NCBI RefSeq assembly: GCF_030505195.1
Contig: NZ_CP129672.1
Coordinates: forward strand, 4,808,501-4,872,500
Reading direction: 5' to 3'
Origin: Comamonas testosteroni
GTDB taxonomy: Bacteria > Pseudomonadota > Gammaproteobacteria > Burkholderiales > Burkholderiaceae_C
DNA: 64,000 nucleotides
This document shows, piece by piece, positions 1 through 64,000 of this stretch (position 1 is the first letter of the stretch; every line of letters begins with the position of its first letter). The position numbers and the translations under genes were made by a program. Under the pieces are notes generated by a model. The model was given only the letters and a program-made list of their open reading frames with translations, did not search any database and was not told the DNA's origin.

Positions 1-9
1 GAGTGCACC

Positions 10-1341
10 ATGCCCCAATCCCTGACTCAGCAACTGAGCCGTGAACAGCAAATCGCAGCCCTCGAAAAAGACTGGGCACAGAACCCACGCTGGAAGAGCG
101 TAAAGCGCGGTTACAGCGCTGCCGATGTGGTGCGTCTGCGTGGCAGCCTGCAGCCTGAGTACACGCTGGCCCAGCGCGGCGCCGAAGTGCTGTGGGACAA
201 GATTAACGGCAGCTCGAAGAAGGGCTATGTGAACGCCTTCGGCGCCATCTCTGCAGGCCAGGCCATGCAGCAGGCCAAGGCCGGCCTGGAAGCCGTGTAC
301 CTGTCGGGCTGGCAAGTAGCCGCCGACGGCAACACCTCCGAGACCATGTACCCCGATCAGTCGCTGTACGCCTATGACTCCGTGCCCACCATGGTGCGTC
401 GCATCAACAACACCTTCAAGCGCGCCGATGAAATCCAATGGGGCAAGGGCATCAACCCCGGCGACAAGGAGTTCATCGACTACTTCCTGCCCATCGTGGC
501 TGATGCGGAAGCCGGCTTTGGCGGCGTGCTCAACGCGTTCGAGCTGATGAAGAACATGATTCAGGCAGGTGCTGCCGGCGTGCACTTTGAAGACCAGTTG
601 GCCGCCGTCAAGAAGTGCGGCCACATGGGCGGCAAGGTGCTGGTGCCCACCCGCGAAGCGGTCGAGAAGCTGATCGCCGCCCGTTTTGCAGCTGACGTGA
701 TGGGCGTGCCCACCATTGTGCTGGCCCGTACCGATGCCGAAGCGGCCAACCTGATCACCAGCAACCATGACGAGAACGACATCCCGTTCCTGACTGGCGA
801 GCGTACTCAGGAGGGCTTCTACCGTGTCAAGAACGGTCTGGAGCAATCCATCAGCCGCGGCGTGGCCTACGCTCCCTATGCGGATCTGGTGTGGTGCGAA
901 ACCGGTGTGCCCGATATCGGCTTTGCCCGCGAATTTGCCCAGGCCGTGCACGCAGCCTGCCCAGGCAAGCTGCTGAGCTACAACTGCTCGCCTTCGTTCA
1001 ACTGGAAGAAGAATCTCAACGACAGCCAGATCGCTTCCTTCCAGGAAGACCTGTCCGCACTGGGTTACAAGTTCCAGTTCATCACGCTGGCCGGCATTCA
1101 CAGCAACTGGTACAACACCTTCAAGTTCGCCCACGAGTACGCTCGCGGCGAAGGCATGAAGCACTACGTGGAAATGATCCAGGAGCCCGAATTCGCGGCT
1201 CGTGACAAGGGCTACACCTTTGTCTCGCACCAGCAGGAAGTGGGCGCAGGTTACTTCGACGACGTGACCACCGTGATCCAGGGCGGCTCCTCCAGCGTCA
1301 AGGCGCTGACCGGCTCCACCGAGGAAGAGCAGTTCCATTGA
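10..1341 (+). CDS. aceA: Isocitrate lyase
   Basis: Cleaves isocitrate to glyoxylate and succinate, the first glyoxylate-shunt step, allowing growth on acetate and fatty acids; cytoplasmic. The 443-residue product matches the usual ~430-residue family length. The catalytic signature KKCGH is at residues 201-205 (Cys203), preceded by the metal-binding stretch [12 protein letters not shown] (161-172). The start is the first ATG of the window frame; only nine upstream bases are visible, so promoter and ribosome site lie outside. The gene ends 44 bases before a strong terminator, so it appears to be a separate unit from thrS. Nothing odd is seen; identification is secure by the active-site motif. 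Confidence 0.97.
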
Positions 1342-1385
1342 GCCACGATGAATCGTGATTCTGTCTAGGTAAAAAAAGGGGTTAT

Positions 1386-1417
1386 GCGCCCGGGGCGAAA
1401 GTCTCGGGCGCTTTTTT
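1386..1417 (+). terminator. Rho-independent terminator of aceA
   Basis: An 11-bp GC-rich stem (1386-1396 with 1401-1411, two G-T wobbles) closes a GAAA tetraloop and is followed by six T residues. Confidence 0.93.
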
Positions 1418-1428
1418 GTTTGCCGGGT

Positions 1429-1434
1429 TAAAAT
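1429..1434 (+). promoter_or_regulatory. Possible -10 element of the thrS leader transcript
   Basis: TAAAAT lies about seven bases before a plausible start near 1441, just upstream of the leader peptide. No convincing -35 box is visible because that position falls in the aceA terminator. This is an inference from position and the near-consensus hexamer only. Confidence 0.4.
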
Positions 1435-1477
1435 GCCGCGACTTCAATTCACAAGGGCGAGAAAGGCATCAACGGTT

Positions 1478-1519
1478 ATGACACCGCGAACTACATCGGA
1501 GATGTACTTCAGCTGCTGA
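1478..1519 (+). CDS. Thr-rich leader peptide of thrS
   Basis: A 13-residue reading frame, [13 protein letters not shown], with three Thr codons (ACA, ACT, ACA) among its first six. GAAAGG at 1461-1466 could be its ribosome site, though spacing (11 bases) is long. It lies just upstream of a terminator hairpin preceding thrS. Its codons for Pro-Arg-Thr (CGCGAAC, 1485-1491) are complementary to GTTCGCG (1532-1538), which can alternatively pair with the terminator's left arm. That layout is what a ribosome-stalling attenuation leader needs: shortage of charged tRNA-Thr would stall the ribosome on segment 1 and favour antitermination. Regulatory role is inferred; the sequences and pairings are directly visible. 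Confidence 0.7.
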
Positions 1520-1529
1520 TGGCAGCTGG

Positions 1530-1579
1530 CGGTTCGCGCCTGCCCGAGATTTCTCGACCCCTCATCAAAGCGCGGACTG
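1530..1579 (+). promoter_or_regulatory. Antiterminator helix of the thrS attenuator
   Basis: CGGTTCGCGC (1530-1539) can form a continuous 10-bp helix, with two wobbles, with GCGCGGACTG (1570-1579). The second arm is also the left arm of the terminator, so the structures are mutually exclusive. The first arm can instead be captured by CGCGAAC inside the leader peptide. Confidence 0.68.
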
Positions 1580-1593
1580 GTTCCGCGCTTTTT
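1567..1593 (+). terminator. Attenuator terminator upstream of thrS
   Basis: A 10-bp perfect stem (1567-1576 with 1582-1591) with a five-base loop runs into a run of five T residues. It lies about 70 bases before the thrS start and after the leader peptide, so it would stop transcription before thrS unless the alternative helix forms. Confidence 0.85.
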
Positions 1594-1662
1594 GCTTTCA
1601 GGCAACTCCAAAGCTCTGGCGCTGGCCCTCACCCACACAAATTTGGTTTGACAAGGAATTTC

Positions 1663-3582
1663 ATGATCAACATCACGCTCCCCGATGGCTCCAAGCGCGA
1701 ATATCCGGGCCCGGTTTCGGTCGCTGAGGTCGCTGCTTCGATCGGCTCCGGCCTGGCCAAGGCGGCACTTGCCGGCAAGATCAACGGCAAGGTCGTGGAC
1801 ACCAGCTTTGTGATCGAGCAGGATTCGCCGCTGTCCATCATCACCGCCAAGGATGCCGATGGTCTGGAGGTGATCCGCCACTCCACCGCTCACTTGCTGG
1901 CCTATGCCGTCAAGGAGCTGTTTCCCGATGCCCAGGTCACCATCGGCCCTGTGATCGAAAACGGTTTCTACTACGACTTCTCGTACAAGCGTCCCTTCAC
2001 TCCCGAAGATCTGGCTGCCATCGAAAAGAAGATGACCGAGCTGGCCAACAAGGACGAGCAGGTGGTGCGTCGCGTGCTGCCGCGCGACGAGGCCGTGCAG
2101 TACTTCAAGGGCATCGGCGAAGCCTACAAGGCCGAGATCATTGCCTCCATCCCCAGCAACGAGGATGTGAGCCTGTACCGTGAAGGCGCCTTCGAAGATC
2201 TGTGCCGTGGCCCTCACGTGCCCAGCACTGGCAAGCTCAAGCACTTCAAGCTGATGAAGGTGGCCGGTGCCTACTGGCGTGGCGACCACCGCAACGAGAT
2301 GCTGCAGCGCATCTACGGCACCGCCTGGGCGACCAAGGACGAGCTCAAGGACTATCTGTTCCGCCTGGAAGAAGCCGAAAAGCGCGATCACCGCAAGCTG
2401 GGCCGCGAGCTGGATCTGTTCCACATCGATGAGCATTCGCCCGGCACCGTGTTCTGGCACCCCAAGGGTTGGGCAGTCTGGCAACAGGTCGAGCAGTACA
2501 TGCGCCGCGTCTATCAGGACAACGGCTACCAGGAAGTCAAGGCTCCGCAGATTCTGGACAAGGGCCTGTGGGAGAAGACCGGCCACTGGGACAAGTACCG
2601 CGAAAACATGTTCACCACCGATTCGGAAAAGCGTGAATATGCCCTCAAGCCCATGAACTGCCCGGGCCACATCATCATCTTCAAGCAAGGCATCAAGAGC
2701 TATCGCGATCTGCCGCTGCGCTTTGGCGAGTTCGGCAACTGCCATCGCAACGAGCCCACCGGTTCGCTGCACGGCATCATGCGCGTGCGTGCCTTCACTC
2801 AGGACGATGGTCACATCTTCTGTACCGAAGACCAGATCCAGGCCGAGGTGACGGCCTTCACTTCGCTGCTGCAAAAGGTGTATGCCGACTTCGGTTTCAC
2901 CAATATTTTGTATCGCCTGTCGACCCGTCCCGAGAAGCGCATCGGCACCGATGAAGCCTGGGACAAGGCCGAGAACGCGCTGGCCGAAGGTCTGCGCGCT
3001 TCGGGTTGCGAGTTCGAGTATCTGCCGGGCGAGGGCGCGTTCTACGGCCCGAAGATCGAGTACACCCTGAAGGATGCGCTGGGTCGCGAATGGCAGTGCG
3101 GCACCATCCAGGTGGACCCGAACATGCCCGAGCGTCTCGATGCGGAATTCGTGGGCGAGGATGGCGAGCGCCATCGTCCCATCATGCTGCACCGCGCGAT
3201 TCTGGGTTCGCTCGAGCGTTTCATCGGCATTTTGGTCGAGCATCACTCGGGCGCGCTGCCTGCCTGGCTGGCTCCCGTGCAGGCTGCCGTGCTCAATATC
3301 ACGGACGCTCAGGCCGACTATGCGCAGGAAGTTGCGCAGAAGCTGCAAAAAGCATTGCCGAATCAAAGCCTTAGGGTAGTGACAGATCTGCGCAATGAAA
3401 AGATTACGTATAAAATACGCGAGCATTCCATGCAGAAGCTGCCCTACATCCTTGTCGCAGGCGACAAGGAGAAGGCTGCTGGTGCGGTTGCAGTGCGCGC
3501 CCGGGGTAACAAAGACCTCGGTGTGATGTCGGTTGATGCATTCATTGAATTGCTCGCCAAGGACATCACGGCCAAGGCCTGA
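1663..3582 (+). CDS. thrS: Threonyl-tRNA synthetase
   Basis: Charges tRNA-Thr; cytoplasmic class II synthetase. The 639-residue length is normal. An N-terminal TGS domain (about 1-60) is followed by the editing domain with HSTAH and CRGPH, then the catalytic core with MNCPGH (zinc ligand Cys333), the motif-2 region around [12 protein letters not shown] and motif 3 around [11 protein letters not shown], and a C-terminal anticodon-binding domain. The ATG at 1663 is preferred because it follows AAGGAA (1653-1658) and begins the TGS domain; an open frame extends upstream to 1519 through the attenuator but has no such support. It is the first gene of the translation cluster thrS-infC-rpmI-rplT, apparently controlled by the leader. 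Confidence 0.97.
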
Positions 3583-3673
3583 AGCAGATTAATTTTTGTG
3601 GCGGGCCGGTCAGCGTGCAAGGCACGCTAGCCGGCTACGCTGTTGTAGCCATTTCAATCCAAGGGTGAAAACC

Positions 3674-4297
3674 ATAGCTACTGAATTTCGCGATCGGCGC
3701 CACCGTGAAGAGCGCAAGCATCGACTGAACCGAGAAATCATGGCGCCTGAAGTGCGTCTGTCTGGTCCTGACAACGAGCCTCTGGGCATCGTGCCGCTGC
3801 TAGAAGCGCTGCGCATGGCCGGTGAGTTGGATGTCGACCTGGTGGAAATTGCGGCCAACGCATCTCCTCCGGTCTGCCGTTTGATGGATTACGGCAAGTT
3901 CAAGTACCAGGAACAGAAGAAGGCTGCCGAAGCCAAGGCCAAGCAGACCGTCATCGAAATCAAGGAAGTGAAGTTCCGCCCTGGTACGGATGATGGTGAC
4001 TACAACATCAAACTGCGCAATATCCGCCGTTTTCTGGCGGAAGGCGACAAGTGCAAGATCACGCTGCGTTTCCGCGGCCGTGAAATCACGCACCAGCAGC
4101 TGGGTCTGAATCTGCTCAACCGTCTGCGCGACGATCTGGCCGATTCCATCCAGGTGGAGCAGTTCCCCAAGCTGGAAGGCCGTCAGATGATCATGATGGT
4201 GGCGCCGTCTCGTGCAGGCGGCAAGAAGCCTGCCGGTGGTGCAAAACCACAAGGTGATGGCGTCGCTGCTGCACCTGAAGCTGCAGATAAGGCATAA
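3674..4297 (+). CDS. infC: Translation initiation factor IF-3, AUA start
   Basis: IF-3 binds the 30S subunit, prevents 50S joining and proofreads the start codon. The 207-residue product has the N-terminal domain ([13 protein letters not shown]..., [12 protein letters not shown]) and C-terminal domain ([14 protein letters not shown]..., [13 protein letters not shown]), followed by a low-complexity tail. No ATG, GTG or TTG fits the conserved N terminus: the best start is ATA at 3674, six bases after AGGGTG. Non-AUG infC starts are well known and allow IF-3 to repress its own translation; AUA is among the rarer choices. An upstream frame opening at 3596 lacks conservation to IF-3. Overall identification is certain; the exact start is inferred. 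Confidence 0.93.
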
Positions 4298-4318
4298 TTG
4301 CTGTTTTGCCTTGCGGGT

Positions 4319-4341
4319 AAAAGTGGGCTTGGCCCACTTTT
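4319..4341 (+). terminator. Terminator after infC
   Basis: A perfect 10-bp stem, AAAAGTGGGC (4319-4328) with GCCCACTTTT (4332-4341), closes a three-base loop and ends in T residues. It may partly uncouple infC from rpmI-rplT. Confidence 0.85.
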
Positions 4342-4343
4342 GC

Positions 4344-4425
4344 AGGACTTACGCAAACAAGGATGTCGCAACGGCCAGCTTCTTTTAGAAGATGCCTTGC
4401 CTAAGACCTGATTTGCGTAAGTCGT
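4344..4425. repeat. Palindromic intergenic element, copy 1
   Basis: An 82-nt element with perfect 12-bp terminal inverted repeats, GACTTACGCAAA (4346-4357) and TTTGCGTAAGTC (4412-4423). Related copies lie at 5188-5266 and 9505-9584; all share AGGACTT at the left and CCTGAT...GTCGT at the right. No coding frame is seen. Confidence 0.75.
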
Positions 4426-4572
4426 TTTTGTGCGGCAACAAAGAATTTGCAGGCTTGCCTGCAAGACGTCAGTCCGGCCTGGCCGGACTGACAAACAAGT
4501 GCCTCGGAGGCCAGCGAAGTGTGTGCAGGTTGCACACCGCCTTGCGAGCACAAATTCAATAGGAGCATTCAC

Positions 4573-4776
4573 ATGCCCAAAATGAAGACTAAGAGCAGCG
4601 CGAAGAAGCGTTTTCGCGTTCGTCCCGGTGGTACCGTCAAGCGCGGTCAAGCCTTCAAGCGTCACATCTTGACCAAGAAGACCACGAAGAACAAGCGTCA
4701 CCTGCGTGGCATTGTCAACGTGCATGAAGGCGATATGGGCTCCATCGCAAAGATGTTGCCTGGCGCTGGTCTGTAA
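4573..4776 (+). CDS. rpmI: 50S ribosomal protein L35
   Basis: A 67-residue, highly basic protein beginning [14 protein letters not shown], the hallmark N terminus of L35, a small structural protein of the large ribosomal subunit. The start at 4573 follows TAGGAG (4560-4565). An upstream in-frame start at 4519 would add non-conserved residues and is rejected. It is 26 bases before rplT, the conserved arrangement in which L35 and L20 are co-transcribed. In several bacteria L20 represses this unit by binding mRNA; no such site was identified here. Confidence 0.96.
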
Positions 4777-4802
4777 TTCACTGACGAACTAGGAGAAAAC
4801 AC

Positions 4803-5162
4803 ATGCCTCGCGTCAAACGTGGTGTAACGGCCCGTGCCCGTCACAAAAAAGTTCTGAATCTGGCCAAGGGTTTCCGCGGTCGCCGTGGTAACGTCTTCCG
4901 CGTTGCCAAGCAAGCGGTCATGAAGGCTGGTCAATACGCCTACCGTGACCGTCGTACCAAGAAGCGCGTGTTCCGTCAGCTGTGGATCGCTCGTATCAAC
5001 GCTGCTGCACGTGAACTGGGTCTGACTTACAGCCAATTCGCCAACGGCCTGAAGAAGGCTGCCATCGAAATCGACCGCAAGATGCTGGCCGATATCGCCG
5101 TGCACGACAAGGCTGCTTTTGCAGCTATCGTCGACCAAGTCAAGGCCAAGCTGGCTGCCTGA
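4803..5162 (+). CDS. rplT: 50S ribosomal protein L20
   Basis: A 119-residue basic protein starting [16 protein letters not shown], typical of L20, which binds 23S rRNA early in large-subunit assembly. The ATG at 4803 follows AGGAG (4791-4795). It is directly downstream of rpmI. It ends before palindromic element copy 2 and a terminator, so the infC-rpmI-rplT unit probably ends here. Confidence 0.97.
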
Positions 5163-5187
5163 GGTCACGATCGGTAGTTACTCTTGT

Positions 5188-5266
5188 AGGACTTTTGCAG
5201 ACCAGAATCCCCAAAGGCATTTGCCGATGGGCGAGCATCTTGCTCGAACCTGATTGCAGAAGTCGT
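5188..5266. repeat. Palindromic intergenic element, copy 2
   Basis: A 79-nt relative of the element at 4344-4425: AGGACTTTTGCAGACCAGAAT at the left edge (5188-5208, 21 bases) and CCTGATTGCAGAAGTCGT at the right. The end repeats GACTTTTGCA and TGCAGAAGTC pair with one wobble. Confidence 0.7.
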
Positions 5267-5298
5267 GTCTTGTTCGGTAGCTGCTGATGCACAAACAG

Positions 5299-5340
5299 CA
5301 AGGGCTAGGGCTTGAAAAGGCACTAGCCCTTGTTTATTTT
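5299..5340 (+). terminator. Terminator between rplT and pheS
   Basis: A perfect 10-bp stem, CAAGGGCTAG (5299-5308) with CTAGCCCTTG (5323-5332), followed by GTTTATTTTT-type T-rich sequence. It lies only 23 bases before pheS, so an attenuator role for pheS is possible, but no Phe-rich leader peptide was found. Confidence 0.8.
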
Positions 5341-5362
5341 TACAAGTCGATAAAGAGTCGAT

Positions 5363-6415
5363 ATGAACGAGTTGGATTCTCTGGTCGAAAGCGCACAGCA
5401 ACTGTTTGCGCAAGCCCACACCCCCGCTGATCTGGAAAATGCCAAGGCGCAGTTTCTGGGCAAGTCGGGCAAGATGACCGAGCTCATGAAGGGCATGGCG
5501 CAGCTTTCCGTCGAAGAGAAGAAGTCGCGCGGCGCCGCCATCAACGTGGCCAAGCAGGCGATCGAAGCGGCCTTGACCGCCCGTCGCAAGGCTTTGGCAG
5601 ACGCCGAGCTGCAGGCCCATCTGAAGGCCGAGGTGCTGGATGTGACTCTGCCTGGTCGCCGTCGTGGCGCGGGAGGGCTGCACCCCGTCTCCATCACCAT
5701 GGAGCGTATCGAGGGTATTTTCGGCTCCATGGGCTTTGATGTGGCCCAGGGCCCCGAGATCGAATCCGACTGGTTCAACTTCACGGCGCTGAACACGCCC
5801 GAAGACCATCCCGCGCGCTCCATGCACGACACCTTCTATGTCGAAGGCGGCACCCAGCACGCACCCAATCTGCTGCGCACGCACACCAGCCCCATGCAGG
5901 TGCGCCATGCCGTGCAGCATGTGAAGAATTACCGCAACGCGCTCGATGCCGGCCAGACCATGCCCGAGATCCGCGTGATTGCCCCCGGCCGCACCTACCG
6001 TGTGGACTCGGATGCCACCCACTCGCCGATGTTCCACCAGTGCGAAGGCCTGTGGATCGGCGAGAACGTGAGCTTCAAGGACCTGAAGGTCGTGTTCACC
6101 GATTTCTGCAAGACCTTCTTCGAGCAGGATGATCTGGTGCTGCGTTTTCGTCCCAGCTTCTTCCCGTTCACCGAGCCTTCGGCCGAAATCGACATCCAGT
6201 TCCAGAGCGGCCCGCTGGCCGGCAAGTGGCTGGAAGTGGCGGGCTCCGGCCAGGTGCACCCCAATGTGGTGCGCAACATGGGCTTGGACCCCGAAAAATA
6301 CATCGGCTTTGCCTTTGGCATGGGCCCCGACCGCCTGACCATGCTGCGTTACGGCGTGAACGACCTGCGCCTGTTCTTCGACGGCGACATCCGTTTTCTG
6401 TCGCAGTTTCAGTAA
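5363..6415 (+). CDS. pheS: Phenylalanyl-tRNA synthetase alpha subunit
   Basis: The alpha chain of the alpha2-beta2 class II synthetase that charges tRNA-Phe; it holds the catalytic site. The 350-residue length is normal. An N-terminal coiled-coil arm (about 1-90) precedes the catalytic domain, with the motif-2 region [15 protein letters not shown] and motif 3 [17 protein letters not shown] near the C terminus. The ATG at 5363 follows a weak ribosome site and begins the conserved [13 protein letters not shown]. The gene follows a terminator and is followed by pheT after an unusually long 167-bp gap. Confidence 0.97.
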
Positions 6416-6528
6416 TTAAAAAAGTGAGCTGTCAGCGCACGCTTTGAAACGATTTCAGATAGTTTTTATGCTGAAATCCTTGTGTGACGAGCGCTAGTAG
6501 CTCATCTTTTTGATGATACGCATGCCCA

Positions 6529-6560
6529 GCCAGTGGCAGACCGCTTGCGGTGCGACTGGC
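6529..6560 (+). promoter_or_regulatory. Hairpin in the pheS-pheT gap
   Basis: GCCAGT (6529-6534) pairs with ACTGGC (6555-6560), with an inner ACCGC/GCGGT stem. There is no T-run, so it is not a standard terminator; it may stabilise mRNA or influence pheT translation. Function is unknown. Confidence 0.45.
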
Positions 6561-6582
6561 ATGAACGCCAAAGAGTCTGACT

Positions 6583-9036
6583 ATGCAATTTCCTGAATCC
6601 TGGTTGCGCGAATACTGCAACCCCAATCTGACCACCCAGCAACTGGCCGATACCCTGACCATGGCCGGTCTGGAAGTGGAAGAGCTGGATCCTGTGGCGC
6701 CTCCCTTCACCGGCATCGTGGTCGGCGAAATCAAGGAAGCCGTGCAACACCCCGACGCCGACCGTCTGCGCGTATGCAAGGTGGATATTGGCCAGCCCGA
6801 GCTGCTGAACATCGTCTGCGGCGCGCCGAACGCGCGCGTGGGCATCCGCATTCCCTGCGCCACCGTGGGCGCCGAGCTGCCGCCCGGTGCCGATGGCAAG
6901 CCCTTCAAGATCAAGATCGGCAAGCTGCGCGGCGTGCAGAGCTTTGGCATGCTGTGCTCGGCCAAGGAGCTGGGCATCGACGAAGACGCCAGCGGTCTGC
7001 TGGAGTTCCCTGCCGATGCGCCCCTGGGCCAGAGCGTGCGCGAGTACCTGAATCTGGACGACACGCTGTTCACGCTCAAGCTCACGCCCAATCTGGCGCA
7101 CTGCCTGAGTGTCTACGGTGTGGCGCGCGAGCTGTCGGCGCTGACCGGCACGCCGCTCAAAGCTCTGTCCTTCCCCGCTGCGGCCGTGGCCTTGCAAGAC
7201 AAGCTGCCGGTCAAGATCGAGGCGACCGATCTGTGCGGACGCTTCTCGGGCCGTATCGTGCGCAACGTCAACACGCGGGTGAAGACGCCCCAGTGGATGG
7301 TGGACCGCCTGGCGCGCTGCGGTCAGCGCTCGGTCAGCCCGCTGGTGGATATCTCCAACTATGTGATGTTCGAGCTGGGCCGTCCCAGCCATATCTTCGA
7401 TCTGGACAAGATCAGTGGCGGCCTGAATGTGCGCTGGGGCAAGGAGGGCGAAACGCTCAAGCTGCTCAACGGCAACACCATCAAGATCGACGATTTCCTG
7501 AAGGTCGGCGTGATTGCCGATGACAAGCAGGTTGAGTCGCTGGCCGGCATCATGGGCGGCGACGCCACGGCCGTCTCCGACGACACCCGCAACATCTACA
7601 TCGAAGCCGCGTTCTGGTTCCCCAAGGCCGTGGCCGGCCGCTCGCGCCACTTCAACTTCTCGACCGACGCCGGTCACCGCTTCGAGCGCGGTGTGGACCC
7701 CGAGTTCACCACCGAGCACATCGAGCGCATCACCGCGCTGGTGCTGGAAATCTGCGGCACGCCCGAGACACAGGTCGGCGCCATGGACGACCAGCGGCCC
7801 AATATGCCCACCTCCAAGGCTGTGCAGCTGCGCGTGTCGCGTGCGGCCAAGGTCATCGGCATGGACGTGACCCAGCAGCAATGCCTGGACGCCCTGAACG
7901 GCCTGGGCCTGCCTGCCTCCGTGGCTTCGGAGGGCGTGATTTCGGTGACTGCTCCTACCTTCCGCTTCGACATCAATCTGGAAGAGGATCTGATCGAGGA
8001 AGTGGCCCGCATGATCGGCTACGAAAACCTGCCGACCCCCAAGCCGCTGGCCCCGATCTCGCCCAAGCTGCGCGCTGAGAACGAGCGCAGCCCCTATGCC
8101 GTGCGCCACGAACTGGCGGGCCTGGGCTACCAGGAAACCATCAACTTCAGCTTTGTCGAAGAAAAGTGGGAGCAGGAGCTGGCAGGCAACAACAATGCCA
8201 TCAAGCTGCTCAACCCCATTGCCAGCCATCTGAGCGTGATGCGCTCGTCGCTGCTGGGCTCGCTGCTGCAAGTCTTGAAGTTCAACGTGGACCGCAAGGC
8301 GCAGCGCGTGCGTGTGTTCGAGCTGGGCCGCGTGTTCTTCAAGGACGACTCCGTGGTCGACTCCGACACCACCGTCAAGGGCTTTTACCAGCCCATGCGC
8401 GTGGCGGGTCTGGCCTACGGCGCTGCCGATCAGCTGCAGTGGGGCAGGGCAGAAGCCAAGGTCGACTTCTACGACGTCAAGGGCGATGTGGAAGCGCTGC
8501 TGGCTCCGGCCAAGCCCGTGTTCGAGCCTGCCGAGCACCCCGCCATGCACCCCGGCCGCTGCGCGCGCGTGCTGCTGGACGGCAAGGCCATCGGCTTTGT
8601 CGGCGAGCTGCACCCCCAATGGCGCCAGGAATGGGATCTGGCCCAGGCTCCCGTGATGTTCGAGCTGGAGCTGGACGCCGTGCTGGCCCGTCAGGTCCCT
8701 GTGTTCAAGCCCGTGGCCAAGCACCAGGCGGTGGAGCGCGACATTGCCGTGGTCGTCAAGGAAGCCGTGACCCACGCCCAGGTGATGGAAGCCGTGCAGC
8801 AAGGCGTGCAGGGCGGCATTCTGCGCTCGGCCGTGCTGTTCGACGTATTCCGTCCCAAGAAGCTCAAGGCGGGCGAGGAAGCGGCGCTGGGCAGTCTGGC
8901 CCAGGACGAAAAGAGCCTGGCCGTGCGTCTGACGCTGGGCAGCGACAGCGCGTCGCTGACCGATGCGGAAATCGAGGCCGCCATGCAGGGCACAATTGCG
9001 GCTCTGGTTGAACGCGTTGCGGCTCGACTGCGCTGA
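6583..9036 (+). CDS. pheT: Phenylalanyl-tRNA synthetase beta subunit
   Basis: The 817-residue beta chain carries tRNA binding and the editing of Tyr-tRNA-Phe. Visible parts are the N-terminal EMAP-like tRNA-binding OB domain (about 39-150), the B3/B4 editing and B5 domains in the middle, a catalytic-like core, and a C-terminal ferredoxin-fold anticodon-binding domain (about 720-817). Length agrees with the family (~800). The start ATG begins [14 protein letters not shown], a conserved N terminus. It is followed at 28 bases by ihfA, the standard arrangement in proteobacteria. Confidence 0.97.
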
Positions 9037-9064
9037 TATGTTCAATCCACAAGGAGATCGACCC

Positions 9065-9391
9065 ATGGAGCTTGCCGTAGAGAGCATCGACAGCCCTGCG
9101 TTGACCAAGGCGCAGCTGGCCGATCTGCTGTTTGACGAAATCGGTCTGAACAAGCGCGAAGCCAAGGACATGGTGGATGCGTTTTTCGACCTGATCTCGC
9201 AAAAGCTGGTGGAGGGCGAAGACGTCAAGCTTTCGGGCTTTGGCAACTTCCAGATCCGCACCAAGGCGCCTCGGCCCGGTCGCAACCCGCGCACCGGCGA
9301 GCTGATTCCCATCGCTGCGCGCCGCGTGGTGACCTTTCATGCCAGCAGCAAGCTCAAGGAGCTGATCCAGGGCGAGAGTTCGGAGTCTTAA
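9065..9391 (+). CDS. ihfA: Integration host factor alpha subunit
   Basis: IHF bends DNA sharply in recombination, replication and transcription, as a heterodimer with IHF beta. The 108-residue protein has the HU/IHF fold, with the DNA-binding arm region [21 protein letters not shown] (split here: [10 protein letters not shown] then [11 protein letters not shown]) and the intercalating Pro in GRNP. Start ATG 9065 follows the strong site AAGGAGAT (9051-9058); an upstream open frame from 8963 lies inside pheT and is rejected. It is probably co-transcribed with pheT. Host IHF is also relevant to integration of the prophage later in this window. Confidence 0.96.
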
Positions 9392-9440
9392 GGCGATTGG
9401 CACACGGCGGATGCACTGTCAAGCGGAGCATCGGTCACTG

Positions 9441-9490
9441 AAGAGCTGACAGTCTTGCGTCGCGCGCGGTGCAAGGTCCTGTCAGCTCTT
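9441..9490. repeat. Long inverted repeat after ihfA
   Basis: AAGAGCTGACAG (9441-9452) and CTGTCAGCTCTT (9479-9490) form a perfect 12-bp stem, extended inside by CTTGC/GCAAG. No T-run follows, so it may be a processed or Rho-assisted 3' end of the pheT-ihfA message. Confidence 0.65.
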
Positions 9491-9504
9491 CGCGCTATAT
9501 TGCT

Positions 9505-9584
9505 AGGACTTGCGCAAACAGGAATGCATAGCGGGCATCTCGATCGATAAAACACCGTGCCTGATCCGGATTTGCGCAGGTCGT
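9505..9584. repeat. Palindromic intergenic element, copy 3
   Basis: An 80-nt relative of the elements at 4344 and 5188. End repeats GACTTGCGCAAA (9508-9519) and TTTGCGCAGGTC (9571-9582) pair with one wobble. Confidence 0.72.
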
Positions 9585-9632
9585 GATTGCCTATCTTTCA
9601 CCCATCCCTTCACTGACCGCTTGCAACCAGCC

Positions 9633-10082
9633 ATGGCTTCATCTTTGCCAGCAATTCCCGCCAAGCGCTATTTCACCATCGGTGAAGTTGCGGATCTTTG
9701 CGACGTCAAGCCTCATGTGCTGCGTTACTGGGAGCAGGAGTTTGTGCAGCTCAAGCCCATGAAGCGTCGTGGCAACCGACGCTACTACCAGCATCATGAG
9801 GTGTTGATGGTGCGTCGCATTCGCGAGCTGCTCTACGAGCAGGGCTTCACCATCAGCGGTGCACGAAATCGTCTGCGTGAACTGGTGACGGGTCATGGCA
9901 GGGCAGTCGAGCAGCAGCCGGTGCTTGTGCATCCGGCCCTGTCCCCTCAGGGCAAAGAGCTGGAGCAAAGCCCTTTGCTGGCTGCAATGCTGGAGCAGGG
10001 CTGCTCGGAGCCTGCCGGTGCCATGGGCATGGAGGAGGTCAAAGAGGAGCTTTTGCAGATCAGGGCGCTGCTTTCTCTTTGA
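9633..10082 (+). CDS. MerR-family transcriptional regulator
   Basis: A 149-residue DNA-binding protein. A winged HTH of MerR type occupies about residues 10-80 (YFTIGEVADLCDVKPHVLRY, then GNRRYYQHHEVLMVRRI), followed by a short linker and C-terminal helix. No cysteine cluster for metal binding is present, so it is not a classical metal sensor. The ATG at 9633 is preferred because the homologous domain begins just after it; the upstream frame crosses palindromic element copy 3. Its location after ihfA and before tRNA-Pro is common in beta- and gammaproteobacteria. Target and signal are unknown. Confidence 0.87.
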   Translation: MASSLPAIPAKRYFTIGEVADLCDVKPHVLRYWEQEFVQLKPMKRRGNRRYYQHHEVLMVRRIRELLYEQGFTISGARNRLRELVTGHGRAVEQQPVLVHPALSPQGKELEQSPLLAAMLEQGCSEPAGAMGMEEVKEELLQIRALLSL

Positions 10083-10112
10083 CATCGAATTTCTGTGTAT
10101 AATTCAAGTCTT

Positions 10113-10189
10113 CGGAATGTAGCGCAGCCTGGTAGCGCACTTGCATGGGGTGCAAGGGGTCGCGAGTTCGAATCCCGCCATTCCGACCA
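10113..10189 (+). tRNA. tRNA-Pro(GGG)
   Basis: A 77-nt cloverleaf: acceptor CGGAATG/CATTCCG, D arm with CAGCCTGGTAGCGC, anticodon stem CTTGC/GCAAG with loop ATGGGGT giving anticodon GGG, T arm with GAGTTCGAATCCC, discriminator A and encoded CCA. A strong terminator follows after seven bases. Confidence 0.97.
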
Positions 10190-10196
10190 ATTAGAC

Positions 10197-10231
10197 AAGG
10201 GCTTCTGACTATCAAGTCAGAAGCCCTTTTT
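10197..10231 (+). terminator. Terminator of tRNA-Pro
   Basis: A perfect 14-bp stem, AAGGGCTTCTGACT (10197-10210) with AGTCAGAAGCCCTT (10215-10228), loop ATCA, followed by T residues. Confidence 0.96.
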
Positions 10232-11000
10232 CTATTTCTGAGGTGATCCGGCGTGAAGTATTTGATGACGACTTCACTGTAGGAGTGGGTCTGATTTCGC
10301 CTGATTGCGTTCGCTCCAACGAGAATAGCGAGAATGGATGCGGTATTGATTCTTGGTTTCTTTGATATAAGAACGAAATGAAAAGAATTGCCAATTCCAG
10401 GCGAAAAAATCGAACTTCGGCTGTTTGAGTGATTTTTGAAACAAATTCTTGCATGCGTTGTGCTAGATTTGCAATCGAATCCAGTTGTTTGATGGTATTG
10501 CCAGGAGATCAGCCATCAACGCACGGCTTCGCATGCAAGGTTATGCGTCAAGAACACCGGCCGGAAACCGGAGGCTCCGCCTTGCTATCGTGGAAAGGAA
10601 AATCTCCAAATGCGCTGTGTCTAGCCTATAGCCGCTTCACAGCCTGTCCGCGCGATTTGTCTGGCCAGGGGCTGACCTGTTCACTCCTTCACCACGGCTT
10701 TGTGGTGCTGCGCCAGGCAAAGTCATGGGTTTTGACGATCAGGCAACAAGCGTTGCCTGAGCTTCAATCTCGCGTGCGGCGCTGGCATGACGCCAAAGGC
10801 CGTGATCAAGAGAATTACAGAACTCCGTGTGACGAGTTCTGAGGCCGTATGCGATGCCTTGCCGGGCAGCAGCGAGCCTGTCCGCATCAACAACCAGCTT
10901 CCGCGGGAACGACTTTCAAGGTTGCACCGATTGCTCTCGCCAGCGTTCTGGCGGGTCAGCTGTCGCATTGCCCGGTCGGAGCCCAATGAGAGGGATATCA
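10232..11000. other. Long non-coding stretch upstream of the adhesin locus
   Basis: No convincing gene is seen. The first 250 bases are AT-richer than the rest. Several small perfect hairpins occur, for example AGGCAAC/GTTGCCT at 10741-10758, CACCACG/TGTGGTG near 10692-10708, and CGCCAG/CTGGCG near 10941-10960. The region probably carries the promoter and regulatory sites of the type I secretion operon. I looked for the conserved pattern of c-di-GMP riboswitches and did not find it. Confidence 0.5.
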
Positions 11001-12524
11001 ATGAAATTCAATCAGATTGCACAAGTGGTCGCCACCCTGGGCGTGGCATCGTGGGCCATGGCCGGCATGGCTCAGACGACCATGAATGCGCAACAGGCCA
11101 ACGAACAAGGCGTTGCACTGCAAAAAGTGGTGGAGCAGGCGCTGATGACCCACCCCGAAGTGCAGGCGCGCTTCCAGGATTTCACGTCGTCGGCTGAAGG
11201 TCAGAACGTAGCCCGCGGCGGCTGGCGTCCCCAGGTCACCGCCCAAGGCTGGGTTGGACGCGAGTGGCGCAGCCATATCCAGGATTCTCCATCGCAGAAC
11301 TGGAACCGCCCGGGCTGGAATCTGCAGCTGCGTCAGCTGATCTTTGATGGTTTCACCACCAGCAGCAATATCCGCCAGTTGGGCTTCGAGAAGCTGGCCA
11401 AGTTCTACGATCTGCGCGCGACCACCGAAAACCTGGCCAACGATGTCGTTGCGGCCTATCTGGATGTGCAGCGTTACCGCGAAATGGAAAAGCTGGCGCG
11501 CGAAAACTTCGGCACCCACCAGGTGACGCTGGGGCAGTTGCGTGAGCGCCAGCAGTCTGGCGTGGGGCGTGGCGTGGACCTGGAGCAGGCCAGCGGTCGT
11601 CTGTCCCTGGCACAGACCAATCTGATGACCGAGAGCAACAACCTCAACGATGTGATGCAGCGCTACCGCCGCGTGGTGGGCGAGTATCCGGCGGCCACGC
11701 TGGATCCCGCGCCCGAGGTGACTGGCAAGCTGCCTGTCTCCGGGGTTGCCAAGGATTTCGGCGATTCCCTGCGCGCCAGCCCGCTGCTGTTGTCCAAGCA
11801 GGCTCTGGTGCAAGCGGCCGAGGCCGGTCAGAAGGCGGCCAAGGGCGCGCACATGCCCAAGCTCGAACTGCTCGCTTCCACCGGACGCGATCGTGACCAG
11901 AACTCACCCGCCTACAGGGATGTGCAGAGCTCGCGGGTGCAGCTGATGCTGACCTACAACCTGTATCGAGGCGGTGCCGACGAGGCACGCCTGCGCCAGA
12001 CGATTGCCCAGGGTTATGCGGCGCAGGATGTGCGCGATTACACCTGCCGCAACCTCCAGCAGGAGTTGTCGATCACCTGGAACAATATGGCCCGTCTGCG
12101 TCAGCAAACGCCCTTCCTGCGTGAGCACGTGCTCTCCACTGCCAAGGTTCGCGTTGCCTACCAGCAGCAGTTCAAGATCGGTCAGCGCTCGCTGCTGGAT
12201 CTGCTGAACACCGAAAACGAGCTGTTCGATGCCCAGCGTGCCTTGGTCAATGCGCAATACGATCTGAAGAAGGCCGAGTACCAGTGGCTGACGCTGTCCA
12301 GCCAGATCCTGCCGGTGCTGGGACTTGCGCAGCCGCATGACGATAGCCGCCCGGATGAGCAACAGGCACTGACCTTGCCCGATGATCTGCTGCGCAGCTG
12401 CAAATCCTCGGTGCCGGACACCGCCAATCTGACGCCGGTGCCTTTCAGCGTGGGGGCCGAACAGGGTGCTCCTGCGCAAGCCCCTGCGGCAGCGCCGGTA
12501 CCTGCCGCGCCTGTGCGTCAGTGA
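11001..12524 (+). CDS. lapE: TolC-family outer-membrane channel (LapE-like)
   Basis: A 507-residue outer-membrane efflux protein forming the exit duct of a type I secretion system. A Sec signal peptide is visible at residues 1-27 (MKFNQIAQVVATLGVASWAM then AGMAQ). The body has the two repeated alpha-helical/beta segments of the TolC family and a low-complexity Ala/Pro C-terminal tail. ATG 11001 is chosen since it directly precedes the signal peptide and follows GAGAGGG; an in-frame ATG at 10986 and an open frame to 10854 are less likely. It heads the cluster with exporter and adaptor genes downstream, so its cargo is inferred to be the giant adhesin. Confidence 0.92.
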   Translation: MKFNQIAQVVATLGVASWAMAGMAQTTMNAQQANEQGVALQKVVEQALMTHPEVQARFQDFTSSAEGQNVARGGWRPQVTAQGWVGREWRSHIQDSPSQNWNRPGWNLQLRQLIFDGFTTSSNIRQLGFEKLAKFYDLRATTENLANDVVAAYLDVQRYREMEKLARENFGTHQVTLGQLRERQQSGVGRGVDLEQASGRLSLAQTNLMTESNNLNDVMQRYRRVVGEYPAATLDPAPEVTGKLPVSGVAKDFGDSLRASPLLLSKQALVQAAEAGQKAAKGAHMPKLELLASTGRDRDQNSPAYRDVQSSRVQLMLTYNLYRGGADEARLRQTIAQGYAAQDVRDYTCRNLQQELSITWNNMARLRQQTPFLREHVLSTAKVRVAYQQQFKIGQRSLLDLLNTENELFDAQRALVNAQYDLKKAEYQWLTLSSQILPVLGLAQPHDDSRPDEQQALTLPDDLLRSCKSSVPDTANLTPVPFSVGAEQGAPAQAPAAAPVPAAPVRQ

Positions 12525-12561
12525 TGATTGCCGGCGTCTGGGGCATCTTTTGTGGGAGTTG

Positions 12562-12807
12562 ATGAACAACATGGATAAAAGCGATTCACCACCTTCGGAG
12601 CGGTCTTCCCGGCGGGAGTTATCGGCGCTGGATGCGGATTTCATCCGCGTTCTCGAGGACTTGATTGACGCCCTGCTTGCCAATGGGACCTTGCGCTTGA
12701 CGGATCTTCCGCCACAGGCGCTTGATAAGCTGAACCAACGCAAGCAGGCGCGCCAGCGCATGCGTAATTCGCTGGACCTGATTGATGACGACGAAGAGCT
12801 TTTATAG
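12562..12807 (+). CDS. Small acidic protein in the secretion operon, unknown
   Basis: An 81-residue hydrophilic, charged protein with no signal peptide or membrane segment. An acidic helix (LDADFIRVLEDLIDALL) is followed by a Gln/Arg-rich basic helix and an acidic tail (LIDDDEELL). I do not recognise the family. It sits between the channel gene (37 bp downstream of it) and the ABC exporter (14 bp upstream), in the same direction, suggesting a cytoplasmic accessory to adhesin export or regulation. The start is uncertain: GGGAG lies 3 bases before ATG 12562 and 12 bases before ATG 12571. Confidence 0.72.
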   Translation: MNNMDKSDSPPSERSSRRELSALDADFIRVLEDLIDALLANGTLRLTDLPPQALDKLNQRKQARQRMRNSLDLIDDDEELL

Positions 12808-12821
12808 GTTGATTGTTGAAG

Positions 12822-15140
12822 ATGACCAAACCAGACGTTGAACCTACATTGGCATCGGTCAGCGGTACGGATGCGACCCAGATGGGAGGGCATGGTGCTT
12901 CGCCGCAAGCCGCTGCAGCAGCAGCAGCAGCAACGGAGCATGCCGGCCCGGCCTTTTTGGGTGCGCGCAGCGCGGGGCATGCGACGGCTGAGGGCTGGCG
13001 CATGCCGGCTCATGAGGCCCATGCCGATCCCTTGCTCGATTGCCTGGTGCAGCTCACCCACCTGCATGGCAAGCCCTATACGGCTCAGGCCCTGAGCAAT
13101 GGCCTGCCGCTGGTGGATCAGCGCCTGACGCCTTCGCTGCTGGCCCGGGCTGCGGCTCGCGCGCAGTTCAGCACGCGGATCGTGCAGCGCACTCTGGACG
13201 ATGTCCCCCAGGGCTTGCTGCCGGCGATACTGCTGCTTCACGGCGGCCGTGCCTGCCTGTTGCTCAGGGCGCAGGAGGGCGGTCGCGTCCTGCTGCAATA
13301 TCCGGAGTCGGATAGTCCTGTCGAGGTGGAGTTGCAGGCCTTGCTGCAGGACTACACGGGGCTGATGTGCTTTGTACGTCCGCAGTTCCGCTTCGAGCAG
13401 CGTTCCGTGCAGCAAGGCATGGAGCCTCGCAGCAGCCACTGGTTCTGGGCCGTGATTCTGGAGAACCGGCGCCTGTACCGCGATGCCTTGCTGGCCGCCG
13501 TGCTCATCAATGTCTTTGCGTTGGCCATGCCCTTGTTCAGCATGAATGTGTACGACCGGGTCGTGCCCAACAACGCGGTGGAAACACTGTGGGTGCTGTC
13601 CATAGGCATCTCTCTGGTGCTGATCTTCAACTTCGTGCTGACGACGACGCGTGCCTATGTTGTCGATGCAGCGAGCAAGCGTGTGGACGTGCAGCTGTCC
13701 GCGCAGATCATGGAGCGGGTTCTGGACCTGCGCATGGAAAGCCGGCCTGCATCCGTGGGCTCGTTTGCGGCCAATCTGCGTTCGTTCGAGTCCGTCCGCG
13801 ACTTCATTGCATCTGCCAGTCTCACGACGCTGGTGGATCTGCCCTTTGTGCTGCTGTTTCTGGTGGCGATTGCCTGGGTCTCACCCTGGATGCTGATTCC
13901 CCCCGTGGTGGCGATTGCCGCGATCTTGCTGGTTTCCTTCTGGGCCCAGGCGCGCATGGAGAGCCTGACGCTCAAGACCTTTCAGGCCTCCTCGCAGCGC
14001 AATGCGCTGCTTGTGGAGTCGCTGACCAATCTGGAGGCTGTCAAGACGCTCAATGCCCAGGGCGGAGTGCAGCGCCTGTGGGAGAGCTCCACCCAGTACA
14101 TCGCCTATATGGGCGGCAAGATCAAGTTCATCTCCTCGGGTACGGTGAACTTTGTTCAGACCTTGCAGCAACTGGTCACCATAGCGGTGGTCGTCATCGG
14201 TGTGTATCAGGTGCAGGATTCGGCGCTGTCCATGGGCGGCATCATTGCCGCCTCCATGATTGCGGGACGTTGCCTGGCGCCCTTCGGTCAGGTCGCGGGG
14301 CTGATGATGCAGTTTCACAATGCACGCACCTCGCTCAATTCCATCGACAACTATATGAAGATGCCGGTGGAGCACGAAGCCGACCGTGAGTTCGTCTCGC
14401 GTCCGGATCTGCGTGGCGCCATCGAGTTTCGCAATGTCAGTTTCAGCTACCCGGGAAGCGAGCAGGCCAGTCTTTCGGGCGTGAGCTTTTCACTGCGCCC
14501 CGGTGAGCGGGTCGGTATTATCGGGCGCATAGGCTCGGGCAAGACCACGCTTGAAAAGCTGGTTCTGGGCCTGTATCAGCCCAGCGAGGGCTCGGTGCTG
14601 ATCGACGGAGTGGATGCGCGACAGATAGACCCCGTGGACCTGCGCCGTGCCATCGGGCATGTGCCCCAGGATCCCATGCTCTTCTATGGTAGCTTGAAGC
14701 ACAACCTGCTGGTGGGGGCTCCGTTTGCCGATGAGTCCGATATGTTGCATGCGGCACGCATTGCCGGTGTGGATGAGTTTGTGGCCCGCAATCCCAAGGG
14801 CTACGACATGCTGGTGGGCGAGCGCGGCGAGTCGCTTTCCGGCGGCCAGCGCCAATCCATTGCGGTTGCCCGTGCCCTGATCAACGATCCGGCCATCTTG
14901 CTGCTCGATGAGCCCAGCAGCAATCTGGACAATCAAAGCGAAGTACAGCTCAAGCGTCGTTTGGAAGAGGCCGCCAAGGACAAGACCATTTTGCTGGTCA
15001 CGCATCGCACGGCCCTGTTGACCCTGGTCGACCGGTTGATCGTGATTGATGGCGGCAAGATTGTTGCCGATGGTGCCAAGGATCAGGTCATCGAGGCGCT
15101 GAAACAAGGGCGGATCGGTGGAGTAGGAGCGCGAGCATGA
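12822..15140 (+). CDS. lapB: Type I secretion ABC exporter (LapB-like)
   Basis: A 772-residue exporter that powers one-step secretion of the adhesin across both membranes. The order is an N-terminal C39-like domain (about 60-190), a six-helix transmembrane domain (about 210-480) and an ATPase domain with Walker A GRIGSGKTT (near 568), signature LSGGQ (672-676) and Walker B ILLLDEPSSNLD. The peptidase-like domain lacks the usual Cys/His catalytic context, as in LapB-type exporters that do not cut a leader. An in-frame TTG at 12813 could also start the protein; ATG 12822 is preferred. The stop overlaps the adaptor start by ATGA, showing translational coupling. Confidence 0.94.
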   Translation: MTKPDVEPTLASVSGTDATQMGGHGASPQAAAAAAAATEHAGPAFLGARSAGHATAEGWRMPAHEAHADPLLDCLVQLTHLHGKPYTAQALSNGLPLVDQRLTPSLLARAAARAQFSTRIVQRTLDDVPQGLLPAILLLHGGRACLLLRAQEGGRVLLQYPESDSPVEVELQALLQDYTGLMCFVRPQFRFEQRSVQQGMEPRSSHWFWAVILENRRLYRDALLAAVLINVFALAMPLFSMNVYDRVVPNNAVETLWVLSIGISLVLIFNFVLTTTRAYVVDAASKRVDVQLSAQIMERVLDLRMESRPASVGSFAANLRSFESVRDFIASASLTTLVDLPFVLLFLVAIAWVSPWMLIPPVVAIAAILLVSFWAQARMESLTLKTFQASSQRNALLVESLTNLEAVKTLNAQGGVQRLWESSTQYIAYMGGKIKFISSGTVNFVQTLQQLVTIAVVVIGVYQVQDSALSMGGIIAASMIAGRCLAPFGQVAGLMMQFHNARTSLNSIDNYMKMPVEHEADREFVSRPDLRGAIEFRNVSFSYPGSEQASLSGVSFSLRPGERVGIIGRIGSGKTTLEKLVLGLYQPSEGSVLIDGVDARQIDPVDLRRAIGHVPQDPMLFYGSLKHNLLVGAPFADESDMLHAARIAGVDEFVARNPKGYDMLVGERGESLSGGQRQSIAVARALINDPAILLLDEPSSNLDNQSEVQLKRRLEEAAKDKTILLVTHRTALLTLVDRLIVIDGGKIVADGAKDQVIEALKQGRIGGVGARA

Positions 15141-16549
15141 GCGAGTCCCAATCGGAAAAAAAGCCGTCGCGCTTCATGAGTGCTCTCAAGGCGCGCTGGT
15201 CGCGGCTGGAGCGATGGCTGCTTGACGGCAGCGAGGTGGTAGGAACGCATCAGCCGGATGACCTCAAGGCCGACGCGCAGTGGGCGGCAGGGCAGCAACA
15301 GGCGCGCGGTTCGCGCCTGCTGATATGGGTGGCCTTGGTCACTGTGCTGGTTCTGCTGCTCTGGGCCTGCCTGGGGCGCATCGACGAAGTGGTGCGGGGT
15401 CAGGGCAAGGTGGTTCCTTCGCGCCAGGTTCAGGTGGTGCAGAGCCTGGACGGCGGCATCGTCAAGGAAATCCTCGTGCATCCCGGTGAGCATGTGGAGC
15501 AGGGTCAGGTCATCTTGCGCATCGATCCAACGCGCTACAGCTCGTCCCTGGGCGAGAACAAGGCCGAGCTGCTGGCATTGAAGGCGAAGGCCGCGCGTCT
15601 TCAGGCTCTGGCATCAGGCGAGCCATTCAAGGCTCCCGAAGATGTGCAGGCCATGGCGCCCCAGCTCGTGGAGATGGAGCGGCGCATGTGGGAGAGCCGT
15701 TCCCAGGAACTCAACACCAATGTCAATATTGCGCGTGACCAGTTGCGCCAACGCCAGCAGGAGCTGCGCGAAACCCAGGCCAACCGCGACCAGGCTTCCT
15801 CCAGTTGCAGCCTGACGTCCGAAGAGCTGTCGGTGACTCGCCCCTTGCTCAAGAGTGGTGCCGTGTCCGAGGTGGACTTGCTGCGCCTGCAGCGGGATGT
15901 GGCTCGCTTCTGTGGCGAGGCCAAGGCGGCAGGTGCGCAGATCGGGCGCATTCAGGCAGCGATTCAGGAGGCGGAGCGCAAGATTCAGGAGTCTGAGCTG
16001 AATATGCGCAATCAGTCTCGCTCCGAGCTCTCGGATACCCAGGCCAAGCTGGGGACCCTGGAGCAAGGCAAGGTGGCGCTGGAAGACCGCGTCAAGCTGG
16101 CCGAGGTCCGCTCGCCCGTGCGCGGCACGGTCAATACCTTGATGGCCAACACCATTGGTGGTGTCGTGCAGCCGGGCAAGGACATTCTGGACATCGTGCC
16201 GCTGGATGACACCTTGCTCATGGAAGTGCAGATCAATCCGCGCGACATCGGCTTCCTGCACTTCGGCCAGCAGGCGGAGGTGAAGTTCACTGCCTATGAC
16301 TTTGCCATCTACGGGGGCTTACAGGGCAAACTCGAGCAGATCGGGGCCAACACCGTGACGGACGAGAAAGGGAACTCCTTCTATGTCGTGAAGGTGCGCA
16401 CGGAAAAAGCCCATGTGGGGGATGACTCGCGTCCCATCATTCCGGGCATGCAGGCCGAGGTGCATATCCTTACCGGCAAGCGCACCCTGATGCAGTATCT
16501 GCTCAAGCCGATTCTGCGTGCCAAGTCCAATGCATTGATCGAACGTTAG
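15137..16549 (+). CDS. lapC: Type I secretion membrane-fusion protein (LapC-like)
   Basis: A 470-residue HlyD-family adaptor linking the inner-membrane exporter to the TolC channel. A cytoplasmic N-terminal segment precedes one membrane helix at residues 61-80; then half of a lipoyl-like domain (about 98-130, DGGIVKEILVHPGE), long coiled coils (about 140-300) and the second lipoyl half and beta-barrel domains. The start overlaps the exporter stop (ATGA) and follows GGAG. The gene completes the three-part export machine with the upstream channel and exporter. Confidence 0.95.
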   Translation: MSESQSEKKPSRFMSALKARWSRLERWLLDGSEVVGTHQPDDLKADAQWAAGQQQARGSRLLIWVALVTVLVLLLWACLGRIDEVVRGQGKVVPSRQVQVVQSLDGGIVKEILVHPGEHVEQGQVILRIDPTRYSSSLGENKAELLALKAKAARLQALASGEPFKAPEDVQAMAPQLVEMERRMWESRSQELNTNVNIARDQLRQRQQELRETQANRDQASSSCSLTSEELSVTRPLLKSGAVSEVDLLRLQRDVARFCGEAKAAGAQIGRIQAAIQEAERKIQESELNMRNQSRSELSDTQAKLGTLEQGKVALEDRVKLAEVRSPVRGTVNTLMANTIGGVVQPGKDILDIVPLDDTLLMEVQINPRDIGFLHFGQQAEVKFTAYDFAIYGGLQGKLEQIGANTVTDEKGNSFYVVKVRTEKAHVGDDSRPIIPGMQAEVHILTGKRTLMQYLLKPILRAKSNALIER

Positions 16550-16582
16550 TTCATGGATCGCCAACAAGTAAAAAGGAACTCT

Positions 16583-17221
16583 ATGAATGCCTTGCCTGTA
16601 TTGATGCTGACCCAGGATGCCACGCTGTGGCAGGAATGGCAGCAGATCGCAGGCCCTCAGTGGATGCCTGCGCGCGGCCAGAGTCTGGCCGATTTGCAAC
16701 GCTGGAAGCAGCAAGGCCGTACCGTGGTGGTGCTGGATGCAGCCTTGCCATCCTTGCCCGAGTCGACTGAGGCCCGCTGGATTGAGTTGTTGAAGGATCT
16801 TCAGGTTCTGGTTCTCAGCAACCGCCCCAGCGATGAGGAGGGCCGGAACCTGCTGTCGCGCGGAGCATCGGGCTATGCTCATGCGCAATCGGGCCCGGAG
16901 GTACTGTCGCGGATGCTGCAAAGCATGGCTGGCGGCAATATCTGGCTCGGGCGCTCTCTGCTGCAGCGCTTGTTACGTGATGTTGACGCCCGCCTGCCTG
17001 ATCAGGAGTCGGACTGGGCCGAGCCATTGTCGGCACGCGAGCAGGAGGTTGCACGTTATGCATCGCTGGGTGACAGCAATGCGGAGATCGCCGAACGCAT
17101 GTCCATCAGCGAGCGTACCGTGCGCGCCCATCTGTCTGCGGTTTTTGAGAAACTGCAGGTACAGGATCGGCTGATGCTGACCCTGAAGGTTCACGGTATC
17201 GGGCGCAAGCAACTGGCCTGA
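16583..17221 (+). CDS. LuxR-type response-regulator-like transcription factor
   Basis: A 212-residue regulator. The N-terminal ~130 residues resemble a receiver fold (VLMLTQD at the start, VVVLDAALP in the middle holding a candidate phospho-Asp), but the acidic pocket is poorly conserved, so it may be a pseudo-receiver. The C terminus is a LuxR/GerE HTH (SAREQEVARYASLGDSNAEI then AERMSISERTVRAHLS). ATG 16583 follows AAGGAA; an earlier ATG at 16553 lacks a ribosome site. It lies between the adaptor and adhesin genes, so control of the adhesin or secretion operon is likely but inferred. No cognate histidine kinase is in the window. Confidence 0.86.
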   Translation: MNALPVLMLTQDATLWQEWQQIAGPQWMPARGQSLADLQRWKQQGRTVVVLDAALPSLPESTEARWIELLKDLQVLVLSNRPSDEEGRNLLSRGASGYAHAQSGPEVLSRMLQSMAGGNIWLGRSLLQRLLRDVDARLPDQESDWAEPLSAREQEVARYASLGDSNAEIAERMSISERTVRAHLSAVFEKLQVQDRLMLTLKVHGIGRKQLA

Positions 17222-17290
17222 GCCCGACCTTGGCGCAGCTGATGCCGACCTGATCGTCTCCGGTGCCTGCCGCTGTAGTGCCGGTTGCTG

Positions 17291-17333
17291 AAAAGCCTGA
17301 AGCCTGCATATTGCAGGCTTCAGGCTTTTTTTT
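17291..17333 (+). terminator. Strong terminator before the adhesin gene
   Basis: A perfect 18-bp stem (17291-17308 with 17312-17329) with a TAT loop and a run of T residues. It isolates the secretion/regulator operon from the adhesin gene, which must therefore have its own promoter or depend on read-through. Confidence 0.97.
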
Positions 17334-17487
17334 GATCTGGAGCAGCAGAGATCGAATAAAACAGATCCCGATTGGCTTTGACGCCAATAGTGCCCCGGGG
17401 TCTTGGCTCCTACCATGTCGGCTGGAATATTGGAGAGGTGCCTCTGTGCACCTTCACTTTTTAATCTGACTGGATAGGCAGAACCTC
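17334..17487 (+). promoter_or_regulatory. Probable promoter region of the giant adhesin gene
   Basis: The 154 bases between the terminator and the adhesin start hold small dyads: ATTGGC/GCCAAT (17371-17388) and GGTGC/GCACC near 17437-17453, which could bind a regulator such as the adjacent LuxR-type protein. No clear consensus promoter was identified; the assignment rests on position and the dyads. Confidence 0.4.
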
Positions 17488-20400
17488 ATGGCAGCTCAAA
17501 CCGTTCTCGTTACCAAACTCACTGGCCAGGCTTGGATGCGTGGTCCTGATGGCAATCTGACGGTGCTCCATGAAGGCATGCGTATCCCCGCCGATGCCGA
17601 GATAGTGACGGCTTCCGGCAGCACCGTGCAGTTGCAGGCGGATGGCCAGCCACCGCTGATGGTGGGCGAGAACCAGGACGTGCATCTCACTGCGGACCTG
17701 GTCCAGCCGCCAACCGTGGAAGAGGCGGCTGTGGCGAGCCCCGCGAATGCGCAGATTGACCAGATCATTGCGGCCATCAATGCCGGCCAGGATCCGTTCG
17801 ATGAGCTCGATCCCACGGCGGCCACATTGTCCGGCGGCAGCGAGGGCGGCAGCACTTTTGTGCGTCTTTCCAGCATCATTGAAGCAGTGTCGCCGCTGGC
17901 GCTGGAGTACGGACGTTCTGTACCAGCGACTACGGTGCTTCCACTTTTTAGTGGGGTGAGCGCTTTGGCGGACAGCACGGATCAAGTTACACCGATCCAG
18001 CCTGCCACAAGCATTCCTCAGGCCAGTGCTGATTCGGGTGCGATCTTCGAAGATGCCGTATCTGCCTTGCAAGGCAATGTGCTCGCCAACGACAGGTTGG
18101 GTGAAGGGACTCTGACAGAGCATCGAGTTGTTCTGGTCGGCGCAGATCAAGGGCAGTACGGCAAGATTACCCTCAATTCCGATGGCAGCTATAGCTATCA
18201 GCTTGATAGCAGCTTGAATGTTGTGCAGGCATTGGGTGTAGGTGAGACCCTGGTCGAAACTTTTACGTATACCCTGGTCGATAAAGACGGCGCCAATTCT
18301 TCCGCGACATTGACTGTCACCATCGTTGGCACCAACGACGATCCTGTCCTCACCGGCAAGGCCGATGGAGCTTTGGCCGAAGACGGCGTGTCGGTGGTCA
18401 CTGGCAAGCTCGATGTGGCCGATGTCGACATCACCGATACCCACAGCTGGAGCGTCAGCAACGAAGGTAAGGGCCAGTACGGCAACTTCTCGGTTGACCA
18501 GAACGGCGAGTGGACCTATGTGCTGAACAACGACGACCCCAAGGTCCAGGCCCTGGCCGAAGGTCAGAAGGTCAACGATACCATCACCGTGACCGTCGAC
18601 GACAGTCACGGCGGCACAGCGACTCAGACCATCACCGTCACTATCACCGGCGCCAACGATCTGCCCGTGGCGCCCAACTATCAGCACTCCACGCCGGAAG
18701 ACCAGCCCGTCAGCGGCAAGGTCACCGGCACCGATCCCGATGGTGACACGCTGACCTACACGGTCGACAAGCAGCCCGAGCATGGCAAGCTGGAATTCAA
18801 TCAGACCACCGGCGAGTACACCTACACGCCGAACGAAAACTATAACGGCCCCGATCAGTTCACGGTCATCGTCGATGACGGCCACGGCGGCAAGACCACT
18901 TCCGTCATCGAGATCGGCGTCACCCCGGTCAATGACGCACCGCTGGTTCCCAATTATGAGCATACGACGCCCGAGGAACAGCCCGTTAGCGGCAAGGTCG
19001 TCGGCACCGACGTCGACGGCGACAACCTGACCTACACGGTCGACAAGCAGCCGGAGAATGGCACGCTGGTGTTCAACCCGACCACGGGTGAATATACCTA
19101 CACGCCGAACGAGAATTACAACGGTCCTGACCAGTTCACGGTCATCGTCGACGACGGCAATGGCGGCAAAGCCACTTCGATCATCAATATCGGTGTCACG
19201 CCGGTCCTCGACGTACCCACGGTTACCGTCTCCGACGCCGGTGACGTGAACGAAGGTTCCTCGGCCACGTTCAACATCAGCCTGCAAAACACGGTCGACC
19301 TTGACAAGGACACCACGGTCACGCTCAAGCTGGACGGCCAGATCGAAACGGCCGATCACGGAGCGCCGACGGTCACCATCGGGGGCCAGACCGTCCAGGT
19401 CACAGCGAATGCCGACGGCACTTACAGCTTCACGCTTCCCGCTGGCACCACGGGAGGCATCGTGGTCACGGTTCCGACCCACGACGACGCCGTCTTTGAA
19501 GGCCGTGAGCAGATGACGCTCACGGCTACCTTGACCGGGGAAACGTCCAGCGGCACGCTGCCGTCCGGCATCTCCGACTCGGGTAATGCCGTAATCGTCG
19601 ACACCGAAAGCACGGATCCGGGCAACCCCAATCCGGGCGCTGACGTCCCGACCCTGGACGTCTCCGATCCAGGTACTGTCCACGAAGGCTCCGACGCCAC
19701 GTTCGACATCACGCTGGGCAAGGCCGTCGACGCCGCAACTACCATCACCTTCAAGCTGGGCGGTGACATCGCCTCCGACGACATCGGCACGCCCGTGGTC
19801 ACCATCGGTGGCACCACGGTCACCCTGGTGAACAACGGCAACGGCACCTACAGCTTCCAGGTCCCGGCCGGCACCACCGGCGGCATCGTGGTCACCGTTC
19901 CGACCAACGACGACGCCGTCTTCGAAGGCAGCGAGAAGCTGACCCTCGAAGCCACGCTGAGCGGCAAGACCGCCAGCGGCGTGGATCTGCCCGCCGGCAT
20001 CACCGACACCGGCAACGCCGCCATCGTCGACAGCCAAGGTCCGGGCGCTGACGTCCCGACCCTGGACGTCTCCGATCCAGGTACTGTCCACGAAGGCTCC
20101 GACGCCACGTTCGACATCACGCTGGGCAAGGCCGTCGACGCCGCAACTACCATCACCTTCAAGCTGGGCGGTGACATCGCCTCCGACGACATCGGCACGC
20201 CCGTGGTCACCATCGGTGGCACCACGGTCACCCTGGTGAACAACGGCAACGGCACCTACAGCTTCCAGGTCCCGGCCGGCACCACCGGCGGCATCGTGGT
20301 CACCGTTCCGACCAACGACGACGCCGTCTTCGAAGGCAGCGAGAAGCTGACCCTCGAAGCCACGCTGAGCGGCAAGACCGCCAGCGGCGTGGATCTGCCC

Positions 20401-23400
20401 GCCGGCATCACCGACACCGGCAACGCCGCCATCGTCGACAGCCAAGGTCCGGGCGCTGACGTCCCGACCCTGGACGTCTCCGATCCAGGTACTGTCCACG
20501 AAGGCTCCGACGCCACGTTCGACATCACGCTGGGCAAGGCCGTCGACGCCGCAACCACCATCACCTTCAAGCTGGGCGGTGACATCGCCTCCGACGACAT
20601 CGGCACGCCCGTGGTCACCATCGGTGGCACCACGGTCACCCTGGTGAACAACGGCAACGGCACCTACAGCTTCCAGGTCCCGGCCGGCACCACCGGCGGC
20701 ATCGTGGTCACCGTTCCGACCAACGACGACGCCGTCTTCGAAGGCAGCGAGAAGCTGACCCTCGAAGCCACGCTGAGCGGCAAGACCGCCAGCGGCGTGG
20801 ATCTGCCCGCCGGCATCACCGACACCGGCAACGCCGCCATCGTCGACAGCCAAGGTCCGGGCGCTGACGTCCCGACCCTGGACGTCTCCGATCCAGGTAC
20901 TGTCCACGAAGGCTCCGACGCCACGTTCGACATCACGCTGGGCAAGGCCGTCGACGCCGCAACCACCATCACCTTCAAGCTGGGCGGTGACATCGAATCC
21001 GACGACATCGGCACGCCCGTGGTCACCATCGGTGGCACCACGGTCACCCTGGTGAACAACGGCAACGGCACCTACAGCTTCCAGGTCCCGGCCGGCACCA
21101 CCGGCGGCATCGTGGTCACCGTTCCGACCAACGACGACGCCGTCTTCGAAGGCAGCGAGAAGCTGACCCTCGAAGCCACGCTGAGCGGCAAGACCGCCAG
21201 CGGCGTGGATCTGCCCGCCGGCATCACCGACACCGGCAACGCCGCCATCGTCGACAGCCAAGGTCCGGGCGCTGACGTCCCGACCCTGGACGTCTCCGAT
21301 CCAGGTACTGTCCACGAAGGCTCCGACGCCACGTTCGACATCACGCTGGGCAAGGCCGTCGACGCCGCAACCACCATCACCTTCAAGCTGGGCGGTGACA
21401 TCGAATCCGACGACATCGGCACGCCCGTGGTCACCATCGGTGGCACCACGGTCACCCTGGTGAACAACGGCAACGGCACCTACAGCTTCCAGGTCCCGGC
21501 CGGCACCACCGGCGGCATCGTGGTCACCGTTCCGACCAACGACGACGCCGTCTTCGAAGGCAGCGAGAAGCTGACCCTCGAAGCCACGCTGAGCGGCAAG
21601 ACCGCCAGCGGCGTGGATCTGCCCGCCGGCATCACCGACACCGGCAACGCCGCCATCGTCGACAGCCAAGGTCCGGGCGCTGACGTCCCGACCCTGGACG
21701 TCTCCGATCCAGGTACTGTCCACGAAGGCTCCGACGCCACGTTCGACATCACGCTGGGCAAGGCCGTCGACGCCGCAACCACCATCACCTTCAAGCTGGG
21801 CGGTGACATCGAATCCGACGACATCGGCACGCCCGTGGTCACCATCGGTGGCACCACGGTCACCCTGGTGAACAACGGCAACGGCACCTACAGCTTCCAG
21901 GTCCCGGCCGGCACCACCGGCGGCATCGTGGTCACCGTTCCGACCAACGACGACGCCGTCTTCGAAGGCAGCGAGAAGCTGACCCTCGAAGCCACGCTGA
22001 GCGGCAAGACCGCCAGCGGCGTGGATCTGCCCGCCGGCATCACCGACACCGGCAACGCCGCCATCGTCGACAGCCAAGGTCCGGGCGCTGACGTCCCGAC
22101 CCTGGACGTCTCCGATCCAGGTACTGTCCACGAAGGCTCCGACGCCACGTTCGACATCACGCTGGGCAAGGCCGTCGACGCCGCAACCACCATCACCTTC
22201 AAGCTGGGCGGTGACATCGCCTCCGACGACATCGGCACGCCCGTGGTCACCATCGGTGGCACCACGGTCACCCTGGTGAACAACGGCAACGGCACCTACA
22301 GCTTCCAGGTCCCGGCCGGCACCACCGGCGGCATCGTGGTCACCGTTCCGACCAACGACGACGCCGTCTTCGAAGGCAGCGAGAAGCTGACCCTCGAAGC
22401 CACGCTGAGCGGCAAGACCGCCAGCGGCGTGGATCTGCCCGCCGGCATCACCGACACCGGCAACGCCGCCATCGTCGACAGCCAAGGTCCGGGCGCTGAC
22501 GTCCCGACCCTGGACGTCTCCGATCCAGGTACTGTCCACGAAGGCTCCGACGCCACGTTCGACATCACGCTGGGCAAGGCCGTCGACGCCGCAACCACCA
22601 TCACCTTCAAGCTGGGCGGTGACATCGAATCCGACGACATCGGCACGCCCGTGGTCACCATCGGTGGCACCACGGTCACCCTGGTGAACAACGGCAACGG
22701 CACCTACAGCTTCCAGGTCCCGGCCGGCACCACCGGCGGCATCGTGGTCACCGTTCCGACCACCGACGACGCCGTCTTCGAAGGCAGCGAGAAGCTGACC
22801 CTCGAAGCCACGCTGAGCGGCAAGACCGCCAGCGGCGTGGATCTGCCCGCCGGCATCACCGACACCGGCAACGCCGCCATCGTCGACAGCCAAGGTCCGG
22901 GCGCTGACGTCCCGACCCTGGACGTCTCCGATCCAGGTACTGTCCACGAAGGCTCCGACGCCACGTTCGACATCACGCTGGGCAAGGCCGTCGACGCCGC
23001 AACCACCATCACCTTCAAGCTGGGCGGTGACATCGAATCCGACGACATCGGCACGCCCGTGGTCACCATCGGTGGCACCACGGTCACCCTGGTGAACAAC
23101 GGCAACGGCACCTACAGCTTCCAGGTCCCGGCCGGCACCACCGGCGGCATCGTGGTCACCGTTCCGACCAACGACGACGCCGTCTTCGAAGGCAGCGAGA
23201 AGCTGACCCTCGAAGCCACGCTGAGCGGCAAGACCGCCAGCGGCGTGGATCTGCCCGCCGGCATCACCGACACCGGCAACGCCGCCATCGTCGACAGCCA
23301 AGGTCCGGGCGCTGACGTCCCGACCCTGGACGTCTCCGATCCAGGTACTGTCCACGAAGGCTCCGACGCCACGTTCGACATCACGCTGGGCAAGGCCGTC

Positions 23401-26400
23401 GACGCCGCAACCACCATCACCTTCAAGCTGGGCGGTGACATCGAATCCGACGACATCGGCACGCCCGTGGTCACCATCGGTGGCACCACGGTCACCCTGG
23501 TGAACAACGGCAACGGCACCTACAGCTTCCAGGTCCCGGCCGGCACCACCGGCGGCATCGTGGTCACCGTTCCGACCACCGACGACGCCGTCTTCGAAGG
23601 CAGCGAGAAGCTGACCCTCGAAGCCACGCTGAGCGGCAAGACCGCCAGCGGCGTGGATCTGCCCGCCGGCATCACCGACACCGGCAACGCCGCCATCGTC
23701 GACAGCCAAGGTCCGGGCGCTGACGTCCCGACCCTGGACGTCTCCGATCCAGGTACTGTCCACGAAGGCTCCGACGCCACGTTCGACATCACGCTGGGCA
23801 AGGCCGTCGACGCCGCAACTACCATCACCTTCAAGCTGGGCGGTGACATCGAATCCGACGACATCGGCACGCCCGTGGTCACCATCGGTGGCACCACGGT
23901 CACCCTGGTGAACAACGGCAACGGCACCTACAGCTTCCAGGTCCCGGCCGGCACCACCGGCGGCATCGTGGTCACCGTTCCGACCAACGACGACGCCGTC
24001 TTCGAAGGCAGCGAGAAGCTGACCCTCGAAGCCACGCTGAGCGGCAAGACCGTCAGCGGCGTGGATCTGCCCGCCGGCATCACCGACACCGGCAACGCCG
24101 CCATCGTCGACAGCCAAGGTCCGGGCGCTGACGTCCCGACCCTGGACGTCTCCGATCCAGGTACTGTCCACGAAGGCTCCGACGCCACGTTCGACATCAC
24201 GCTGGGCAAGGCCGTCGACGCCGCAACCACCATCACCTTCAAGCTGGGCGGTGACATCGAATCCGACGACATCGGCACGCCCGTGGTCACCATCGGTGGC
24301 ACCACGGTCACCCTGGTGAACAACGGCAACGGCACCTACAGCTTCCAGGTCCCGGCCGGCACCACCGGCGGCATCGTGGTCACCGTTCCGACCAACGACG
24401 ACGCCGTCTTCGAAGGCAGCGAGAAGCTGACCCTCGAAGCCACGCTGAGCGGCAAGACCGCCAGCGGCGTGGATCTGCCCGCCGGCATCACCGACACCGG
24501 CAACGCCGCCATCGTCGACAGCCAAGGTCCGGGCGCTGACGTCCCGACCCTGGACGTCTCCGATCCAGGTACTGTCCACGAAGGCTCCGACGCCACGTTC
24601 GACATCACGCTGGGCAAGGCCGTCGACGCCGCAACCACCATCACCTTCAAGCTGGGCGGTGACATCGAATCCGACGACATCGGCACGCCCGTGGTCACCA
24701 TCGGTGGCACCACGGTCACCCTGGTGAACAACGGCAACGGCACCTACAGCTTCCAGGTCCCGGCCGGCACCACCGGCGGCATCGTGGTCACCGTTCCGAC
24801 CAACGACGACGCCGTCTTCGAAGGCAGCGAGAAGCTGACCCTCGAAGCCACGCTGAGCGGCAAGACCGCCAGCGGCGTGGATCTGCCCGCCGGCATCACC
24901 GACACCGGCAACGCCGCCATCGTCGACAGCCAAGGTCCGGGCGCTGACGTCCCGACCCTGGACGTCTCCGATCCAGGTACTGTCCACGAAGGCTCCGACG
25001 CCACGTTCGACATCACGCTGGGCAAGGCCGTCGACGCCGCAACCACCATCACCTTCAAGCTGGGCGGTGACATCGCCTCCGACGACATCGGCACGCCCGT
25101 GGTCACCATCGGTGGCACCACGGTCACCCTGGTGAACAACGGCAACGGCACCTACAGCTTCCAGGTCCCGGCCGGCACCACCGGCGGCATCGTGGTCACC
25201 GTTCCGACCAACGACGACGCCGTCTTCGAAGGCAGCGAGAAGCTGACCCTCGAAGCCACGCTGAGCGGCAAGACCGCCAGCGGCGTGGATCTGCCCGCCG
25301 GCATCACCGACACCGGCAACGCCGCCATCGTCGACAGCCAAGGTCCGGGCGCTGACGTCCCGACCCTGGACGTCTCCGATCCAGGTACTGTCCACGAAGG
25401 CTCCGACGCCACGTTCGACATCACGCTGGGCAAGGCCGTCGACGCCGCAACCACCATCACCTTCAAGCTGGGCGGTGACATCGAATCCGACGACATCGGC
25501 ACGCCCGTGGTCACCATCGGTGGCACCACGGTCACCCTGGTGAACAACGGCAACGGCACCTACAGCTTCCAGGTCCCGGCCGGCACCACCGGCGGCATCG
25601 TGGTCACCGTTCCGACCAACGACGACGCCGTCTTCGAAGGCAGCGAGAAGCTGACCCTCGAAGCCACGCTGAGCGGCAAGACCGCCAGCGGCGTGGATCT
25701 GCCCGCCGGCATCACCGACACCGGCAACGCCGCCATCGTCGACAGCCAAGGTCCGGGCGCTGACGTCCCGACCCTGGACGTCTCCGATCCAGGTACTGTC
25801 CACGAAGGCTCCGACGCCACGTTCGACATCACGCTGGGCAAGGCCGTCGACGCCGCAACCACCATCACCTTCAAGCTGGGCGGTGACATCGCCTCCGACG
25901 ACATCGGCACGCCCGTGGTCACCATCGGTGGCACCACGGTCACCCTGGTGAACAACGGCAACGGCACCTACAGCTTCCAGGTCCCGGCCGGCACCACCGG
26001 CGGCATCGTGGTCACCGTTCCGACCAACGACGACGCCGTCTTCGAAGGCAGCGAGAAGCTGACCCTCGAAGCCACGCTGAGCGGCAAGACCGCCAGCGGC
26101 GTGGATCTGCCCGCCGGCATCACCGACACCGGCAACGCCGCCATCGTCGACAGCCAAGGTCCGGGCGCTGACGTCCCGACCCTGGACGTCTCCGATCCAG
26201 GTACTGTCCACGAAGGCTCCGACGCCACGTTCGACATCACGCTGGGCAAGGCCGTCGACGCCGCAACCACCATCACCTTCAAGCTGGGCGGTGACATCGA
26301 ATCCGACGACATCGGCACGCCCGTGGTCACCATCGGTGGCACCACGGTCACCCTGGTGAACAACGGCAACGGCACCTACAGCTTCCAGGTCCCGGCCGGC

Positions 26401-29400
26401 ACCACCGGCGGCATCGTGGTCACCGTTCCGACCAACGACGACGCCGTCTTCGAAGGCAGCGAGAAGCTGACCCTCGAAGCCACGCTGAGCGGCAAGACCG
26501 CCAGCGGCGTGGATCTGCCCGCCGGCATCACCGACACCGGCAACGCCGCCATCGTCGACAGCCAAGGTCCGGGCGCTGACGTCCCGACCCTGGACGTCTC
26601 CGATCCAGGTACTGTCCACGAAGGCTCCGACGCCACGTTCGACATCACGCTGGGCAAGGCCGTCGACGCCGCAACCACCATCACCTTCAAGCTGGGCGGT
26701 GACATCGAATCCGACGACATCGGCACGCCCGTGGTCACCATCGGTGGCACCACGGTCACCCTGGTGAACAACGGCAACGGCACCTACAGCTTCCAGGTCC
26801 CGGCCGGCACCACCGGCGGCATCGTGGTCACCGTTCCGACCAACGACGACGCCGTCTTCGAAGGCAGCGAGAAGCTGACCCTCGAAGCCACGCTGAGCGG
26901 CAAGACCGCCAGCGGCGTGGATCTGCCCGCCGGCATCACCGACACCGGCAACGCCGCCATCGTCGACAGCCAAGGTCCGGGCGCTGACGTCCCGACCCTG
27001 GACGTCTCCGATCCAGGTACTGTCCACGAAGGCTCCGACGCCACGTTCGACATCACGCTGGGCAAGGCCGTCGACGCCGCAACCACCATCACCTTCAAGC
27101 TGGGCGGTGACATCGAATCCGACGACATCGGCACGCCCGTGGTCACCATCGGTGGCACCACGGTCACCCTGGTGAACAACGGCAACGGCACCTACAGCTT
27201 CCAGGTCCCGGCCGGCACCACCGGCGGCATCGTGGTCACCGTTCCGACCAACGACGACGCCGTCTTCGAAGGCAGCGAGAAGCTGACCCTCGAAGCCACG
27301 CTGAGCGGCAAGACCGCCAGCGGCGTGGATCTGCCCGCCGGCATCACCGACACCGGCAACGCCGCCATCGTCGACAGCCAAGGTCCGGGCGCTGACGTCC
27401 CGACCCTGGACGTCTCCGATCCAGGTACTGTCCACGAAGGCTCCGACGCCACGTTCGACATCACGCTGGGCAAGGCCGTCGACGCCGCAACCACCATCAC
27501 CTTCAAGCTGGGCGGTGACATCGCCTCCGACGACATCGGCACGCCCGTGGTCACCATCGGTGGCACCACGGTCACCCTGGTGAACAACGGCAACGGCACC
27601 TACAGCTTCCAGGTCCCGGCCGGCACCACCGGCGGCATCGTGGTCACCGTTCCGACCAACGACGACGCCGTCTTCGAAGGCAGCGAGAAGCTGACCCTCG
27701 AAGCCACGCTGAGCGGCAAGACCGCCAGCGGCGTGGATCTGCCCGCCGGCATCACCGACACCGGCAACGCCGCCATCGTCGACAGCCAAGGTCCGGGCGC
27801 TGACGTCCCGACCCTGGACGTCTCCGATCCAGGTACTGTCCACGAAGGCTCCGACGCCACGTTCGACATCACGCTGGGCAAGGCCGTCGACGCCGCAACC
27901 ACCATCACCTTCAAGCTGGGCGGTGACATCGAATCCGACGACATCGGCACGCCCGTGGTCACCATCGGTGGCACCACGGTCACCCTGGTGAACAACGGCA
28001 ACGGCACCTACAGCTTCCAGGTCCCGGCCGGCACCACCGGCGGCATCGTGGTCACCGTTCCGACCACCGACGACGCCGTCTTCGAAGGCAGCGAGAAGCT
28101 GACCCTCGAAGCCACGCTGAGCGGCAAGACCGCCAGCGGCGTGGATCTGCCCGCCGGCATCACCGACACCGGCAACGCCGCCATCGTCGACAGCCAAGGT
28201 CCGGGCGCTGACGTCCCGACCCTGGACGTCTCCGATCCAGGTACTGTCCACGAAGGCTCCGACGCCACGTTCGACATCACGCTGGGCAAGGCCGTCGACG
28301 CCGCAACCACCATCACCTTCAAGCTGGGCGGTGACATCGAATCCGACGACATCGGCACGCCCGTGGTCACCATCGGTGGCACCACGGTCACCCTGGTGAA
28401 CAACGGCAACGGCACCTACAGCTTCCAGGTCCCGGCCGGCACCACCGGCGGCATCGTGGTCACCGTTCCGACCAACGACGACGCCGTCTTCGAAGGCAGC
28501 GAGAAGCTGACCCTCGAAGCCACGCTGAGCGGCAAGACCGCCAGCGGCGTGGATCTGCCCGCCGGCATCACCGACACCGGCAACGCCGCCATCGTCGACA
28601 GCCAAGGTCCGGGCGCTGACGTCCCGACCCTGGACGTCTCCGATCCAGGTACTGTCCACGAAGGCTCCGACGCCACGTTCGACATCACGCTGGGCAAGGC
28701 CGTCGACGCCGCAACCACCATCACCTTCAAGCTGGGCGGTGACATCGAATCCGACGACATCGGCACGCCCGTGGTCACCATCGGTGGCACCACGGTCACC
28801 CTGGTGAACAACGGCAACGGCACCTACAGCTTCCAGGTCCCGGCCGGCACCACCGGCGGCATCGTGGTCACCGTTCCGACCACCGACGACGCCGTCTTCG
28901 AAGGCAGCGAGAAGCTGACCCTCGAAGCCACGCTGAGCGGCAAGACCGCCAGCGGCGTGGATCTGCCCGCCGGCATCACCGACACCGGCAACGCCGCCAT
29001 CGTCGACAGCCAAGGTCCGGGCGCTGACGTCCCGACCCTGGACGTCTCCGATCCAGGTACTGTCCACGAAGGCTCCGACGCCACGTTCGACATCACGCTG
29101 GGCAAGGCCGTCGACGCCGCAACTACCATCACCTTCAAGCTGGGCGGTGACATCGCCTCCGACGACATCGGCACGCCCGTGGTCACCATCGGTGGCACCA
29201 CGGTCACCCTGGTGAACAACGGCAACGGCACCTACAGCTTCCAGGTCCCGGCCGGCACCACCGGCGGCATCGTGGTCACCGTTCCGACCAACGACGACGC
29301 CGTCTTCGAAGGCAGCGAGAAGCTGACCCTCGAAGCCACGCTGAGCGGCAAGACCGCCAGCGGCGTGGATCTGCCCGCCGGCATCACCGACACCGGCAAC

Positions 29401-32400
29401 GCCGCCATCGTCGACAGCCAAGGTCCGGGCGCTGACGTCCCGACCCTGGACGTCTCCGATCCAGGTACTGTCCACGAAGGCTCCGACGCCACGTTCGACA
29501 TCACGCTGGGCAAGGCCGTCGACGCCGCAACCACCATCACCTTCAAGCTGGGCGGTGACATCGAATCCGACGACATCGGCACGCCCGTGGTCACCATCGG
29601 TGGCACCACGGTCACCCTGGTGAACAACGGCAACGGCACCTACAGCTTCCAGGTCCCGGCCGGCACCACCGGCGGCATCGTGGTCACCGTTCCGACCACC
29701 GACGACGCCGTCTTCGAAGGCAGCGAGAAGCTGACCCTCGAAGCCACGCTGAGCGGCAAGACCGCCAGCGGCGTGGATCTGCCCGCCGGCATCACCGACA
29801 CCGGCAACGCCGCCATCGTCGACAGCCAAGGTCCGGGCGCTGACGTCCCGACCCTGGACGTCTCCGATCCAGGTACTGTCCACGAAGGCTCCGACGCCAC
29901 GTTCGACATCACGCTGGGCAAGGCCGTCGACGCCGCAACTACCATCACCTTCAAGCTGGGCGGTGACATCGCCTCCGACGACATCGGCACGCCCGTGGTC
30001 ACCATCGGTGGCACCACGGTCACCCTGGTGAACAACGGCAACGGCACCTACAGCTTCCAGGTCCCGGCCGGCACCACCGGCGGCATCGTGGTCACCGTTC
30101 CGACCAACGACGACGCCGTCTTCGAAGGCAGCGAGAAGCTGACCCTCGAAGCCACGCTGAGCGGCAAGACCGCCAGCGGCGTGGATCTGCCCGCCGGCAT
30201 CACCGACACCGGCAACGCCGCCATCGTCGACAGCCAAGGTCCGGGCGCTGACGTCCCGACCCTGGACGTCTCCGATCCAGGTACTGTCCACGAAGGCTCC
30301 GACGCCACGTTCGACATCACGCTGGGCAAGGCCGTCGACGCCGCAACCACCATCACCTTCAAGCTGGGCGGTGACATCGAATCCGACGACATCGGCACGC
30401 CCGTGGTCACCATCGGTGGCACCACGGTCACCCTGGTGAACAACGGCAACGGCACCTACAGCTTCCAGGTCCCGGCCGGCACCACCGGCGGCATCGTGGT
30501 CACCGTTCCGACCAACGACGACGCCGTCTTCGAAGGCAGCGAGAAGCTGACCCTCGAAGCCACGCTGAGCGGCAAGACCGCCAGCGGCGTGGATCTGCCC
30601 GCCGGCATCACCGACACCGGCAACGCCGCCATCGTCGACAGCCAAGGTCCGGGCGCTGACGTCCCGACCCTGGACGTCTCCGATCCAGGTACTGTCCACG
30701 AAGGCTCCGACGCCACGTTCGACATCACGCTGGGCAAGGCCGTCGACGCCGCAACCACCATCACCTTCAAGCTGGGCGGTGACATCGAATCCGACGACAT
30801 CGGCACGCCCGTGGTCACCATCGGTGGCACCACGGTCACCCTGGTGAACAACGGCAACGGCACCTACAGCTTCCAGGTCCCGGCCGGCACCACCGGCGGC
30901 ATCGTGGTCACCGTTCCGACCACCGACGACGCCGTCTTCGAAGGCAGCGAGAAGCTGACCCTCGAAGCCACGCTGAGCGGCAAGACCGCCAGCGGCGTGG
31001 ATCTGCCCGCCGGCATCACCGACACCGGCAACGCCGCCATCGTCGACAGCCAAGGTCCGGGCGCTGACGTCCCGACCCTGGACGTCTCCGATCCAGGTAC
31101 TGTCCACGAAGGCTCCGACGCCACGTTCGACATCACGCTGGGCAAGGCCGTCGACGCCGCAACCACCATCACCTTCAAGCTGGGCGGTGACATCGCCTCC
31201 GACGACATCGGCACGCCCGTGGTCACCATCGGTGGCACCACGGTCACCCTGGTGAACAACGGCAACGGCACCTACAGCTTCCAAGTCCCGGCCGGCACCA
31301 CCGGCGGCATCGTGGTCACCGTTCCGACCACCGACGACGCCGTCTTCGAAGGCAGCGAGAAGCTGACCCTCGAAGCCACGCTGAGCGGCAAGACCGCCAG
31401 CGGCGTGGATCTGCCCGCCGGCATCACCGACACCGGCAACGCCGCCATCGTCGACAGCCAAGGTCCGGGCGCTGACGTCCCGACCCTGGACGTCTCCGAT
31501 CCAGGTACTGTCCACGAAGGCTCCGACGCCACGTTCGACATCACGCTGGGCAAGGCCGTCGACGCCGCAACCACCATCACCTTCAAGCTGGGCGGTGACA
31601 TCGCCTCCGACGACATCGGCACGCCCGTGGTCACCATCGGTGGCACCACGGTCACCCTGGTGAACAACGGCAACGGCACCTACAGCTTCCAGGTCCCGGC
31701 CGGCACCACCGGCGGCATCGTGGTCACCGTTCCGACCAACGACGACGCCGTCTTCGAAGGCAGCGAGAAGCTGACCCTCGAAGCCACGCTGAGCGGCAAG
31801 ACCGCCAGCGGCGTGGATCTGCCCGCCGGCATCACCGACACCGGCAACGCCGCCATCGTCGACAGCCAAGGTCCGGGCGCTGACGTCCCGACCCTGGACG
31901 TCTCCGATCCAGGTACTGTCCACGAAGGCTCCGACGCCACGTTCGACATCACGCTGGGCAAGGCCGTCGACGCCGCAACCACCATCACCTTCAAGCTGGG
32001 CGGTGACATCGAATCCGACGACATCGGCACGCCCGTGGTCACCATCGGTGGCACCACGGTCACCCTGGTGAACAACGGCAACGGCACCTACAGCTTCCAG
32101 GTCCCGGCCGGCACCACCGGCGGCATCGTGGTCACCGTTCCGACCAACGACGACGCCGTCTTCGAAGGCAGCGAGAAGCTGACCCTCGAAGCCACGCTGA
32201 GCGGCAAGACCGCCAGCGGCGTGGATCTGCCCGCCGGCATCACCGACACCGGCAACGCCGCCATCGTCGACAGCCAAGGTCCGGGCGCTGACGTCCCGAC
32301 CCTGGACGTCTCCGATCCAGGTACTGTCCACGAAGGCTCCGACGCCACGTTCGACATCACGCTGGGCAAGGCCGTCGACGCCGCAACCACCATCACCTTC

Positions 32401-35400
32401 AAGCTGGGCGGTGACATCGAATCCGACGACATCGGCACGCCCGTGGTCACCATCGGTGGCACCACGGTCACCCTGGTGAACAACGGCAACGGCACCTACA
32501 GCTTCCAGGTCCCGGCCGGCACCACCGGCGGCATCGTGGTCACCGTTCCGACCAACGACGACGCCGTCTTCGAAGGCAGCGAGAAGCTGACCCTCGAAGC
32601 CACGCTGAGCGGCAAGACCGCCAGCGGCGTGGATCTGCCCGCCGGCATCACCGACACCGGCAACGCCGCCATCGTCGACAGCCAAGGTCCGGGCGCTGAC
32701 GTGCCCAAGCTGGATGTCAAGGATGCGGGCGATGTCATCGAAGGCAACGCAGCGAACTTCAACGTCAGCCTGGACAAGGCAGTTGATGCCGAAACCACGC
32801 TGACCTTCAAGCTCGGCGGCGAGATCACTGCGGCTGACTATGGTGTTCCCACTGTCAGTATCGGCGGCCAGTCCGTCACCGTCACTGCCAACGCCGACGG
32901 CACCTACAGCTTCAAGGTGCCCGCCGGCACCACAGGCGGCATCGTGGTCACAGTTCCGACCACGCCCGACGGCGTCTACGAAGGCCGTGAGAGCATGACC
33001 TTGACGGCGACGCTGACCGGCGCCACCGCCAGCGGCACCGCGCTGCCCTCGGGCATCACCGATAGCGGCAATGCTGCAATCGTCGACATCAACAAGCCGC
33101 CTGTCGTGGGGGGGGGGGACACGGCCGTCTCCGAAGAAGGCTTGGCTGGTGGCATCAAAGACAGCAACGGCACATCGGATACGACCGATTCGCCCCAGGC
33201 GAACGGCCAACTATCGATCACCGACGACAACAACGCTACCTACAGCATTACGCTGGTTGCGCCCGCCAATGGCGCCCTGACCTCCCACGGAACGCCCATA
33301 GTCTGGACGCTGTCCGACAGTGGACACACGCTGACGGGCCGTGCGGGCGGCACGGACGCCATCGTCATCAAGATCGACGATAACGGCGCCTATAACGTGA
33401 AGCTGCTGGCTCCGGTCGACCACCCCGACACCTCGCGTGAAGACACGCTGGGCCTGTCGGTCGGCGTCAAGGTGTCGGATGGCGTCAATCTGGCGGTGTC
33501 CACCAACATCAACATCACGATCGAGGACGACTCGCCGGTGGTGCAACCGAACGACCCCGTCTCGGTGCAGACCACGAACATCCCCGACGTCTACACGGGC
33601 AAGGTGAGTTTCGCTGGTTCCCAGACCAGCACCAACCAGATGAAGATGACCTTTGGCAATGGCGCGATTGAAGTCACGGCCAAGGGCTTCACGTCCAAAT
33701 CCGACGTCACGCTGATCGATGCCATGGTCAACCAAAGCAAGTCTGGCCTGGGTGTCGCAAGCACGGACTCGCCGTACCACAACATCGCCAATGAAATCGA
33801 CTATCGCAACACGACCGACGGCAAGGGCGCGTCCGAAGAACTGACCATACGCCTGACTGGTGGCAAGGTTGCCTATGGCGCCACTATCGATTTCGGCGCC
33901 ATGTACGGCGGCGAGGTGGAAAGCGGCGTCGCGAAGTTCTACCGCAATGGCGTGTTGATCGCCGAACGCACCTTCACCTCCGACCAGAACGGCGGCGACT
34001 ATGCGGCCAACTTCCGCGTCGAAGAAGGCGGTTTCGACACGATCGTGATTTCGGCCACGGACAACCACAAGAACTCGTCCAGCGACAACAGCGACTTCAC
34101 CGTCACCGGCATCACCTTCCTGGGTAGCAATACCGTCCAGGCCATCGCCTACGGCGAAGGCACGCTGAATTACGGCTACGGCGCCGACGGCGCAGGCCGT
34201 CTGGAACTGACGGGTGCGGAAGGCGGCCTGAAGACGCGCGACGGCGCGAACATCACGACGACGCTGAGCAACGGCAATCTGATCGAAGGCCGCGACCCGT
34301 CGGGCAATCTCATCTTCGAGATGCGCTTGACGCCGGCCACCGGCAAGTGGGAGTTCTATCAATACCAGCCCATGCAAGGCACCGCGGACGGCAAGCTCGA
34401 CTTCACCTACAAGGTGACGGATGCCGACGGTGACTCCACCGCTGGCCACTTCGAAGTGGCGGGTGTGGAACCTCCTGCTCCCAGCGTCAACATCGAGGAC
34501 TACAACCTCGCTGCGCCGGGCGCCATCAGCGTGTCGGAAGCTCTGGCCTCCGGTAGCGGCACGTTCACGATCACCGCGAGCGCAGGCCTGAAGTCGCTGA
34601 CGCTCGACGGCCCGGGCAACGCCGACGCGTCCCTGACGCTGGACCGTCTGGCCGACCTGGTGAACAATCCGGTCACGCTGACGACCAGCAAAGGCACGCT
34701 GACGCTGACCGGCTACGACCCGACGACCGGCAAGGTCAGCTACACCTACCAGACCAGCGGCCAGCAGGCGCACACCGGTGACGACACCAACGTGCAGGAC
34801 CACTTCCAGATTGCGGTGGAAGACAAGTTCGGCGGCAAGGCAACGGGCGACCTGGGCGTGCTGATCACCGACACGGCCCCCAGCCTCAAACCGATCGCGG
34901 AAAGCTCGGCGCTGTCTTCGCACGGCACCAACATCATGCTGACGCTGGATACGTCCGGCAGCATGAATTATGGCAGCGGCGTGTACAACGGTTGGACGCA
35001 GCTGTCGCGCCTGGCGGTACTGAAGTCCTCGGTCAACAACCTGCTCGACAAGTACGGCGAAGCCGGCGACGTCCGCGTGATGATCGTGGAGTTCAATACC
35101 TCAGCCTCGCAGAAGGGCGGCGGCTGGATGTCCCTGGCGGAAGCCAAGGCGCTGGTGAGCGGCCTTGGTTATGGCGGCGGCACCAACTACCAGACCGCGC
35201 TGGACACTGCGATGAATGCCTGGAACAACTCTGGCACGGGCAAGCTGGAGGGTGGCAACGTCCAGAACATCTCCTACTTCTTCACCGACGGAGAACCCGA
35301 TTCGAACCGTTCCGTCAATTCCGCCCAACAGGCGACGTGGGAAAAGTTCCTCGCGGACAACCATATCAACTCTTATGGCATCGGCCTGGGTACTGGCGCC

Positions 35401-37053
35401 ACCGGCGGCTACATCGATCCGATCTCCTATAACCCTGACCGGCCCGGAGACAGCAACACGATCCTCGTGAAGGACCTCAACGGTCTCGACACGGCGATCG
35501 AAGGCACCATCGCGCCACCCATCAACGGCGACATCGCCTCGGGCGGCACGCTGGGCGCCGACCTGAGCGGTGCGCGCATCACGCAGCTGGTCATCGAAGG
35601 CAAGACCTACAACTACGATGCCGCAACCAACAAGGTGACCGCCACCTCGGGCGCCACGTATAGCTTCGACGCAGCCACGTCCGAACTGACCGTGACCACC
35701 GCGCATGGCAAGTTCACGCTGGACCTGGCGGGCGACAATCTGGGCAACTACCGCTACGTGCCGAAGACGGCCGGCACCGACACCATCCAGTTCACGGTGC
35801 AGGACGGCGACGGCGACACGGCTAGCTCCAGCATCACGGTCAACGTGACGCCGCCGGTGTACCAGACCCCGGATGCGGTGAATGACAAGATCATCACCAA
35901 CATCTTGGGCACGCAGCTCACGGTGCAATCGGGATCGCTGCTGGCGAACGACGTGCGCGGTACGGGAGCGCTGACGATGGGTCCGCTCACTGTGAATACG
36001 GGCTGGGATCAAGGCAAGGACTTCACGCGTAGTTCGTTGAAAACTTATGAAATCACCAGCAAGAACACTAAGGAACTGTCAATCGCGCGCAGTGAATTTA
36101 TGAAAACCGGCGCGGGTACGGACAGGGCCCAATTGGTGGTGAAGGGCTATCTGGACAAAGTTGGCGCGAATAATGGCAACGATCAAGACACTCTGTTCAT
36201 TGCGCTGACCGCCGGTGAAGTGTTGACCTTAGATCACAACTTCACTAACCCCAACTGGATCAGGATGGAGTACCGCCTGGCCGGCTCGACTGGACCATAC
36301 ACCGTCGTTGCCGATGGCGGAACGATCCCGGTGACACAGTCAGGCAACTACGAGATCCACATCGTCAACATTCCCGACAATGGAAACGGCACTGGCTCCA
36401 CTGCGGAAGAGAACTACACGCTCACAATGACGGTCGACTACAGCAAGGTCAACCTGGATGGTGCTACCGCGAATAGCACGTACACCATCCAGACCGCCGA
36501 CGGTCACAGCGACAGCGCCAATGTCTCAGTAAGCTACCAGTCGGGTGACCACCTGGTGGGCACCAACGATAGCGAAATCCTGATGGCTGGCTCCGGCAAC
36601 GACACGCTGGACGGCGGCAAGGGCAATGACGTGCTGATCGGCGGCAAGGGCGATGACACGCTGATTGGCGGCGAAGGAGATGATGTTTTCCTGTGGCTCA
36701 AGGGCGATCAGGGAACCACTGCGGCTCCTGCCAAGGATGTGATCAACGACTTTGGCAAGGGCGGCTCCGACGCCAACGGCAGCGACGTACTGGATCTGCA
36801 CGACCTGCTGCAAGGTGAGGAGAGCAGCACGGATCTGTCCAAGTTCCTGAACTTCTCCAAGAGTGGTGCAGATACCGTGCTCAAGGTTTCCACTGACGGG
36901 AGTCTGGGGGCTTCAGGCGCCAACTACGATCAGCTGATCACGTTCAAGGGGGTGGACCTCACGGCGGGGCACGCGTTGACCACCACGGCGGATCAGAACG
37001 CCTTGATCAAGGAACTGATCGATCAAGGCAAGCTCAAGATCGACCACACCTGA
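17488..37053 (+). CDS. lapA: Giant LapA/BapA-type surface adhesin
   Basis: A 6521-residue repetitive biofilm adhesin exported by type I secretion. Residues 1-125 form a retention module with the LapG-type cleavage motif TAAT at 110-113 (Ala111-Ala112). Next are VCBS/cadherin-like modules (about 170-570), one diverged Ig/Calx-beta-like module (575-715), 32 near-identical 136-residue modules (about 716-5068) and a diverged module. The C-terminal part has a von Willebrand A domain with the metal-site motif DTSGS (5821-5825), RTX Ca-binding nonapeptides (about 6355-6410, GGKGNDVLIGGKGDD) and an acidic secretion end. There is no Sec signal. An 11-G tract at 33108-33118 lies in frame. The start is ATG 17488 with a weak ribosome site; the N terminus MAAQTVLVTKLTGQ fits the family. 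Confidence 0.95.
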   Translation: MAAQTVLVTKLTGQAWMRGPDGNLTVLHEGMRIPADAEIVTASGSTVQLQADGQPPLMVGENQDVHLTADLVQPPTVEEAAVASPANAQIDQIIAAINAGQDPFDELDPTAATLSGGSEGGSTFVRLSSIIEAVSPLALEYGRSVPATTVLPLFSGVSALADSTDQVTPIQPATSIPQASADSGAIFEDAVSALQGNVLANDRLGEGTLTEHRVVLVGADQGQYGKITLNSDGSYSYQLDSSLNVVQALGVGETLVETFTYTLVDKDGANSSATLTVTIVGTNDDPVLTGKADGALAEDGVSVVTGKLDVADVDITDTHSWSVSNEGKGQYGNFSVDQNGEWTYVLNNDDPKVQALAEGQKVNDTITVTVDDSHGGTATQTITVTITGANDLPVAPNYQHSTPEDQPVSGKVTGTDPDGDTLTYTVDKQPEHGKLEFNQTTGEYTYTPNENYNGPDQFTVIVDDGHGGKTTSVIEIGVTPVNDAPLVPNYEHTTPEEQPVSGKVVGTDVDGDNLTYTVDKQPENGTLVFNPTTGEYTYTPNENYNGPDQFTVIVDDGNGGKATSIINIGVTPVLDVPTVTVSDAGDVNEGSSATFNISLQNTVDLDKDTTVTLKLDGQIETADHGAPTVTIGGQTVQVTANADGTYSFTLPAGTTGGIVVTVPTHDDAVFEGREQMTLTATLTGETSSGTLPSGISDSGNAVIVDTESTDPGNPNPGADVPTLDVSDPGTVHEGSDATFDITLGKAVDAATTITFKLGGDIASDDIGTPVVTIGGTTVTLVNNGNGTYSFQVPAGTTGGIVVTVPTNDDAVFEGSEKLTLEATLSGKTASGVDLPAGITDTGNAAIVDSQGPGADVPTLDVSDPGTVHEGSDATFDITLGKAVDAATTITFKLGGDIASDDIGTPVVTIGGTTVTLVNNGNGTYSFQVPAGTTGGIVVTVPTNDDAVFEGSEKLTLEATLSGKTASGVDLPAGITDTGNAAIVDSQGPGADVPTLDVSDPGTVHEGSDATFDITLGKAVDAATTITFKLGGDIASDDIGTPVVTIGGTTVTLVNNGNGTYSFQVPAGTTGGIVVTVPTNDDAVFEGSEKLTLEATLSGKTASGVDLPAGITDTGNAAIVDSQGPGADVPTLDVSDPGTVHEGSDATFDITLGKAVDAATTITFKLGGDIESDDIGTPVVTIGGTTVTLVNNGNGTYSFQVPAGTTGGIVVTVPTNDDAVFEGSEKLTLEATLSGKTASGVDLPAGITDTGNAAIVDSQGPGADVPTLDVSDPGTVHEGSDATFDITLGKAVDAATTITFKLGGDIESDDIGTPVVTIGGTTVTLVNNGNGTYSFQVPAGTTGGIVVTVPTNDDAVFEGSEKLTLEATLSGKTASGVDLPAGITDTGNAAIVDSQGPGADVPTLDVSDPGTVHEGSDATFDITLGKAVDAATTITFKLGGDIESDDIGTPVVTIGGTTVTLVNNGNGTYSFQVPAGTTGGIVVTVPTNDDAVFEGSEKLTLEATLSGKTASGVDLPAGITDTGNAAIVDSQGPGADVPTLDVSDPGTVHEGSDATFDITLGKAVDAATTITFKLGGDIASDDIGTPVVTIGGTTVTLVNNGNGTYSFQVPAGTTGGIVVTVPTNDDAVFEGSEKLTLEATLSGKTASGVDLPAGITDTGNAAIVDSQGPGADVPTLDVSDPGTVHEGSDATFDITLGKAVDAATTITFKLGGDIESDDIGTPVVTIGGTTVTLVNNGNGTYSFQVPAGTTGGIVVTVPTTDDAVFEGSEKLTLEATLSGKTASGVDLPAGITDTGNAAIVDSQGPGADVPTLDVSDPGTVHEGSDATFDITLGKAVDAATTITFKLGGDIESDDIGTPVVTIGGTTVTLVNNGNGTYSFQVPAGTTGGIVVTVPTNDDAVFEGSEKLTLEATLSGKTASGVDLPAGITDTGNAAIVDSQGPGADVPTLDVSDPGTVHEGSDATFDITLGKAVDAATTITFKLGGDIESDDIGTPVVTIGGTTVTLVNNGNGTYSFQVPAGTTGGIVVTVPTTDDAVFEGSEKLTLEATLSGKTASGVDLPAGITDTGNAAIVDSQGPGADVPTLDVSDPGTVHEGSDATFDITLGKAVDAATTITFKLGGDIESDDIGTPVVTIGGTTVTLVNNGNGTYSFQVPAGTTGGIVVTVPTNDDAVFEGSEKLTLEATLSGKTVSGVDLPAGITDTGNAAIVDSQGPGADVPTLDVSDPGTVHEGSDATFDITLGKAVDAATTITFKLGGDIESDDIGTPVVTIGGTTVTLVNNGNGTYSFQVPAGTTGGIVVTVPTNDDAVFEGSEKLTLEATLSGKTASGVDLPAGITDTGNAAIVDSQGPGADVPTLDVSDPGTVHEGSDATFDITLGKAVDAATTITFKLGGDIESDDIGTPVVTIGGTTVTLVNNGNGTYSFQVPAGTTGGIVVTVPTNDDAVFEGSEKLTLEATLSGKTASGVDLPAGITDTGNAAIVDSQGPGADVPTLDVSDPGTVHEGSDATFDITLGKAVDAATTITFKLGGDIASDDIGTPVVTIGGTTVTLVNNGNGTYSFQVPAGTTGGIVVTVPTNDDAVFEGSEKLTLEATLSGKTASGVDLPAGITDTGNAAIVDSQGPGADVPTLDVSDPGTVHEGSDATFDITLGKAVDAATTITFKLGGDIESDDIGTPVVTIGGTTVTLVNNGNGTYSFQVPAGTTGGIVVTVPTNDDAVFEGSEKLTLEATLSGKTASGVDLPAGITDTGNAAIVDSQGPGADVPTLDVSDPGTVHEGSDATFDITLGKAVDAATTITFKLGGDIASDDIGTPVVTIGGTTVTLVNNGNGTYSFQVPAGTTGGIVVTVPTNDDAVFEGSEKLTLEATLSGKTASGVDLPAGITDTGNAAIVDSQGPGADVPTLDVSDPGTVHEGSDATFDITLGKAVDAATTITFKLGGDIESDDIGTPVVTIGGTTVTLVNNGNGTYSFQVPAGTTGGIVVTVPTNDDAVFEGSEKLTLEATLSGKTASGVDLPAGITDTGNAAIVDSQGPGADVPTLDVSDPGTVHEGSDATFDITLGKAVDAATTITFKLGGDIESDDIGTPVVTIGGTTVTLVNNGNGTYSFQVPAGTTGGIVVTVPTNDDAVFEGSEKLTLEATLSGKTASGVDLPAGITDTGNAAIVDSQGPGADVPTLDVSDPGTVHEGSDATFDITLGKAVDAATTITFKLGGDIESDDIGTPVVTIGGTTVTLVNNGNGTYSFQVPAGTTGGIVVTVPTNDDAVFEGSEKLTLEATLSGKTASGVDLPAGITDTGNAAIVDSQGPGADVPTLDVSDPGTVHEGSDATFDITLGKAVDAATTITFKLGGDIASDDIGTPVVTIGGTTVTLVNNGNGTYSFQVPAGTTGGIVVTVPTNDDAVFEGSEKLTLEATLSGKTASGVDLPAGITDTGNAAIVDSQGPGADVPTLDVSDPGTVHEGSDATFDITLGKAVDAATTITFKLGGDIESDDIGTPVVTIGGTTVTLVNNGNGTYSFQVPAGTTGGIVVTVPTTDDAVFEGSEKLTLEATLSGKTASGVDLPAGITDTGNAAIVDSQGPGADVPTLDVSDPGTVHEGSDATFDITLGKAVDAATTITFKLGGDIESDDIGTPVVTIGGTTVTLVNNGNGTYSFQVPAGTTGGIVVTVPTNDDAVFEGSEKLTLEATLSGKTASGVDLPAGITDTGNAAIVDSQGPGADVPTLDVSDPGTVHEGSDATFDITLGKAVDAATTITFKLGGDIESDDIGTPVVTIGGTTVTLVNNGNGTYSFQVPAGTTGGIVVTVPTTDDAVFEGSEKLTLEATLSGKTASGVDLPAGITDTGNAAIVDSQGPGADVPTLDVSDPGTVHEGSDATFDITLGKAVDAATTITFKLGGDIASDDIGTPVVTIGGTTVTLVNNGNGTYSFQVPAGTTGGIVVTVPTNDDAVFEGSEKLTLEATLSGKTASGVDLPAGITDTGNAAIVDSQGPGADVPTLDVSDPGTVHEGSDATFDITLGKAVDAATTITFKLGGDIESDDIGTPVVTIGGTTVTLVNNGNGTYSFQVPAGTTGGIVVTVPTTDDAVFEGSEKLTLEATLSGKTASGVDLPAGITDTGNAAIVDSQGPGADVPTLDVSDPGTVHEGSDATFDITLGKAVDAATTITFKLGGDIASDDIGTPVVTIGGTTVTLVNNGNGTYSFQVPAGTTGGIVVTVPTNDDAVFEGSEKLTLEATLSGKTASGVDLPAGITDTGNAAIVDSQGPGADVPTLDVSDPGTVHEGSDATFDITLGKAVDAATTITFKLGGDIESDDIGTPVVTIGGTTVTLVNNGNGTYSFQVPAGTTGGIVVTVPTNDDAVFEGSEKLTLEATLSGKTASGVDLPAGITDTGNAAIVDSQGPGADVPTLDVSDPGTVHEGSDATFDITLGKAVDAATTITFKLGGDIESDDIGTPVVTIGGTTVTLVNNGNGTYSFQVPAGTTGGIVVTVPTTDDAVFEGSEKLTLEATLSGKTASGVDLPAGITDTGNAAIVDSQGPGADVPTLDVSDPGTVHEGSDATFDITLGKAVDAATTITFKLGGDIASDDIGTPVVTIGGTTVTLVNNGNGTYSFQVPAGTTGGIVVTVPTTDDAVFEGSEKLTLEATLSGKTASGVDLPAGITDTGNAAIVDSQGPGADVPTLDVSDPGTVHEGSDATFDITLGKAVDAATTITFKLGGDIASDDIGTPVVTIGGTTVTLVNNGNGTYSFQVPAGTTGGIVVTVPTNDDAVFEGSEKLTLEATLSGKTASGVDLPAGITDTGNAAIVDSQGPGADVPTLDVSDPGTVHEGSDATFDITLGKAVDAATTITFKLGGDIESDDIGTPVVTIGGTTVTLVNNGNGTYSFQVPAGTTGGIVVTVPTNDDAVFEGSEKLTLEATLSGKTASGVDLPAGITDTGNAAIVDSQGPGADVPTLDVSDPGTVHEGSDATFDITLGKAVDAATTITFKLGGDIESDDIGTPVVTIGGTTVTLVNNGNGTYSFQVPAGTTGGIVVTVPTNDDAVFEGSEKLTLEATLSGKTASGVDLPAGITDTGNAAIVDSQGPGADVPKLDVKDAGDVIEGNAANFNVSLDKAVDAETTLTFKLGGEITAADYGVPTVSIGGQSVTVTANADGTYSFKVPAGTTGGIVVTVPTTPDGVYEGRESMTLTATLTGATASGTALPSGITDSGNAAIVDINKPPVVGGGDTAVSEEGLAGGIKDSNGTSDTTDSPQANGQLSITDDNNATYSITLVAPANGALTSHGTPIVWTLSDSGHTLTGRAGGTDAIVIKIDDNGAYNVKLLAPVDHPDTSREDTLGLSVGVKVSDGVNLAVSTNINITIEDDSPVVQPNDPVSVQTTNIPDVYTGKVSFAGSQTSTNQMKMTFGNGAIEVTAKGFTSKSDVTLIDAMVNQSKSGLGVASTDSPYHNIANEIDYRNTTDGKGASEELTIRLTGGKVAYGATIDFGAMYGGEVESGVAKFYRNGVLIAERTFTSDQNGGDYAANFRVEEGGFDTIVISATDNHKNSSSDNSDFTVTGITFLGSNTVQAIAYGEGTLNYGYGADGAGRLELTGAEGGLKTRDGANITTTLSNGNLIEGRDPSGNLIFEMRLTPATGKWEFYQYQPMQGTADGKLDFTYKVTDADGDSTAGHFEVAGVEPPAPSVNIEDYNLAAPGAISVSEALASGSGTFTITASAGLKSLTLDGPGNADASLTLDRLADLVNNPVTLTTSKGTLTLTGYDPTTGKVSYTYQTSGQQAHTGDDTNVQDHFQIAVEDKFGGKATGDLGVLITDTAPSLKPIAESSALSSHGTNIMLTLDTSGSMNYGSGVYNGWTQLSRLAVLKSSVNNLLDKYGEAGDVRVMIVEFNTSASQKGGGWMSLAEAKALVSGLGYGGGTNYQTALDTAMNAWNNSGTGKLEGGNVQNISYFFTDGEPDSNRSVNSAQQATWEKFLADNHINSYGIGLGTGATGGYIDPISYNPDRPGDSNTILVKDLNGLDTAIEGTIAPPINGDIASGGTLGADLSGARITQLVIEGKTYNYDAATNKVTATSGATYSFDAATSELTVTTAHGKFTLDLAGDNLGNYRYVPKTAGTDTIQFTVQDGDGDTASSSITVNVTPPVYQTPDAVNDKIITNILGTQLTVQSGSLLANDVRGTGALTMGPLTVNTGWDQGKDFTRSSLKTYEITSKNTKELSIARSEFMKTGAGTDRAQLVVKGYLDKVGANNGNDQDTLFIALTAGEVLTLDHNFTNPNWIRMEYRLAGSTGPYTVVADGGTIPVTQSGNYEIHIVNIPDNGNGTGSTAEENYTLTMTVDYSKVNLDGATANSTYTIQTADGHSDSANVSVSYQSGDHLVGTNDSEILMAGSGNDTLDGGKGNDVLIGGKGDDTLIGGEGDDVFLWLKGDQGTTAAPAKDVINDFGKGGSDANGSDVLDLHDLLQGEESSTDLSKFLNFSKSGADTVLKVSTDGSLGASGANYDQLITFKGVDLTAGHALTTTADQNALIKELIDQGKLKIDHT
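17818..17823 (+). other. Predicted LapG cleavage site codons in the adhesin
   Basis: These two codons encode Ala111-Ala112 within DPTAAT. In characterised Lap systems LapG cuts between the two Ala residues of a TAAG/TAAP-like motif, releasing the adhesin from the channel. The presence of lapG and lapD downstream supports this reading. Confidence 0.75.
19635..32690 (+). repeat. 32 tandem 408-bp repeats in the adhesin gene
   Basis: The motif GGGCGCTGAC recurs every 408 bases from 19635 to 32691, giving exactly 32 units and 13,056 bp. Units are nearly identical at DNA level. Protein-level differences are few: Ala or Glu in GGDI(A/E)SDD (11 Ala: units 1-3, 7, 14, 16, 20, 24, 26, 29, 30; 21 Glu), Asn or Thr in PT(N/T)DDAVFEG (Thr in units 8, 10, 21, 23, 25, 28, 29), and one Val for Ala (TVSG) in unit 11. 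Each unit resembles a Calx-beta/Ig-like adhesin module. Confidence 0.97.
33108..33118 (+). repeat. Homopolymeric G11 tract inside the adhesin frame
   Basis: Eleven consecutive G residues encode part of VVGGGD just after the repeat array. Gain or loss of one or two G would shift the frame and remove the vWA, RTX and secretion-signal parts. Such tracts are known slipped-strand contingency sites in other bacteria; here it is an inference. Confidence 0.85.
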
Positions 37054-37261
37054 TAAGAGGGCTCCGGCAAGGGCCGGCAGAGGGCTTGATAAATCAAGTC
37101 TTCTGCCGCCTTGCCCGGGCGCGATCGTCAGGTCGTTTTCAGAGCTTGCTTGATTGGTTACATTTGTGAGCATTGAATCTTGACTGTGTTCTCATCGAAC
37201 CATCAAGCTTCATAGCAGTCATCACAATATTCACAGGCGCTTCAAGCAGATTCTGTCTTGG

Positions 37262-38014
37262 GTGCCTGCTCTTCCTGCAACTCGATTGAGCACTTCGCCC
37301 AGCCTTCTGTTTCCACATGCCGTGGAAAAACCGCAGCGTCTGTCGCGCAGAGGCATGCTTTTGTATGGCTCTGCGCTTGTCGGCGGCTGGCTGCTGCAGC
37401 GCGGGTTTGACGCCGCAGCGCTGGATTTCGATGCTGAGCGGCTGCACAGCACCATGCAGTCCCGTTATGGCGGCGCAGGTGTCCAGAGGCTGAACCAGTG
37501 GCTGGCCATGCAGCAGGCCCAGAAAGACAGGCCGTTGCAGCAGCAGTTGCCGGCCGTCAATACCTTCTGGAATCGCGCCGTGCTGCAATCGGAGGACAGC
37601 ATGCTGTGGTCCCAGCCCGACTATTGGGCCACGCCGCTGGAGACACTGGGCAAGGGGGCGGGAGATTGCGAGGACTACGTGATCGGCAAGTATTTCTCGC
37701 TGCTGCGCCTGGGCGTGGCGGTCGAGAAACTGCGCCTGATCTATGTGCGTGCCCGACTGGGCGGCGCAGGCAGCACGCAGAGCATTGCGCATATGGTGCT
37801 GGGCTATTACGAGACACCTGCAGCCGAGCCGCTGGTGCTGGACAGTCTGCTGGACAACATCATGCCGGCCAGCCAGCGCAAGGACTTGACTCCTGTGTTC
37901 AGCTTCAATGCCCAGGGGGTGTATGTCGCGGGTGCACAGCCTGCTTCGGTGGACAGGATCACGCGCTGGCGCGATCTGCTGGCGCGCATGAAGCAGGAAG
38001 GTTTTTTGCCATGA
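37262..38014 (+). CDS. lapG: LapG-type periplasmic cysteine protease
   Basis: A 250-residue bacterial transglutaminase-like cysteine protease that cuts the adhesin retention module. The catalytic triad is visible: Cys136 in GDCEDYV, His177 in AHMVLGYY and Asp194 in LVLDSLLDN. The N-terminal export signal contains SRRGMLLYGSALVGGWLL, which resembles a twin-arginine motif followed by a hydrophobic core. The start is uncertain: GTG 37262 gives family-typical length, while GTG 37322 just before the signal, or ATG 37354, are alternatives. It lies 208 bp after the adhesin and 65 bp before lapD, the standard effector pair. Confidence 0.93.
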   Translation: MPALPATRLSTSPSLLFPHAVEKPQRLSRRGMLLYGSALVGGWLLQRGFDAAALDFDAERLHSTMQSRYGGAGVQRLNQWLAMQQAQKDRPLQQQLPAVNTFWNRAVLQSEDSMLWSQPDYWATPLETLGKGAGDCEDYVIGKYFSLLRLGVAVEKLRLIYVRARLGGAGSTQSIAHMVLGYYETPAAEPLVLDSLLDNIMPASQRKDLTPVFSFNAQGVYVAGAQPASVDRITRWRDLLARMKQEGFLP

Positions 38015-38079
38015 ATGCCATGTTTCGCGGTGCAGGCAGCGGAGCCCTATTGAATGGTCGACACAGATAAGGCAGCAAG

Positions 38080-40065
38080 ATGTCGTTGTTGAAACAACTT
38101 TTGATCAGCGTGACAGTGGCCATCGTGGCCATCCTGATTGGCACCCTGGCGTTCAGCATAGGTGCCGCGCGCCAGTATCTGGATGGGCAGTTGCAGTCCG
38201 AGAGCGAGAATGCCGCTTCGTCGCTGGCCTTGTCACTGTCGCAGCCGGCCAATCAGGACCCGGTCACCCAGGAGCTGCTGATGATGGCCTTGTTCGATGG
38301 CGGACAGTTCAAGCTGATTCGCCTGGCCTCGCCCGAGGGCGAAACCTTGTTCGAGCGCCGGCGCGACAAAGACATTACCGATAGTTCGGCCCCTGCTGCC
38401 AAGCTCAAAGACAGTGCTGCTCCGCCGTGGTTTGTTGAGATGCTGCCGCTGCGCTCGCCAAAGGCGGAGCGAGTGATCAGCGATGGCTGGAAGCAGGTCG
38501 GGCAATTGACGCTGGTTGTGGACAACAGCTATGCGAGCCAGGCACTGTGGGGCAGCAGCGTGCGCTTGGCAGGTGTGGTGGTGCTTGCCGGGTTGGCCTG
38601 GGCTTTCTTTGTAGTCTTGCTGTTCAGATGGTTTCGCAAGGTCTTGCAGCAGGAAATCTCGGCACAGGTTCAGGCAATTGGACGTCAGGCCGGCAGTGAG
38701 GTTCCGGCGAGGCCCGCCAGGGCCGCAGTGGCCGAGCTGGTGCCCGTACTCAGTGCCATTGCAGACACCCGAGAACGGGTTCAGGCTACGGCGCAGGAGC
38801 AGATGGAGCGTATCGAATCACTGGAGCTGGAGGTCAATCGTGATCCTGTTACTCAGCTGCCGAATCGCAAGTACTTTGTCAATGAGTTGCGCCGCGCGCT
38901 GAGCGGAGCTGATGGCGCTGCGCCACATGGCCATGTGATGCTGTTCAGGCAGCGTGATCTGCTGGCCTTGAATGCGCAGATGTCGCGCGTCAGTGCCGAT
39001 GCCTGGCTGGCAGCGATGGGCGAGCAGGTCAATCAGGTGTTGAAGAGTCATGCCGAGTGCAAGGCCCAGCTGGCCCGCCTCAATGGCTCGGACTTTGTGG
39101 TGCTCATGCCGGCCCTGGCGGGACCTCAGGCCATGTCTCTGGTGCAGCAGATCCGGCAGGTGCTGCTGTCCATGCGTGTGACCCTGAGCAGTGGTCAGTG
39201 GTGCCGCTGGAGCTTTGCCTTGACCGATTACTCGGCATCGAGCTCGGTGACCGGTGTGCTTGCACGGCTGGACTACGGTTTGATGCGCGCCGAGAGTTCG
39301 GGCCAGGCCGAGGTGGAATATGTGGCCTACGGGGATGACGAGGTGGTCTCCGATCTGGCCGGAGAGACCTTGTGGCGTCAGATGCTGATTGCGGCACTGG
39401 AAGCGCAGGATGCACTTTCCCTGTCCGTGCAGCCGCTGCAATTCAAGGGGCGCACCGGGGTGCAGGAGCGTGGCGAAGCGTCGCTCTCGCTGCGCACTGC
39501 TTCCGGCGAAACCTTGATGGGGTCGCTGTTCCTGCCGGTGGCCGTGCGTCTGGGCTTGTCGGCAGAGTTTGATTTGCGAGCAGTGGCTCTCGGTGCTGGG
39601 TGCCTTGAACAGAACGACTGCGAGCTGGTCATTCGAATCTCCTTGCCCTCGCTGGCCCAGCCCGACTTCCTGGGCCGCCTGCGTGAAGAGCTGAGTGCGC
39701 CGAAGTGGGGGCATCGCCTGTCCTTGCTCTGTCTGGAACTCGATGCCCATGGACTGACGGCCTACCCCGATGAGGTGGCCGAGTTCTGCCGGGCCATGGC
39801 ATTGGCCGGTGTCGGCGTCGGACTGCGTCGTCTGGATCAGCAACCCATGGGCCTGACCAAGCTCCACACCTTGCCGCTGCGCTATGTGAAGCTGGGCAGC
39901 GAGTTCTCGGAGCAGGCTGCTCAAAGCCCGGGTGCCCTGCATCTGCTGCAAGCCATTGTGGAGACCGCGACAGGGCTGGGGATTCAGGTGATCGTGAACG
40001 ATTCCGTCAATGCGGAAACCGCACAGCTGCTGCACAAGCACAATGCGCTGACGCTGGCGGCTTGA
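38080..40065 (+). CDS. lapD: LapD-type c-di-GMP receptor of the inner membrane
   Basis: A 661-residue inside-out signalling protein. A first membrane helix (about 5-28) and second (about 162-185) enclose a periplasmic LapD/MoxY-type domain that binds LapG; then a HAMP linker, a degenerate GGDEF domain (NGSDF in place of GGDEF) and a degenerate EAL domain (VQPL where active enzymes have the first catalytic motif). The decay of both catalytic motifs is expected for a receptor. In known systems c-di-GMP binding to the EAL domain makes the periplasmic part sequester LapG. Start ATG 38080 follows AAGG. Confidence 0.94.
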   Translation: MSLLKQLLISVTVAIVAILIGTLAFSIGAARQYLDGQLQSESENAASSLALSLSQPANQDPVTQELLMMALFDGGQFKLIRLASPEGETLFERRRDKDITDSSAPAAKLKDSAAPPWFVEMLPLRSPKAERVISDGWKQVGQLTLVVDNSYASQALWGSSVRLAGVVVLAGLAWAFFVVLLFRWFRKVLQQEISAQVQAIGRQAGSEVPARPARAAVAELVPVLSAIADTRERVQATAQEQMERIESLELEVNRDPVTQLPNRKYFVNELRRALSGADGAAPHGHVMLFRQRDLLALNAQMSRVSADAWLAAMGEQVNQVLKSHAECKAQLARLNGSDFVVLMPALAGPQAMSLVQQIRQVLLSMRVTLSSGQWCRWSFALTDYSASSSVTGVLARLDYGLMRAESSGQAEVEYVAYGDDEVVSDLAGETLWRQMLIAALEAQDALSLSVQPLQFKGRTGVQERGEASLSLRTASGETLMGSLFLPVAVRLGLSAEFDLRAVALGAGCLEQNDCELVIRISLPSLAQPDFLGRLREELSAPKWGHRLSLLCLELDAHGLTAYPDEVAEFCRAMALAGVGVGLRRLDQQPMGLTKLHTLPLRYVKLGSEFSEQAAQSPGALHLLQAIVETATGLGIQVIVNDSVNAETAQLLHKHNALTLAA

Positions 40066-40090
40066 AACGGCGGGTCGTCCAAGTAAGGAA

Positions 40091-40117
40091 AAAAGGGGCG
40101 CACAAGGCGCCCCTTTT
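40091..40117. terminator. Bidirectional terminator between lapD and the transporter gene
   Basis: AAAAGGGGCGC (40091-40101) pairs perfectly with GCGCCCCTTTT (40107-40117) around a five-base loop. A-rich and T-rich flanks let it serve both convergent genes. Confidence 0.93.
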
Positions 40118-40133
40118 CATGGGTCAGCTGCTC

Positions 40134-41123
40134 TTAATGAGGCGCGCTCTCATCGGCAATCTGCACGCGCCTGGCATAGCGCTGTGCCAGCACGGCGCAG
40201 ACCATGAGCTGGATCTGGTGGAACAGCATCAGCGGCAGCACGATGGCGCCCACGGATGCGGCGGGAAAGAGCACATTGGCCATGGGAATGCCGCTGACCA
40301 TGCTTTTCTTGGAGCCGCAGAAGACCAGCGTGATCTCATCTTCCTTGCTGAAGCCCAGGCGACGTGCGCTCCAGGTGGTGATCAAGAGCACGGCTGCCAG
40401 CAAAATGCAGCACAGCACGATCAAGCCCAGCAGTGAGGGAATCGGCGTCTGCTTCCACAGGCCGCTGATGACCGCAGCGCTGAAGGCCGCGTAGACCACA
40501 AACAGGATGGAGCCCTGGTCCACCAGCTTGATGATGGAGGCGCGACGCTGCAGGAAGCCGCCGATCACGGGGCGCATCAGATGGCCGATGACAAAGGGCA
40601 ACAGCAGCGTCATGGCAATCTTGCCAATGGCATGCAATGCATCGCCGCCTTCCGCATTCTTGTGCAGGATCAGACTCACCAGAATCGGCGTGACCAGGAT
40701 TCCCAGCAAGGTGGAGGCCGATGCGCTGCACACGGCGGCAGGCACATTGCCGCGCGCCATGGAGGTGAAGGCAATCGCCGATTGCACCGTGGCGGGCAGG
40801 GTGCAAAGAAACAGCACGCCGATATACATCTCGGTGGTGACCAGGGGCGAGAGCACCGGGCGCAGTGCCAGCCCCAGCAAGGGGAACAGCACAAAGGTGG
40901 CGATGAAGATCCAGATATGCAGGCGCCAGTGACCTATGCCTGCCAGGATGGCCTGGCGCGAGAGTTTGGCGCCATGCAGAAAGAACAGCAGGCTGACGAT
41001 GCCTGTAGTGACAAGCTCCACATATTTGGCCAACTGGCCGGATGCAGGCACAAAACTGGCGAGGACGACGGTGGCAATCAGTGCCAGCGTGAAGTTATCG
41101 GGGACAAAGCGGGGGCGAGACAT
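40134..41123 (-). CDS. Bile acid:sodium symporter-family transporter (YfeH-like)
   Basis: A 329-residue inner-membrane protein with about ten hydrophobic segments and the family-typical patterns LVTTGIVSLLFFLHGAKLS and CGSKKSMVSGIPMA. It belongs to the SBF-like group that includes YfeH; substrate is unknown. The start at 41123 (MSRPRFVPDN) is preferred over an upstream one at 41192 because it begins the first membrane segment at the usual distance and gives the usual length. It is divergent from a LysR gene with 119 bp between them, the common layout for a transporter controlled by its neighbour. It is separated from the Lap locus by a terminator. Confidence 0.88.
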   Translation of the reverse strand: MSRPRFVPDNFTLALIATVVLASFVPASGQLAKYVELVTTGIVSLLFFLHGAKLSRQAILAGIGHWRLHIWIFIATFVLFPLLGLALRPVLSPLVTTEMYIGVLFLCTLPATVQSAIAFTSMARGNVPAAVCSASASTLLGILVTPILVSLILHKNAEGGDALHAIGKIAMTLLLPFVIGHLMRPVIGGFLQRRASIIKLVDQGSILFVVYAAFSAAVISGLWKQTPIPSLLGLIVLCCILLAAVLLITTWSARRLGFSKEDEITLVFCGSKKSMVSGIPMANVLFPAASVGAIVLPLMLFHQIQLMVCAVLAQRYARRVQIADESAPH

Positions 41124-41242
41124 ATTCTTGAACTGAAGCCATCCATGCAAGGCACCGGGCTGGTGCGCGATGGCTGCGTATTGGACACGCAATCCATTTA
41201 AAAGAGAAATGGATTTATTCGATAGTCCTATAATTTTTTGAT

Positions 41243-42175
41243 ATGAATATCAGCCTGCGCCAACTGCGTGCCTTTGTGGCAGTGGCTCAAAGCAGCAGCT
41301 TCAGCCGCGCTGCCGATGCCTTGGCATTGACCCAGCCTGCCGTCAGCCGCAATGTGACGGACCTGGAGCAGGCCATGGGTTTGCTTTTGCTGCATCGAAC
41401 CACGCGTGAGGTGGAGCTGACCGAGGCAGGCCGTCTGCTGCTGGGCAATCTCTCGCGCGTGCTCGAGGATCTCGATGCCTGCCTGCTCGAAGTGCAAGGC
41501 CTGGCGACGCAGCGCAAGGGCCGCGTGAAGGTGGCCAGCAGTCCCACGCTTTCCGCCAACCTGCTGCCGCAGTGCATTGCGCGTGGCAGACAGCAGTCGC
41601 CGGGCGTCAATATCCAGCTGCTCGATCGCATTCAAAGCGATGTGCTGCTCAGCGTGCGCAGCGGGGAGGTGGATTTCGGAGTGGTGATCGACCCATCCGA
41701 GAAACAGGATCTGCATGCACAGACCATCCTGACCGAGCCTTTTTGTCTGGTCTGCCTTTCCTCGCATGGCCTGGCGCGCAAGAAAGAGGTGCACTGGGCC
41801 CAGCTGGCGGGCGAATCCCTGGTGCTGCTCGATCATGCATCAGGCAGCCGCCGCCTGATCGATGCGGCACTGCAGGTGCATGGCGCGGCTGCATCGGTGG
41901 TGCAGGAGGTGGGGCATACGGCCACCATCTACAGCATGGTGCAGCAAGGTCTGGGTTTGAGCGTGGTGCCGCGTCTCGCCATTCCCTCGGCCTGGGCGGC
42001 TCGGACTGCAACGACAGCGGCAGCTGGCAGTGCCGCCTTGGTCAGCCGTCCCCTGGTGCCCAAGGTGCAGCGCAGCATCATGCTGGTCAAGCGCCAGCAG
42101 CGTGAGCTATCGCCTGTCGCGCATCTGGTCTGGGATCTGATTGCAGAGGAGGCGGTCGGTCTGCTGGGCGAATAG
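41243..42175 (+). CDS. LysR-family transcriptional regulator
   Basis: A 310-residue regulator. The N-terminal winged HTH spans about residues 1-60 (LRQLRAFVAVAQSSSFSRAA then DALALTQPAVSRNV) and the C terminus is a periplasmic-binding-like effector domain (about 90-300). The start at 41243 begins the canonical MNISLRQLRAFV; no strong ribosome site is seen. The divergent transporter gene is its likely target, through the shared 41124-41242 region. Ligand unknown. It ends four bases before the convergent downstream gene, with no terminator between. Confidence 0.93.
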   Translation: MNISLRQLRAFVAVAQSSSFSRAADALALTQPAVSRNVTDLEQAMGLLLLHRTTREVELTEAGRLLLGNLSRVLEDLDACLLEVQGLATQRKGRVKVASSPTLSANLLPQCIARGRQQSPGVNIQLLDRIQSDVLLSVRSGEVDFGVVIDPSEKQDLHAQTILTEPFCLVCLSSHGLARKKEVHWAQLAGESLVLLDHASGSRRLIDAALQVHGAAASVVQEVGHTATIYSMVQQGLGLSVVPRLAIPSAWAARTATTAAAGSAALVSRPLVPKVQRSIMLVKRQQRELSPVAHLVWDLIAEEAVGLLGE

Positions 42176-42179
42176 AGGG

Positions 42180-42497
42180 TCAGGGCCTGAGCACGATGCG
42201 TGAATCGATCACCAGCCCTTGCGGTTGCGGCGCGACATATACCGGCTGGGGCGGGGCTACGTAAACCGGTTGTGGCGCATAGTAGGCCTCAGGACGGTTT
42301 CTGCACTTGCGCTTTTCCTTGTACTCGCCATTGCTCTTCCACTTGCGCTGCACTTTGCAGTGGCCGTCCCAGTACTCCTCCTTGTGCTCGCGCTTGTGGT
42401 GATGGTGGTGATGGCGGTCATGTGCCTGGCTGCTCAGTGGCGTGGCAATCAGCACCACAGGCAGGCAGATGGAAACAAGAGCAAGGATTTTCTTCAT
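42180..42497 (-). CDS. Small His-rich secreted protein, unknown
   Basis: A 105-residue protein with a signal peptide (MKKILALVSICLPVVLIATP), cleavage likely after SSQA, then HDRHHHHHHKREHKEEYWDG and a Cys pair (GHCKVQRKW, KRKCRNRP), and a Pro/Tyr/Val C-terminal repeat (VYVAPPQP, VYVAPQPQ). Similar small periplasmic proteins occur across Burkholderiales; no function is known to me. The His run suggests possible metal binding, which is only a guess. The start at 42497 is chosen because it opens the signal peptide. Confidence 0.75.
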   Translation of the reverse strand: MKKILALVSICLPVVLIATPLSSQAHDRHHHHHHKREHKEEYWDGHCKVQRKWKSNGEYKEKRKCRNRPEAYYAPQPVYVAPPQPVYVAPQPQGLVIDSRIVLRP

Positions 42498-43381
42498 TGT
42501 GGGTGGGGCAGTCCATGACCCGAGCCATGGACGCATCGGTTTCAAACGCTGCGAGCATAAGCGCAATGCACCGAAGAGACTGTATCAATTCATGAGCAAG
42601 ATTTGTCCTGTGGCTGTGCGCTGGAGGGGAATGAGGTGCAGGTTCTTATAAAAAAGAGAGCAGCTTGCGCCTGAAGAATAAGGAACTTGAAATGATTTCT
42701 ATCTGAAATTAAGTAAATTCAAGTGAAGTAAGCTACTAAAAAAATAGCTTTTCAATGGATGGCTGCTTTGATCTGGACCGTGGTAGATGCAGCCCTTGAA
42801 TGCCATGGCTTCAAGGCTCGGACATTGATCTCGCAAACCGGCGCAGGAATTGGCTGCGTTTCGTAAGACCGCTTCGGGCTGGGCCGGATCGCAGATTTCC
42901 TCTCAAGGCATGTCTGCGTCCGAAGAGGCTTCGACAGCCGGATTGCAAGCCTGGGCCGTGGCGGCTGCTTTCTGGGCAGACGCTTCCGGATGGTGTTGCC
43001 TTGGTCGCTGTAGCTGGCGCGCGCTGGCAAAAGATGGCTCCGCTCTGGTGCCGTCTATCGCCGGATCAATGGCTCCATAAGGGACTGATCCCGTGTGCCT
43101 GGCGTTCCCACCGGCAAGCCGGGCAGGCAGAGCCTGAATGTCTTCTGTCGATGGGCACCTGGCACAGTCTGGCAGATGCGGCTGCTGCCCAGGCCGCCCA
43201 GGCAGGCCTGGGAGCTGTGCCGGAGTTTCTTTGGGCAGCAATGTTCGCCGCGGCCCCGTTGGCAGCGATTGAGCCGTAGCTTCAGATTCAGCCTCGTCTG
43301 CTGCTTTGTCCCATGTCATTTCACGAGATGGTGGAGAATTCGTACCGACCCTGTCCAATCTGAGCAGGGAAGCTGCAGGCA
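42498..43381. other. Stretch without a convincing gene
   Basis: About 880 bases. An AT-rich part at 42650-42760 includes a weak hairpin, AAGCTA/TAGCTT (42730-42750), with A/T-rich loop. From 42800 to 43279 a rightward 159-codon frame is open, but it has no ribosome site, unusual codon use and no family I recognise; a second frame at 42850-43080 overlaps it. The stretch may be a decayed gene. Confidence 0.45.
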
Positions 43382-44998
43382 ATGCAAAAGTGCCATTCTT
43401 GCCAGGTTGACGATGAGAGGAATGTTCAGGTGTGGTGTCGAAAGAACAAGAGGGAGGGCGGCGTCACCAGTCGTGATGGCGTGTGCAAAGTTCTGGCTGC
43501 CAAGCGAGATGCTCAGCTGGCGACCAGTCTGTTGCTGGTAATCTGGGTCTCTGTACTGGTGGCTACCAGCTGGCAAATCGGGTCGGCGCATCAGCGCACC
43601 CTGAGCGAGATTGATACCAACAACCGCAATCTTGCACAGACGCTGAACACCTATGCCGAGGGCGTCTTCACCCAGAGTTCCATGCTGCTGCTCGGCATGC
43701 TTGAGCGCCTGGAGGTGGAGGGCGCCACGCCTGAGCATCTGATCCGCATGCAGCAACTGGTCGGTCGCCAGGAACATCTGTTTTCCCAGCTCAATGAACT
43801 GCTCGTCATCGATGCGAGCGGTAAATGGCTCATGTCATCGAGAGGGGAATTTTTCGACGGGGCGAACAGTGCTGACCGTCGCTTTTTTTCATATCACCGC
43901 GATAACCCGTCGCACGAGATCTTCATCGGTGCGCCCATACGCAGTCGTTCTACAGGTGAATGGGTGCTGACCATCAGCCGGCGATTTGATAGCAAAGAGG
44001 GTGACTTTGCCGGGGTCATCGTTGTCGTGCTGGGGATAGAGAACTTTCTGCACTTGTTCGGCAAGATCGATGTCGGCGAGCAAGGGTCTATTGGACTGGC
44101 AACCACCAGCGGACAGTTGCTGGTGCGCTATCCATTTCGTGAGCAGGATCTTGGGCGCGACTTCTCTCGTTCCCCCAACTTTCTGCGCTACCACTCAAAC
44201 CTGAAATCCGGCACGGCGTCCTTTGAGTCCGGCATAGATGGAACGGAAAGGCTATATGCCTTCAGGAGCAATGATCGTTATCCCATTTTCACGGTGGTGG
44301 CCCGGGGGCGGTATGAGGCACTGCAAGCCTGGCGAAGCCAGGCGCTGCTGACGGCAGGTGTGGTGCTAGGTCTGCTGGCAGTTGTCACACTGATAGGCTG
44401 GCGCCTGATTCAGGTCATCCGGCAGCGTGCGCAGGCAGAGACATCCCTGATGGCAGTGCGTGAGAAGTTACTGGATGCCAACCTCGAACTGGAGCGGCTG
44501 GCCACCCAGGATTCGTTGACAGGGCTGGCGAACCGGCGTCGCTTCGACGAGGTACTGCAACTGGAGGTCCGCCGTGCCGCACGCGAGGGGACGGTGCTCT
44601 CGCTTTTGCTCATCGATCTGGATCATTTCAAGGGCTTCAATGACCGCTATGGTCATGTCGCCGGCGATGAATGCCTGAAAGCGGTGTCGCGGCAGTTGGA
44701 GCTGTCGGCCAAGCGCTCAGGGGATCTGGCCGCACGTTACGGCGGGGAGGAACTTGCCATCATTCTTCCCAATACCGCGCTGGAGGGGGCCCTGCGGGTT
44801 GCCGAGGAGTTGCTGAAGTGCATACGAGGACTCGGCATTGCCCATGAGTCCAGCCAATTCGGCCATGTCACTGTGAGCATAGGAGCTGCAAGCATGCAGG
44901 GCAGGCATGAACTGGCGAGTCCGCTGTATCTGGTTGAAGCGGCCGATCAAGCCCTGTATCGGGCCAAGGCGGCTGGGCGCAATCGTGCCGAGTGCTGA
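43382..44998 (+). CDS. Membrane diguanylate cyclase with extracytoplasmic sensor
   Basis: A protein of up to 538 residues that makes c-di-GMP. A membrane helix near 47-66 and another near 324-345 flank a ~255-residue Cache-like extracytoplasmic sensor domain; the GGDEF domain follows with the active motif GGEEL (454-458) and an inhibitory-site motif RSGD (445-448), five residues before it. The N-terminal ~40 residues are Cys/Lys-rich and may not be translated: ATG 43382 is the longest start, and a GTG near 43485 is an alternative. Because the Lap system upstream responds to c-di-GMP, this enzyme could feed LapD, but adjacency is loose (3.3 kb). Confidence 0.9.
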   Translation: MQKCHSCQVDDERNVQVWCRKNKREGGVTSRDGVCKVLAAKRDAQLATSLLLVIWVSVLVATSWQIGSAHQRTLSEIDTNNRNLAQTLNTYAEGVFTQSSMLLLGMLERLEVEGATPEHLIRMQQLVGRQEHLFSQLNELLVIDASGKWLMSSRGEFFDGANSADRRFFSYHRDNPSHEIFIGAPIRSRSTGEWVLTISRRFDSKEGDFAGVIVVVLGIENFLHLFGKIDVGEQGSIGLATTSGQLLVRYPFREQDLGRDFSRSPNFLRYHSNLKSGTASFESGIDGTERLYAFRSNDRYPIFTVVARGRYEALQAWRSQALLTAGVVLGLLAVVTLIGWRLIQVIRQRAQAETSLMAVREKLLDANLELERLATQDSLTGLANRRRFDEVLQLEVRRAAREGTVLSLLLIDLDHFKGFNDRYGHVAGDECLKAVSRQLELSAKRSGDLAARYGGEELAIILPNTALEGALRVAEELLKCIRGLGIAHESSQFGHVTVSIGAASMQGRHELASPLYLVEAADQALYRAKAAGRNRAEC

Positions 44999-45962
44999 GC
45001 TGTCGGAGCTGGTCTCTTGGATCCTTTGACGACCTTCAAGCAATCTGAGGGCGCGAGCCGTCATTTCGAATCCGTAGTCTTGCCAAAGGGGAACCTTGCC
45101 TGGAGGTGTCTGTCGAGCCATGGCCAGGAGATCCGGCATGTCCGCAACCACGCAGGACGCAGCAAAAGCACCGAAGCCGGCTAGCGAATTTCTGCGAATT
45201 TCTGGCGTGTTCCGTCTTCGGCAAAGCCTGCTGGATGGCATCTCCAAGAGGCTCTTGTGCTCGGACTGGGCGGCAATGACCGTTGCTGATCTTCCGGATG
45301 TCCACCGGAGCAGCCAATCCCTGAAGCGCAATGCTCCGAGCAAGACCTGCTGATGGGAAGCACCGCGCTTGCCAATGTCGGTGAACTCATTCAGCAAGCA
45401 AGTGCTGCGCGCTCGCAAGAACCTCACGCAGGCAAAGCATATCGTGCGATGGGGTGAGTGACGCTTGAACACTGGTGCCCGCGAAGGCAGGTTGGCCTAT
45501 CGCATGACTCACGACACGGCCTCATACAGATGCATTGTTGATGCTGGCTCTGAAGGCTATGAGCGGCATCGACGCCAGTGCTATGTGCTGGAAGGTCGAA
45601 GATCCACAAGGAAGTTCAACACTTGCAGCGGTGGGCTGGAGCTGGGATGAGGCCGGCGATAGCAACGCCACCCATGACTGGTGGCGGACTTTGTGCATGC
45701 CTGATGCCAGGCTGGTCAGGCCAGATGTGGGAATCTCAAGCAGATGGCGTGAGAGTGCTCCAGCGATCCATGTCGACACGCGCTGAAAGCAGCGCGAGCA
45801 TCGAAGAGTCAGAGCTGACCGCTGCGATCTGGATCGGGTGCAGGCAGGGCTTGCAATTGAGCTGCAGGCTGGGTGCTTGCGCGGTCCCGTGATCCTGCAA
45901 CTGGCATAAGCCCCATGTCAGGGCTGGTGGCCGTCGTAGCGCACCATGTCAACCGCTGAGGT
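44999..45962. other. Stretch without a convincing gene, possibly decayed
   Basis: About 960 bases between the diguanylate cyclase and infA. Short frames are open on both strands (for example minus 45036-45317 and plus 45535-45786) but none has a ribosome site plus a recognisable product. The minus frame running from 45472 into the cyclase gene looks like a shadow. I see no RNA gene or strong hairpin. Confidence 0.45.
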
Positions 45963-46226
45963 TTAGTGACGGCGCTGCTGCGGCGCAGGGTTGCTGTTGT
46001 TGGAACGCTCGATATGACGGAAGGTCAGGCGACCCTTGTTCAGATCATAGGGAGACATCTCCAGCGTTACCTTGTCGCCTGCCAGCACGCGAATACGGTG
46101 CTTGCGCATCTTGCCGCCGGAATAGGCAATCAGCTGGTGGCCGTTGTCCAGCGTCACACGAAAGCGGGCGTCCGGCAAAACCTCGTCCACTCTGCCTTGC
46201 ATTTCAATCAATTCTTCTTTGGCCAA
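45963..46226 (-). CDS. infA: Translation initiation factor IF-1
   Basis: An 87-residue S1-like OB-fold protein that binds the 30S A site during initiation. The core [39 protein letters not shown] and LTFRH is typical. It is longer than the usual 72 residues owing to a Ser/Asn/Gln-rich tail ending QQRRH. Many betaproteobacteria have two infA genes, one in the ribosomal protein cluster; this looks like the separate paralogue, because no ribosomal genes adjoin it. A small gene lies 23 bp upstream in the same direction. Confidence 0.94.
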
Positions 46227-46249
46227 AATATTTCCTTTCTACAAAGAGG

Positions 46250-46468
46250 TCAGTTCAATTGGTTGTCCAGCACCATGCTGCGCCCCTCGGCGAGGGCATA
46301 TTTGCTGGCCATATCTGGGGTGTCGAACTGGCGGATAAACCTGAAAATCCGGTCATAGGTTCCGCGTCGGATGGAAACCGCTGCAGCAATCTTGCCGGAG
46401 TGAGTCATTTGGGTGAGGGCAGTCACAATGTAGTTGCCGACACGCTCTGTGATTTGTTCTGTGCGCAT
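46250..46468 (-). CDS. Small conserved-looking protein upstream of infA
   Basis: A 72-residue soluble protein (MRTEQITERVGNYIVTALTQ...), with no signal peptide, membrane helix or motif I can name. It is co-directional with infA and ends 23 bp before it, so the two are probably one transcript. The ribosome site is weak. Codon use resembles the chromosome rather than the prophage. Function unknown. Confidence 0.7.
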   Translation of the reverse strand: MRTEQITERVGNYIVTALTQMTHSGKIAAAVSIRRGTYDRIFRFIRQFDTPDMASKYALAEGRSMVLDNQLN

Positions 46469-46745
46469 ATCGAGTCAACGGGCGGCAAAAAACCCAGGGC
46501 AGGGCGTGCCGACCAATGAAAAATGAAGGAATCCAGCTCTAATGAGCCAGGATCAAATAAGCCAGCCGCTTGCGGGTGACTTATGCTTCTTGCCATGGAG
46601 TGCTTTGGCTGTATGGATCCAAGCGTGGGCAACGTGAGAACTGCCTGAGAGATGCTGCGTAGGGCAAGTGCCACGCAGTAATCCTCCAATTATAAAGCAT
46701 TGTTCTTTTATGAGCAAATTGTGATGAAACCGAGGCGCAGCAAAA
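46469..46745. other. Junction stretch before the prophage
   Basis: No gene seen in the ~280 bases between the infA-linked small gene and the tRNA-type terminator. It should contain the leftward promoter of the infA unit. Confidence 0.4.
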
Positions 46746-46781
46746 GAAAAAGTCCCAGGCACGCAAGAACCTGGGGCTTTT
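46746..46781 (-). terminator. Terminator downstream of a split tRNA gene
   Basis: AAAAGTCCCAGG (46748-46759) and CCTGGGGCTTTT (46770-46781) form a 12-bp stem with one wobble. On the minus strand it lies four bases after a CCA end and runs into a T-rich stretch, as expected for a tRNA terminator. Confidence 0.8.
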
Positions 46782-46785
46782 ATCC

Positions 46786-46809
46786 TGGTGCCGCAGAGAT
46801 GAATCGAAC
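46786..46809 (-). other. Probable attachment site: 3' end of a tRNA gene
   Basis: Read on the minus strand the sequence is a T-loop (GTTCGATTC), a T-stem half, CTGCGGC acceptor half, A and CCA. The 5' side beyond the T loop does not pair, so the rest of the tRNA is missing here. With a tRNA terminator on one side and a tyrosine integrase 147 bp away on the other, it is best explained as the attL-type boundary of the prophage. The intact tRNA or its other part should be at the far end, outside the window. Confidence 0.68.
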
Positions 46810-46918
46810 GCTTGTGCGGAGCTGTGCAATAGATGCATAAATGTTAATTAAATCAACATGTTATGAGTGTTGAAAAATTGGTATAGTGCGATGAATGCGA
46901 GGTTTTGAACAGAAGTTC

Positions 46919-46944
46919 TACCCATTCCTACCCACTTTTACCCG
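46919..46944 (+). repeat. Three phased TACCC(A/G) repeats before the integrase
   Basis: TACCCA at 46919, TACCCA at 46929 and TACCCG at 46939 are spaced exactly 10 bp apart, one helical turn, just upstream of the integrase start. They could be arm-type or accessory binding sites for the recombination complex; function is inferred. Confidence 0.5.
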
Positions 46945-46956
46945 TTTTTTTTGCCC

Positions 46957-48000
46957 ATGTCTGCACCCCAAAAGACGCCTTCAGGAAGCTGGCGGATACA
47001 GGTCTTCTACAAAGGCGCGCGTGACGCCGCAACCTTCCCTACGCAGCGCGAGGCGCGGGCGTGGGCCGATGCTCGTAGAACCGAGCTACGGGCTGCTGCA
47101 GAGGGCGGGACCGTGGCTGCCAAGATTCGCGGCGAAGCGTTCAATTTGAACGACGCTATGAAGAAGTATGGAGAGGAAGTTTCACCAGAAAAGCGCGGCG
47201 CCCGATGGGAGCTGCTTCGCATAGAAGCGATTACGACAAAGCACCCGCACTGGCCGGGCAAGAGGCGGATGGTAGATCTGGATGCCCAGGACCTTATTCA
47301 GTGGCGTGATGCTCGATTGAAGGCGGTGTCCAAAGGCACAGTGCTGCGTGAAATTGCATTGGTGAGCCATGTTCTCGATACCGCTCGCCAGGACTGGGGC
47401 TGGATCAGCAGCAATCCCATGGCTGATGTACGCAGGCCAAAAACGCCCGATCATCGGGAGCGAATCATCGCGGGTCCAGAGATCCGTGCCATGCTGAGGC
47501 AACTGGAATGGACGAGAGGCAGGAGAGCGACCACTACAAAGCATGCTGTGGCACATTGCTTTATTGCCGCTCTGCAAACTGGGATGCGCGCCAGCGAGAT
47601 CGCTAATTTAGAGTGGGATGATGTGCGAGACTCATTCTGTATATTGCATACAGGTCGCACGAAGACGGGTAAAGGGCGCCAGGTCCCATTGACCCATGCC
47701 GCACGCAGAAACATCGAAATGATGCGTGGGTTTCATGATGTGCTGGTGTTCGGCGTGGAGGCTGCATCACTTGACGCGCTGTTCCGCCGTCACCGAGCTA
47801 AAGCCGAGCTGGACGGGTTCACCTTTCACGACACCCGACACACAGCAGCGACCCGTATGGCTCAGGTGCTGCATGTGCTGGATCTGTGCAAAGCGTTTGG
47901 GTGGACGGATACGAAGCGCGCGCTAACGTATTACAACCCCACGGGATCTGATATTGCCGCACGGCTTAACGCTGGGCGCGCCGCGACTCCCATTCAATGA
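46957..48000 (+). CDS. Prophage tyrosine-recombinase integrase
   Basis: A 347-residue site-specific recombinase for integration and excision. The catalytic residues are visible: Arg211 in TGMRASE, the HxxR box His291-Arg294 in FHDTRHTAATR and the nucleophile in LTYY (Tyr325 or 326). The N terminus is an arm-type binding region (SGSWRIQVFYKGARDA). The start ATG 46957 is preferred to an in-frame TTG at 46951. It faces the tRNA-type attachment site and overlaps the 3' end of the excisionase-like gene on the other strand by 35 bp. Confidence 0.95.
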   Translation: MSAPQKTPSGSWRIQVFYKGARDAATFPTQREARAWADARRTELRAAAEGGTVAAKIRGEAFNLNDAMKKYGEEVSPEKRGARWELLRIEAITTKHPHWPGKRRMVDLDAQDLIQWRDARLKAVSKGTVLREIALVSHVLDTARQDWGWISSNPMADVRRPKTPDHRERIIAGPEIRAMLRQLEWTRGRRATTTKHAVAHCFIAALQTGMRASEIANLEWDDVRDSFCILHTGRTKTGKGRQVPLTHAARRNIEMMRGFHDVLVFGVEAASLDALFRRHRAKAELDGFTFHDTRHTAATRMAQVLHVLDLCKAFGWTDTKRALTYYNPTGSDIAARLNAGRAATPIQ

Positions 48001-48223
48001 TTTCAGACAGCAGCCATTTGCCATCTGTGCCGGGGCGGGGCATGGTTCTATCCTGCGCGAGGCGAACATTCAATGAGTTACGGTGAATGCCCAGCCTGTG
48101 CGACAGCTGAGCTCGTGTGAGGCGTGAGCCTTGCTGTACGCACAGCATTTGGATAGCGCTCGTCAAAATGGCCACTTGGCTTTTCAAGGCGAGCAGGGCA
48201 GAGTTTTCTGTAGATGCGGTCAT
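47966..48223 (-). CDS. Excisionase-like HTH protein
   Basis: An 85-residue DNA-binding protein with an HTH pattern (LTRAQLSHRLGIHRNSLNVR) near residues 34-54 and a basic C terminus. Size, position beside the integrase and orientation fit a recombination directionality factor or small regulator of the prophage. It is the last gene of the leftward early region. The family match is by pattern only; a general HTH regulator is possible. Confidence 0.72.
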   Translation of the reverse strand: MTASTENSALLALKSQVAILTSAIQMLCVQQGSRLTRAQLSHRLGIHRNSLNVRLAQDRTMPRPGTDGKWLLSEIIEWESRRAQR

Positions 48224-48238
48224 GGTGCGTGTGAATAG

Positions 48239-48442
48239 TTAGGCCCCGGGGTTCGGGGCTTTCTGCTTTGGATGGCTGATAAGGCGCGCGGCCTGGTTGT
48301 AGGCATCCCAGAGCTGCTGGCCACCGGCGCAGCGAGCCTGCTTGCCTCCTGAGAGGCCGGCCGCGCAGCAGGTAGGGCAGTTGAAGTGGTGGGCTATGTA
48401 GGCCTTGTCTTCTGGCAGGCCCACAGTGCTGGCGCTGGTCAT
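48239..48442 (-). CDS. Small Cys-containing prophage protein, unknown
   Basis: A 67-residue protein with clustered Cys/His (AHHFNCPTCCAAG, KQARC), suggesting a small zinc-binding fold. The ATG at 48442 overlaps the upstream gene's stop as ATGA, so it is translationally coupled to the ASCH-type gene; this decides the start over longer forms. Function unknown; similar Cys-rich small proteins are frequent in early regions of phages of Burkholderiales. Confidence 0.72.
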   Translation of the reverse strand: MTSASTVGLPEDKAYIAHHFNCPTCCAAGLSGGKQARCAGGQQLWDAYNQAARLISHPKQKAPNPGA

Positions 48443-49083
48443 CGCGGTTTCTCGATGCGCTTGAAGTCGATCACCCATACCCAGGGGTTTGCTGCCCAGT
48501 CGCCGCCTGTTGAATCCCACAGGCATTCAAATAGTTGCTTGGATGTCAACGTTTCATCAGCATCTGGCACGGTTCGCAGGAATCCAATACCTTCCGCTTC
48601 GGCGTCTTCTTCGCTGATGGACTGCAGGCGCTCCACGCGCACGCCAGTGACCTCCAGCCAGATGCGGGCCGCCCACTTTGGCATGTGGATTGATGGTTTC
48701 CAGCGGGCGACGATGTCGTCATCCATCGTCATGAATTCAGGTGGTGCACCGCCGTCTGCCGCGTACTTGCAATAGGCGGGTGTTTTGAATTTCGAGGGGA
48801 GTTCGTCTGCCTTTGAGAAATAGTGGTCCTCCCACTCCTTTGCGCTCATCAATGGCCCTTGCCATGTCTCGCGCACATAGATGCGGTCGCCGGGCTGGCC
48901 CCATGGACATGCCCGATGAATGACATGCTGGGGCTCTCCTTCCAGTACAAGGGCACCAGGCGCATACCAGTTGCCCAAGTCAGGGTGGCGCACATCTTTG
49001 GCGATGCGGCGGGTCTGTGTCTTCTGCCCGCTCAGGATGGCGCGCACCAAGGGCGCCTTGAACATCAAGCCGGTTTCTTTCAT
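48439..49083 (-). CDS. ASCH-type prophage protein
   Basis: A 214-residue soluble protein. The N terminus (LMFKAPLVRAILSGQKTQTR) is the hallmark of an ASCH/PUA-like family often found in phage genomes, followed by a conserved WGQPGDRIYVRETW and a C-terminal WVWVIDF strand. Members are thought to bind RNA or modified nucleotides, but the role in phages is not established. The start follows GGAG 5-6 bases before the ATG and a minus-strand terminator hairpin; the 3' end overlaps the next gene by four bases. Confidence 0.83.
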   Translation of the reverse strand: MKETGLMFKAPLVRAILSGQKTQTRRIAKDVRHPDLGNWYAPGALVLEGEPQHVIHRACPWGQPGDRIYVRETWQGPLMSAKEWEDHYFSKADELPSKFKTPAYCKYAADGGAPPEFMTMDDDIVARWKPSIHMPKWAARIWLEVTGVRVERLQSISEEDAEAEGIGFLRTVPDADETLTSKQLFECLWDSTGGDWAANPWVWVIDFKRIEKPR

Positions 49084-49099
49084 GGAGGCTCCAAAAGAG

Positions 49100-49120
49100 A
49101 AAACCCGCCGAGTGGCGGGT
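49100..49120 (-). terminator. Terminator directly upstream of the ASCH-type gene
   Basis: ACCCGCC (49103-49109) and GGCGGGT (49114-49120) form a hairpin with a T-rich tail on the minus strand, ending about 17 bases before the ATG of the next gene. Confidence 0.75.
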
Positions 49121-49415
49121 GTGTGGGGTGGATACAGATTGGAGCGACTAACAGGATAGGTGGCCGGTTATGCCATAAGCCATGCGCTGAATTGGATTGG
49201 GGTGCGATCCTTCAGGGCGGATGGCAATCCTTGCCTTCAGGCCATCCAGTAACCGTGCCGCATGGCTTATCCTCTAAGCGCGCAACACCAACTGATGTCG
49301 CGAAGTTTATGTGAGCGAATGTCATGCGAATCAAGAATAGTAAGTCGGGTGCTGCTAATAATGGAACACCGCCATGTATGTGGTGACTCCATGTAGCGTG
49401 GTAAGGATTTTTAAT
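49121..49415. other. Stretch upstream of the SUKH-type gene
   Basis: No gene identified. GC content falls towards the right end, where AAGGA (49403-49407) serves the SUKH-type gene. The promoter of that gene is presumably here. A GC-rich part at 49195-49270 is unexplained. Confidence 0.4.
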
Positions 49416-49940
49416 ATGAAGATAAAACAAGAAGACTTGGCAAAATGGGAAACAGATGAACCGGATTTAATGGTTGATCCAATCTTTCTAAAGAGCAGAA
49501 TCGCTGATGTAGAAAAGGCGTTGTTGATTAGCTTGCCAGATGAATATTTGGATTTTATTCATCTGGTCGGCGATCAAGCATGTAGCCCACTGGATGAACT
49601 AGATAATTTTATAGCAACATATAACGGAAAAACTAGGGCGGTCGTTATGGCTACCTTATCTTCTACAGATAGAGTTGTGAACTCAACCAAATTATTACAG
49701 GAGTCAGTCTATGATCATCGCTCATTGCTACCTAATGGCTTAATTGCAATTGGTTCAGAATATGATGATGATGGTGACGCATATATTATTTATGATGTGA
49801 GGCCTGAATCTCCTACCTACAGGAATATATTTCATTGGCGATACTATGTAGACAATTTGATTGCGGGTGATGGATTGGGATTGTTGGCTCTATCATTAAG
49901 AGATTTTTTGCGTAAACCGGCATTGGAAAGGGAGATCTAA
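49416..49940 (+). CDS. SMI1/KNR4 (SUKH) family protein
   Basis: A 174-residue acidic protein with the SUKH core (LLISLPDEYLDFIHLVGDQA, then GLIAIGSEYDDDGDAYIIYD). Family members commonly act as immunity proteins against nuclease or other polymorphic toxins. No toxin gene adjoins, so it may be an orphan immunity gene or a phage accessory ('moron'). It is strikingly AT-rich compared with neighbours and runs opposite to the leftward genes, both signs of recent acquisition. ATG 49416 follows AAGGA; an upstream ATG at 49374 lacks a site. Confidence 0.88.
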   Translation: MKIKQEDLAKWETDEPDLMVDPIFLKSRIADVEKALLISLPDEYLDFIHLVGDQACSPLDELDNFIATYNGKTRAVVMATLSSTDRVVNSTKLLQESVYDHRSLLPNGLIAIGSEYDDDGDAYIIYDVRPESPTYRNIFHWRYYVDNLIAGDGLGLLALSLRDFLRKPALEREI

Positions 49941-50112
49941 TTTATTGGGTGTTTTTGCATAAATAGCCCCCCTGAGACGGATAGCCTCAGCCGTTGAGTC
50001 AGTATTGGTCACCCAAACCCCGTTACAGCAGCACCAACTGGGCGCAATACAACGCTGCGCTCAAGGCTCGGTGCTTCGTGACCATCCGCCAACGTCTGGA
50101 ATGATTGGATGT

Positions 50113-50163
50113 TCAGGGCAGGCCTGCATGCCATGCTGCGGTGATCTCTTGCTTGTCTTGCAT
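50113..50163 (-). CDS. Very short ORF behind a terminator-leader module
   Basis: A 16-codon frame (MQDKQEITAAWHAGLP) starting at 50163 behind the same terminator plus TTCTGGGAG arrangement that precedes larger leftward genes. It may be a gene truncated when the SUKH region was inserted, or a leader peptide. Low confidence as a functional protein. Confidence 0.3.
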   Translation of the reverse strand: MQDKQEITAAWHAGLP

Positions 50164-50184
50164 ATAGGTGGCTCCCAGAATGAG

Positions 50185-50206
50185 AAAAGCCCGCGGCTGC
50201 GGGCTT
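50185..50206 (-). terminator. Terminator after the PAPS-reductase-like gene
   Basis: AAGCCCGC (50187-50194) pairs with GCGGGCTT (50199-50206), loop GGCT, with T residues following on the minus strand. It lies 12 bases after the stop of the leftward gene. Confidence 0.85.
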
Positions 50207-50218
50207 GGGTGTTGGTGG

Positions 50219-50974
50219 TCAGGCGGTGTATTCCTGCTCTGCGATTTCGCATGTGACGCCGCAGGCCGGCAGCCACTCCTTGCGGTCGGCCTTGCCTGCA
50301 GGCAACTGGTGGAGGGGGAAGCGCTGTCCCTTCAGCGGACCGGAGCGGTGGCGCAGGATGTAGGCACCTGGGCCGATCTCGGCTTCCACGTCTGCAAGCC
50401 GCTTGAACTCTTCCGGATAGTCTTCGCGGATGGCTCTGAAGTAGCCAGCGCCGCCCTTGACGCAGCCGATGCAGTTGGCGTTCTGATAGCCCTGCAGGTA
50501 CATGAATGGCAAGGTGATGCCCGCGCGCTCAACCATGGTCTTGCAGTCGGTCTTCGTGAGCCCGCGCTCAATGAGCGGTGCGACTACAGGGCGTTCTGGG
50601 TAGGCTTCTTGAAAGTCGTCCAGGCGCCACTGTTCGTCAGCGGTGTAGCCCAACACCAGTACATCGCCGGGCTGCTCGAATGTGCGCAGTAGGTCACGTT
50701 TCAGCCTCTTGGTGCAGGAAGCACCTTGTCGGCCCTTGATGTAGCGAGTGCGGCGGAACACCTCGATTGGGTCCGCACCGTACTTCTCATCACGCAGGAT
50801 TACAACCTTGCGTCCGAACCAGGCCTCGCAGTCGGCCAGGAATCGACGGTTATCGACGTGTTCACCAGCTAGAAAGGCATTGATGATTTCGCAATGGTCG
50901 CCGTACTGAGCGATAGCGAGCTTGGTGGCTACTGCTGAGGCGGCGCCACATGAAAATTGGCAAACAGTTCGCAT
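50219..50974 (-). CDS. PAPS-reductase-like PP-loop protein of the prophage
   Basis: A 251-residue protein of the phosphoadenosine phosphosulfate reductase/adenine nucleotide alpha-hydrolase superfamily. The N-terminal ATP-binding loop is FSCGAASAV, where the usual SGGxDS has changed to SCGAAS. Later conserved features include GYTADEQWR, NCIGCVKGG and a C-terminal ACGVTCE. Phage members are common and have been linked to nucleic-acid sulfur or base modification, but no function is proven for this one; it is not a core sulfate-assimilation gene judging by context. The start at 50974 follows CTGGAG and a terminator; a longer frame to 51085 crosses that terminator. Confidence 0.82.
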   Translation of the reverse strand: MRTVCQFSCGAASAVATKLAIAQYGDHCEIINAFLAGEHVDNRRFLADCEAWFGRKVVILRDEKYGADPIEVFRRTRYIKGRQGASCTKRLKRDLLRTFEQPGDVLVLGYTADEQWRLDDFQEAYPERPVVAPLIERGLTKTDCKTMVERAGITLPFMYLQGYQNANCIGCVKGGAGYFRAIREDYPEEFKRLADVEAEIGPGAYILRHRSGPLKGQRFPLHQLPAGKADRKEWLPACGVTCEIAEQEYTA

Positions 50975-50989
50975 AGGGCTCCAGAAAGC

Positions 50990-51012
50990 AAAAAGCCCGC
51001 TCAGTGGCGGGC
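50990..51012 (-). terminator. Terminator directly upstream of the PAPS-reductase-like gene
   Basis: GCCCGC (50995-51000) pairs with GCGGGC (51007-51012); the minus strand then has five T residues, CTTTCTGGAG and the ATG at 50974. Confidence 0.82.
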
Positions 51013-51245
51013 CGTTTAGGTATGGAAGTGAGGTGAGGAGGTATAGAGACGCTTTGTGCGTGTGCTTTTGCGCCTGTGATGGCACTTAGAGACATAGTGT
51101 CTGGCAATGGATCTCTTTGCACCGGTAGGCTAGTTGCTGTACCTTATGAACGGCAGTGTTGACCTGCTCTTTTCTCAAGGAGACGGGCTTCTCATACTGA
51201 TTAACCAGATTCGCAAGGCAGTGTGCTGACTGCAAGGAGGCCGTG

Positions 51246-51548
51246 ATGGAAACGATAGAGCAGATGGCTGAAAGACATATTCGCGAGTCTGAAGCGGAAT
51301 TGGTTCATATCGATGTGCTGATGAAGCGTGTGCAGAAAATGAGTGCGAACGCTGCTGATCAAGCAGAAGCTGAGAGGCTATTGGATCAGGTAGTGAGGCA
51401 GCGCGAAAAGTTAGAGCTGCATCTCGCGGCCCTCAAGAGCAAGCAAGACGCTGATTACGAGAAACTGGCTGAGGAGGGCAAGCGCTTTAAAGCGATGCTT
51501 ACAAAGATGCGGTCGAATATTGAAGTGATGCTAGCTTCCTGGCTTTGA
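51246..51548 (+). CDS. Coiled-coil accessory protein, unknown
   Basis: A 100-residue, largely helical protein rich in Glu, Lys, Gln and Ala (EAERLLDQVVRQREKLELHL), predicted by eye as a coiled coil; no signal peptide. ATG 51246 follows the perfect ribosome site AAGGAGG; an in-frame GTG three bases earlier is too close to it. It is transcribed rightwards against the surrounding leftward genes, typical of a lysogen-expressed accessory gene. Family not recognised. Confidence 0.75.
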   Translation: METIEQMAERHIRESEAELVHIDVLMKRVQKMSANAADQAEAERLLDQVVRQREKLELHLAALKSKQDADYEKLAEEGKRFKAMLTKMRSNIEVMLASWL

Positions 51549-51651
51549 TTGTTAAGCTGTCGCGACGATGGTCAACCTCTGAGCGCTTCAAGCCACTCCT
51601 TGGACTCATGTTGCTGGAGGACTTGCTTTAGGAGGTGCTGCAGTGGCTGCG

Positions 51652-52623
51652 TTAGCCGTTGCTTTCACATCTGCCCTGGAGTGATGCGTGGCCGCTGGCG
51701 CTGGCAGCCAGCGCGGCAGGCAGGTCGCCCAGGCTGGTGCGGCCTTCGCCGCCCAGGGCTTCGATCAGGTCGGGAATCAGGCGCGACAGCTCGCCCGTGG
51801 CAATGGCCACATCGGTATCAAAGCCGCTGTCGTCCTGGCTGTTGCCATCCATGACTGCATCCAGTAGCGTGATGTTCTTGATCTGCAGGCCTTCGGTCAG
51901 CACAAAGCTCACCCGGTCGTCCCAGGTCATGGCCAGCTTGGTAGGGCGCTTGCCGTGCTCGATGTGCTGGCGCATCTCATCGATATCCAGCGGGTGGCGG
52001 GCGTAGCGCACGATTGCCTTGGACTCGTCCGCAGCCTTCAGCTCCGTTTCGCGGTCGGCGGTGAATCCGGCGGGCGGCTCCTGCGTCATCAGCCAATGCG
52101 CCATGGCGGCCTGTGGGCTGGTCTGGGTATCCAGCAGAGCCAGGGCAAAGCCGGGCAGGCATTCAACCAGCAGCGTTACCACCTCGTCAGCGCGCCCCTG
52201 GGCGCTGGTATCGAGCACCAGAGTGCGCGCCTGCGGGTCGATCCAGACCCACATGCTGCCCTGCTTGGTGAAGGCCATGGGCAGCAGATCCAGCTTGGCC
52301 TCTTCCTTGAGCTCTCGCTTTTCCTTCTTGCCAGGCTTGCGGCCTTCGGTCTTTTCGATGTGCGCGGCCTTTTCCTCGACCTTGCGATTGAGCACGCTGG
52401 CCGGCAGCACCTTGGCCTCGGTCATGAAGCACATCACCCACTGGCCGGCCACGGACTCGACCAGTAGGCCGTGCTGCTCGCCGCGCGGCGGAACCCAGCC
52501 CACAGAGCGCTCTTGGGTCGCGCCGCACTCGGCAAAGACTGTCTTCTGCAGGGCATCCTCCAGCACCTGCAGATCGCCTTGCCAGCTCTCGGCAATGCGG
52601 TAAATGATCATGTTCTTGAACAT
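51652..52623 (-). CDS. rdgC: Recombination-associated protein RdgC
   Basis: A 323-residue homologue of RdgC, a ring-shaped DNA-binding protein that limits RecA. The N terminus MFKNMIIYRI and segments ERSVGWVPPRG, WVWIDPQARTLVLDTS and ALLDTQTSPQAAMAHWL are typical. Here it belongs to the prophage leftward region, where phage copies may modulate recombination. The C terminus is slightly longer than the ~300-residue host form. The start at 52623 follows CTGGAG and a terminator hairpin; a longer frame to 52692 would read through that hairpin. Confidence 0.92.
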   Translation of the reverse strand: MFKNMIIYRIAESWQGDLQVLEDALQKTVFAECGATQERSVGWVPPRGEQHGLLVESVAGQWVMCFMTEAKVLPASVLNRKVEEKAAHIEKTEGRKPGKKEKRELKEEAKLDLLPMAFTKQGSMWVWIDPQARTLVLDTSAQGRADEVVTLLVECLPGFALALLDTQTSPQAAMAHWLMTQEPPAGFTADRETELKAADESKAIVRYARHPLDIDEMRQHIEHGKRPTKLAMTWDDRVSFVLTEGLQIKNITLLDAVMDGNSQDDSGFDTDVAIATGELSRLIPDLIEALGGEGRTSLGDLPAALAASASGHASLQGRCESNG

Positions 52624-52638
52624 CGGAACTCCAGAAAG

Positions 52639-52661
52639 ACAAAGCCCGCTTAGCAGCGGGC
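52639..52661 (-). terminator. Terminator directly upstream of rdgC
   Basis: GCCCGC (52644-52649) pairs with GCGGGC (52656-52661); the minus strand then reads TTTGTCTTTCTGGAG and the ATG at 52623, the same module seen upstream of other leftward genes. Confidence 0.8.
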
Positions 52662-52764
52662 AGTCGGGTGATTGGGGTGTTGTGCAGTGCAACGGAACAT
52701 CGAATTACATGGGGCATCTGCAGTGGGAATAGGCTGAATGCAGCCACTTACTTAAAGGGTCACC

Positions 52765-53076
52765 ATGAAAAATCTACTTGCACTGGTTGCGGTTGCCGGG
52801 ATGCTGGCAGGGTGTGCGATGCCACCGCCCGATAAGAATAAGCAATCGCATGGTCTTGGTTCTAATCAGCTGGAAAGAAATACTGATCAGGATCTTAGAA
52901 ATGATCAGATCCGGGATCAGGATAGTTCTCCTGAATTTGACAACGACTGGGATCGGGAGCATTACCGCGACAGGGGTAATGAGGGGCATGAAGATCAAGC
53001 TGGTTTGAGGCCTTGGCCTGGATCGGGCTACAGCGGTGAAGACGCCTACCCAGGGGGGCATCGCTGGGGCTACTAG
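52765..53076 (+). CDS. Small prophage lipoprotein, unknown
   Basis: A 103-residue protein with a lipoprotein signal (MKNLLALVAVAGMLAGC), lipobox LAGC at 14-17, followed by a highly charged Asp/Arg/Asn-rich region (DRGNEGHEDQ, SPEFDNDWDREHYRDR) and a Gly-rich end. ATG 52765 follows AAAGGG. It is rightward against leftward neighbours, suggesting expression in the lysogen. Known phage lipoproteins sometimes block superinfection, but that is only an analogy here. Confidence 0.8.
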   Translation: MKNLLALVAVAGMLAGCAMPPPDKNKQSHGLGSNQLERNTDQDLRNDQIRDQDSSPEFDNDWDREHYRDRGNEGHEDQAGLRPWPGSGYSGEDAYPGGHRWGY

Positions 53077-53104
53077 GAACGTGAAAGGCTCCGCATCCCC
53101 GCAG

Positions 53105-53299
53105 TCAGGGCTTTTCCTTCAGACACTGCACTGTCTTGTCATCCAGCCACTCGGCATGCATGCCAGGACAGGCGAACTCGTCGCGCAGGTTTTGGGCAAT
53201 GGTCTGGGGTTCATCGGCCTGGGCATCTGGCACGGCCAGCCATGCAAGACCCAGGCAGATGGCCACGATCAAGATCAGGGCTTCAAGCAGCTTTGTCAT
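53105..53299 (-). CDS. Small exported or membrane protein, unknown
   Basis: A 64-residue protein with an N-terminal hydrophobic segment (LLEALILIVAICLGLAWLAV) that may be a signal peptide ending at AQA, then a short soluble part with two Cys (FACPGMH, VQCLKEKP) that could form a disulfide. Good ribosome site AAGGAA before the start. Follows the 45-residue membrane-protein gene in the same direction. Confidence 0.68.
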   Translation of the reverse strand: MTKLLEALILIVAICLGLAWLAVPDAQADEPQTIAQNLRDEFACPGMHAEWLDDKTVQCLKEKP

Positions 53300-53355
53300 G
53301 GTTTCGTTCCTTAGCGCTTATCCAGAAAGCGCGAGCAGCTATCGAAATTGAATGA

Positions 53356-53493
53356 TCAGACGGGCCATGCCTCGGGCGTGAGAGCTATGACCACGGCCGC
53401 GCCGACCAGGCAGAAGAGGCCGAAGCCAGTGAGAGCCCATTGCGCCGCGAGCAGCAGCTTTGTGGGATGGGCAGTAGGTGGAGTCGAATGCAT
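53356..53493 (-). CDS. 45-residue membrane protein
   Basis: MHSTPPTAHPTKLLLAAQWA followed by a single strongly hydrophobic helix (LTGFGLFCLVGAAVVIAL). The start at 53493 lies five bases after AGGAGA, and the gene is preceded by the terminator-leader module at 53513-53543. It has a decayed paralogue 582 bp to the right. Its size and lone helix resemble small phage membrane proteins such as inhibitors or holin-like factors; no family recognised. Confidence 0.68.
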   Translation of the reverse strand: MHSTPPTAHPTKLLLAAQWALTGFGLFCLVGAAVVIALTPEAWPV

Positions 53494-53830
53494 GGAGTCT
53501 CCTGTGGACGAAGAAAAAGCCCGCGAGCGGTTGCTGCGGGCTTGAATAAAGAGCCGGTGACCTTTCGGTCTTGCCTGGGTGAGCTAAAAAGGGAGTGAAA
53601 AGTTGCCCCAAGCCCGGCGAAACAGGTAAACGACGCAGCAGTTTTCCCATGGTTAAAGAAAAGGTTCTGCGCCCTCTGGCGTGACCACTGTCGCTCACGA
53701 CGCAAAGCGCCGTGCTCCCAATTGACAGCAGCCCAGGCCCATTCCTGAGATGCCGTACCTGCTTGAGTGGCCACACCGGATGGCTCTGACTTTGGTTTAA
53801 AAGAAGCCACCCCGCGAAGGGTGGCTTAAA
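53385..53830. repeat. Direct duplication, copy A
   Basis: This segment is an imperfect copy of 53985-54430, offset 582 bp. Shared blocks include the small membrane-protein start, the terminator GCCCGCGAGCGNTTGCTGCGGGC type hairpin, GAGCCGGTGACC, CCCAGGCCCATTCCTGA and CCGTACCTGCTTGAGTGG. The right half has leftward open frames (EPSGVATQAGTASQEWAWA) but frame differences between copies suggest it is not an intact gene. Confidence 0.7.
53513..53543 (-). terminator. Terminator upstream of the 45-residue membrane protein gene
   Basis: AAGCCCGC (53517-53524) pairs with GCGGGCTT (53536-53543); T-rich on the minus strand, followed by AGGAGA and the ATG at 53493. Confidence 0.82.
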
Positions 53831-53984
53831 GAGGCTTTTCTCACACCTGAGTAGCTGCGCTCATTCAAAGACATCAATTAAGGTGAATGCTTTCACCAAT
53901 TGCAGACCCTGTCAGTATTTTCTATTGATAGAAGCAAATTAATACACATTTACTATTTTGATGAACCCGCTATAGCCCTGCGAG

Positions 53985-54075
53985 GGAAGGTACATTCGAG
54001 GCCTAAGCCTGTAAGTGCCTATTGCTTGGCGAGTAGCAGTTTTGCCGTGCAGGTGGTGGTTGGACTCGAGTGCAT
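53985..54075 (-). pseudogene. Decayed paralogue of the 45-residue membrane protein gene
   Basis: Starting at 54075 behind AGGAGA, the frame reads MHSSPTTTCTAKLLLAKQ and then stops at TAG (54019-54021) where the intact copy has TGG. After the stop the frame continues ALTGLGLECT, matching ALTGFGLFCLV of the intact gene, so a nonsense mutation broke the gene. Confidence 0.75.
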
Positions 54076-54094
54076 GGGTCTCCTGTGGGCAATA

Positions 54095-54125
54095 GAAAAA
54101 GCCCGCGAGCGATTGCTGCGGGCTT
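54095..54125 (-). terminator. Terminator upstream of the decayed paralogue
   Basis: AAGCCCGC (54099-54106) pairs with GCGGGCTT (54118-54125); T-rich on the minus strand. Confidence 0.8.
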
Positions 54126-54540
54126 GAATAAAGAGCCGGTGACCCTTTCGGGCCACGCCTGGGGAAGAGGTCAGAAAGGGAGGGAGGAAAGATCCCAGGC
54201 CCGGCGTAACAGGTAGATGGGGGCGAATTCTGCACGATGCTTTTCAGGCAATCAATAGGAGTTCGGCTTACCTAAAACTGGTGCTGCGCCATCTGGTGTG
54301 ACCACTGTCGCCTAGTTCGTAATTGCCGTCAGCCCAGGCCCATTCCTGAACTGCCGTACCTGCTTGAGTGGTCACGCCGGATGGCTCTGCGTAGTTCGCA
54401 GAGGAAGAGGGCCCTTTAAGTTGCTCCTCTTAAACCTTTCCCAGCTAGAAATCTATTTCGATTGGATTTTTTCCAACATGCAATGTTGGATGCAACATCC
54501 TGAGTAATGATGAAGCTCTGAAAATTTAGGAGCCTACCCA

Positions 54541-55776
54541 GTGAGTCTCAACAACGTGTTCAAGTTTGTGGCAGTGGTATTGCTGTCATTAACGCTTGCA
54601 GGATGCGGGCAGTCGCTGATCACTGCCGTAGCTGTCAACCAGCTTAGTTCTGAAACGCCTGAGAGCGTTGGAGAGGTTGCCTCCAAGTACCGAAGTCAAT
54701 CTTGTGCTGAACTTGCCTCAGAACGAGAGCATGCGCTAAGTGAGACCACTCGCATTGGTGAACACACGGAATACTCCCAAAAGCGCGGCAGATGGAAATT
54801 GGCTGTAGTGGAGCAAGTTGAGAAGGAGAAAGGATGCGTGCTTGGCATCTCTTCCAGTGAGGCTCACATCCTTGAATTCATTTCCAAGAACCCCAGTACT
54901 GCGAAAGAGCTTGATTCAAAGCTCAAATCACCTGCAGCAAGGAAAGCCTTAGCTGCATTAGTTGCCCCTTCTCAGACGTCTAAATCGAAGACTCCGCCAT
55001 CTAGGACTGAACAAGCGCAATCCGGTAAGCCTAAGAGCTCCGCTCCCGTGCCTGCTAAAACAAAAGAGGCAAAGTCCAGGATTTCTGAGGAATCCGGTGT
55101 CGCAAGTCAGGCTGCTTCAGGAGTCTCTTCATCTGCACGTGGCTGGCTTGGAGTCTCATTGCTAGAAGTTCCCATCACCCCGGTCTTAGCCGCATCTTTG
55201 GGGCTGTCTGAACCTATGGGTGTGTTTGTACAAGGTGCCGTTAAAGACTCAGCGGCCGGCCGGGCTGGAATGCGATCATTGGATGTCATTTTGTCCGCTG
55301 ACGACAAAGAGTACAACAGCGGAGATGCATTGAAGACCTATTTGGTTTCTTTGCGAGCGGGCCATAAATTGAATCTCAAGGTTTGGCGAAATCGTTCAGC
55401 ACAAATCCTAAATATCACCCTTTCCGATACACAGCCAGATGCAATGCTTCCGACAAATAGAGAGGGCTATTGTTATGTTATCGCCATGCCTCCCATGGAT
55501 GGGACAAAAAAGTTAGTTTGGGTTAGCGATATATTCCCCGTTGCTGATAAAAAATCTCAGCTTTACTCTCGAGGTCAGGTTGCTGGCGAAGCATTTGCGA
55601 AATTTCTTCAACAGGAAAAGGTTCCTCAAGCTTCCGATCTCAAAGGATTGGGCATGTGCAGTCCTAGCTTGAATTCTCTTACTACTTCGTGGAATGCTGA
55701 ACTCGCTAGCTACAGTGCTCCAGCATTTAAGGCAACGGGCTCAGAAGGCGTCCTGCTCTATTGGCAGCCATCTTGA
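54541..55776 (+). CDS. PDZ-domain lipoprotein, unknown
   Basis: A 411-residue lipoprotein: signal MSLNNVFKFVAVVLLSLTLA with lipobox LAGC (Cys22), a helical region, a Ser/Pro/Lys-rich linker (about 145-190), a PDZ domain (about 198-295, GWLGVSLLEVPITPVLAASL, then AGRAGMRSLDVILSAD) and a C-terminal domain of unknown fold. No protease domain is present. The GTG start follows TAGGAG. It is AT-richer than its surroundings and lies between duplication copy B and a third remnant, so it probably entered as an accessory gene carried by the prophage. It may assist or regulate an envelope process; function unknown. Confidence 0.82.
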   Translation: MSLNNVFKFVAVVLLSLTLAGCGQSLITAVAVNQLSSETPESVGEVASKYRSQSCAELASEREHALSETTRIGEHTEYSQKRGRWKLAVVEQVEKEKGCVLGISSSEAHILEFISKNPSTAKELDSKLKSPAARKALAALVAPSQTSKSKTPPSRTEQAQSGKPKSSAPVPAKTKEAKSRISEESGVASQAASGVSSSARGWLGVSLLEVPITPVLAASLGLSEPMGVFVQGAVKDSAAGRAGMRSLDVILSADDKEYNSGDALKTYLVSLRAGHKLNLKVWRNRSAQILNITLSDTQPDAMLPTNREGYCYVIAMPPMDGTKKLVWVSDIFPVADKKSQLYSRGQVAGEAFAKFLQQEKVPQASDLKGLGMCSPSLNSLTTSWNAELASYSAPAFKATGSEGVLLYWQPS

Positions 55777-55797
55777 TTTACTTCGCATGTAAATCAA
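55773..55797 (+). terminator. Hairpin at the end of the PDZ-lipoprotein gene
   Basis: TTGATTTAC (55773-55781) pairs with GTAAATCAA (55789-55797), overlapping the stop codon. There is no T-run, so termination strength is doubtful. Confidence 0.5.
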
Positions 55798-55952
55798 GAC
55801 TTCTGATGCGACCTCGCTTTTCATTGCAGAGGAGTGAGTTCGCTGAAAGCTTCCCATGGTCACACCGGATGGCCCCGCTAAGCCCTGCGGGGGAAGGCAC
55901 ATGCATGCCGCATGCTGGCTAAACGCTCACATCTCAAGATATCCGGGCACAA

Positions 55953-55978
55953 AAAAGCCACCTTAGAAGGTGGCTTTT
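55953..55978. terminator. Bidirectional terminator, small-ORF cassette type
   Basis: AAAAGCCACCTT (55953-55964) pairs perfectly with AAGGTGGCTTTT (55967-55978). It closes the leftward small-ORF group and may also end the rightward PDZ-lipoprotein message. A near-identical hairpin is at 56827-56849. Confidence 0.9.
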
Positions 55979-56020
55979 GAAAATGAAGCCCTTAATCGTG
56001 TGGGCTGTCGAGCACTCTTG

Positions 56021-56203
56021 CTACCAGAACCGATAGCTATGGCGCATGCGCGATTGCCTCTCTTTTTGCCTTCGTTTGTTTTTTTCGGGAGGTCCGCACT
56101 GCTCGATGTTGGGTGGACTGGGGAGTAGCTCGCCTCTGGCGAAGACTCGTCTGACTGTTCTCCAAACCTTCAGGAATGAAGATGGGATGCGGCTTGCTGA
56201 CAT
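56021..56203 (-). CDS. Small cassette ORF 1
   Basis: A 60-residue basic protein: an amphipathic N-terminal part (SFLKVWRTVRRVFARGELLP) followed by a Pro- and Lys/Arg-rich tail. The ATG (56203) is preceded by CCGGAGGTCTAT, the leader shared by the five neighbouring ORFs, though its palindrome is imperfect. It resembles the others in layout: hydrophobic/amphipathic start, Pro-rich middle, charged tail. It is the last gene of a probable three-gene leftward unit ending at the terminator 55953-55978. Function unknown. Confidence 0.6.
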   Translation of the reverse strand: MSASRIPSSFLKVWRTVRRVFARGELLPSPPNIEQCGPPEKNKRRQKERQSRMRHSYRFW

Positions 56204-56219
56204 ATAGACCTCCGGACTG
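56204..56219 (-). promoter_or_regulatory. Shared ribosome-binding leader, copy 1
   Basis: On the minus strand CAGTCCGGAGGTCTAT immediately precedes the ATG of small ORF 1. Compared with the other copies the upstream palindrome arm has diverged. Confidence 0.7.
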
Positions 56220-56264
56220 ACACGCGCGAGCTACGGGGGCTCGCTGCGTCTCCGTGTGGTGCTG

Positions 56265-56444
56265 TCACGCCTTGTCGTTGACAGCAGGTGCTTCGGAGCT
56301 GGGCTGTGGGGCTTTTGGCGTCGTCGCGAGTGCTTGATCGAGACTGGGTTCGATGGGTTGAATCTTTGAAATCGGCTCGAGGAGCATCACCCACATATCA
56401 CGCCAGAACTCGGACTGACGTTTGTAGCCAAGTAGTGAAAACAT
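56265..56444 (-). CDS. Small cassette ORF 2
   Basis: A 59-residue protein beginning MFSLLGYKRQSEFWRDMWVM followed by LLEPISKIQP, a Pro/Ala/Ser-rich linker and the end NDKA. It is a clear paralogue of ORF 4 (56894-57073): same length, shared FWRDMW, LEPIS and terminal DKA, and identical leader. The N-terminal aromatic helix could associate with membrane or a partner protein. No family recognised. Confidence 0.75.
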   Translation of the reverse strand: MFSLLGYKRQSEFWRDMWVMLLEPISKIQPIEPSLDQALATTPKAPQPSSEAPAVNDKA

Positions 56445-56459
56445 ATAGACCTCCGGTCA
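56445..56459 (-). promoter_or_regulatory. Shared ribosome-binding leader, copy 2
   Basis: TGACCGGAGGTCTAT directly precedes the ATG of ORF 2. GACC and GGTC can pair around GGA, partly hiding the GGAGGT ribosome site. Confidence 0.75.
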
Positions 56460-56468
56460 GATGCTTGC

Positions 56469-56687
56469 TCAAGCGGCAGAGATTTTGTTGAGGACCGCTT
56501 GCAGCAAAAGGCGGTTCGTTTTTTTGCGCAGCATCTGCTCAGGTGATTCTTCCTGCAGCTGTGCATCCGTTTGAAATGGCGTGTGAAAGATTCGGTCGTC
56601 ATCCGCCGCGTTCCGGGATTCGACGTCCTGTTTCGCGACGGGAAGTCGCGAGCGGATGTTAAAGATGGTTTTGTTGATGAAAGACAT
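56469..56687 (-). CDS. Small cassette ORF 3
   Basis: A 72-residue protein, MSFINKTIFNIRSRLPVAKQ at the start, an acidic middle (AADDDRIF) and a helical C terminus (RKKTNRLLLQAVLNKISAA). Preceded by the shared leader and, 52 bp further up, by the conserved upstream block, so it heads the ORF 3-2-1 unit. Only 9 bp separate its stop from the leader of ORF 2. Not recognised. Confidence 0.72.
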   Translation of the reverse strand: MSFINKTIFNIRSRLPVAKQDVESRNAADDDRIFHTPFQTDAQLQEESPEQMLRKKTNRLLLQAVLNKISAA

Positions 56688-56703
56688 ATAGACCTCCGGT
56701 CTA
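56688..56703 (-). promoter_or_regulatory. Shared ribosome-binding leader, copy 3
   Basis: ATAGACCGGAGGTCTAT precedes the ATG of ORF 3: a palindrome TAGACC-GGA-GGTCTA containing the ribosome site. Confidence 0.82.
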
Positions 56704-56738
56704 TTCTGGCGGTCCAAGATAGGCCGTCTCACACCACA

Positions 56739-56767
56739 GTACTCCTTTTAATGCCCTTAAACGGAGC
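56739..56767 (-). promoter_or_regulatory. Conserved upstream block, copy 1
   Basis: On the minus strand CGTTTAAGGGCATTAAAAGG continues to AGTAC. Related blocks lie at 57124-57153 and 57463-57490, each 51-52 bp from the start codon of its ORF, while sequence between block and leader is not conserved. It is probably a promoter or operator. Confidence 0.68.
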
Positions 56768-56826
56768 GCTCAAAGCTCACGTCAGGAATGAACTGCGGGG
56801 CGTCATTCGCAGTCGCTTTCCCAACG

Positions 56827-56849
56827 AAAAGCCACCTTGAAAGGTGGCT
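56827..56849 (-). terminator. Terminator after small ORF 4
   Basis: AGCCACCTT (56830-56838) pairs with AAGGTGGCT (56841-56849), with TTTTC following on the minus strand. Nearly identical to the hairpin at 55953-55978. Confidence 0.82.
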
Positions 56850-56893
56850 CAGGATCCGGATTTCGTGCTCTTCAGGCTTAAGGAGCCGTTGAG

Positions 56894-57073
56894 TCAGGCC
56901 TTGTCCGTGGTTGCCTCTGCATGGTGCGCGGGCTGCTGCGCTTCAGGCTTGCCGGAAGGCTCTTGGCCGAAACTTGAAGGGCTTGGCGGAAGCTCAGAAA
57001 TGGGCTCGAGGATGATCGACCACATGTCGCGCCAGAATGCGACATACCTCTGGTACACAAGGAGTGGAAACAT
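56894..57073 (-). CDS. Small cassette ORF 4
   Basis: A 59-residue paralogue of ORF 2: MFPLLVYQRYVAFWRDMWSI then ILEPISELPPSPS, a Gln/Ala/His-rich linker and terminal TDKA. It has its own upstream block (57124-57153), palindromic leader and terminator (56827-56849), so it appears to be a self-contained cassette. Conservation between the two copies at protein level, with linker divergence, argues that both are real genes. Function unknown. Confidence 0.78.
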   Translation of the reverse strand: MFPLLVYQRYVAFWRDMWSIILEPISELPPSPSSFGQEPSGKPEAQQPAHHAEATTDKA

Positions 57074-57090
57074 ATAGACCTCCGGTCTAA
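57074..57090 (-). promoter_or_regulatory. Shared ribosome-binding leader, copy 4
   Basis: TTAGACCGGAGGTCTAT precedes the ATG of ORF 4; perfect TAGACC/GGTCTA arms around GGA. Confidence 0.82.
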
Positions 57091-57123
57091 AGCAGCAAAT
57101 CAGGATGACTTACATGTGTCCAC

Positions 57124-57153
57124 GGTACGCTTTTTTAAGACCTTAAACGCTGC
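57124..57153 (-). promoter_or_regulatory. Conserved upstream block, copy 2
   Basis: Minus strand: CGTTTAAGGTCTTAAAAAAG, continuing CGTACC; 51 bp before the ATG of ORF 4. Confidence 0.68.
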
Positions 57154-57250
57154 TGGAAAACAACCGAGAAGGTGGCTTGGCCGCTCTTTCTAAACGGCTG
57201 CTCGACGCAACCATTCCAGCCCTGACGCGACAAAACGCCTCACCATATCG

Positions 57251-57412
57251 CTACTGCTTGCGTTGCTGCTGCTGTTCTTCCTCGTTCCTTTTCTTCGGTA
57301 CGCGCGGTTTGCCTTGTTGCTGTGGGGCTGGGAGCCCATCCGTGAAAAAGAACATCAGCTTCAAGGTGTCCAAAAAGGATGGGGTAGAGATGGGAATGGG
57401 GTTACTTAACAA
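57251..57412 (-). CDS. Small cassette ORF 5, TTG start
   Basis: A 53-residue protein: hydrophobic/aromatic start (SFLDTLKLMFFFTDGLPAPQ) and a Gln/Lys/Glu-rich tail (EEEQQQQRKQ). The leader is the same as for the other cassettes, but at the position of the ATG stands TTG (57412). A longer in-frame start upstream would translate through the leader and is rejected. Layout of aromatic helix, Pro-rich turn and charged tail matches the other cassette ORFs. Confidence 0.66.
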   Translation of the reverse strand: MLSNPIPISTPSFLDTLKLMFFFTDGLPAPQQQGKPRVPKKRNEEEQQQQRKQ

Positions 57413-57429
57413 GTAGACCTCCGGTCTAA
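57413..57429 (-). promoter_or_regulatory. Shared ribosome-binding leader, copy 5
   Basis: TTAGACCGGAGGTCTAC precedes TTG; the palindrome is perfect, and only the ATATG end is changed to ACTTG. Confidence 0.8.
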
Positions 57430-57462
57430 GGTGGCTGATCAAGATTGATTGCCTTGTCCCAA

Positions 57463-57490
57463 GGTACTCTTTTAAATGACCTTAAACGGG
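57463..57490 (-). promoter_or_regulatory. Conserved upstream block, copy 3
   Basis: Minus strand: CGTTTAAGGTCATTTAAAAG, continuing AGTACC; 51 bp before the TTG of ORF 5. Confidence 0.68.
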
Positions 57491-57533
57491 GCCCTTGAAA
57501 AATACATACCCCACCATGTTGTCGCAGCTGCGG

Positions 57534-57713
57534 TCAGTCGATGAAGCCGAGGTCGCGCAGCGCTTCTGTCTCTTGGGTGTACTCTGCGTCCGCGATCAGC
57601 AGCGTGCCGTCTGGGCCATAAATATTGCGCTGTGGCGCGCCCATGACTTGCTCAATGCGTTCGACTTTGTAGCCGTGCCGCTCCCAGATTTCGGTGGTGT
57701 TTATGCGTGTCAT
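57534..57713 (-). CDS. Small prophage protein, unknown
   Basis: A 59-residue soluble protein (MTRINTTEIWERHGYKVERI..., TLLIADAEYTQETEAL). A pattern of a charged helix followed by a short beta segment (RNIYGPDGTLLIAD) suggests a compact folded protein. Start chosen at 57713 rather than 57749 because the latter lies in an 11-bp hairpin (57728-57761). It is leftward, between the small-ORF cassettes and the pL-type promoter. Family not recognised. Confidence 0.68.
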   Translation of the reverse strand: MTRINTTEIWERHGYKVERIEQVMGAPQRNIYGPDGTLLIADAEYTQETEALRDLGFID

Positions 57714-57775
57714 GGATTCACTGTACCCAAACCGAAGCCCTGCAAGCAAAGCTTTGGTTTGCGCCCTGATCTCGC

Positions 57776-58100
57776 TCAGGGGCTGGCGCTGCTTGCGCAG
57801 ATGCGTGCATGTGGCGGCGTCACCTGGTGTAAGAGGGCGGGCGACTCCTCAAACCATCGGCCAACTTTGATCCCGTGCCGGCTTTCGTGCGGCTTTCTAC
57901 GCCTGCCTGTGATTGGCAGTTGCTGGGCCGGGTCACCCGGCCTATTCATCTCGCATGTGTTCTCCTTCGCAGCGCGCGGCTGCCTGGTTGGGATGCTTTC
58001 GCTGGCATCGATTCAGCAGTGCTCTGGTCTCACGCGTTGCACTTCCTTCCGCGCGCAGTCCCCGAATGCGATTTGCTTGAAATCGACCCGGCTTGAACAT
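57776..58100 (-). other. Two overlapping small leftward frames, doubtful
   Basis: A 52-codon frame (58100-57942, MFKPGRFQANRIRGLRAEGS...) ends inside the start of a 57-codon frame (57949-57776, MNRPGDPAQQLPITGRRRKP...), with stop and ATG overlapping in ATGAATAG. Both products are Arg-rich, and neither has a good ribosome site at the right distance, though GGAG lies 13 bases before the second. They may be real coupled genes or chance frames. Confidence 0.35.
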
Positions 58101-58216
58101 GAAGGTTTTGCCCGCATGCCCGGCCTGCTTGCTCCGTGTACCGACTCACTCGGCTTGGAGACGGGTTTAACCCGCGCCAGACGCTGTTGATCACTGCGTC
58201 CCGGCTATTGCGCTAT

Positions 58217-58357
58217 CTATGTGACTGGTGCGATTTGGGGAGGCGGGCGGGCTACTTTCACCGCTATGCAAGGACGCATTCCGTCTGAGTAAGCACTGCA
58301 GCTCTCGGGCAACGAATCCAGTGGCAGGCCGGGTACTAGCCAGCCAGCTCCAGTCAT
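58217..58357 (-). CDS. First small ORF of the leftward early unit
   Basis: A 46-residue frame (MTGAGWLVPGLPLDSLPESC...) with a strong ribosome site GGAGAGG seven bases before the ATG. It is about 100 bases downstream of the leftward promoter, the place of the first early gene. No family recognised and composition is Pro-rich, so reality is moderate. Confidence 0.45.
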   Translation of the reverse strand: MTGAGWLVPGLPLDSLPESCSAYSDGMRPCIAVKVARPPPQIAPVT

Positions 58358-58459
58358 GCGCCCACCTCTCCAAATCACACCAGCATCTTTTTAAAGACCC
58401 GTGGCGCGCGGCTCGATCACTTCGCACCCATCGCTGCGGGATGTTGCTGCGACGAATGA

Positions 58460-58489
58460 ATTCTACAACTGTAGATTTAATGCAGTCAA
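58460..58489 (-). promoter_or_regulatory. Leftward early promoter (pL-like)
   Basis: On the minus strand TTGACT (58489-58484) and TAGAAT (58465-58460) are separated by 18 bp. Two repressor-type operators overlap the elements, so the promoter would be shut in the lysogen. Confidence 0.65.
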
Positions 58490-58515
58490 CAACTGTAGAA
58501 GAAATTTGTTGAATT
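58462..58515. promoter_or_regulatory. Operator cluster at the leftward promoter
   Basis: TCTACAACTGTAGA (58462-58475) is a perfect palindrome; CAACAACTGTAGAA (58487-58500) is a related site; ATTTGTTGAATT (58504-58515) recurs exactly at 60019-60030. The shared ACAACTGTAGA core with the CI/Cro intergenic region marks them as repressor operators. Confidence 0.72.
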
Positions 58516-58561
58516 TATGTAGATAAATGGACTCGCCTGCCGATCCATAAAGCACCGACGC

Positions 58562-58585
58562 AAAAAAGCCCGCTGATGCGGGCTT
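58562..58585. terminator. Terminator between pL region and the CI unit
   Basis: AAGCCCGC (58566-58573) pairs with GCGGGCTT (58578-58585), loop TGAT, with a six-A run on the left that is a T-run on the minus strand. It would end the leftward CI-secreted protein message. Confidence 0.88.
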
Positions 58586-58723
58586 CGAGACAGCTTGTTC
58601 GGATTGTCTAGAGATAGCGATGGTCGGTTTTACGTTGCGGCATGAGAAGCAGTGCTGTGCAGAATGCTCGCTGAAGGCCTGCCTGCACTCACTATCTCCG
58701 TGAAACAGCGAGAAGCAGTAGTC

Positions 58724-59233
58724 CTAGAAAAAAACCTTTTTCGTGCAGGCGTCTAGTGCCTGTGCAGCGGCTTTGCTTAGACCAGTTGTGGGAAGCGGTA
58801 TTTCCTTGCCAGCTGGTGTGGTGAATGAGATTGAGGTGATTGGATCCGATGCCAGTGCCATCGCCATCTCATCAGGCATGGCAAAACCCACCTCAATCCC
58901 ATTGCTATACAGCGTCATTGCTGCGGAGTTGCCTGCGTAGCGCTTGCCATTGATGGCTCCGCCGATGCTTGATGGAGGCAATGAAGACTGCTTTTCAGCT
59001 ACTCCGAACTTTGGGCCTTGCAGTTCTACATAGGTGAATAGCGGGTTGCACTGGGTGGCGTATTCAAATGCAATCAAAACCAAGCGACTCGTGGCGGCTT
59101 CTGAAGGAAGCCCGACTCTTGCGACCGGGCCCACGTAGCTGCTGAGGTCGGCCTGCCATGTTTGCTGGCTCAGGGCGGGTGCGGCACACAAGCAGCAAAT
59201 AACCGGAAGCAATGCTGCACAGTTATTTTTCAC
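58724..59233 (-). CDS. Secreted protein co-transcribed with the prophage repressor
   Basis: A 169-residue protein with a signal peptide (LLPVICCLCAAPALS) and a mature beta-rich domain (SRLVLIAFEYATQCNPLFTY, YAGNSAAMTLYSNGIEVGFA) ending with a Cys-containing helix. The GTG start at 59233 is preferred, six bases after AGAGG, because it places the signal at the N terminus; a longer frame runs into the repressor gene. It lies 38 bp downstream of the repressor in the same direction, so it should be expressed in the lysogen, typical of lysogenic-conversion genes. Function unknown. Confidence 0.78.
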   Translation of the reverse strand: MKNNCAALLPVICCLCAAPALSQQTWQADLSSYVGPVARVGLPSEAATSRLVLIAFEYATQCNPLFTYVELQGPKFGVAEKQSSLPPSSIGGAINGKRYAGNSAAMTLYSNGIEVGFAMPDEMAMALASDPITSISFTTPAGKEIPLPTTGLSKAAAQALDACTKKVFF

Positions 59234-59271
59234 TACGCACCTCTTGGGAAGATGTGAATCAGTCGCACCGA

Positions 59272-60000
59272 TTACAGCCTTTTTCCATTCCAGGCCCAAA
59301 CCACCCGACCCACCACATCCACTTGATGATCACCATTCAGTGTTTGCACAGTCTTGGCGCTGGGGTTGTCGCTTGTAACCTGCAGCTTGCCGTCAAAGGT
59401 CGGGGTGACGCGCTTAACGAAAGTTCGGTCATTCGCCCGCAAAACGTAGACGCCTTCACGTGAGCTGGGATCGCGTGCACTGAGCCCGGTATCTACGAGC
59501 AGAACATCACCGTCTGTAAAGGTTGGATGCATGCTGTCGCCGTAGGCATGGATGAAGCGTAGCTCTTGTGGGTTCTGAGGTCTGATCTGCTGATTGATCC
59601 AGTGTGGAGACAGGGCCAAGTCACCCACAATGACATCTGACTCCAGCAACTCGGAACCGGGGCCCATGCTGCCGCAGTTAGAGAGCAAAGGAACAATTAC
59701 AGCGTCAGGTGCGCGATACATCGGAACAGCACCGTATGCCGCCATGTCTATCTCACGCGTAGCAGAAGAGGGTGGCACTTCCAGCAGCGATGCGACATCC
59801 AAGTCGCGGGATTCGTCTTCAAGCATCTCCACACTCATGCCTAGGCCACGGGCGATGAGGGTTGCGAACTTTGAACGGCTGCTGTCTCGATTCTCGAGTG
59901 CGGAGATTGTCCCAACCTCCACGCCAGATCGCTCAGAGAGCTGCTCAAGGGTGAGTCCTGCTTTTTCTCGGTAGTGACGAATACGGGTGCCTAGTGCCAT
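59272..60000 (-). CDS. CI/LexA-type prophage repressor
   Basis: A 242-residue lysogeny repressor. The N-terminal HTH (RIRHYREKAGLTLEQLSERS, then EVGTISALENR) occupies about residues 5-60; the C-terminal S24 peptidase domain has catalytic Ser156 in YGDSMHPTF and Lys196 in TFVKRV, allowing RecA-stimulated self-cleavage. A Cys-Gly at 109-110 could be the cleavage site. It is divergent from the Cro-like gene across an 82-bp operator region, the classic switch layout. Start ATG 60000 lies at the first HTH residue; no strong ribosome site, so it may be weakly translated or leaderless. Confidence 0.95.
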   Translation of the reverse strand: MALGTRIRHYREKAGLTLEQLSERSGVEVGTISALENRDSSRSKFATLIARGLGMSVEMLEDESRDLDVASLLEVPPSSATREIDMAAYGAVPMYRAPDAVIVPLLSNCGSMGPGSELLESDVIVGDLALSPHWINQQIRPQNPQELRFIHAYGDSMHPTFTDGDVLLVDTGLSARDPSSREGVYVLRANDRTFVKRVTPTFDGKLQVTSDNPSAKTVQTLNGDHQVDVVGRVVWAWNGKRL

Positions 60001-60018
60001 AGCGGCCGATCATTGAAC

Positions 60019-60074
60019 ATTTGTTGAATTGGCGCAAATACAGTTGTTGAATTGATTCTTCTGCAACTGTAGAA
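60019..60074. promoter_or_regulatory. CI/Cro operator region
   Basis: Contains ATTTGTTGAATT (60019-60030), TACAGTTGTTG (60039-60049, the reverse complement of the CAACAACTGTA core) and CTGCAACTGTAGAA (60061-60074). The same motifs form the cluster at 58462-58515, so one repressor should bind both. Confidence 0.75.
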
Positions 60075-60075
60075 T
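60048..60075 (+). promoter_or_regulatory. Rightward promoter (pR-like)
   Basis: TTGAAT (60048-60053) and TAGAAT (60070-60075) are spaced 16 bp. The expected transcription start, about seven bases on, coincides with the ATG of the Cro-like gene at 60083, so its message may be leaderless. Confidence 0.68.
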
Positions 60076-60082
60076 TTGTGTC

Positions 60083-60355
60083 ATGAACGCAATTACTGAA
60101 GCCATTAACGGCGCAGGAGGTCCAGCTAAGGTCTCGCGCGCATGCGGGGTATCTGTCCAGGCGGTTTGTTTTTGGCGCGATGGATTGCGCACCCTCCCGG
60201 CAGATCAATGCATCACTCTTGAAAAGCTGAACCACGGGCGCATTCGTTGCGAGGACTTGCGCCCTGACGTCGACTGGGCATACCTACGCACCATTCAGTC
60301 GCCCCAGGAGCTGGCTCAGCCATCCACCCCAGAAAAGGAGGTGGGTAATGACTGA
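60083..60355 (+). CDS. Cro/YdaS-like HTH regulator
   Basis: A 90-residue protein with a YdaS/Cro-type HTH at about residues 10-55 (AINGAGGPAKVSRACGVSVQ, AVCFWRDGLRTLPADQCITL) and a short tail. Divergent from the CI-type repressor; likely the early switch protein. No ribosome site is present upstream; the predicted transcription start is at or within a base of the ATG. Its stop overlaps the next ORF by eight bases. Confidence 0.88.
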   Translation: MNAITEAINGAGGPAKVSRACGVSVQAVCFWRDGLRTLPADQCITLEKLNHGRIRCEDLRPDVDWAYLRTIQSPQELAQPSTPEKEVGND

Positions 60356-60575
60356 TCCAACTCCACACCAAGTATCTGAGCTGACGCTGATTGATGCCGC
60401 GCCAGAGCCAAGCGAGCTCAAAAGCGTGGCTGAGAAGCCAGAAGAGCGCGAACGGCATTCAAGGTGTCTGCACTCAGGGCAACAGGGTCCATTTGCGCCG
60501 ATATCACTGTTGAGCAATGAGGGCAGGTGTGTGCAATGCATTTCCACGATCTGTGGTCCGGCCCTATGCCGTTGA
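60348..60575 (+). CDS. Small ORF downstream of the Cro-like gene
   Basis: A 75-residue frame (MTDPTPHQVSELTLIDAAPE...) whose ATG overlaps the stop of the Cro-like gene. The first 45 residues look protein-like and acidic, the rest is Cys/Ser-rich and overlaps antisense to a convincing zinc-ribbon gene. It may be a gene truncated when the leftward zinc-ribbon gene was inserted. Preceded by AAGGAGG (60337-60343), a good ribosome site. Confidence 0.5.
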   Translation: MTDPTPHQVSELTLIDAAPEPSELKSVAEKPEERERHSRCLHSGQQGPFAPISLLSNEGRCVQCISTICGPALCR

Positions 60576-60630
60576 GGGTCGCAATGCGGAATTCCTGGAT
60601 GTCTTGCTCGCACTTCGGGCACTTGTTCAT
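60418..60630 (-). CDS. Zinc-ribbon-like small protein
   Basis: A 70-residue protein with CPKC (4-7) and CPHC (about 37-40) knuckles plus a nearby His/Cys (KCIAHTC), a likely zinc ribbon, followed by a helical C terminus (LSADTLNAVRALLASQPRF). The start at 60630 follows GGGAGGGG. It runs opposite to the rightward replication operon, so may be expressed independently, perhaps in the lysogen. No family named. Confidence 0.7.
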   Translation of the reverse strand: MNKCPKCEQDIQEFRIATLNGIGPDHRSWKCIAHTCPHCSTVISAQMDPVALSADTLNAVRALLASQPRF

Positions 60631-60685
60631 GTCTACCCCTCCCGGGAATGGTTGTGTAGGAGCTTCCATTCTGCCCCGGGAGGCG

Positions 60686-60853
60686 GTGGGCACCCAGGCG
60701 CAGCACGCCGCGCAAAACCGAATCTCCTTGGCTTTGGCCAATCGCTACGCAGTGGGCACTCCGCTGTGGCACCTGTTCAACAACTTCTATCGCCATACCG
60801 TGCACAAAGCGGATTGCGCGGAGAACCTGCATGAGGAGGTCACACATGGCTGA
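60686..60853 (+). CDS. Small ORF overlapping the next gene
   Basis: A 55-residue frame from a GTG start (VGTQAQHAAQNRISLALANR..., TPLWHLFNNFYRHTVH), helical and protein-like. GGGAGG lies only two to three bases before GTG, too close for an ideal site. Its end overlaps the next start in ATGGCTGA. Divergent from the zinc-ribbon gene with 55 bp between starts. Confidence 0.45.
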   Translation: MGTQAQHAAQNRISLALANRYAVGTPLWHLFNNFYRHTVHKADCAENLHEEVTHG

Positions 60854-61292
60854 CTCCACCAAGCGCATAGCGCCACTCGCTCACCTGTCCAAGGATCAGA
60901 ACACTGCACTTGCTGCTGTTCTGGACGCGCTCAAGGGGCTGCCGCCCGAAGATGCGCAGGAGGTCTTGGATCACGCGGCCGAACATCTGGCTGCTGACGA
61001 CCAACCCCCGATGTTCGCTCGCGGCATCGCCGGCCCGCTTGGAAAACTGATCTGCGCCGTCAAAACCAAGATCGATGACGTCACCTATGGCCTGTGGTTG
61101 CAGTACTGCGCTGCGCGCGGCCTGGATACCGCCTGCGTGCTGCGCGACTGCATCTACGCCCTGGTGCACGGCAAGACGTATCGGCAAATGGTGATGGAGA
61201 AGATGAACCATGAAGCCAATCGTATCGATGCGATGGCTCAGCTCATAGGTCCATTTGGGGGCCCCGAACTCATGGGGAACCGCAAGCAATGA
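60846..61292 (+). CDS. Prophage protein of the replication operon, unknown
   Basis: A 148-residue soluble, helical protein (MADSTKRIAPLAHLSKDQNT..., YGLWLQYCAARGLDTACVLR). The start follows GAGGAGGT, an excellent ribosome site. It overlaps the Rha/KilAC gene by four bases (ATGA), so the two are translationally coupled. Not recognised; the position suggests an early regulator or replication accessory. Confidence 0.8.
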   Translation: MADSTKRIAPLAHLSKDQNTALAAVLDALKGLPPEDAQEVLDHAAEHLAADDQPPMFARGIAGPLGKLICAVKTKIDDVTYGLWLQYCAARGLDTACVLRDCIYALVHGKTYRQMVMEKMNHEANRIDAMAQLIGPFGGPELMGNRKQ

Positions 61293-61969
61293 ATCTGACT
61301 TCGACCATGACCCCGGCGGCCGTGCAGCTGACCATGAGCAGCCGCGAGATTGCCTGGTATGTCGGTACTCAGCACGACAGCGTGCTCAAAACCATTCGCC
61401 AACTGATCGAGAGGGGTGTCGTTTTTGGAAACGAGACCCTCTACACGCACCCCCAGAACCAGCAGACCTACCCGGAGTTCCTGCTGGACTACCGCAACAC
61501 CATGGTGGTGGTGTCTGGCTACAGCGCGGAGGTGCGGGCCAAGATCATCGACCGCTGGCAAGCGCTGGAGGCCCGGCAGGTCCCCGCACTGCCTAACTTT
61601 GCAGATCCAGTGGCCGCCGCGCGCGCCTGGGCTGACGCAAAGGAAGGCGAGCAGAACGCCGTTGCTCAGCTGGCGCTGGCGGCACCGAAGGTGACCTTCT
61701 TTGACAAGGTGGTTGAGCGCACCACACTGATGACCGCCACGCAGGTTGCCCAGAAGCTGGGCATGTCGGCCATCAAGCTGAACAAGCACCTGGACGAGCT
61801 GGGCATCTATGCCATGGGTGTAAAGCGTGCCCGTGTTTTCAAGCAGTGGGTGATCGACAAGGGCTATGGCGAGCTGAAGCAAACGGAGCTTGGCTATTCG
61901 CAGCCGCTGTTCACCACCGCCGGCGAGGCATGGATTGTTGAGCGCCTGACAAGCGAAGGAGTTGCGTGA
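61289..61969 (+). CDS. Rha/KilAC-type phage regulatory protein
   Basis: A 226-residue protein combining an N-terminal Rha-type domain (MSSREIAWYVGTQHDSVLKT..., QQTYPEFLLDYRNTMVVVSG) with a C-terminal KilAC antirepressor-type domain (MTATQVAQKLGMSAIKLNKH..., VFKQWVIDKGYG). Such proteins interfere with lysogeny control or host functions; the exact role here is inferred. It overlaps its upstream gene (ATGA) and the downstream 23-codon ORF (TGATG). Confidence 0.9.
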   Translation: MNLTSTMTPAAVQLTMSSREIAWYVGTQHDSVLKTIRQLIERGVVFGNETLYTHPQNQQTYPEFLLDYRNTMVVVSGYSAEVRAKIIDRWQALEARQVPALPNFADPVAAARAWADAKEGEQNAVAQLALAAPKVTFFDKVVERTTLMTATQVAQKLGMSAIKLNKHLDELGIYAMGVKRARVFKQWVIDKGYGELKQTELGYSQPLFTTAGEAWIVERLTSEGVA

Positions 61970-62040
61970 TGGCACAGCAACACACCAACCCCAGCACACA
62001 CAAGGCGCGGCTGGCGCAGGAAGGCAGCGCCAGCACATGA
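61969..62040 (+). CDS. 23-residue coupling ORF
   Basis: MAQQHTNPSTHKARLAQEGS and AST, starting at the TGATG overlap with the Rha-type gene, behind GAAGGAG, and ending in the ATGA overlap with the replication gene. Such perfect nesting suggests it is translated, either as a functional micro-protein or to couple ribosomes onto the replication gene, which has no strong site of its own. Confidence 0.55.
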   Translation: MAQQHTNPSTHKARLAQEGSAST

Positions 62041-63044
62041 GCCTTTCCGCATCCTTGACCAATGTTGGCCATCCCGTGGCCTATTACCCGCGCCTGGCGC
62101 GCTTCTTCGGCTCCGTGAACGTGGCCATTCTGTTTGCACAGCTGCATTACTGGAGCCAGCGCGGCGAGAGCGACCTGGGCACGCACAAGAGCTCTGAGCA
62201 GTTCAGCGAAGAGACGGGCTTGTCTTACCGTGAGCAGGTCACAGCGCGCAAGCAACTGCGCGAGGCCGGCTTTCTGGTCGAGACACACCGCCGCCTTGAG
62301 CATCGCGTCTATTACCGCCTGAATCTGGAGGCCGTGGACGCTGCTTTTGACGCCTGGACCGAGGCACAAACAAAAGCGCATTCCCCGAACGACGAAAACG
62401 CAGTTCGGGAAAACACAAATCCGCAATTGGGGAGTGACGCCAAAAGCAGTCCGGGGGCTGCTGATTCGTCGCTCGACGAACTGCGCCAAACGCAGTCCGT
62501 TAATGGTACAGAGACTCCACATAAGACTCCTACAGAGACTCCCTCTATTGCAGCCAAGGCTGGCGCCAAGGCTGCGAAGGGGAAGGAGCCGAAGAAGCCG
62601 AAGGAGGCCAAGGAACCCAAAGAGATCAAGCCGATGATGGTGAAAGCGCCCAACGGCGTGACCCATGTCATCCCCGGTGAGCTGCGCTATCCGGGCGAGA
62701 GCACCAAGAGCCACAAAACTTGGGTGGCCTATGCGATTGCCTACCAGGGCCGCTACAAGGACTGGCCCCTGTGGAACGAGTCCGTTGCAGGGCAAATCAT
62801 CAAGTTCATCGACAAGGTGGGAGCGGAGCGGGCGCCCCGTATCGCAGTGCACTACGTGCGCCGTGTCGAAGAGAAGTTCATCTGCGATCAGCTGCATCCC
62901 GTGGGTCTGCTGCTGAGCCATGCCCAGAAGTGGGCCACCCAGCAGAATACCGGCGCGAGCACACCGCCCCCATCCCTGGCCCCGGCCGCGAGCCACAAGT
63001 TTGCTGGCGCCGGCAAAGCCATTTTTGACGGGATCGAGCTATGA
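62037..63044 (+). CDS. Phage replication protein (O-like)
   Basis: A 335-residue protein. The N-terminal ~95 residues form a winged-helix DNA-binding domain common in phage replication initiators (VAYYPRLARFFGSVNVAILF, EQFSEETGLSYREQVTARKQ). A Lys/Pro/Glu-rich linker (about 175-205, AAKGKEPKKPKEAKEPKEIK) leads to a C-terminal helical domain, likely for partner binding. Start ATG 62037 is chosen because it overlaps the 23-codon ORF stop and begins the conserved domain; the frame is open back to 61962. The next gene overlaps by four bases and looks like the helicase-loader partner. An origin inside this gene is possible, but I could not identify iterons. Confidence 0.87.
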   Translation: MSLSASLTNVGHPVAYYPRLARFFGSVNVAILFAQLHYWSQRGESDLGTHKSSEQFSEETGLSYREQVTARKQLREAGFLVETHRRLEHRVYYRLNLEAVDAAFDAWTEAQTKAHSPNDENAVRENTNPQLGSDAKSSPGAADSSLDELRQTQSVNGTETPHKTPTETPSIAAKAGAKAAKGKEPKKPKEAKEPKEIKPMMVKAPNGVTHVIPGELRYPGESTKSHKTWVAYAIAYQGRYKDWPLWNESVAGQIIKFIDKVGAERAPRIAVHYVRRVEEKFICDQLHPVGLLLSHAQKWATQQNTGASTPPPSLAPAASHKFAGAGKAIFDGIEL

Positions 63045-63601
63045 ACCGCAGCTACGAGATTGCAGACCTGGCGCAGCACGCCCTGCAGGGCGCCGAGCAG
63101 CAGGGCCAGGCCCAGCGCCCGGAGGCATCCATCCGCACCCGCAAGCTGTTCGTGGTGCTGCAAAGCGCCTACGGCACAGCCTTCCTGGCCAAGTTCAGCA
63201 CAGGGGAGCTCAACGAACGCCGCGAGGACAAGGGCATGCGGGCGGCGCAACTGGTCTGGGATGCCGCCCTGGCTGAATTCGCGGATGACGTAATCGAGAC
63301 GGCCTCTCGGAATGCCCAGCGCGAGAGCCCCGAGTTCCCACCCAGCCTGCCGCAATTCGTGAAGGCCTGCGAAGCCCTGACGCCGCGCAAGACCTACTTT
63401 GAAGAGAACGGCCTGCTGGCGCTGCCTGCGCCCAAGGTAGAGCGCCTGCTGGACGTGCCGGTCGAGCTCAAGGGTGACAGCAAGGACTGGGCTCGAAAGA
63501 TCGTCGCGCGCATCAACCATGGCGATCAGACGGTGACGCGCCACAGCCGCATGGCAGCGATGGAGGCCCTGGGCCTGAGCCGGCAGCAGGAGGGCAGGTG
63601 A
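63041..63601 (+). CDS. Phage replication protein (P-like), probable helicase loader
   Basis: A 186-residue helical protein (LFVVLQSAYGTAFLAKFSTG..., ESPEFPPSLPQFVKACEALT). The pattern 'FPPSLPQFVKxC' is typical of phage P-like proteins that recruit the host DnaB helicase to the O-bound origin. It overlaps its partner gene by ATGA at the start and the next gene by TGATG at the end. Assignment rests on motif and context. Confidence 0.82.
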   Translation: MNRSYEIADLAQHALQGAEQQGQAQRPEASIRTRKLFVVLQSAYGTAFLAKFSTGELNERREDKGMRAAQLVWDAALAEFADDVIETASRNAQRESPEFPPSLPQFVKACEALTPRKTYFEENGLLALPAPKVERLLDVPVELKGDSKDWARKIVARINHGDQTVTRHSRMAAMEALGLSRQQEGR

Positions 63602-64000
63602 TGAATGCCAAACGATCTACCACCGCACTACCTGGAAGCCAGGGACCATCTCGCGCAGCTGGCAATGACGCCGGGATGGTGGCACTACTCAAGGCGCAGG
63701 GCCTTGGCGTTGGAAGAGGAATCCGTGACACATGGGCACGGCCTGTGGCCGGGAATGCGGGAAGCGGTTCGGGGCGAACTCAAGCGCCTAGGGTTCAAGC
63801 CGCCGCCAAGCGATCTGGAGCCGGTGGAGCCAAGTACGGCAACAAGAAGACCGTCACCCCCGATGGGGTGAAGTTCGACAGCAGGGCCGAGGCACGCCGC
63901 TGGGGGCATCTGTGCATGCAGCTGCGAGCGGGTGAAATCAGCGAGCTGCGCCGGCAGGTGGCCTATGAGCTGGTGCCCGCCGTGAAGTTTGCGGACGCAA
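63601..64000 (+). CDS. DUF1064-type phage protein, cut by window end
   Basis: The frame from ATG 63601 stays open to the window edge (133 codons seen). Its C-terminal visible part, KYGNKKTVTPDGVKFDSRAE then ARRWGHLCMQL, is the start of a DUF1064 domain, a small nuclease/resolvase-like family found in phages. The first ~78 residues are low-complexity (Ala/Gly/Arg) and overlap another frame at 63605-63871, so the true start may be internal. The shared ribosome site AGGAGGG lies upstream of both. Confidence 0.75.
   Translation, partial: MNAKRSTTALPGSQGPSRAAGNDAGMVALLKAQGLGVGRGIRDTWARPVAGNAGSGSGRTQAPRVQAAAKRSGAGGAKYGNKKTVTPDGVKFDSRAEARRWGHLCMQLRAGEISELRRQVAYELVPAVKFADA
63605..63871 (+). CDS. Small prophage protein overlapping the DUF1064 frame
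   Basis: An 88-residue frame (MPNDLPPHYLEARDHLAQLA, MTPGWWHYSRRRALALEEES, GLWPGMREAVRGELKRLGFK) that looks like a genuine folded protein and begins four bases after the ATG at 63601 (ATGAATG), with the same AGGAGGG site. It is in the second frame relative to the DUF1064 frame; one or both are translated. Family not recognised. Confidence 0.62.
   Translation: MPNDLPPHYLEARDHLAQLAMTPGWWHYSRRRALALEEESVTHGHGLWPGMREAVRGELKRLGFKPPPSDLEPVEPSTATRRPSPPMG

Follow-up and report, generated by a model that had tools for sequence, protein, structure and literature searches.

An array of five small open reading frames (ORFs) on the minus strand of the 64-kb stretch of DNA analyzed here (the window) probably represents a module of mobile-element-associated, translation-gated micro-proteins that is carried in Comamonas genomes by prophages and by further variable regions, a reading given a probability of about 0.6. 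Sequence comparisons reveal a block resembling a promoter, a leader with two hairpins, ORFs from two protein families (A and B) that are under purifying selection, terminators, and a variable number of units.

Organization of the array

The five consecutive ORFs (53, 59, 72, 59, and 60 amino acids) span positions 57412 to 56021 on the minus strand, and they and their palindromic leaders were located as described in a first-pass annotation made from the sequence alone. Each ORF begins 1 nt past GACCGGAGGTCTA or a one-mismatch form, in agreement with the earlier placement of the starts right after the palindrome, except that ORF1 uses TTG instead of the ATG that had been described. With up to two mismatches allowed, GACCGGAGGTCTA has five matches in 64 kb, every one at the array, compared to an expectation of 0.86, and 0 of 100 shuffled controls contained five. 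The palindrome reads TAGACC-GGA-GGTCTA in units 1 to 3, CTGACC.. in unit 4, and CAGTCC.. in unit 5.

Unit 1 opens with a promoter block (CCGTTT-17-TACCTT, 57461 to 57489, from the direct repeat and promoter alignment), followed by hairpin 1 (GGCAATCaatcttGATCaGCC, 57433 to 57453), hairpin 2 containing the Shine-Dalgarno sequence (57414 to 57428), and ORF1 (57251 to 57412, family A). The terminator after ORF1 (57177 to 57155) is degenerate in the window, while at two related loci (L009 and L141) an intact GCCACC..GGTGGCTTTT lies just upstream of their unit 2 equivalent. Unit 2 repeats this order, with a promoter block (GCGTTT-17-TACCGT, 57122 to 57150, from the direct repeat), hairpin 1 (57094 to 57114, ends approximate), hairpin 2 with the Shine-Dalgarno sequence (57075 to 57089), ORF2 (56894 to 57073, family A), and an intact terminator (GCCACCTTTCAAGGTGGCTTTT, 56849 to 56827). 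In unit 3, a promoter block recognized by its sequence (CCGTTT-17-TACTGT, 56736 to 56764) serves ORFs 3 to 5 and precedes hairpin 1 (56708 to 56728), hairpin 2 with the Shine-Dalgarno sequence (56689 to 56703), and ORF3 (56469 to 56687, family B). Units 4 and 5 have Shine-Dalgarno palindromes without promoter blocks of their own; the unit 4 palindrome (56446 to 56458) starts about 10 nt past the ORF3 stop and leads into ORF4 (56265 to 56444, family A), and the unit 5 palindrome (GTCCGGAGGTCTA, 56205 to 56217, from sequence and the motif count) leads into ORF5 (56021 to 56203, family A) and a second intact terminator (55975 to 55953). Hairpin 1 was assigned by covariation (25 leaders), hairpin 2 by the motif count and covariation, the intact terminators by sequence and repeat comparison, and all five ORFs by dN/dS together with protein alignment or comparison (plus the ORF list for ORF1, a structure model for ORF2, and repeat identity for ORF4). 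Near-identical terminators had been described between the units; two are intact, the third is degenerate, and units 3 to 5 share one. Because a single promoter block and a single terminator serve units 3 to 5, the array is predicted to be transcribed as three units, the first two with one ORF each and the last with 3.

An 87-nt block common to units 1 to 3 forms a direct repeat with 62 to 72% identity, and within the window TTTAAGGTCATTAAAA (up to three mismatches) has three matches versus 0.04 expected. This agrees with the three "second blocks" of the first-pass annotation, but the block itself is best read, on its consensus (CGGTTTwAGG, 17 bp, TAcTGT), as a promoter. In 25 leaders picked by eye from 39 for presence of the promoter block, −10 positions T1, A2, and T6 are invariant. 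In an anchored alignment of 46 of 47 leaders (one could not be anchored), TTT occurs at the −35 place at 0.83 to 0.93 with a spacing of 17 bp, and the −10 counts for T, A, and T (45/46, 45/46, and 46/46) follow in part from the anchor, which demands TA...T. At a fixed offset without the anchor, the three bases are present in 21 of 39 units, operon units included, and two leaders depart at the −10 (L058 3007, GCAGGT; L069 6217, TCTCGT). The −35 CGGTTT does not fit the sigma-70 consensus, and a sigma-70 promoter scan did not call the array promoter sites. The promoter blocks of units 1 to 3 also draw on a separate scan of the window with a position weight matrix, a rough check because the matrix was built on 11 sites. 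TAAAAA was tried as the −10 and dropped in favor of TAcTGT after a wider leader alignment. Between promoter and ORF lies a 5′ untranslated region (UTR) of about 42 nt with two hairpins, and the shared control proposed earlier is supported by this recurring combination of promoter block and leader.

Two hairpins in the leader

The fold of hairpin 1 is preserved although its sequence varies. Across 25 leaders, double changes affect 7 of 7 pairs and fill 22 cells versus 8.2 in shuffled alignments, 0 of 500 shuffles being as high, and the covarying hairpin has a bulge. Translational attenuation by a leader peptide reading through hairpin 1 (GTG-GGx-xxA-GGC-RAT-CCA-TCY-TGA) looked striking in the first leaders and was dropped after 47 were counted. 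Although the GTG is in position in 34 of the 47 and a stop stands at codon 7 (0-based) in 13, the peptide has its own Shine-Dalgarno sequence in 11, no stop precedes the main start in 14, the remaining stops vary, and the GTG, which shares bases with the −10, would precede the inferred start of transcription, all of which makes this explanation very improbable.

Hairpin 2 is the palindrome itself and pairs half of the Shine-Dalgarno sequence. In 45 leaders (two of the 47 are absent from this set), 89.3% of hairpin 2 cells are paired versus at most 40% in a slid register, and the covariation score is 0.152 versus at most 0.076. Leader sets from the first searches were collected via the palindrome and are biased toward it; less biased are the genome counts for family A and for the leader and the stem count from protein-chosen starts, given below. 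The covariation check suggested for the palindrome gave a modest signal: 6 double-change cells versus 2.2 shuffled, with 9 of 500 shuffles as high, while the slid control reached 5 to 6 double-change cells and 3 to 4 pairs, as many as the true register. Compensatory examples include AGACC/GGTCT to GGACC/GGTCC and TAGACC/GGTCTA to AAGACC/GGTCTT, and several other changes preserve pairing only as G-U.

These G-U pairs bear on whether the palindrome could instead be a DNA operator, bound by a repressor over the ribosome site with no RNA lock. The strongly conserved core GACCGGAGGTC, the perfect dyads in many units, and the S24 repressors near five examined loci (the window, L138, L144, L149, and, by clustering, L148) would suit an operator. 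However, retention of pairing as G-U only would not be expected of one, the core is accounted for by the Shine-Dalgarno sequence and its complement, the arm is absent from some coupled cistrons, and the adjoining hairpin 1 covaries with a bulge, leaving an operator quite unlikely.

Of the 47 leaders, 44 were folded from the inferred start, and in 39 of these the best structure places a local hairpin over the Shine-Dalgarno sequence. When some 50 nt from further upstream was included, hairpin 2 was present in just 21 of 39 best structures by manual count, and the other 18, among them window units 1 and 5, paired differently. Modeled at 37°C, hairpin 2 has a stability of only −5.4 kcal/mol, with GGA left unpaired; in coat-gene hairpins, a strength of about this value may repress little. 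An unregulated, high-output leader, in which hairpin 1 stabilizes the 5′ end and the hairpin 2 loop presents the Shine-Dalgarno sequence so that the proteins are constitutive once transcribed, would be consistent with this low stability, with a GGA that is mostly unpaired in the modeled leaders of units 2 and 3 and of one relative, and with conservation of GGAG in nearly all 45 leaders. Yet a loop that simply presents the site would not require an upstream arm able to pair with GGU, while pairing survives some changes, and the arm is missing in family B genes that immediately follow an A gene (L013, L136, and L145) but mostly present in promoter-proximal B genes. Constitutive output is thus considered unlikely, and gating by hairpin 2 is preferred.

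Location of the stem also points to a gate. With start codons chosen by protein, a stem of at least 4 pairs covers the Shine-Dalgarno sequence in 38 of 41 distinct genes to which a promoter of their own was assigned (3 promoter-proximal genes lack it) versus 9 of 17 without one, a comparison in which the "own promoter" regular expression was wrong in at least two rows (L214 MLTISK counted in, L150 counted out). From these counts and the neighbor survey, 42 contig loci of unrelated organisms and the weak loci L093 to L095 were excluded as assumed chance matches. Downstream cistrons frequently lack their own promoter or their own lock. Stems of at least 4 and at least 6 pairs occur in 42 and 30 of 47 leaders and in 95 and 31 of 223 control ribosome sites, and because many control sites reach equal stems, structure alone does not set the lock apart.

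Two other RNA-based candidates were set aside. The 3′-terminal hairpin of the leader contains the Shine-Dalgarno sequence, as an RNA thermometer might, but in each of the four modeled leaders pairing of GGU remained at 95% or more at 50°C, and on these models a thermometer was dropped as extremely unlikely. A CsrA-type site was rejected since the triloop GGA appears to lack the ANGGA context of such sites.

Protein families and their distribution

Paralogy had been claimed for ORFs 2 and 4, and their relationship (71% in the repeat comparison) extends further than described: ORFs 1, 2, 4, and 5 align as one family (A), and ORF3 belongs to a second, acidic family (B). Family A has a predicted layout of N-terminal helix, Pro turn, and charged tail, and a low-confidence structure model of ORF2 has a helix at residues 2 to 25 followed by disorder. 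Pooled dN/dS values were 0.11 to 0.41 in 7 sets, with non-modal-length alleles left out (1/7 for ORF1, 1/8 for ORF3) and pairs that are not independent. By this measure, families A and B evolve as coding genes under purifying selection, as expected of real micro-proteins. Frames stay open in relatives; one copy, in genome G018, is apparently frame-shifted.

Family A is present in 20 of 53 Comamonas genomes and the leader in 25 of 53, which argues against a leader found only here through local duplication. In the survey of the order, 13 leader candidates were scored per genome, so weak leaders may be missed there. In three of six matching genomes (G063, G257, and G282), weak matches fall within longer frames and are doubtful. 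Units occur in prophages and elsewhere in the genome, contrary to the restriction to prophages supposed earlier. The description of an expandable array held up, with five units in the window, L009, and L140, three in L146, two in L141, and one in L133. Neighbors in A-B or B-A order at short spacing are frequent, following cistrons are spaced 10 to 34 nt, and terminators follow units of the window and of several relatives. Flank searches with the solitary copies L134 and L135, evaluated from match coordinates only, found relatives that match the neighboring gene and not the cassette, with no clean insertion boundary.

The first-pass annotation knew of no matching system, and no convincing match for the ORFs or leader was found in Pfam, PHROGs, NCBIfam, PADLOC, or Rfam as searched. 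Pfam gave no CIII match for the five window ORFs at an E value of ≤1 (ORF1 and ORF3 also with longer upstream starts), neither CIII nor DUF1127 for 27 family A members at an E value of ≤10, and no DUF1127 for 13 family B members. PADLOC-DB 2.0.0 gave 0 matches at 0.01 for 10 window proteins, including the five ORFs. Rfam 15 at the gathering score found only tRNA in the window, and at an E value of ≤1 positions 55900 to 57600 gave a single subthreshold RNAI match (55949 to 55999). Searching phages with ORF2 by tblastn matched nothing, and blastn of positions 55700 to 58000 matched one phage, Acidovorax phage AP1, covering only the region upstream of the array, and no plasmid. Where family A and B proteins are named, they are only "hypothetical" or "uncharacterized."

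Known systems and proposed operation

Lambda cIII is a protein of about 54 amino acids with an amphipathic helix, encoded in the left operon and translated under mRNA-structure control, and size, helix, left operon, and structure-controlled translation are the points of likeness to the array. In contrast to cIII, the 27 family A members had no Pfam match to it, units form arrays, and copies also lie outside prophages. Phage morons are small extra prophage genes equipped with a promoter and a terminator of their own, as in the array, which differs in its shared leader RNA, paralogous arrays, and copies outside prophages.

Type I toxin mRNAs, such as those of Hok, TisB, Ldr, and ZorO (for the last, PMC3919570), are structured over the ribosome site. 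Such systems resemble the array in having small ORFs in several copies on mobile elements. The array could be a type I toxin-antitoxin family, with small toxins made from structured, silent mRNAs repressed by a putative antisense RNA, and the multiple copies per genome and structured leader over the Shine-Dalgarno sequence would fit. As to closure of the toxin ribosome site by mRNA structure, the array has a conserved local hairpin there, but a weak one whose loop contains half of the site and which is missing from 18 of 39 best structures once upstream sequence is included. However, six family A proteins have no strongly hydrophobic span that would cross a membrane (maximum mean 19-residue hydropathy of 0.47), the array is not known to have an antisense RNA, and there are two families, of which B is acidic. 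A toxin-antitoxin function is accordingly judged quite unlikely. DUF1127 proteins (compare PMC12218461) are likewise small proteins with a regulated leader, but the family A and B members scanned had no Pfam match to them.

In the preferred, translation-gated reading, transcription would start about 7 nt past TAcTGT, just before hairpin 1, so that the mRNA would open with this hairpin, protecting the 5′ end and offering little free landing site. Hairpin 2 would pair GGU of GGAGGU and show GGA in the triloop, and translation of the first cistron would therefore be held low until the hairpin is opened by a putative factor, whether an RNA, a protein, or a ribosome. The cistrons behind the first, at the short spacing noted above, would be translated by coupling, and thus one lock could set the whole operon. 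As guesses, the N-terminal helix of family A probably acts on a membrane surface or a partner protein, and acidic family B may be the partner or counterweight of A.

A more specific proposal is put forward tentatively: an undescribed, mobile-element-borne system of Comamonas and near relatives in which paired A (helical) and B (acidic) proteins form expandable arrays, each operon being gated by the same promoter and two-hairpin 5′ UTR, with hairpin 2 closing the ribosome site and one common opening signal. Neither the two protein families nor the leader RNA has a convincing entry in the libraries searched. Since the stereotyped leader marks out a regulon from sequence, both gate and signal could be tested by reporter. 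Should the A and B proteins work jointly, prophages and islands would be exchanging a small-protein module of a new type.

Organization of the five-gene array

Five consecutive small ORFs occupy positions 57490 to 55953 of the minus strand: ORF1 (57412 to 57251; 53 aa, TTG start), ORF2 (57073 to 56894; 59 aa), ORF3 (56687 to 56469; 72 aa), ORF4 (56444 to 56265; 59 aa), and ORF5 (56203 to 56021; 60 aa). As the first-pass annotation had described, each stands behind a palindromic leader: GACCGGAGGTCTA, or a one-mismatch form of it, ends 1 nt before the start of all five ORFs, and the motif occurs 5 times in the window versus 0.86 expected. Two more occurrences lie elsewhere in the same genome, ~0.45 and 0.52 Mb away (loci L005 and L007), and each again precedes an ORF related to one of the array.

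A second upstream block, also noticed in the first pass, is present in units 1, 2, and 3, where it reads as a putative promoter, and is absent from units 4 and 5. Terminators, originally placed between all units, were found downstream of ORF2 and ORF5, but the one after ORF1 is degenerate and none separates ORFs 3, 4, and 5. Related loci L009 and L141 carry an intact terminator immediately upstream of the equivalent unit 2. Based on block distribution and terminator positions, the array is predicted to form three transcription units: ORF1, ORF2, and ORF3-4-5. The array is confirmed as a feature and is larger than first noted, and a gating mechanism in its leaders is plausible but not proven. 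A subthreshold Rfam RNAI match over the last terminator (55949 to 55999; 22.8 bits versus a gathering score of 47) is probably due to chance.

The T, A, and T columns of TAnnnT were invariant in 25 block-carrying leaders. Anchoring on TAnnnT, which builds part of the T/A/T counts in, gave T 45, A 45, C 30, T 30, G 43, and T 46 of 46 (46 of 47 leaders could be anchored), with G at −1 (0.96) and −3 (0.98). CGGTTT ends 17 bp upstream, its TTT conserved at 0.83 to 0.93. At a fixed offset from GGAG, unanchored, T, A, and T were found in 21 of 39 units, the remainder including block-less operon units. A rough matrix scan of the window returned only the three known sites as strong matches. Transcription would start ~7 nt past TAnnnT, placing +1 immediately ahead of the upstream hairpin (hairpin 1). 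Part of the set also has a GTAAGT-like stretch upstream of the block.

Leader hairpins and ribosome-site stems

Every one of the 7 pairs of hairpin 1 showed a compensatory change among 25 leaders, with 22 double-change cells versus 8.2 ± 2.2 after shuffling (0 of 500 shuffles as high). Hairpin 2, the palindrome holding the Shine-Dalgarno sequence, showed only G-U changes in the same leaders, a set chosen by palindrome. Searching with a model of the leader picked up more divergent members whose palindromes differ, namely GGACC/GGTCC (L230, L231, and L236), AAGACC/GGTCTT (L233), and AAAC(AGGA)GTTT (L236). Across 45 leaders, 89.3% of hairpin 2 cells were paired, versus at most 40% in slid registers. 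The proposed covariation of the palindrome received modest support from this alignment: there were 6 double-change cells versus 2.2 shuffled (9 of 500 as high) and a covariation score reached in 13 of 500 shuffles, but slid registers also gave 5 to 6 double-change cells. Folding gave mixed results: from the inferred start, 39 of 44 best structures contained the local hairpin, and with ~50 nt of upstream sequence 21 of 39 did (counted by hand).

Stems were surveyed in 58 distinct genes selected by protein. A stem of at least 4 covered the Shine-Dalgarno sequence in 38 of 41 genes scored with their own promoter versus 9 of 17 without, and in 95 of 223 control ribosome sites; stems of at least 6 occurred in 30 of 47 leaders versus 31 of 223 controls. 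Among four scored family B genes lying 14 to 19 nt behind a family A gene (pairs L028 and L030 were left out), three (L013, L136, and L145) lacked a stem of at least 4, and the fourth (L143) had a different, G-U-rich stem. The missing stem fits a model in which coupling to the preceding gene replaces the proposed hairpin 2 lock.

Family A and B proteins and their operons

ORFs 1, 2, 4, and 5 belong to family A, in which (27 aligned sequences) W13/14 is nearly invariant and the pattern FWxxxKxxF is followed by a Pro-rich turn and a variable charged tail. Recurring C-terminal ends are INRDA, (V/A)ND(K/R)(A/P/T), HNV(T/F/V), and RMRH.YR.W. A low-confidence AlphaFold model of ORF2 (mean pLDDT 61.8, pTM 0.31) has a helix at residues 2 to 25 and disorder thereafter; hydrophobic moments of family A helices, taken from the best window of each, were high in some (0.76, 0.55) and unremarkable in others (0.28, 0.31). 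Family B, represented by ORF3, is acidic with the core PDVDSH....DDY (alignments of 13 and 32 rows). Plus-strand ORFs resembling family A (MHELSQ../MQELSQ..FWANLKCMFFPW) occur at L058 7818 and L017 6408, distant from the array and with neither lock nor promoter block.

The initial impression that the ORFs match no known system held in all four collections searched, which gave stray or zero matches: Pfam (window ORFs, 13 B and 27 A members) returned no convincing match and one stray (DUF4643, E 0.039), PHROGs (window ORFs and 13 B members) none, NCBIfam (27 A members) one stray at E 0.08, and PADLOC (the five array ORFs) none. A PDB sequence search with family A gave nothing better than E 0.094. 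No description of such arrays was among the literature matches listed, which left most subscription papers uncovered, so absence is not proven. Pooled dN/dS in seven orthologue sets was 0.11, 0.20, 0.26, 0.41, 0.23, 0.22, and 0.23, showing that these ORFs evolve as translated genes.

Family profiles applied to small ORFs gave 48 non-nested groups, among which A..A..B(24 nt)A(59-62)A, A(14-19)B(12-13)A, A(17)B, and single A recurred (spacings in nt). Inspected by eye, 10 of 19 family B entries (two being the same gene) had an A-like ORF 10 to 34 nt downstream. The notion of an expandable array agrees with unit numbers of one to five across related loci: five (the window, L009, and L140), three (L146), two (L141), and one (L133, in which a terminator related to the last one comes after unit 1).

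Distribution and genomic setting

Searches for the leader in phage and bacterial genomes, suggested in the first pass, found small ORFs behind it elsewhere. The exact 17-mer leader plus ATG matched 17 stretches on 13 viral contigs. In genome contigs, GACCGGAGGTCTANRTG matched 52 stretches, 10 from Comamonas, the only ones with multiple matches, and 42 from unrelated organisms, whose single matches are taken as chance. Among 200 genomes of the taxonomic family, a palindrome scan matched 4, in one of which (G159) the palindrome is not ahead of a small ORF. The leader covariance model had 69 matches, spread over 25 of 53 genomes in the genus; among 349 genomes of the order, with few candidates scored per genome, it found only the source genome. 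Within the genus, the family A profile matched 61 places spread over 20 of 53 genomes; it also matched 2 of 6 genomes in the genus to which compared genome G018 belongs, and 6 of 299 in the taxonomic family, three of these being doubtful. Protein searches at E ≤ 1 recovered 36 members of family A and 41 of family B, including a few fragments or weak matches; most sources give no organism, those named are Comamonas, Acidovorax, and Delftia, and the named relatives with a leader are Comamonas.

In the window, one side of the array holds an ORF that reads as integrase-like (46951 to 48000), a PAPS reductase match (50219 to 51085), and an "exonuclease recombination-associated" match (51652 to 52692); the other holds an S24 repressor (59272 to 60000), a YdaS/Cro-type gene, an antirepressor, and replication genes. 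We read this site as the left arm of a lambda-like prophage.

Another repeat set occurs in two copies at 53497 to 54389 (81, 54, 32, and 22 nt, 77 to 96% identical); it includes a GCCCGC..GCGGGC-TTTTT hairpin, and a Shine-Dalgarno sequence stands right before a small ORF. Further copies lie near cassettes in L009, L011, L015, and L133. An inverted repeat at 54283 to 54390 has 24-nt arms, 83% complementary and 60 nt apart. A giant repetitive ORF at 17488 to 37053 (6521 aa, antisense frame 5249 aa) reads as adhesin-like. The stretch L134:10259-10523, upstream of a solitary cassette, has matches elsewhere in several congeneric genomes.

Neighbors of related copies include S24 repressors (L138, L144, and L149), a phage tail tip protein (L137), a transposase-like protein (L136), and a group II intron maturase (L139), as well as COX15 and a chemotaxis receptor (L133), SDR and EamA (L134), an amino acid kinase with ACT domains and ArsB (L135), RelA/SpoT (L143), and LysR (L150). 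Array-type units thus reside both in prophages and elsewhere on the chromosome.
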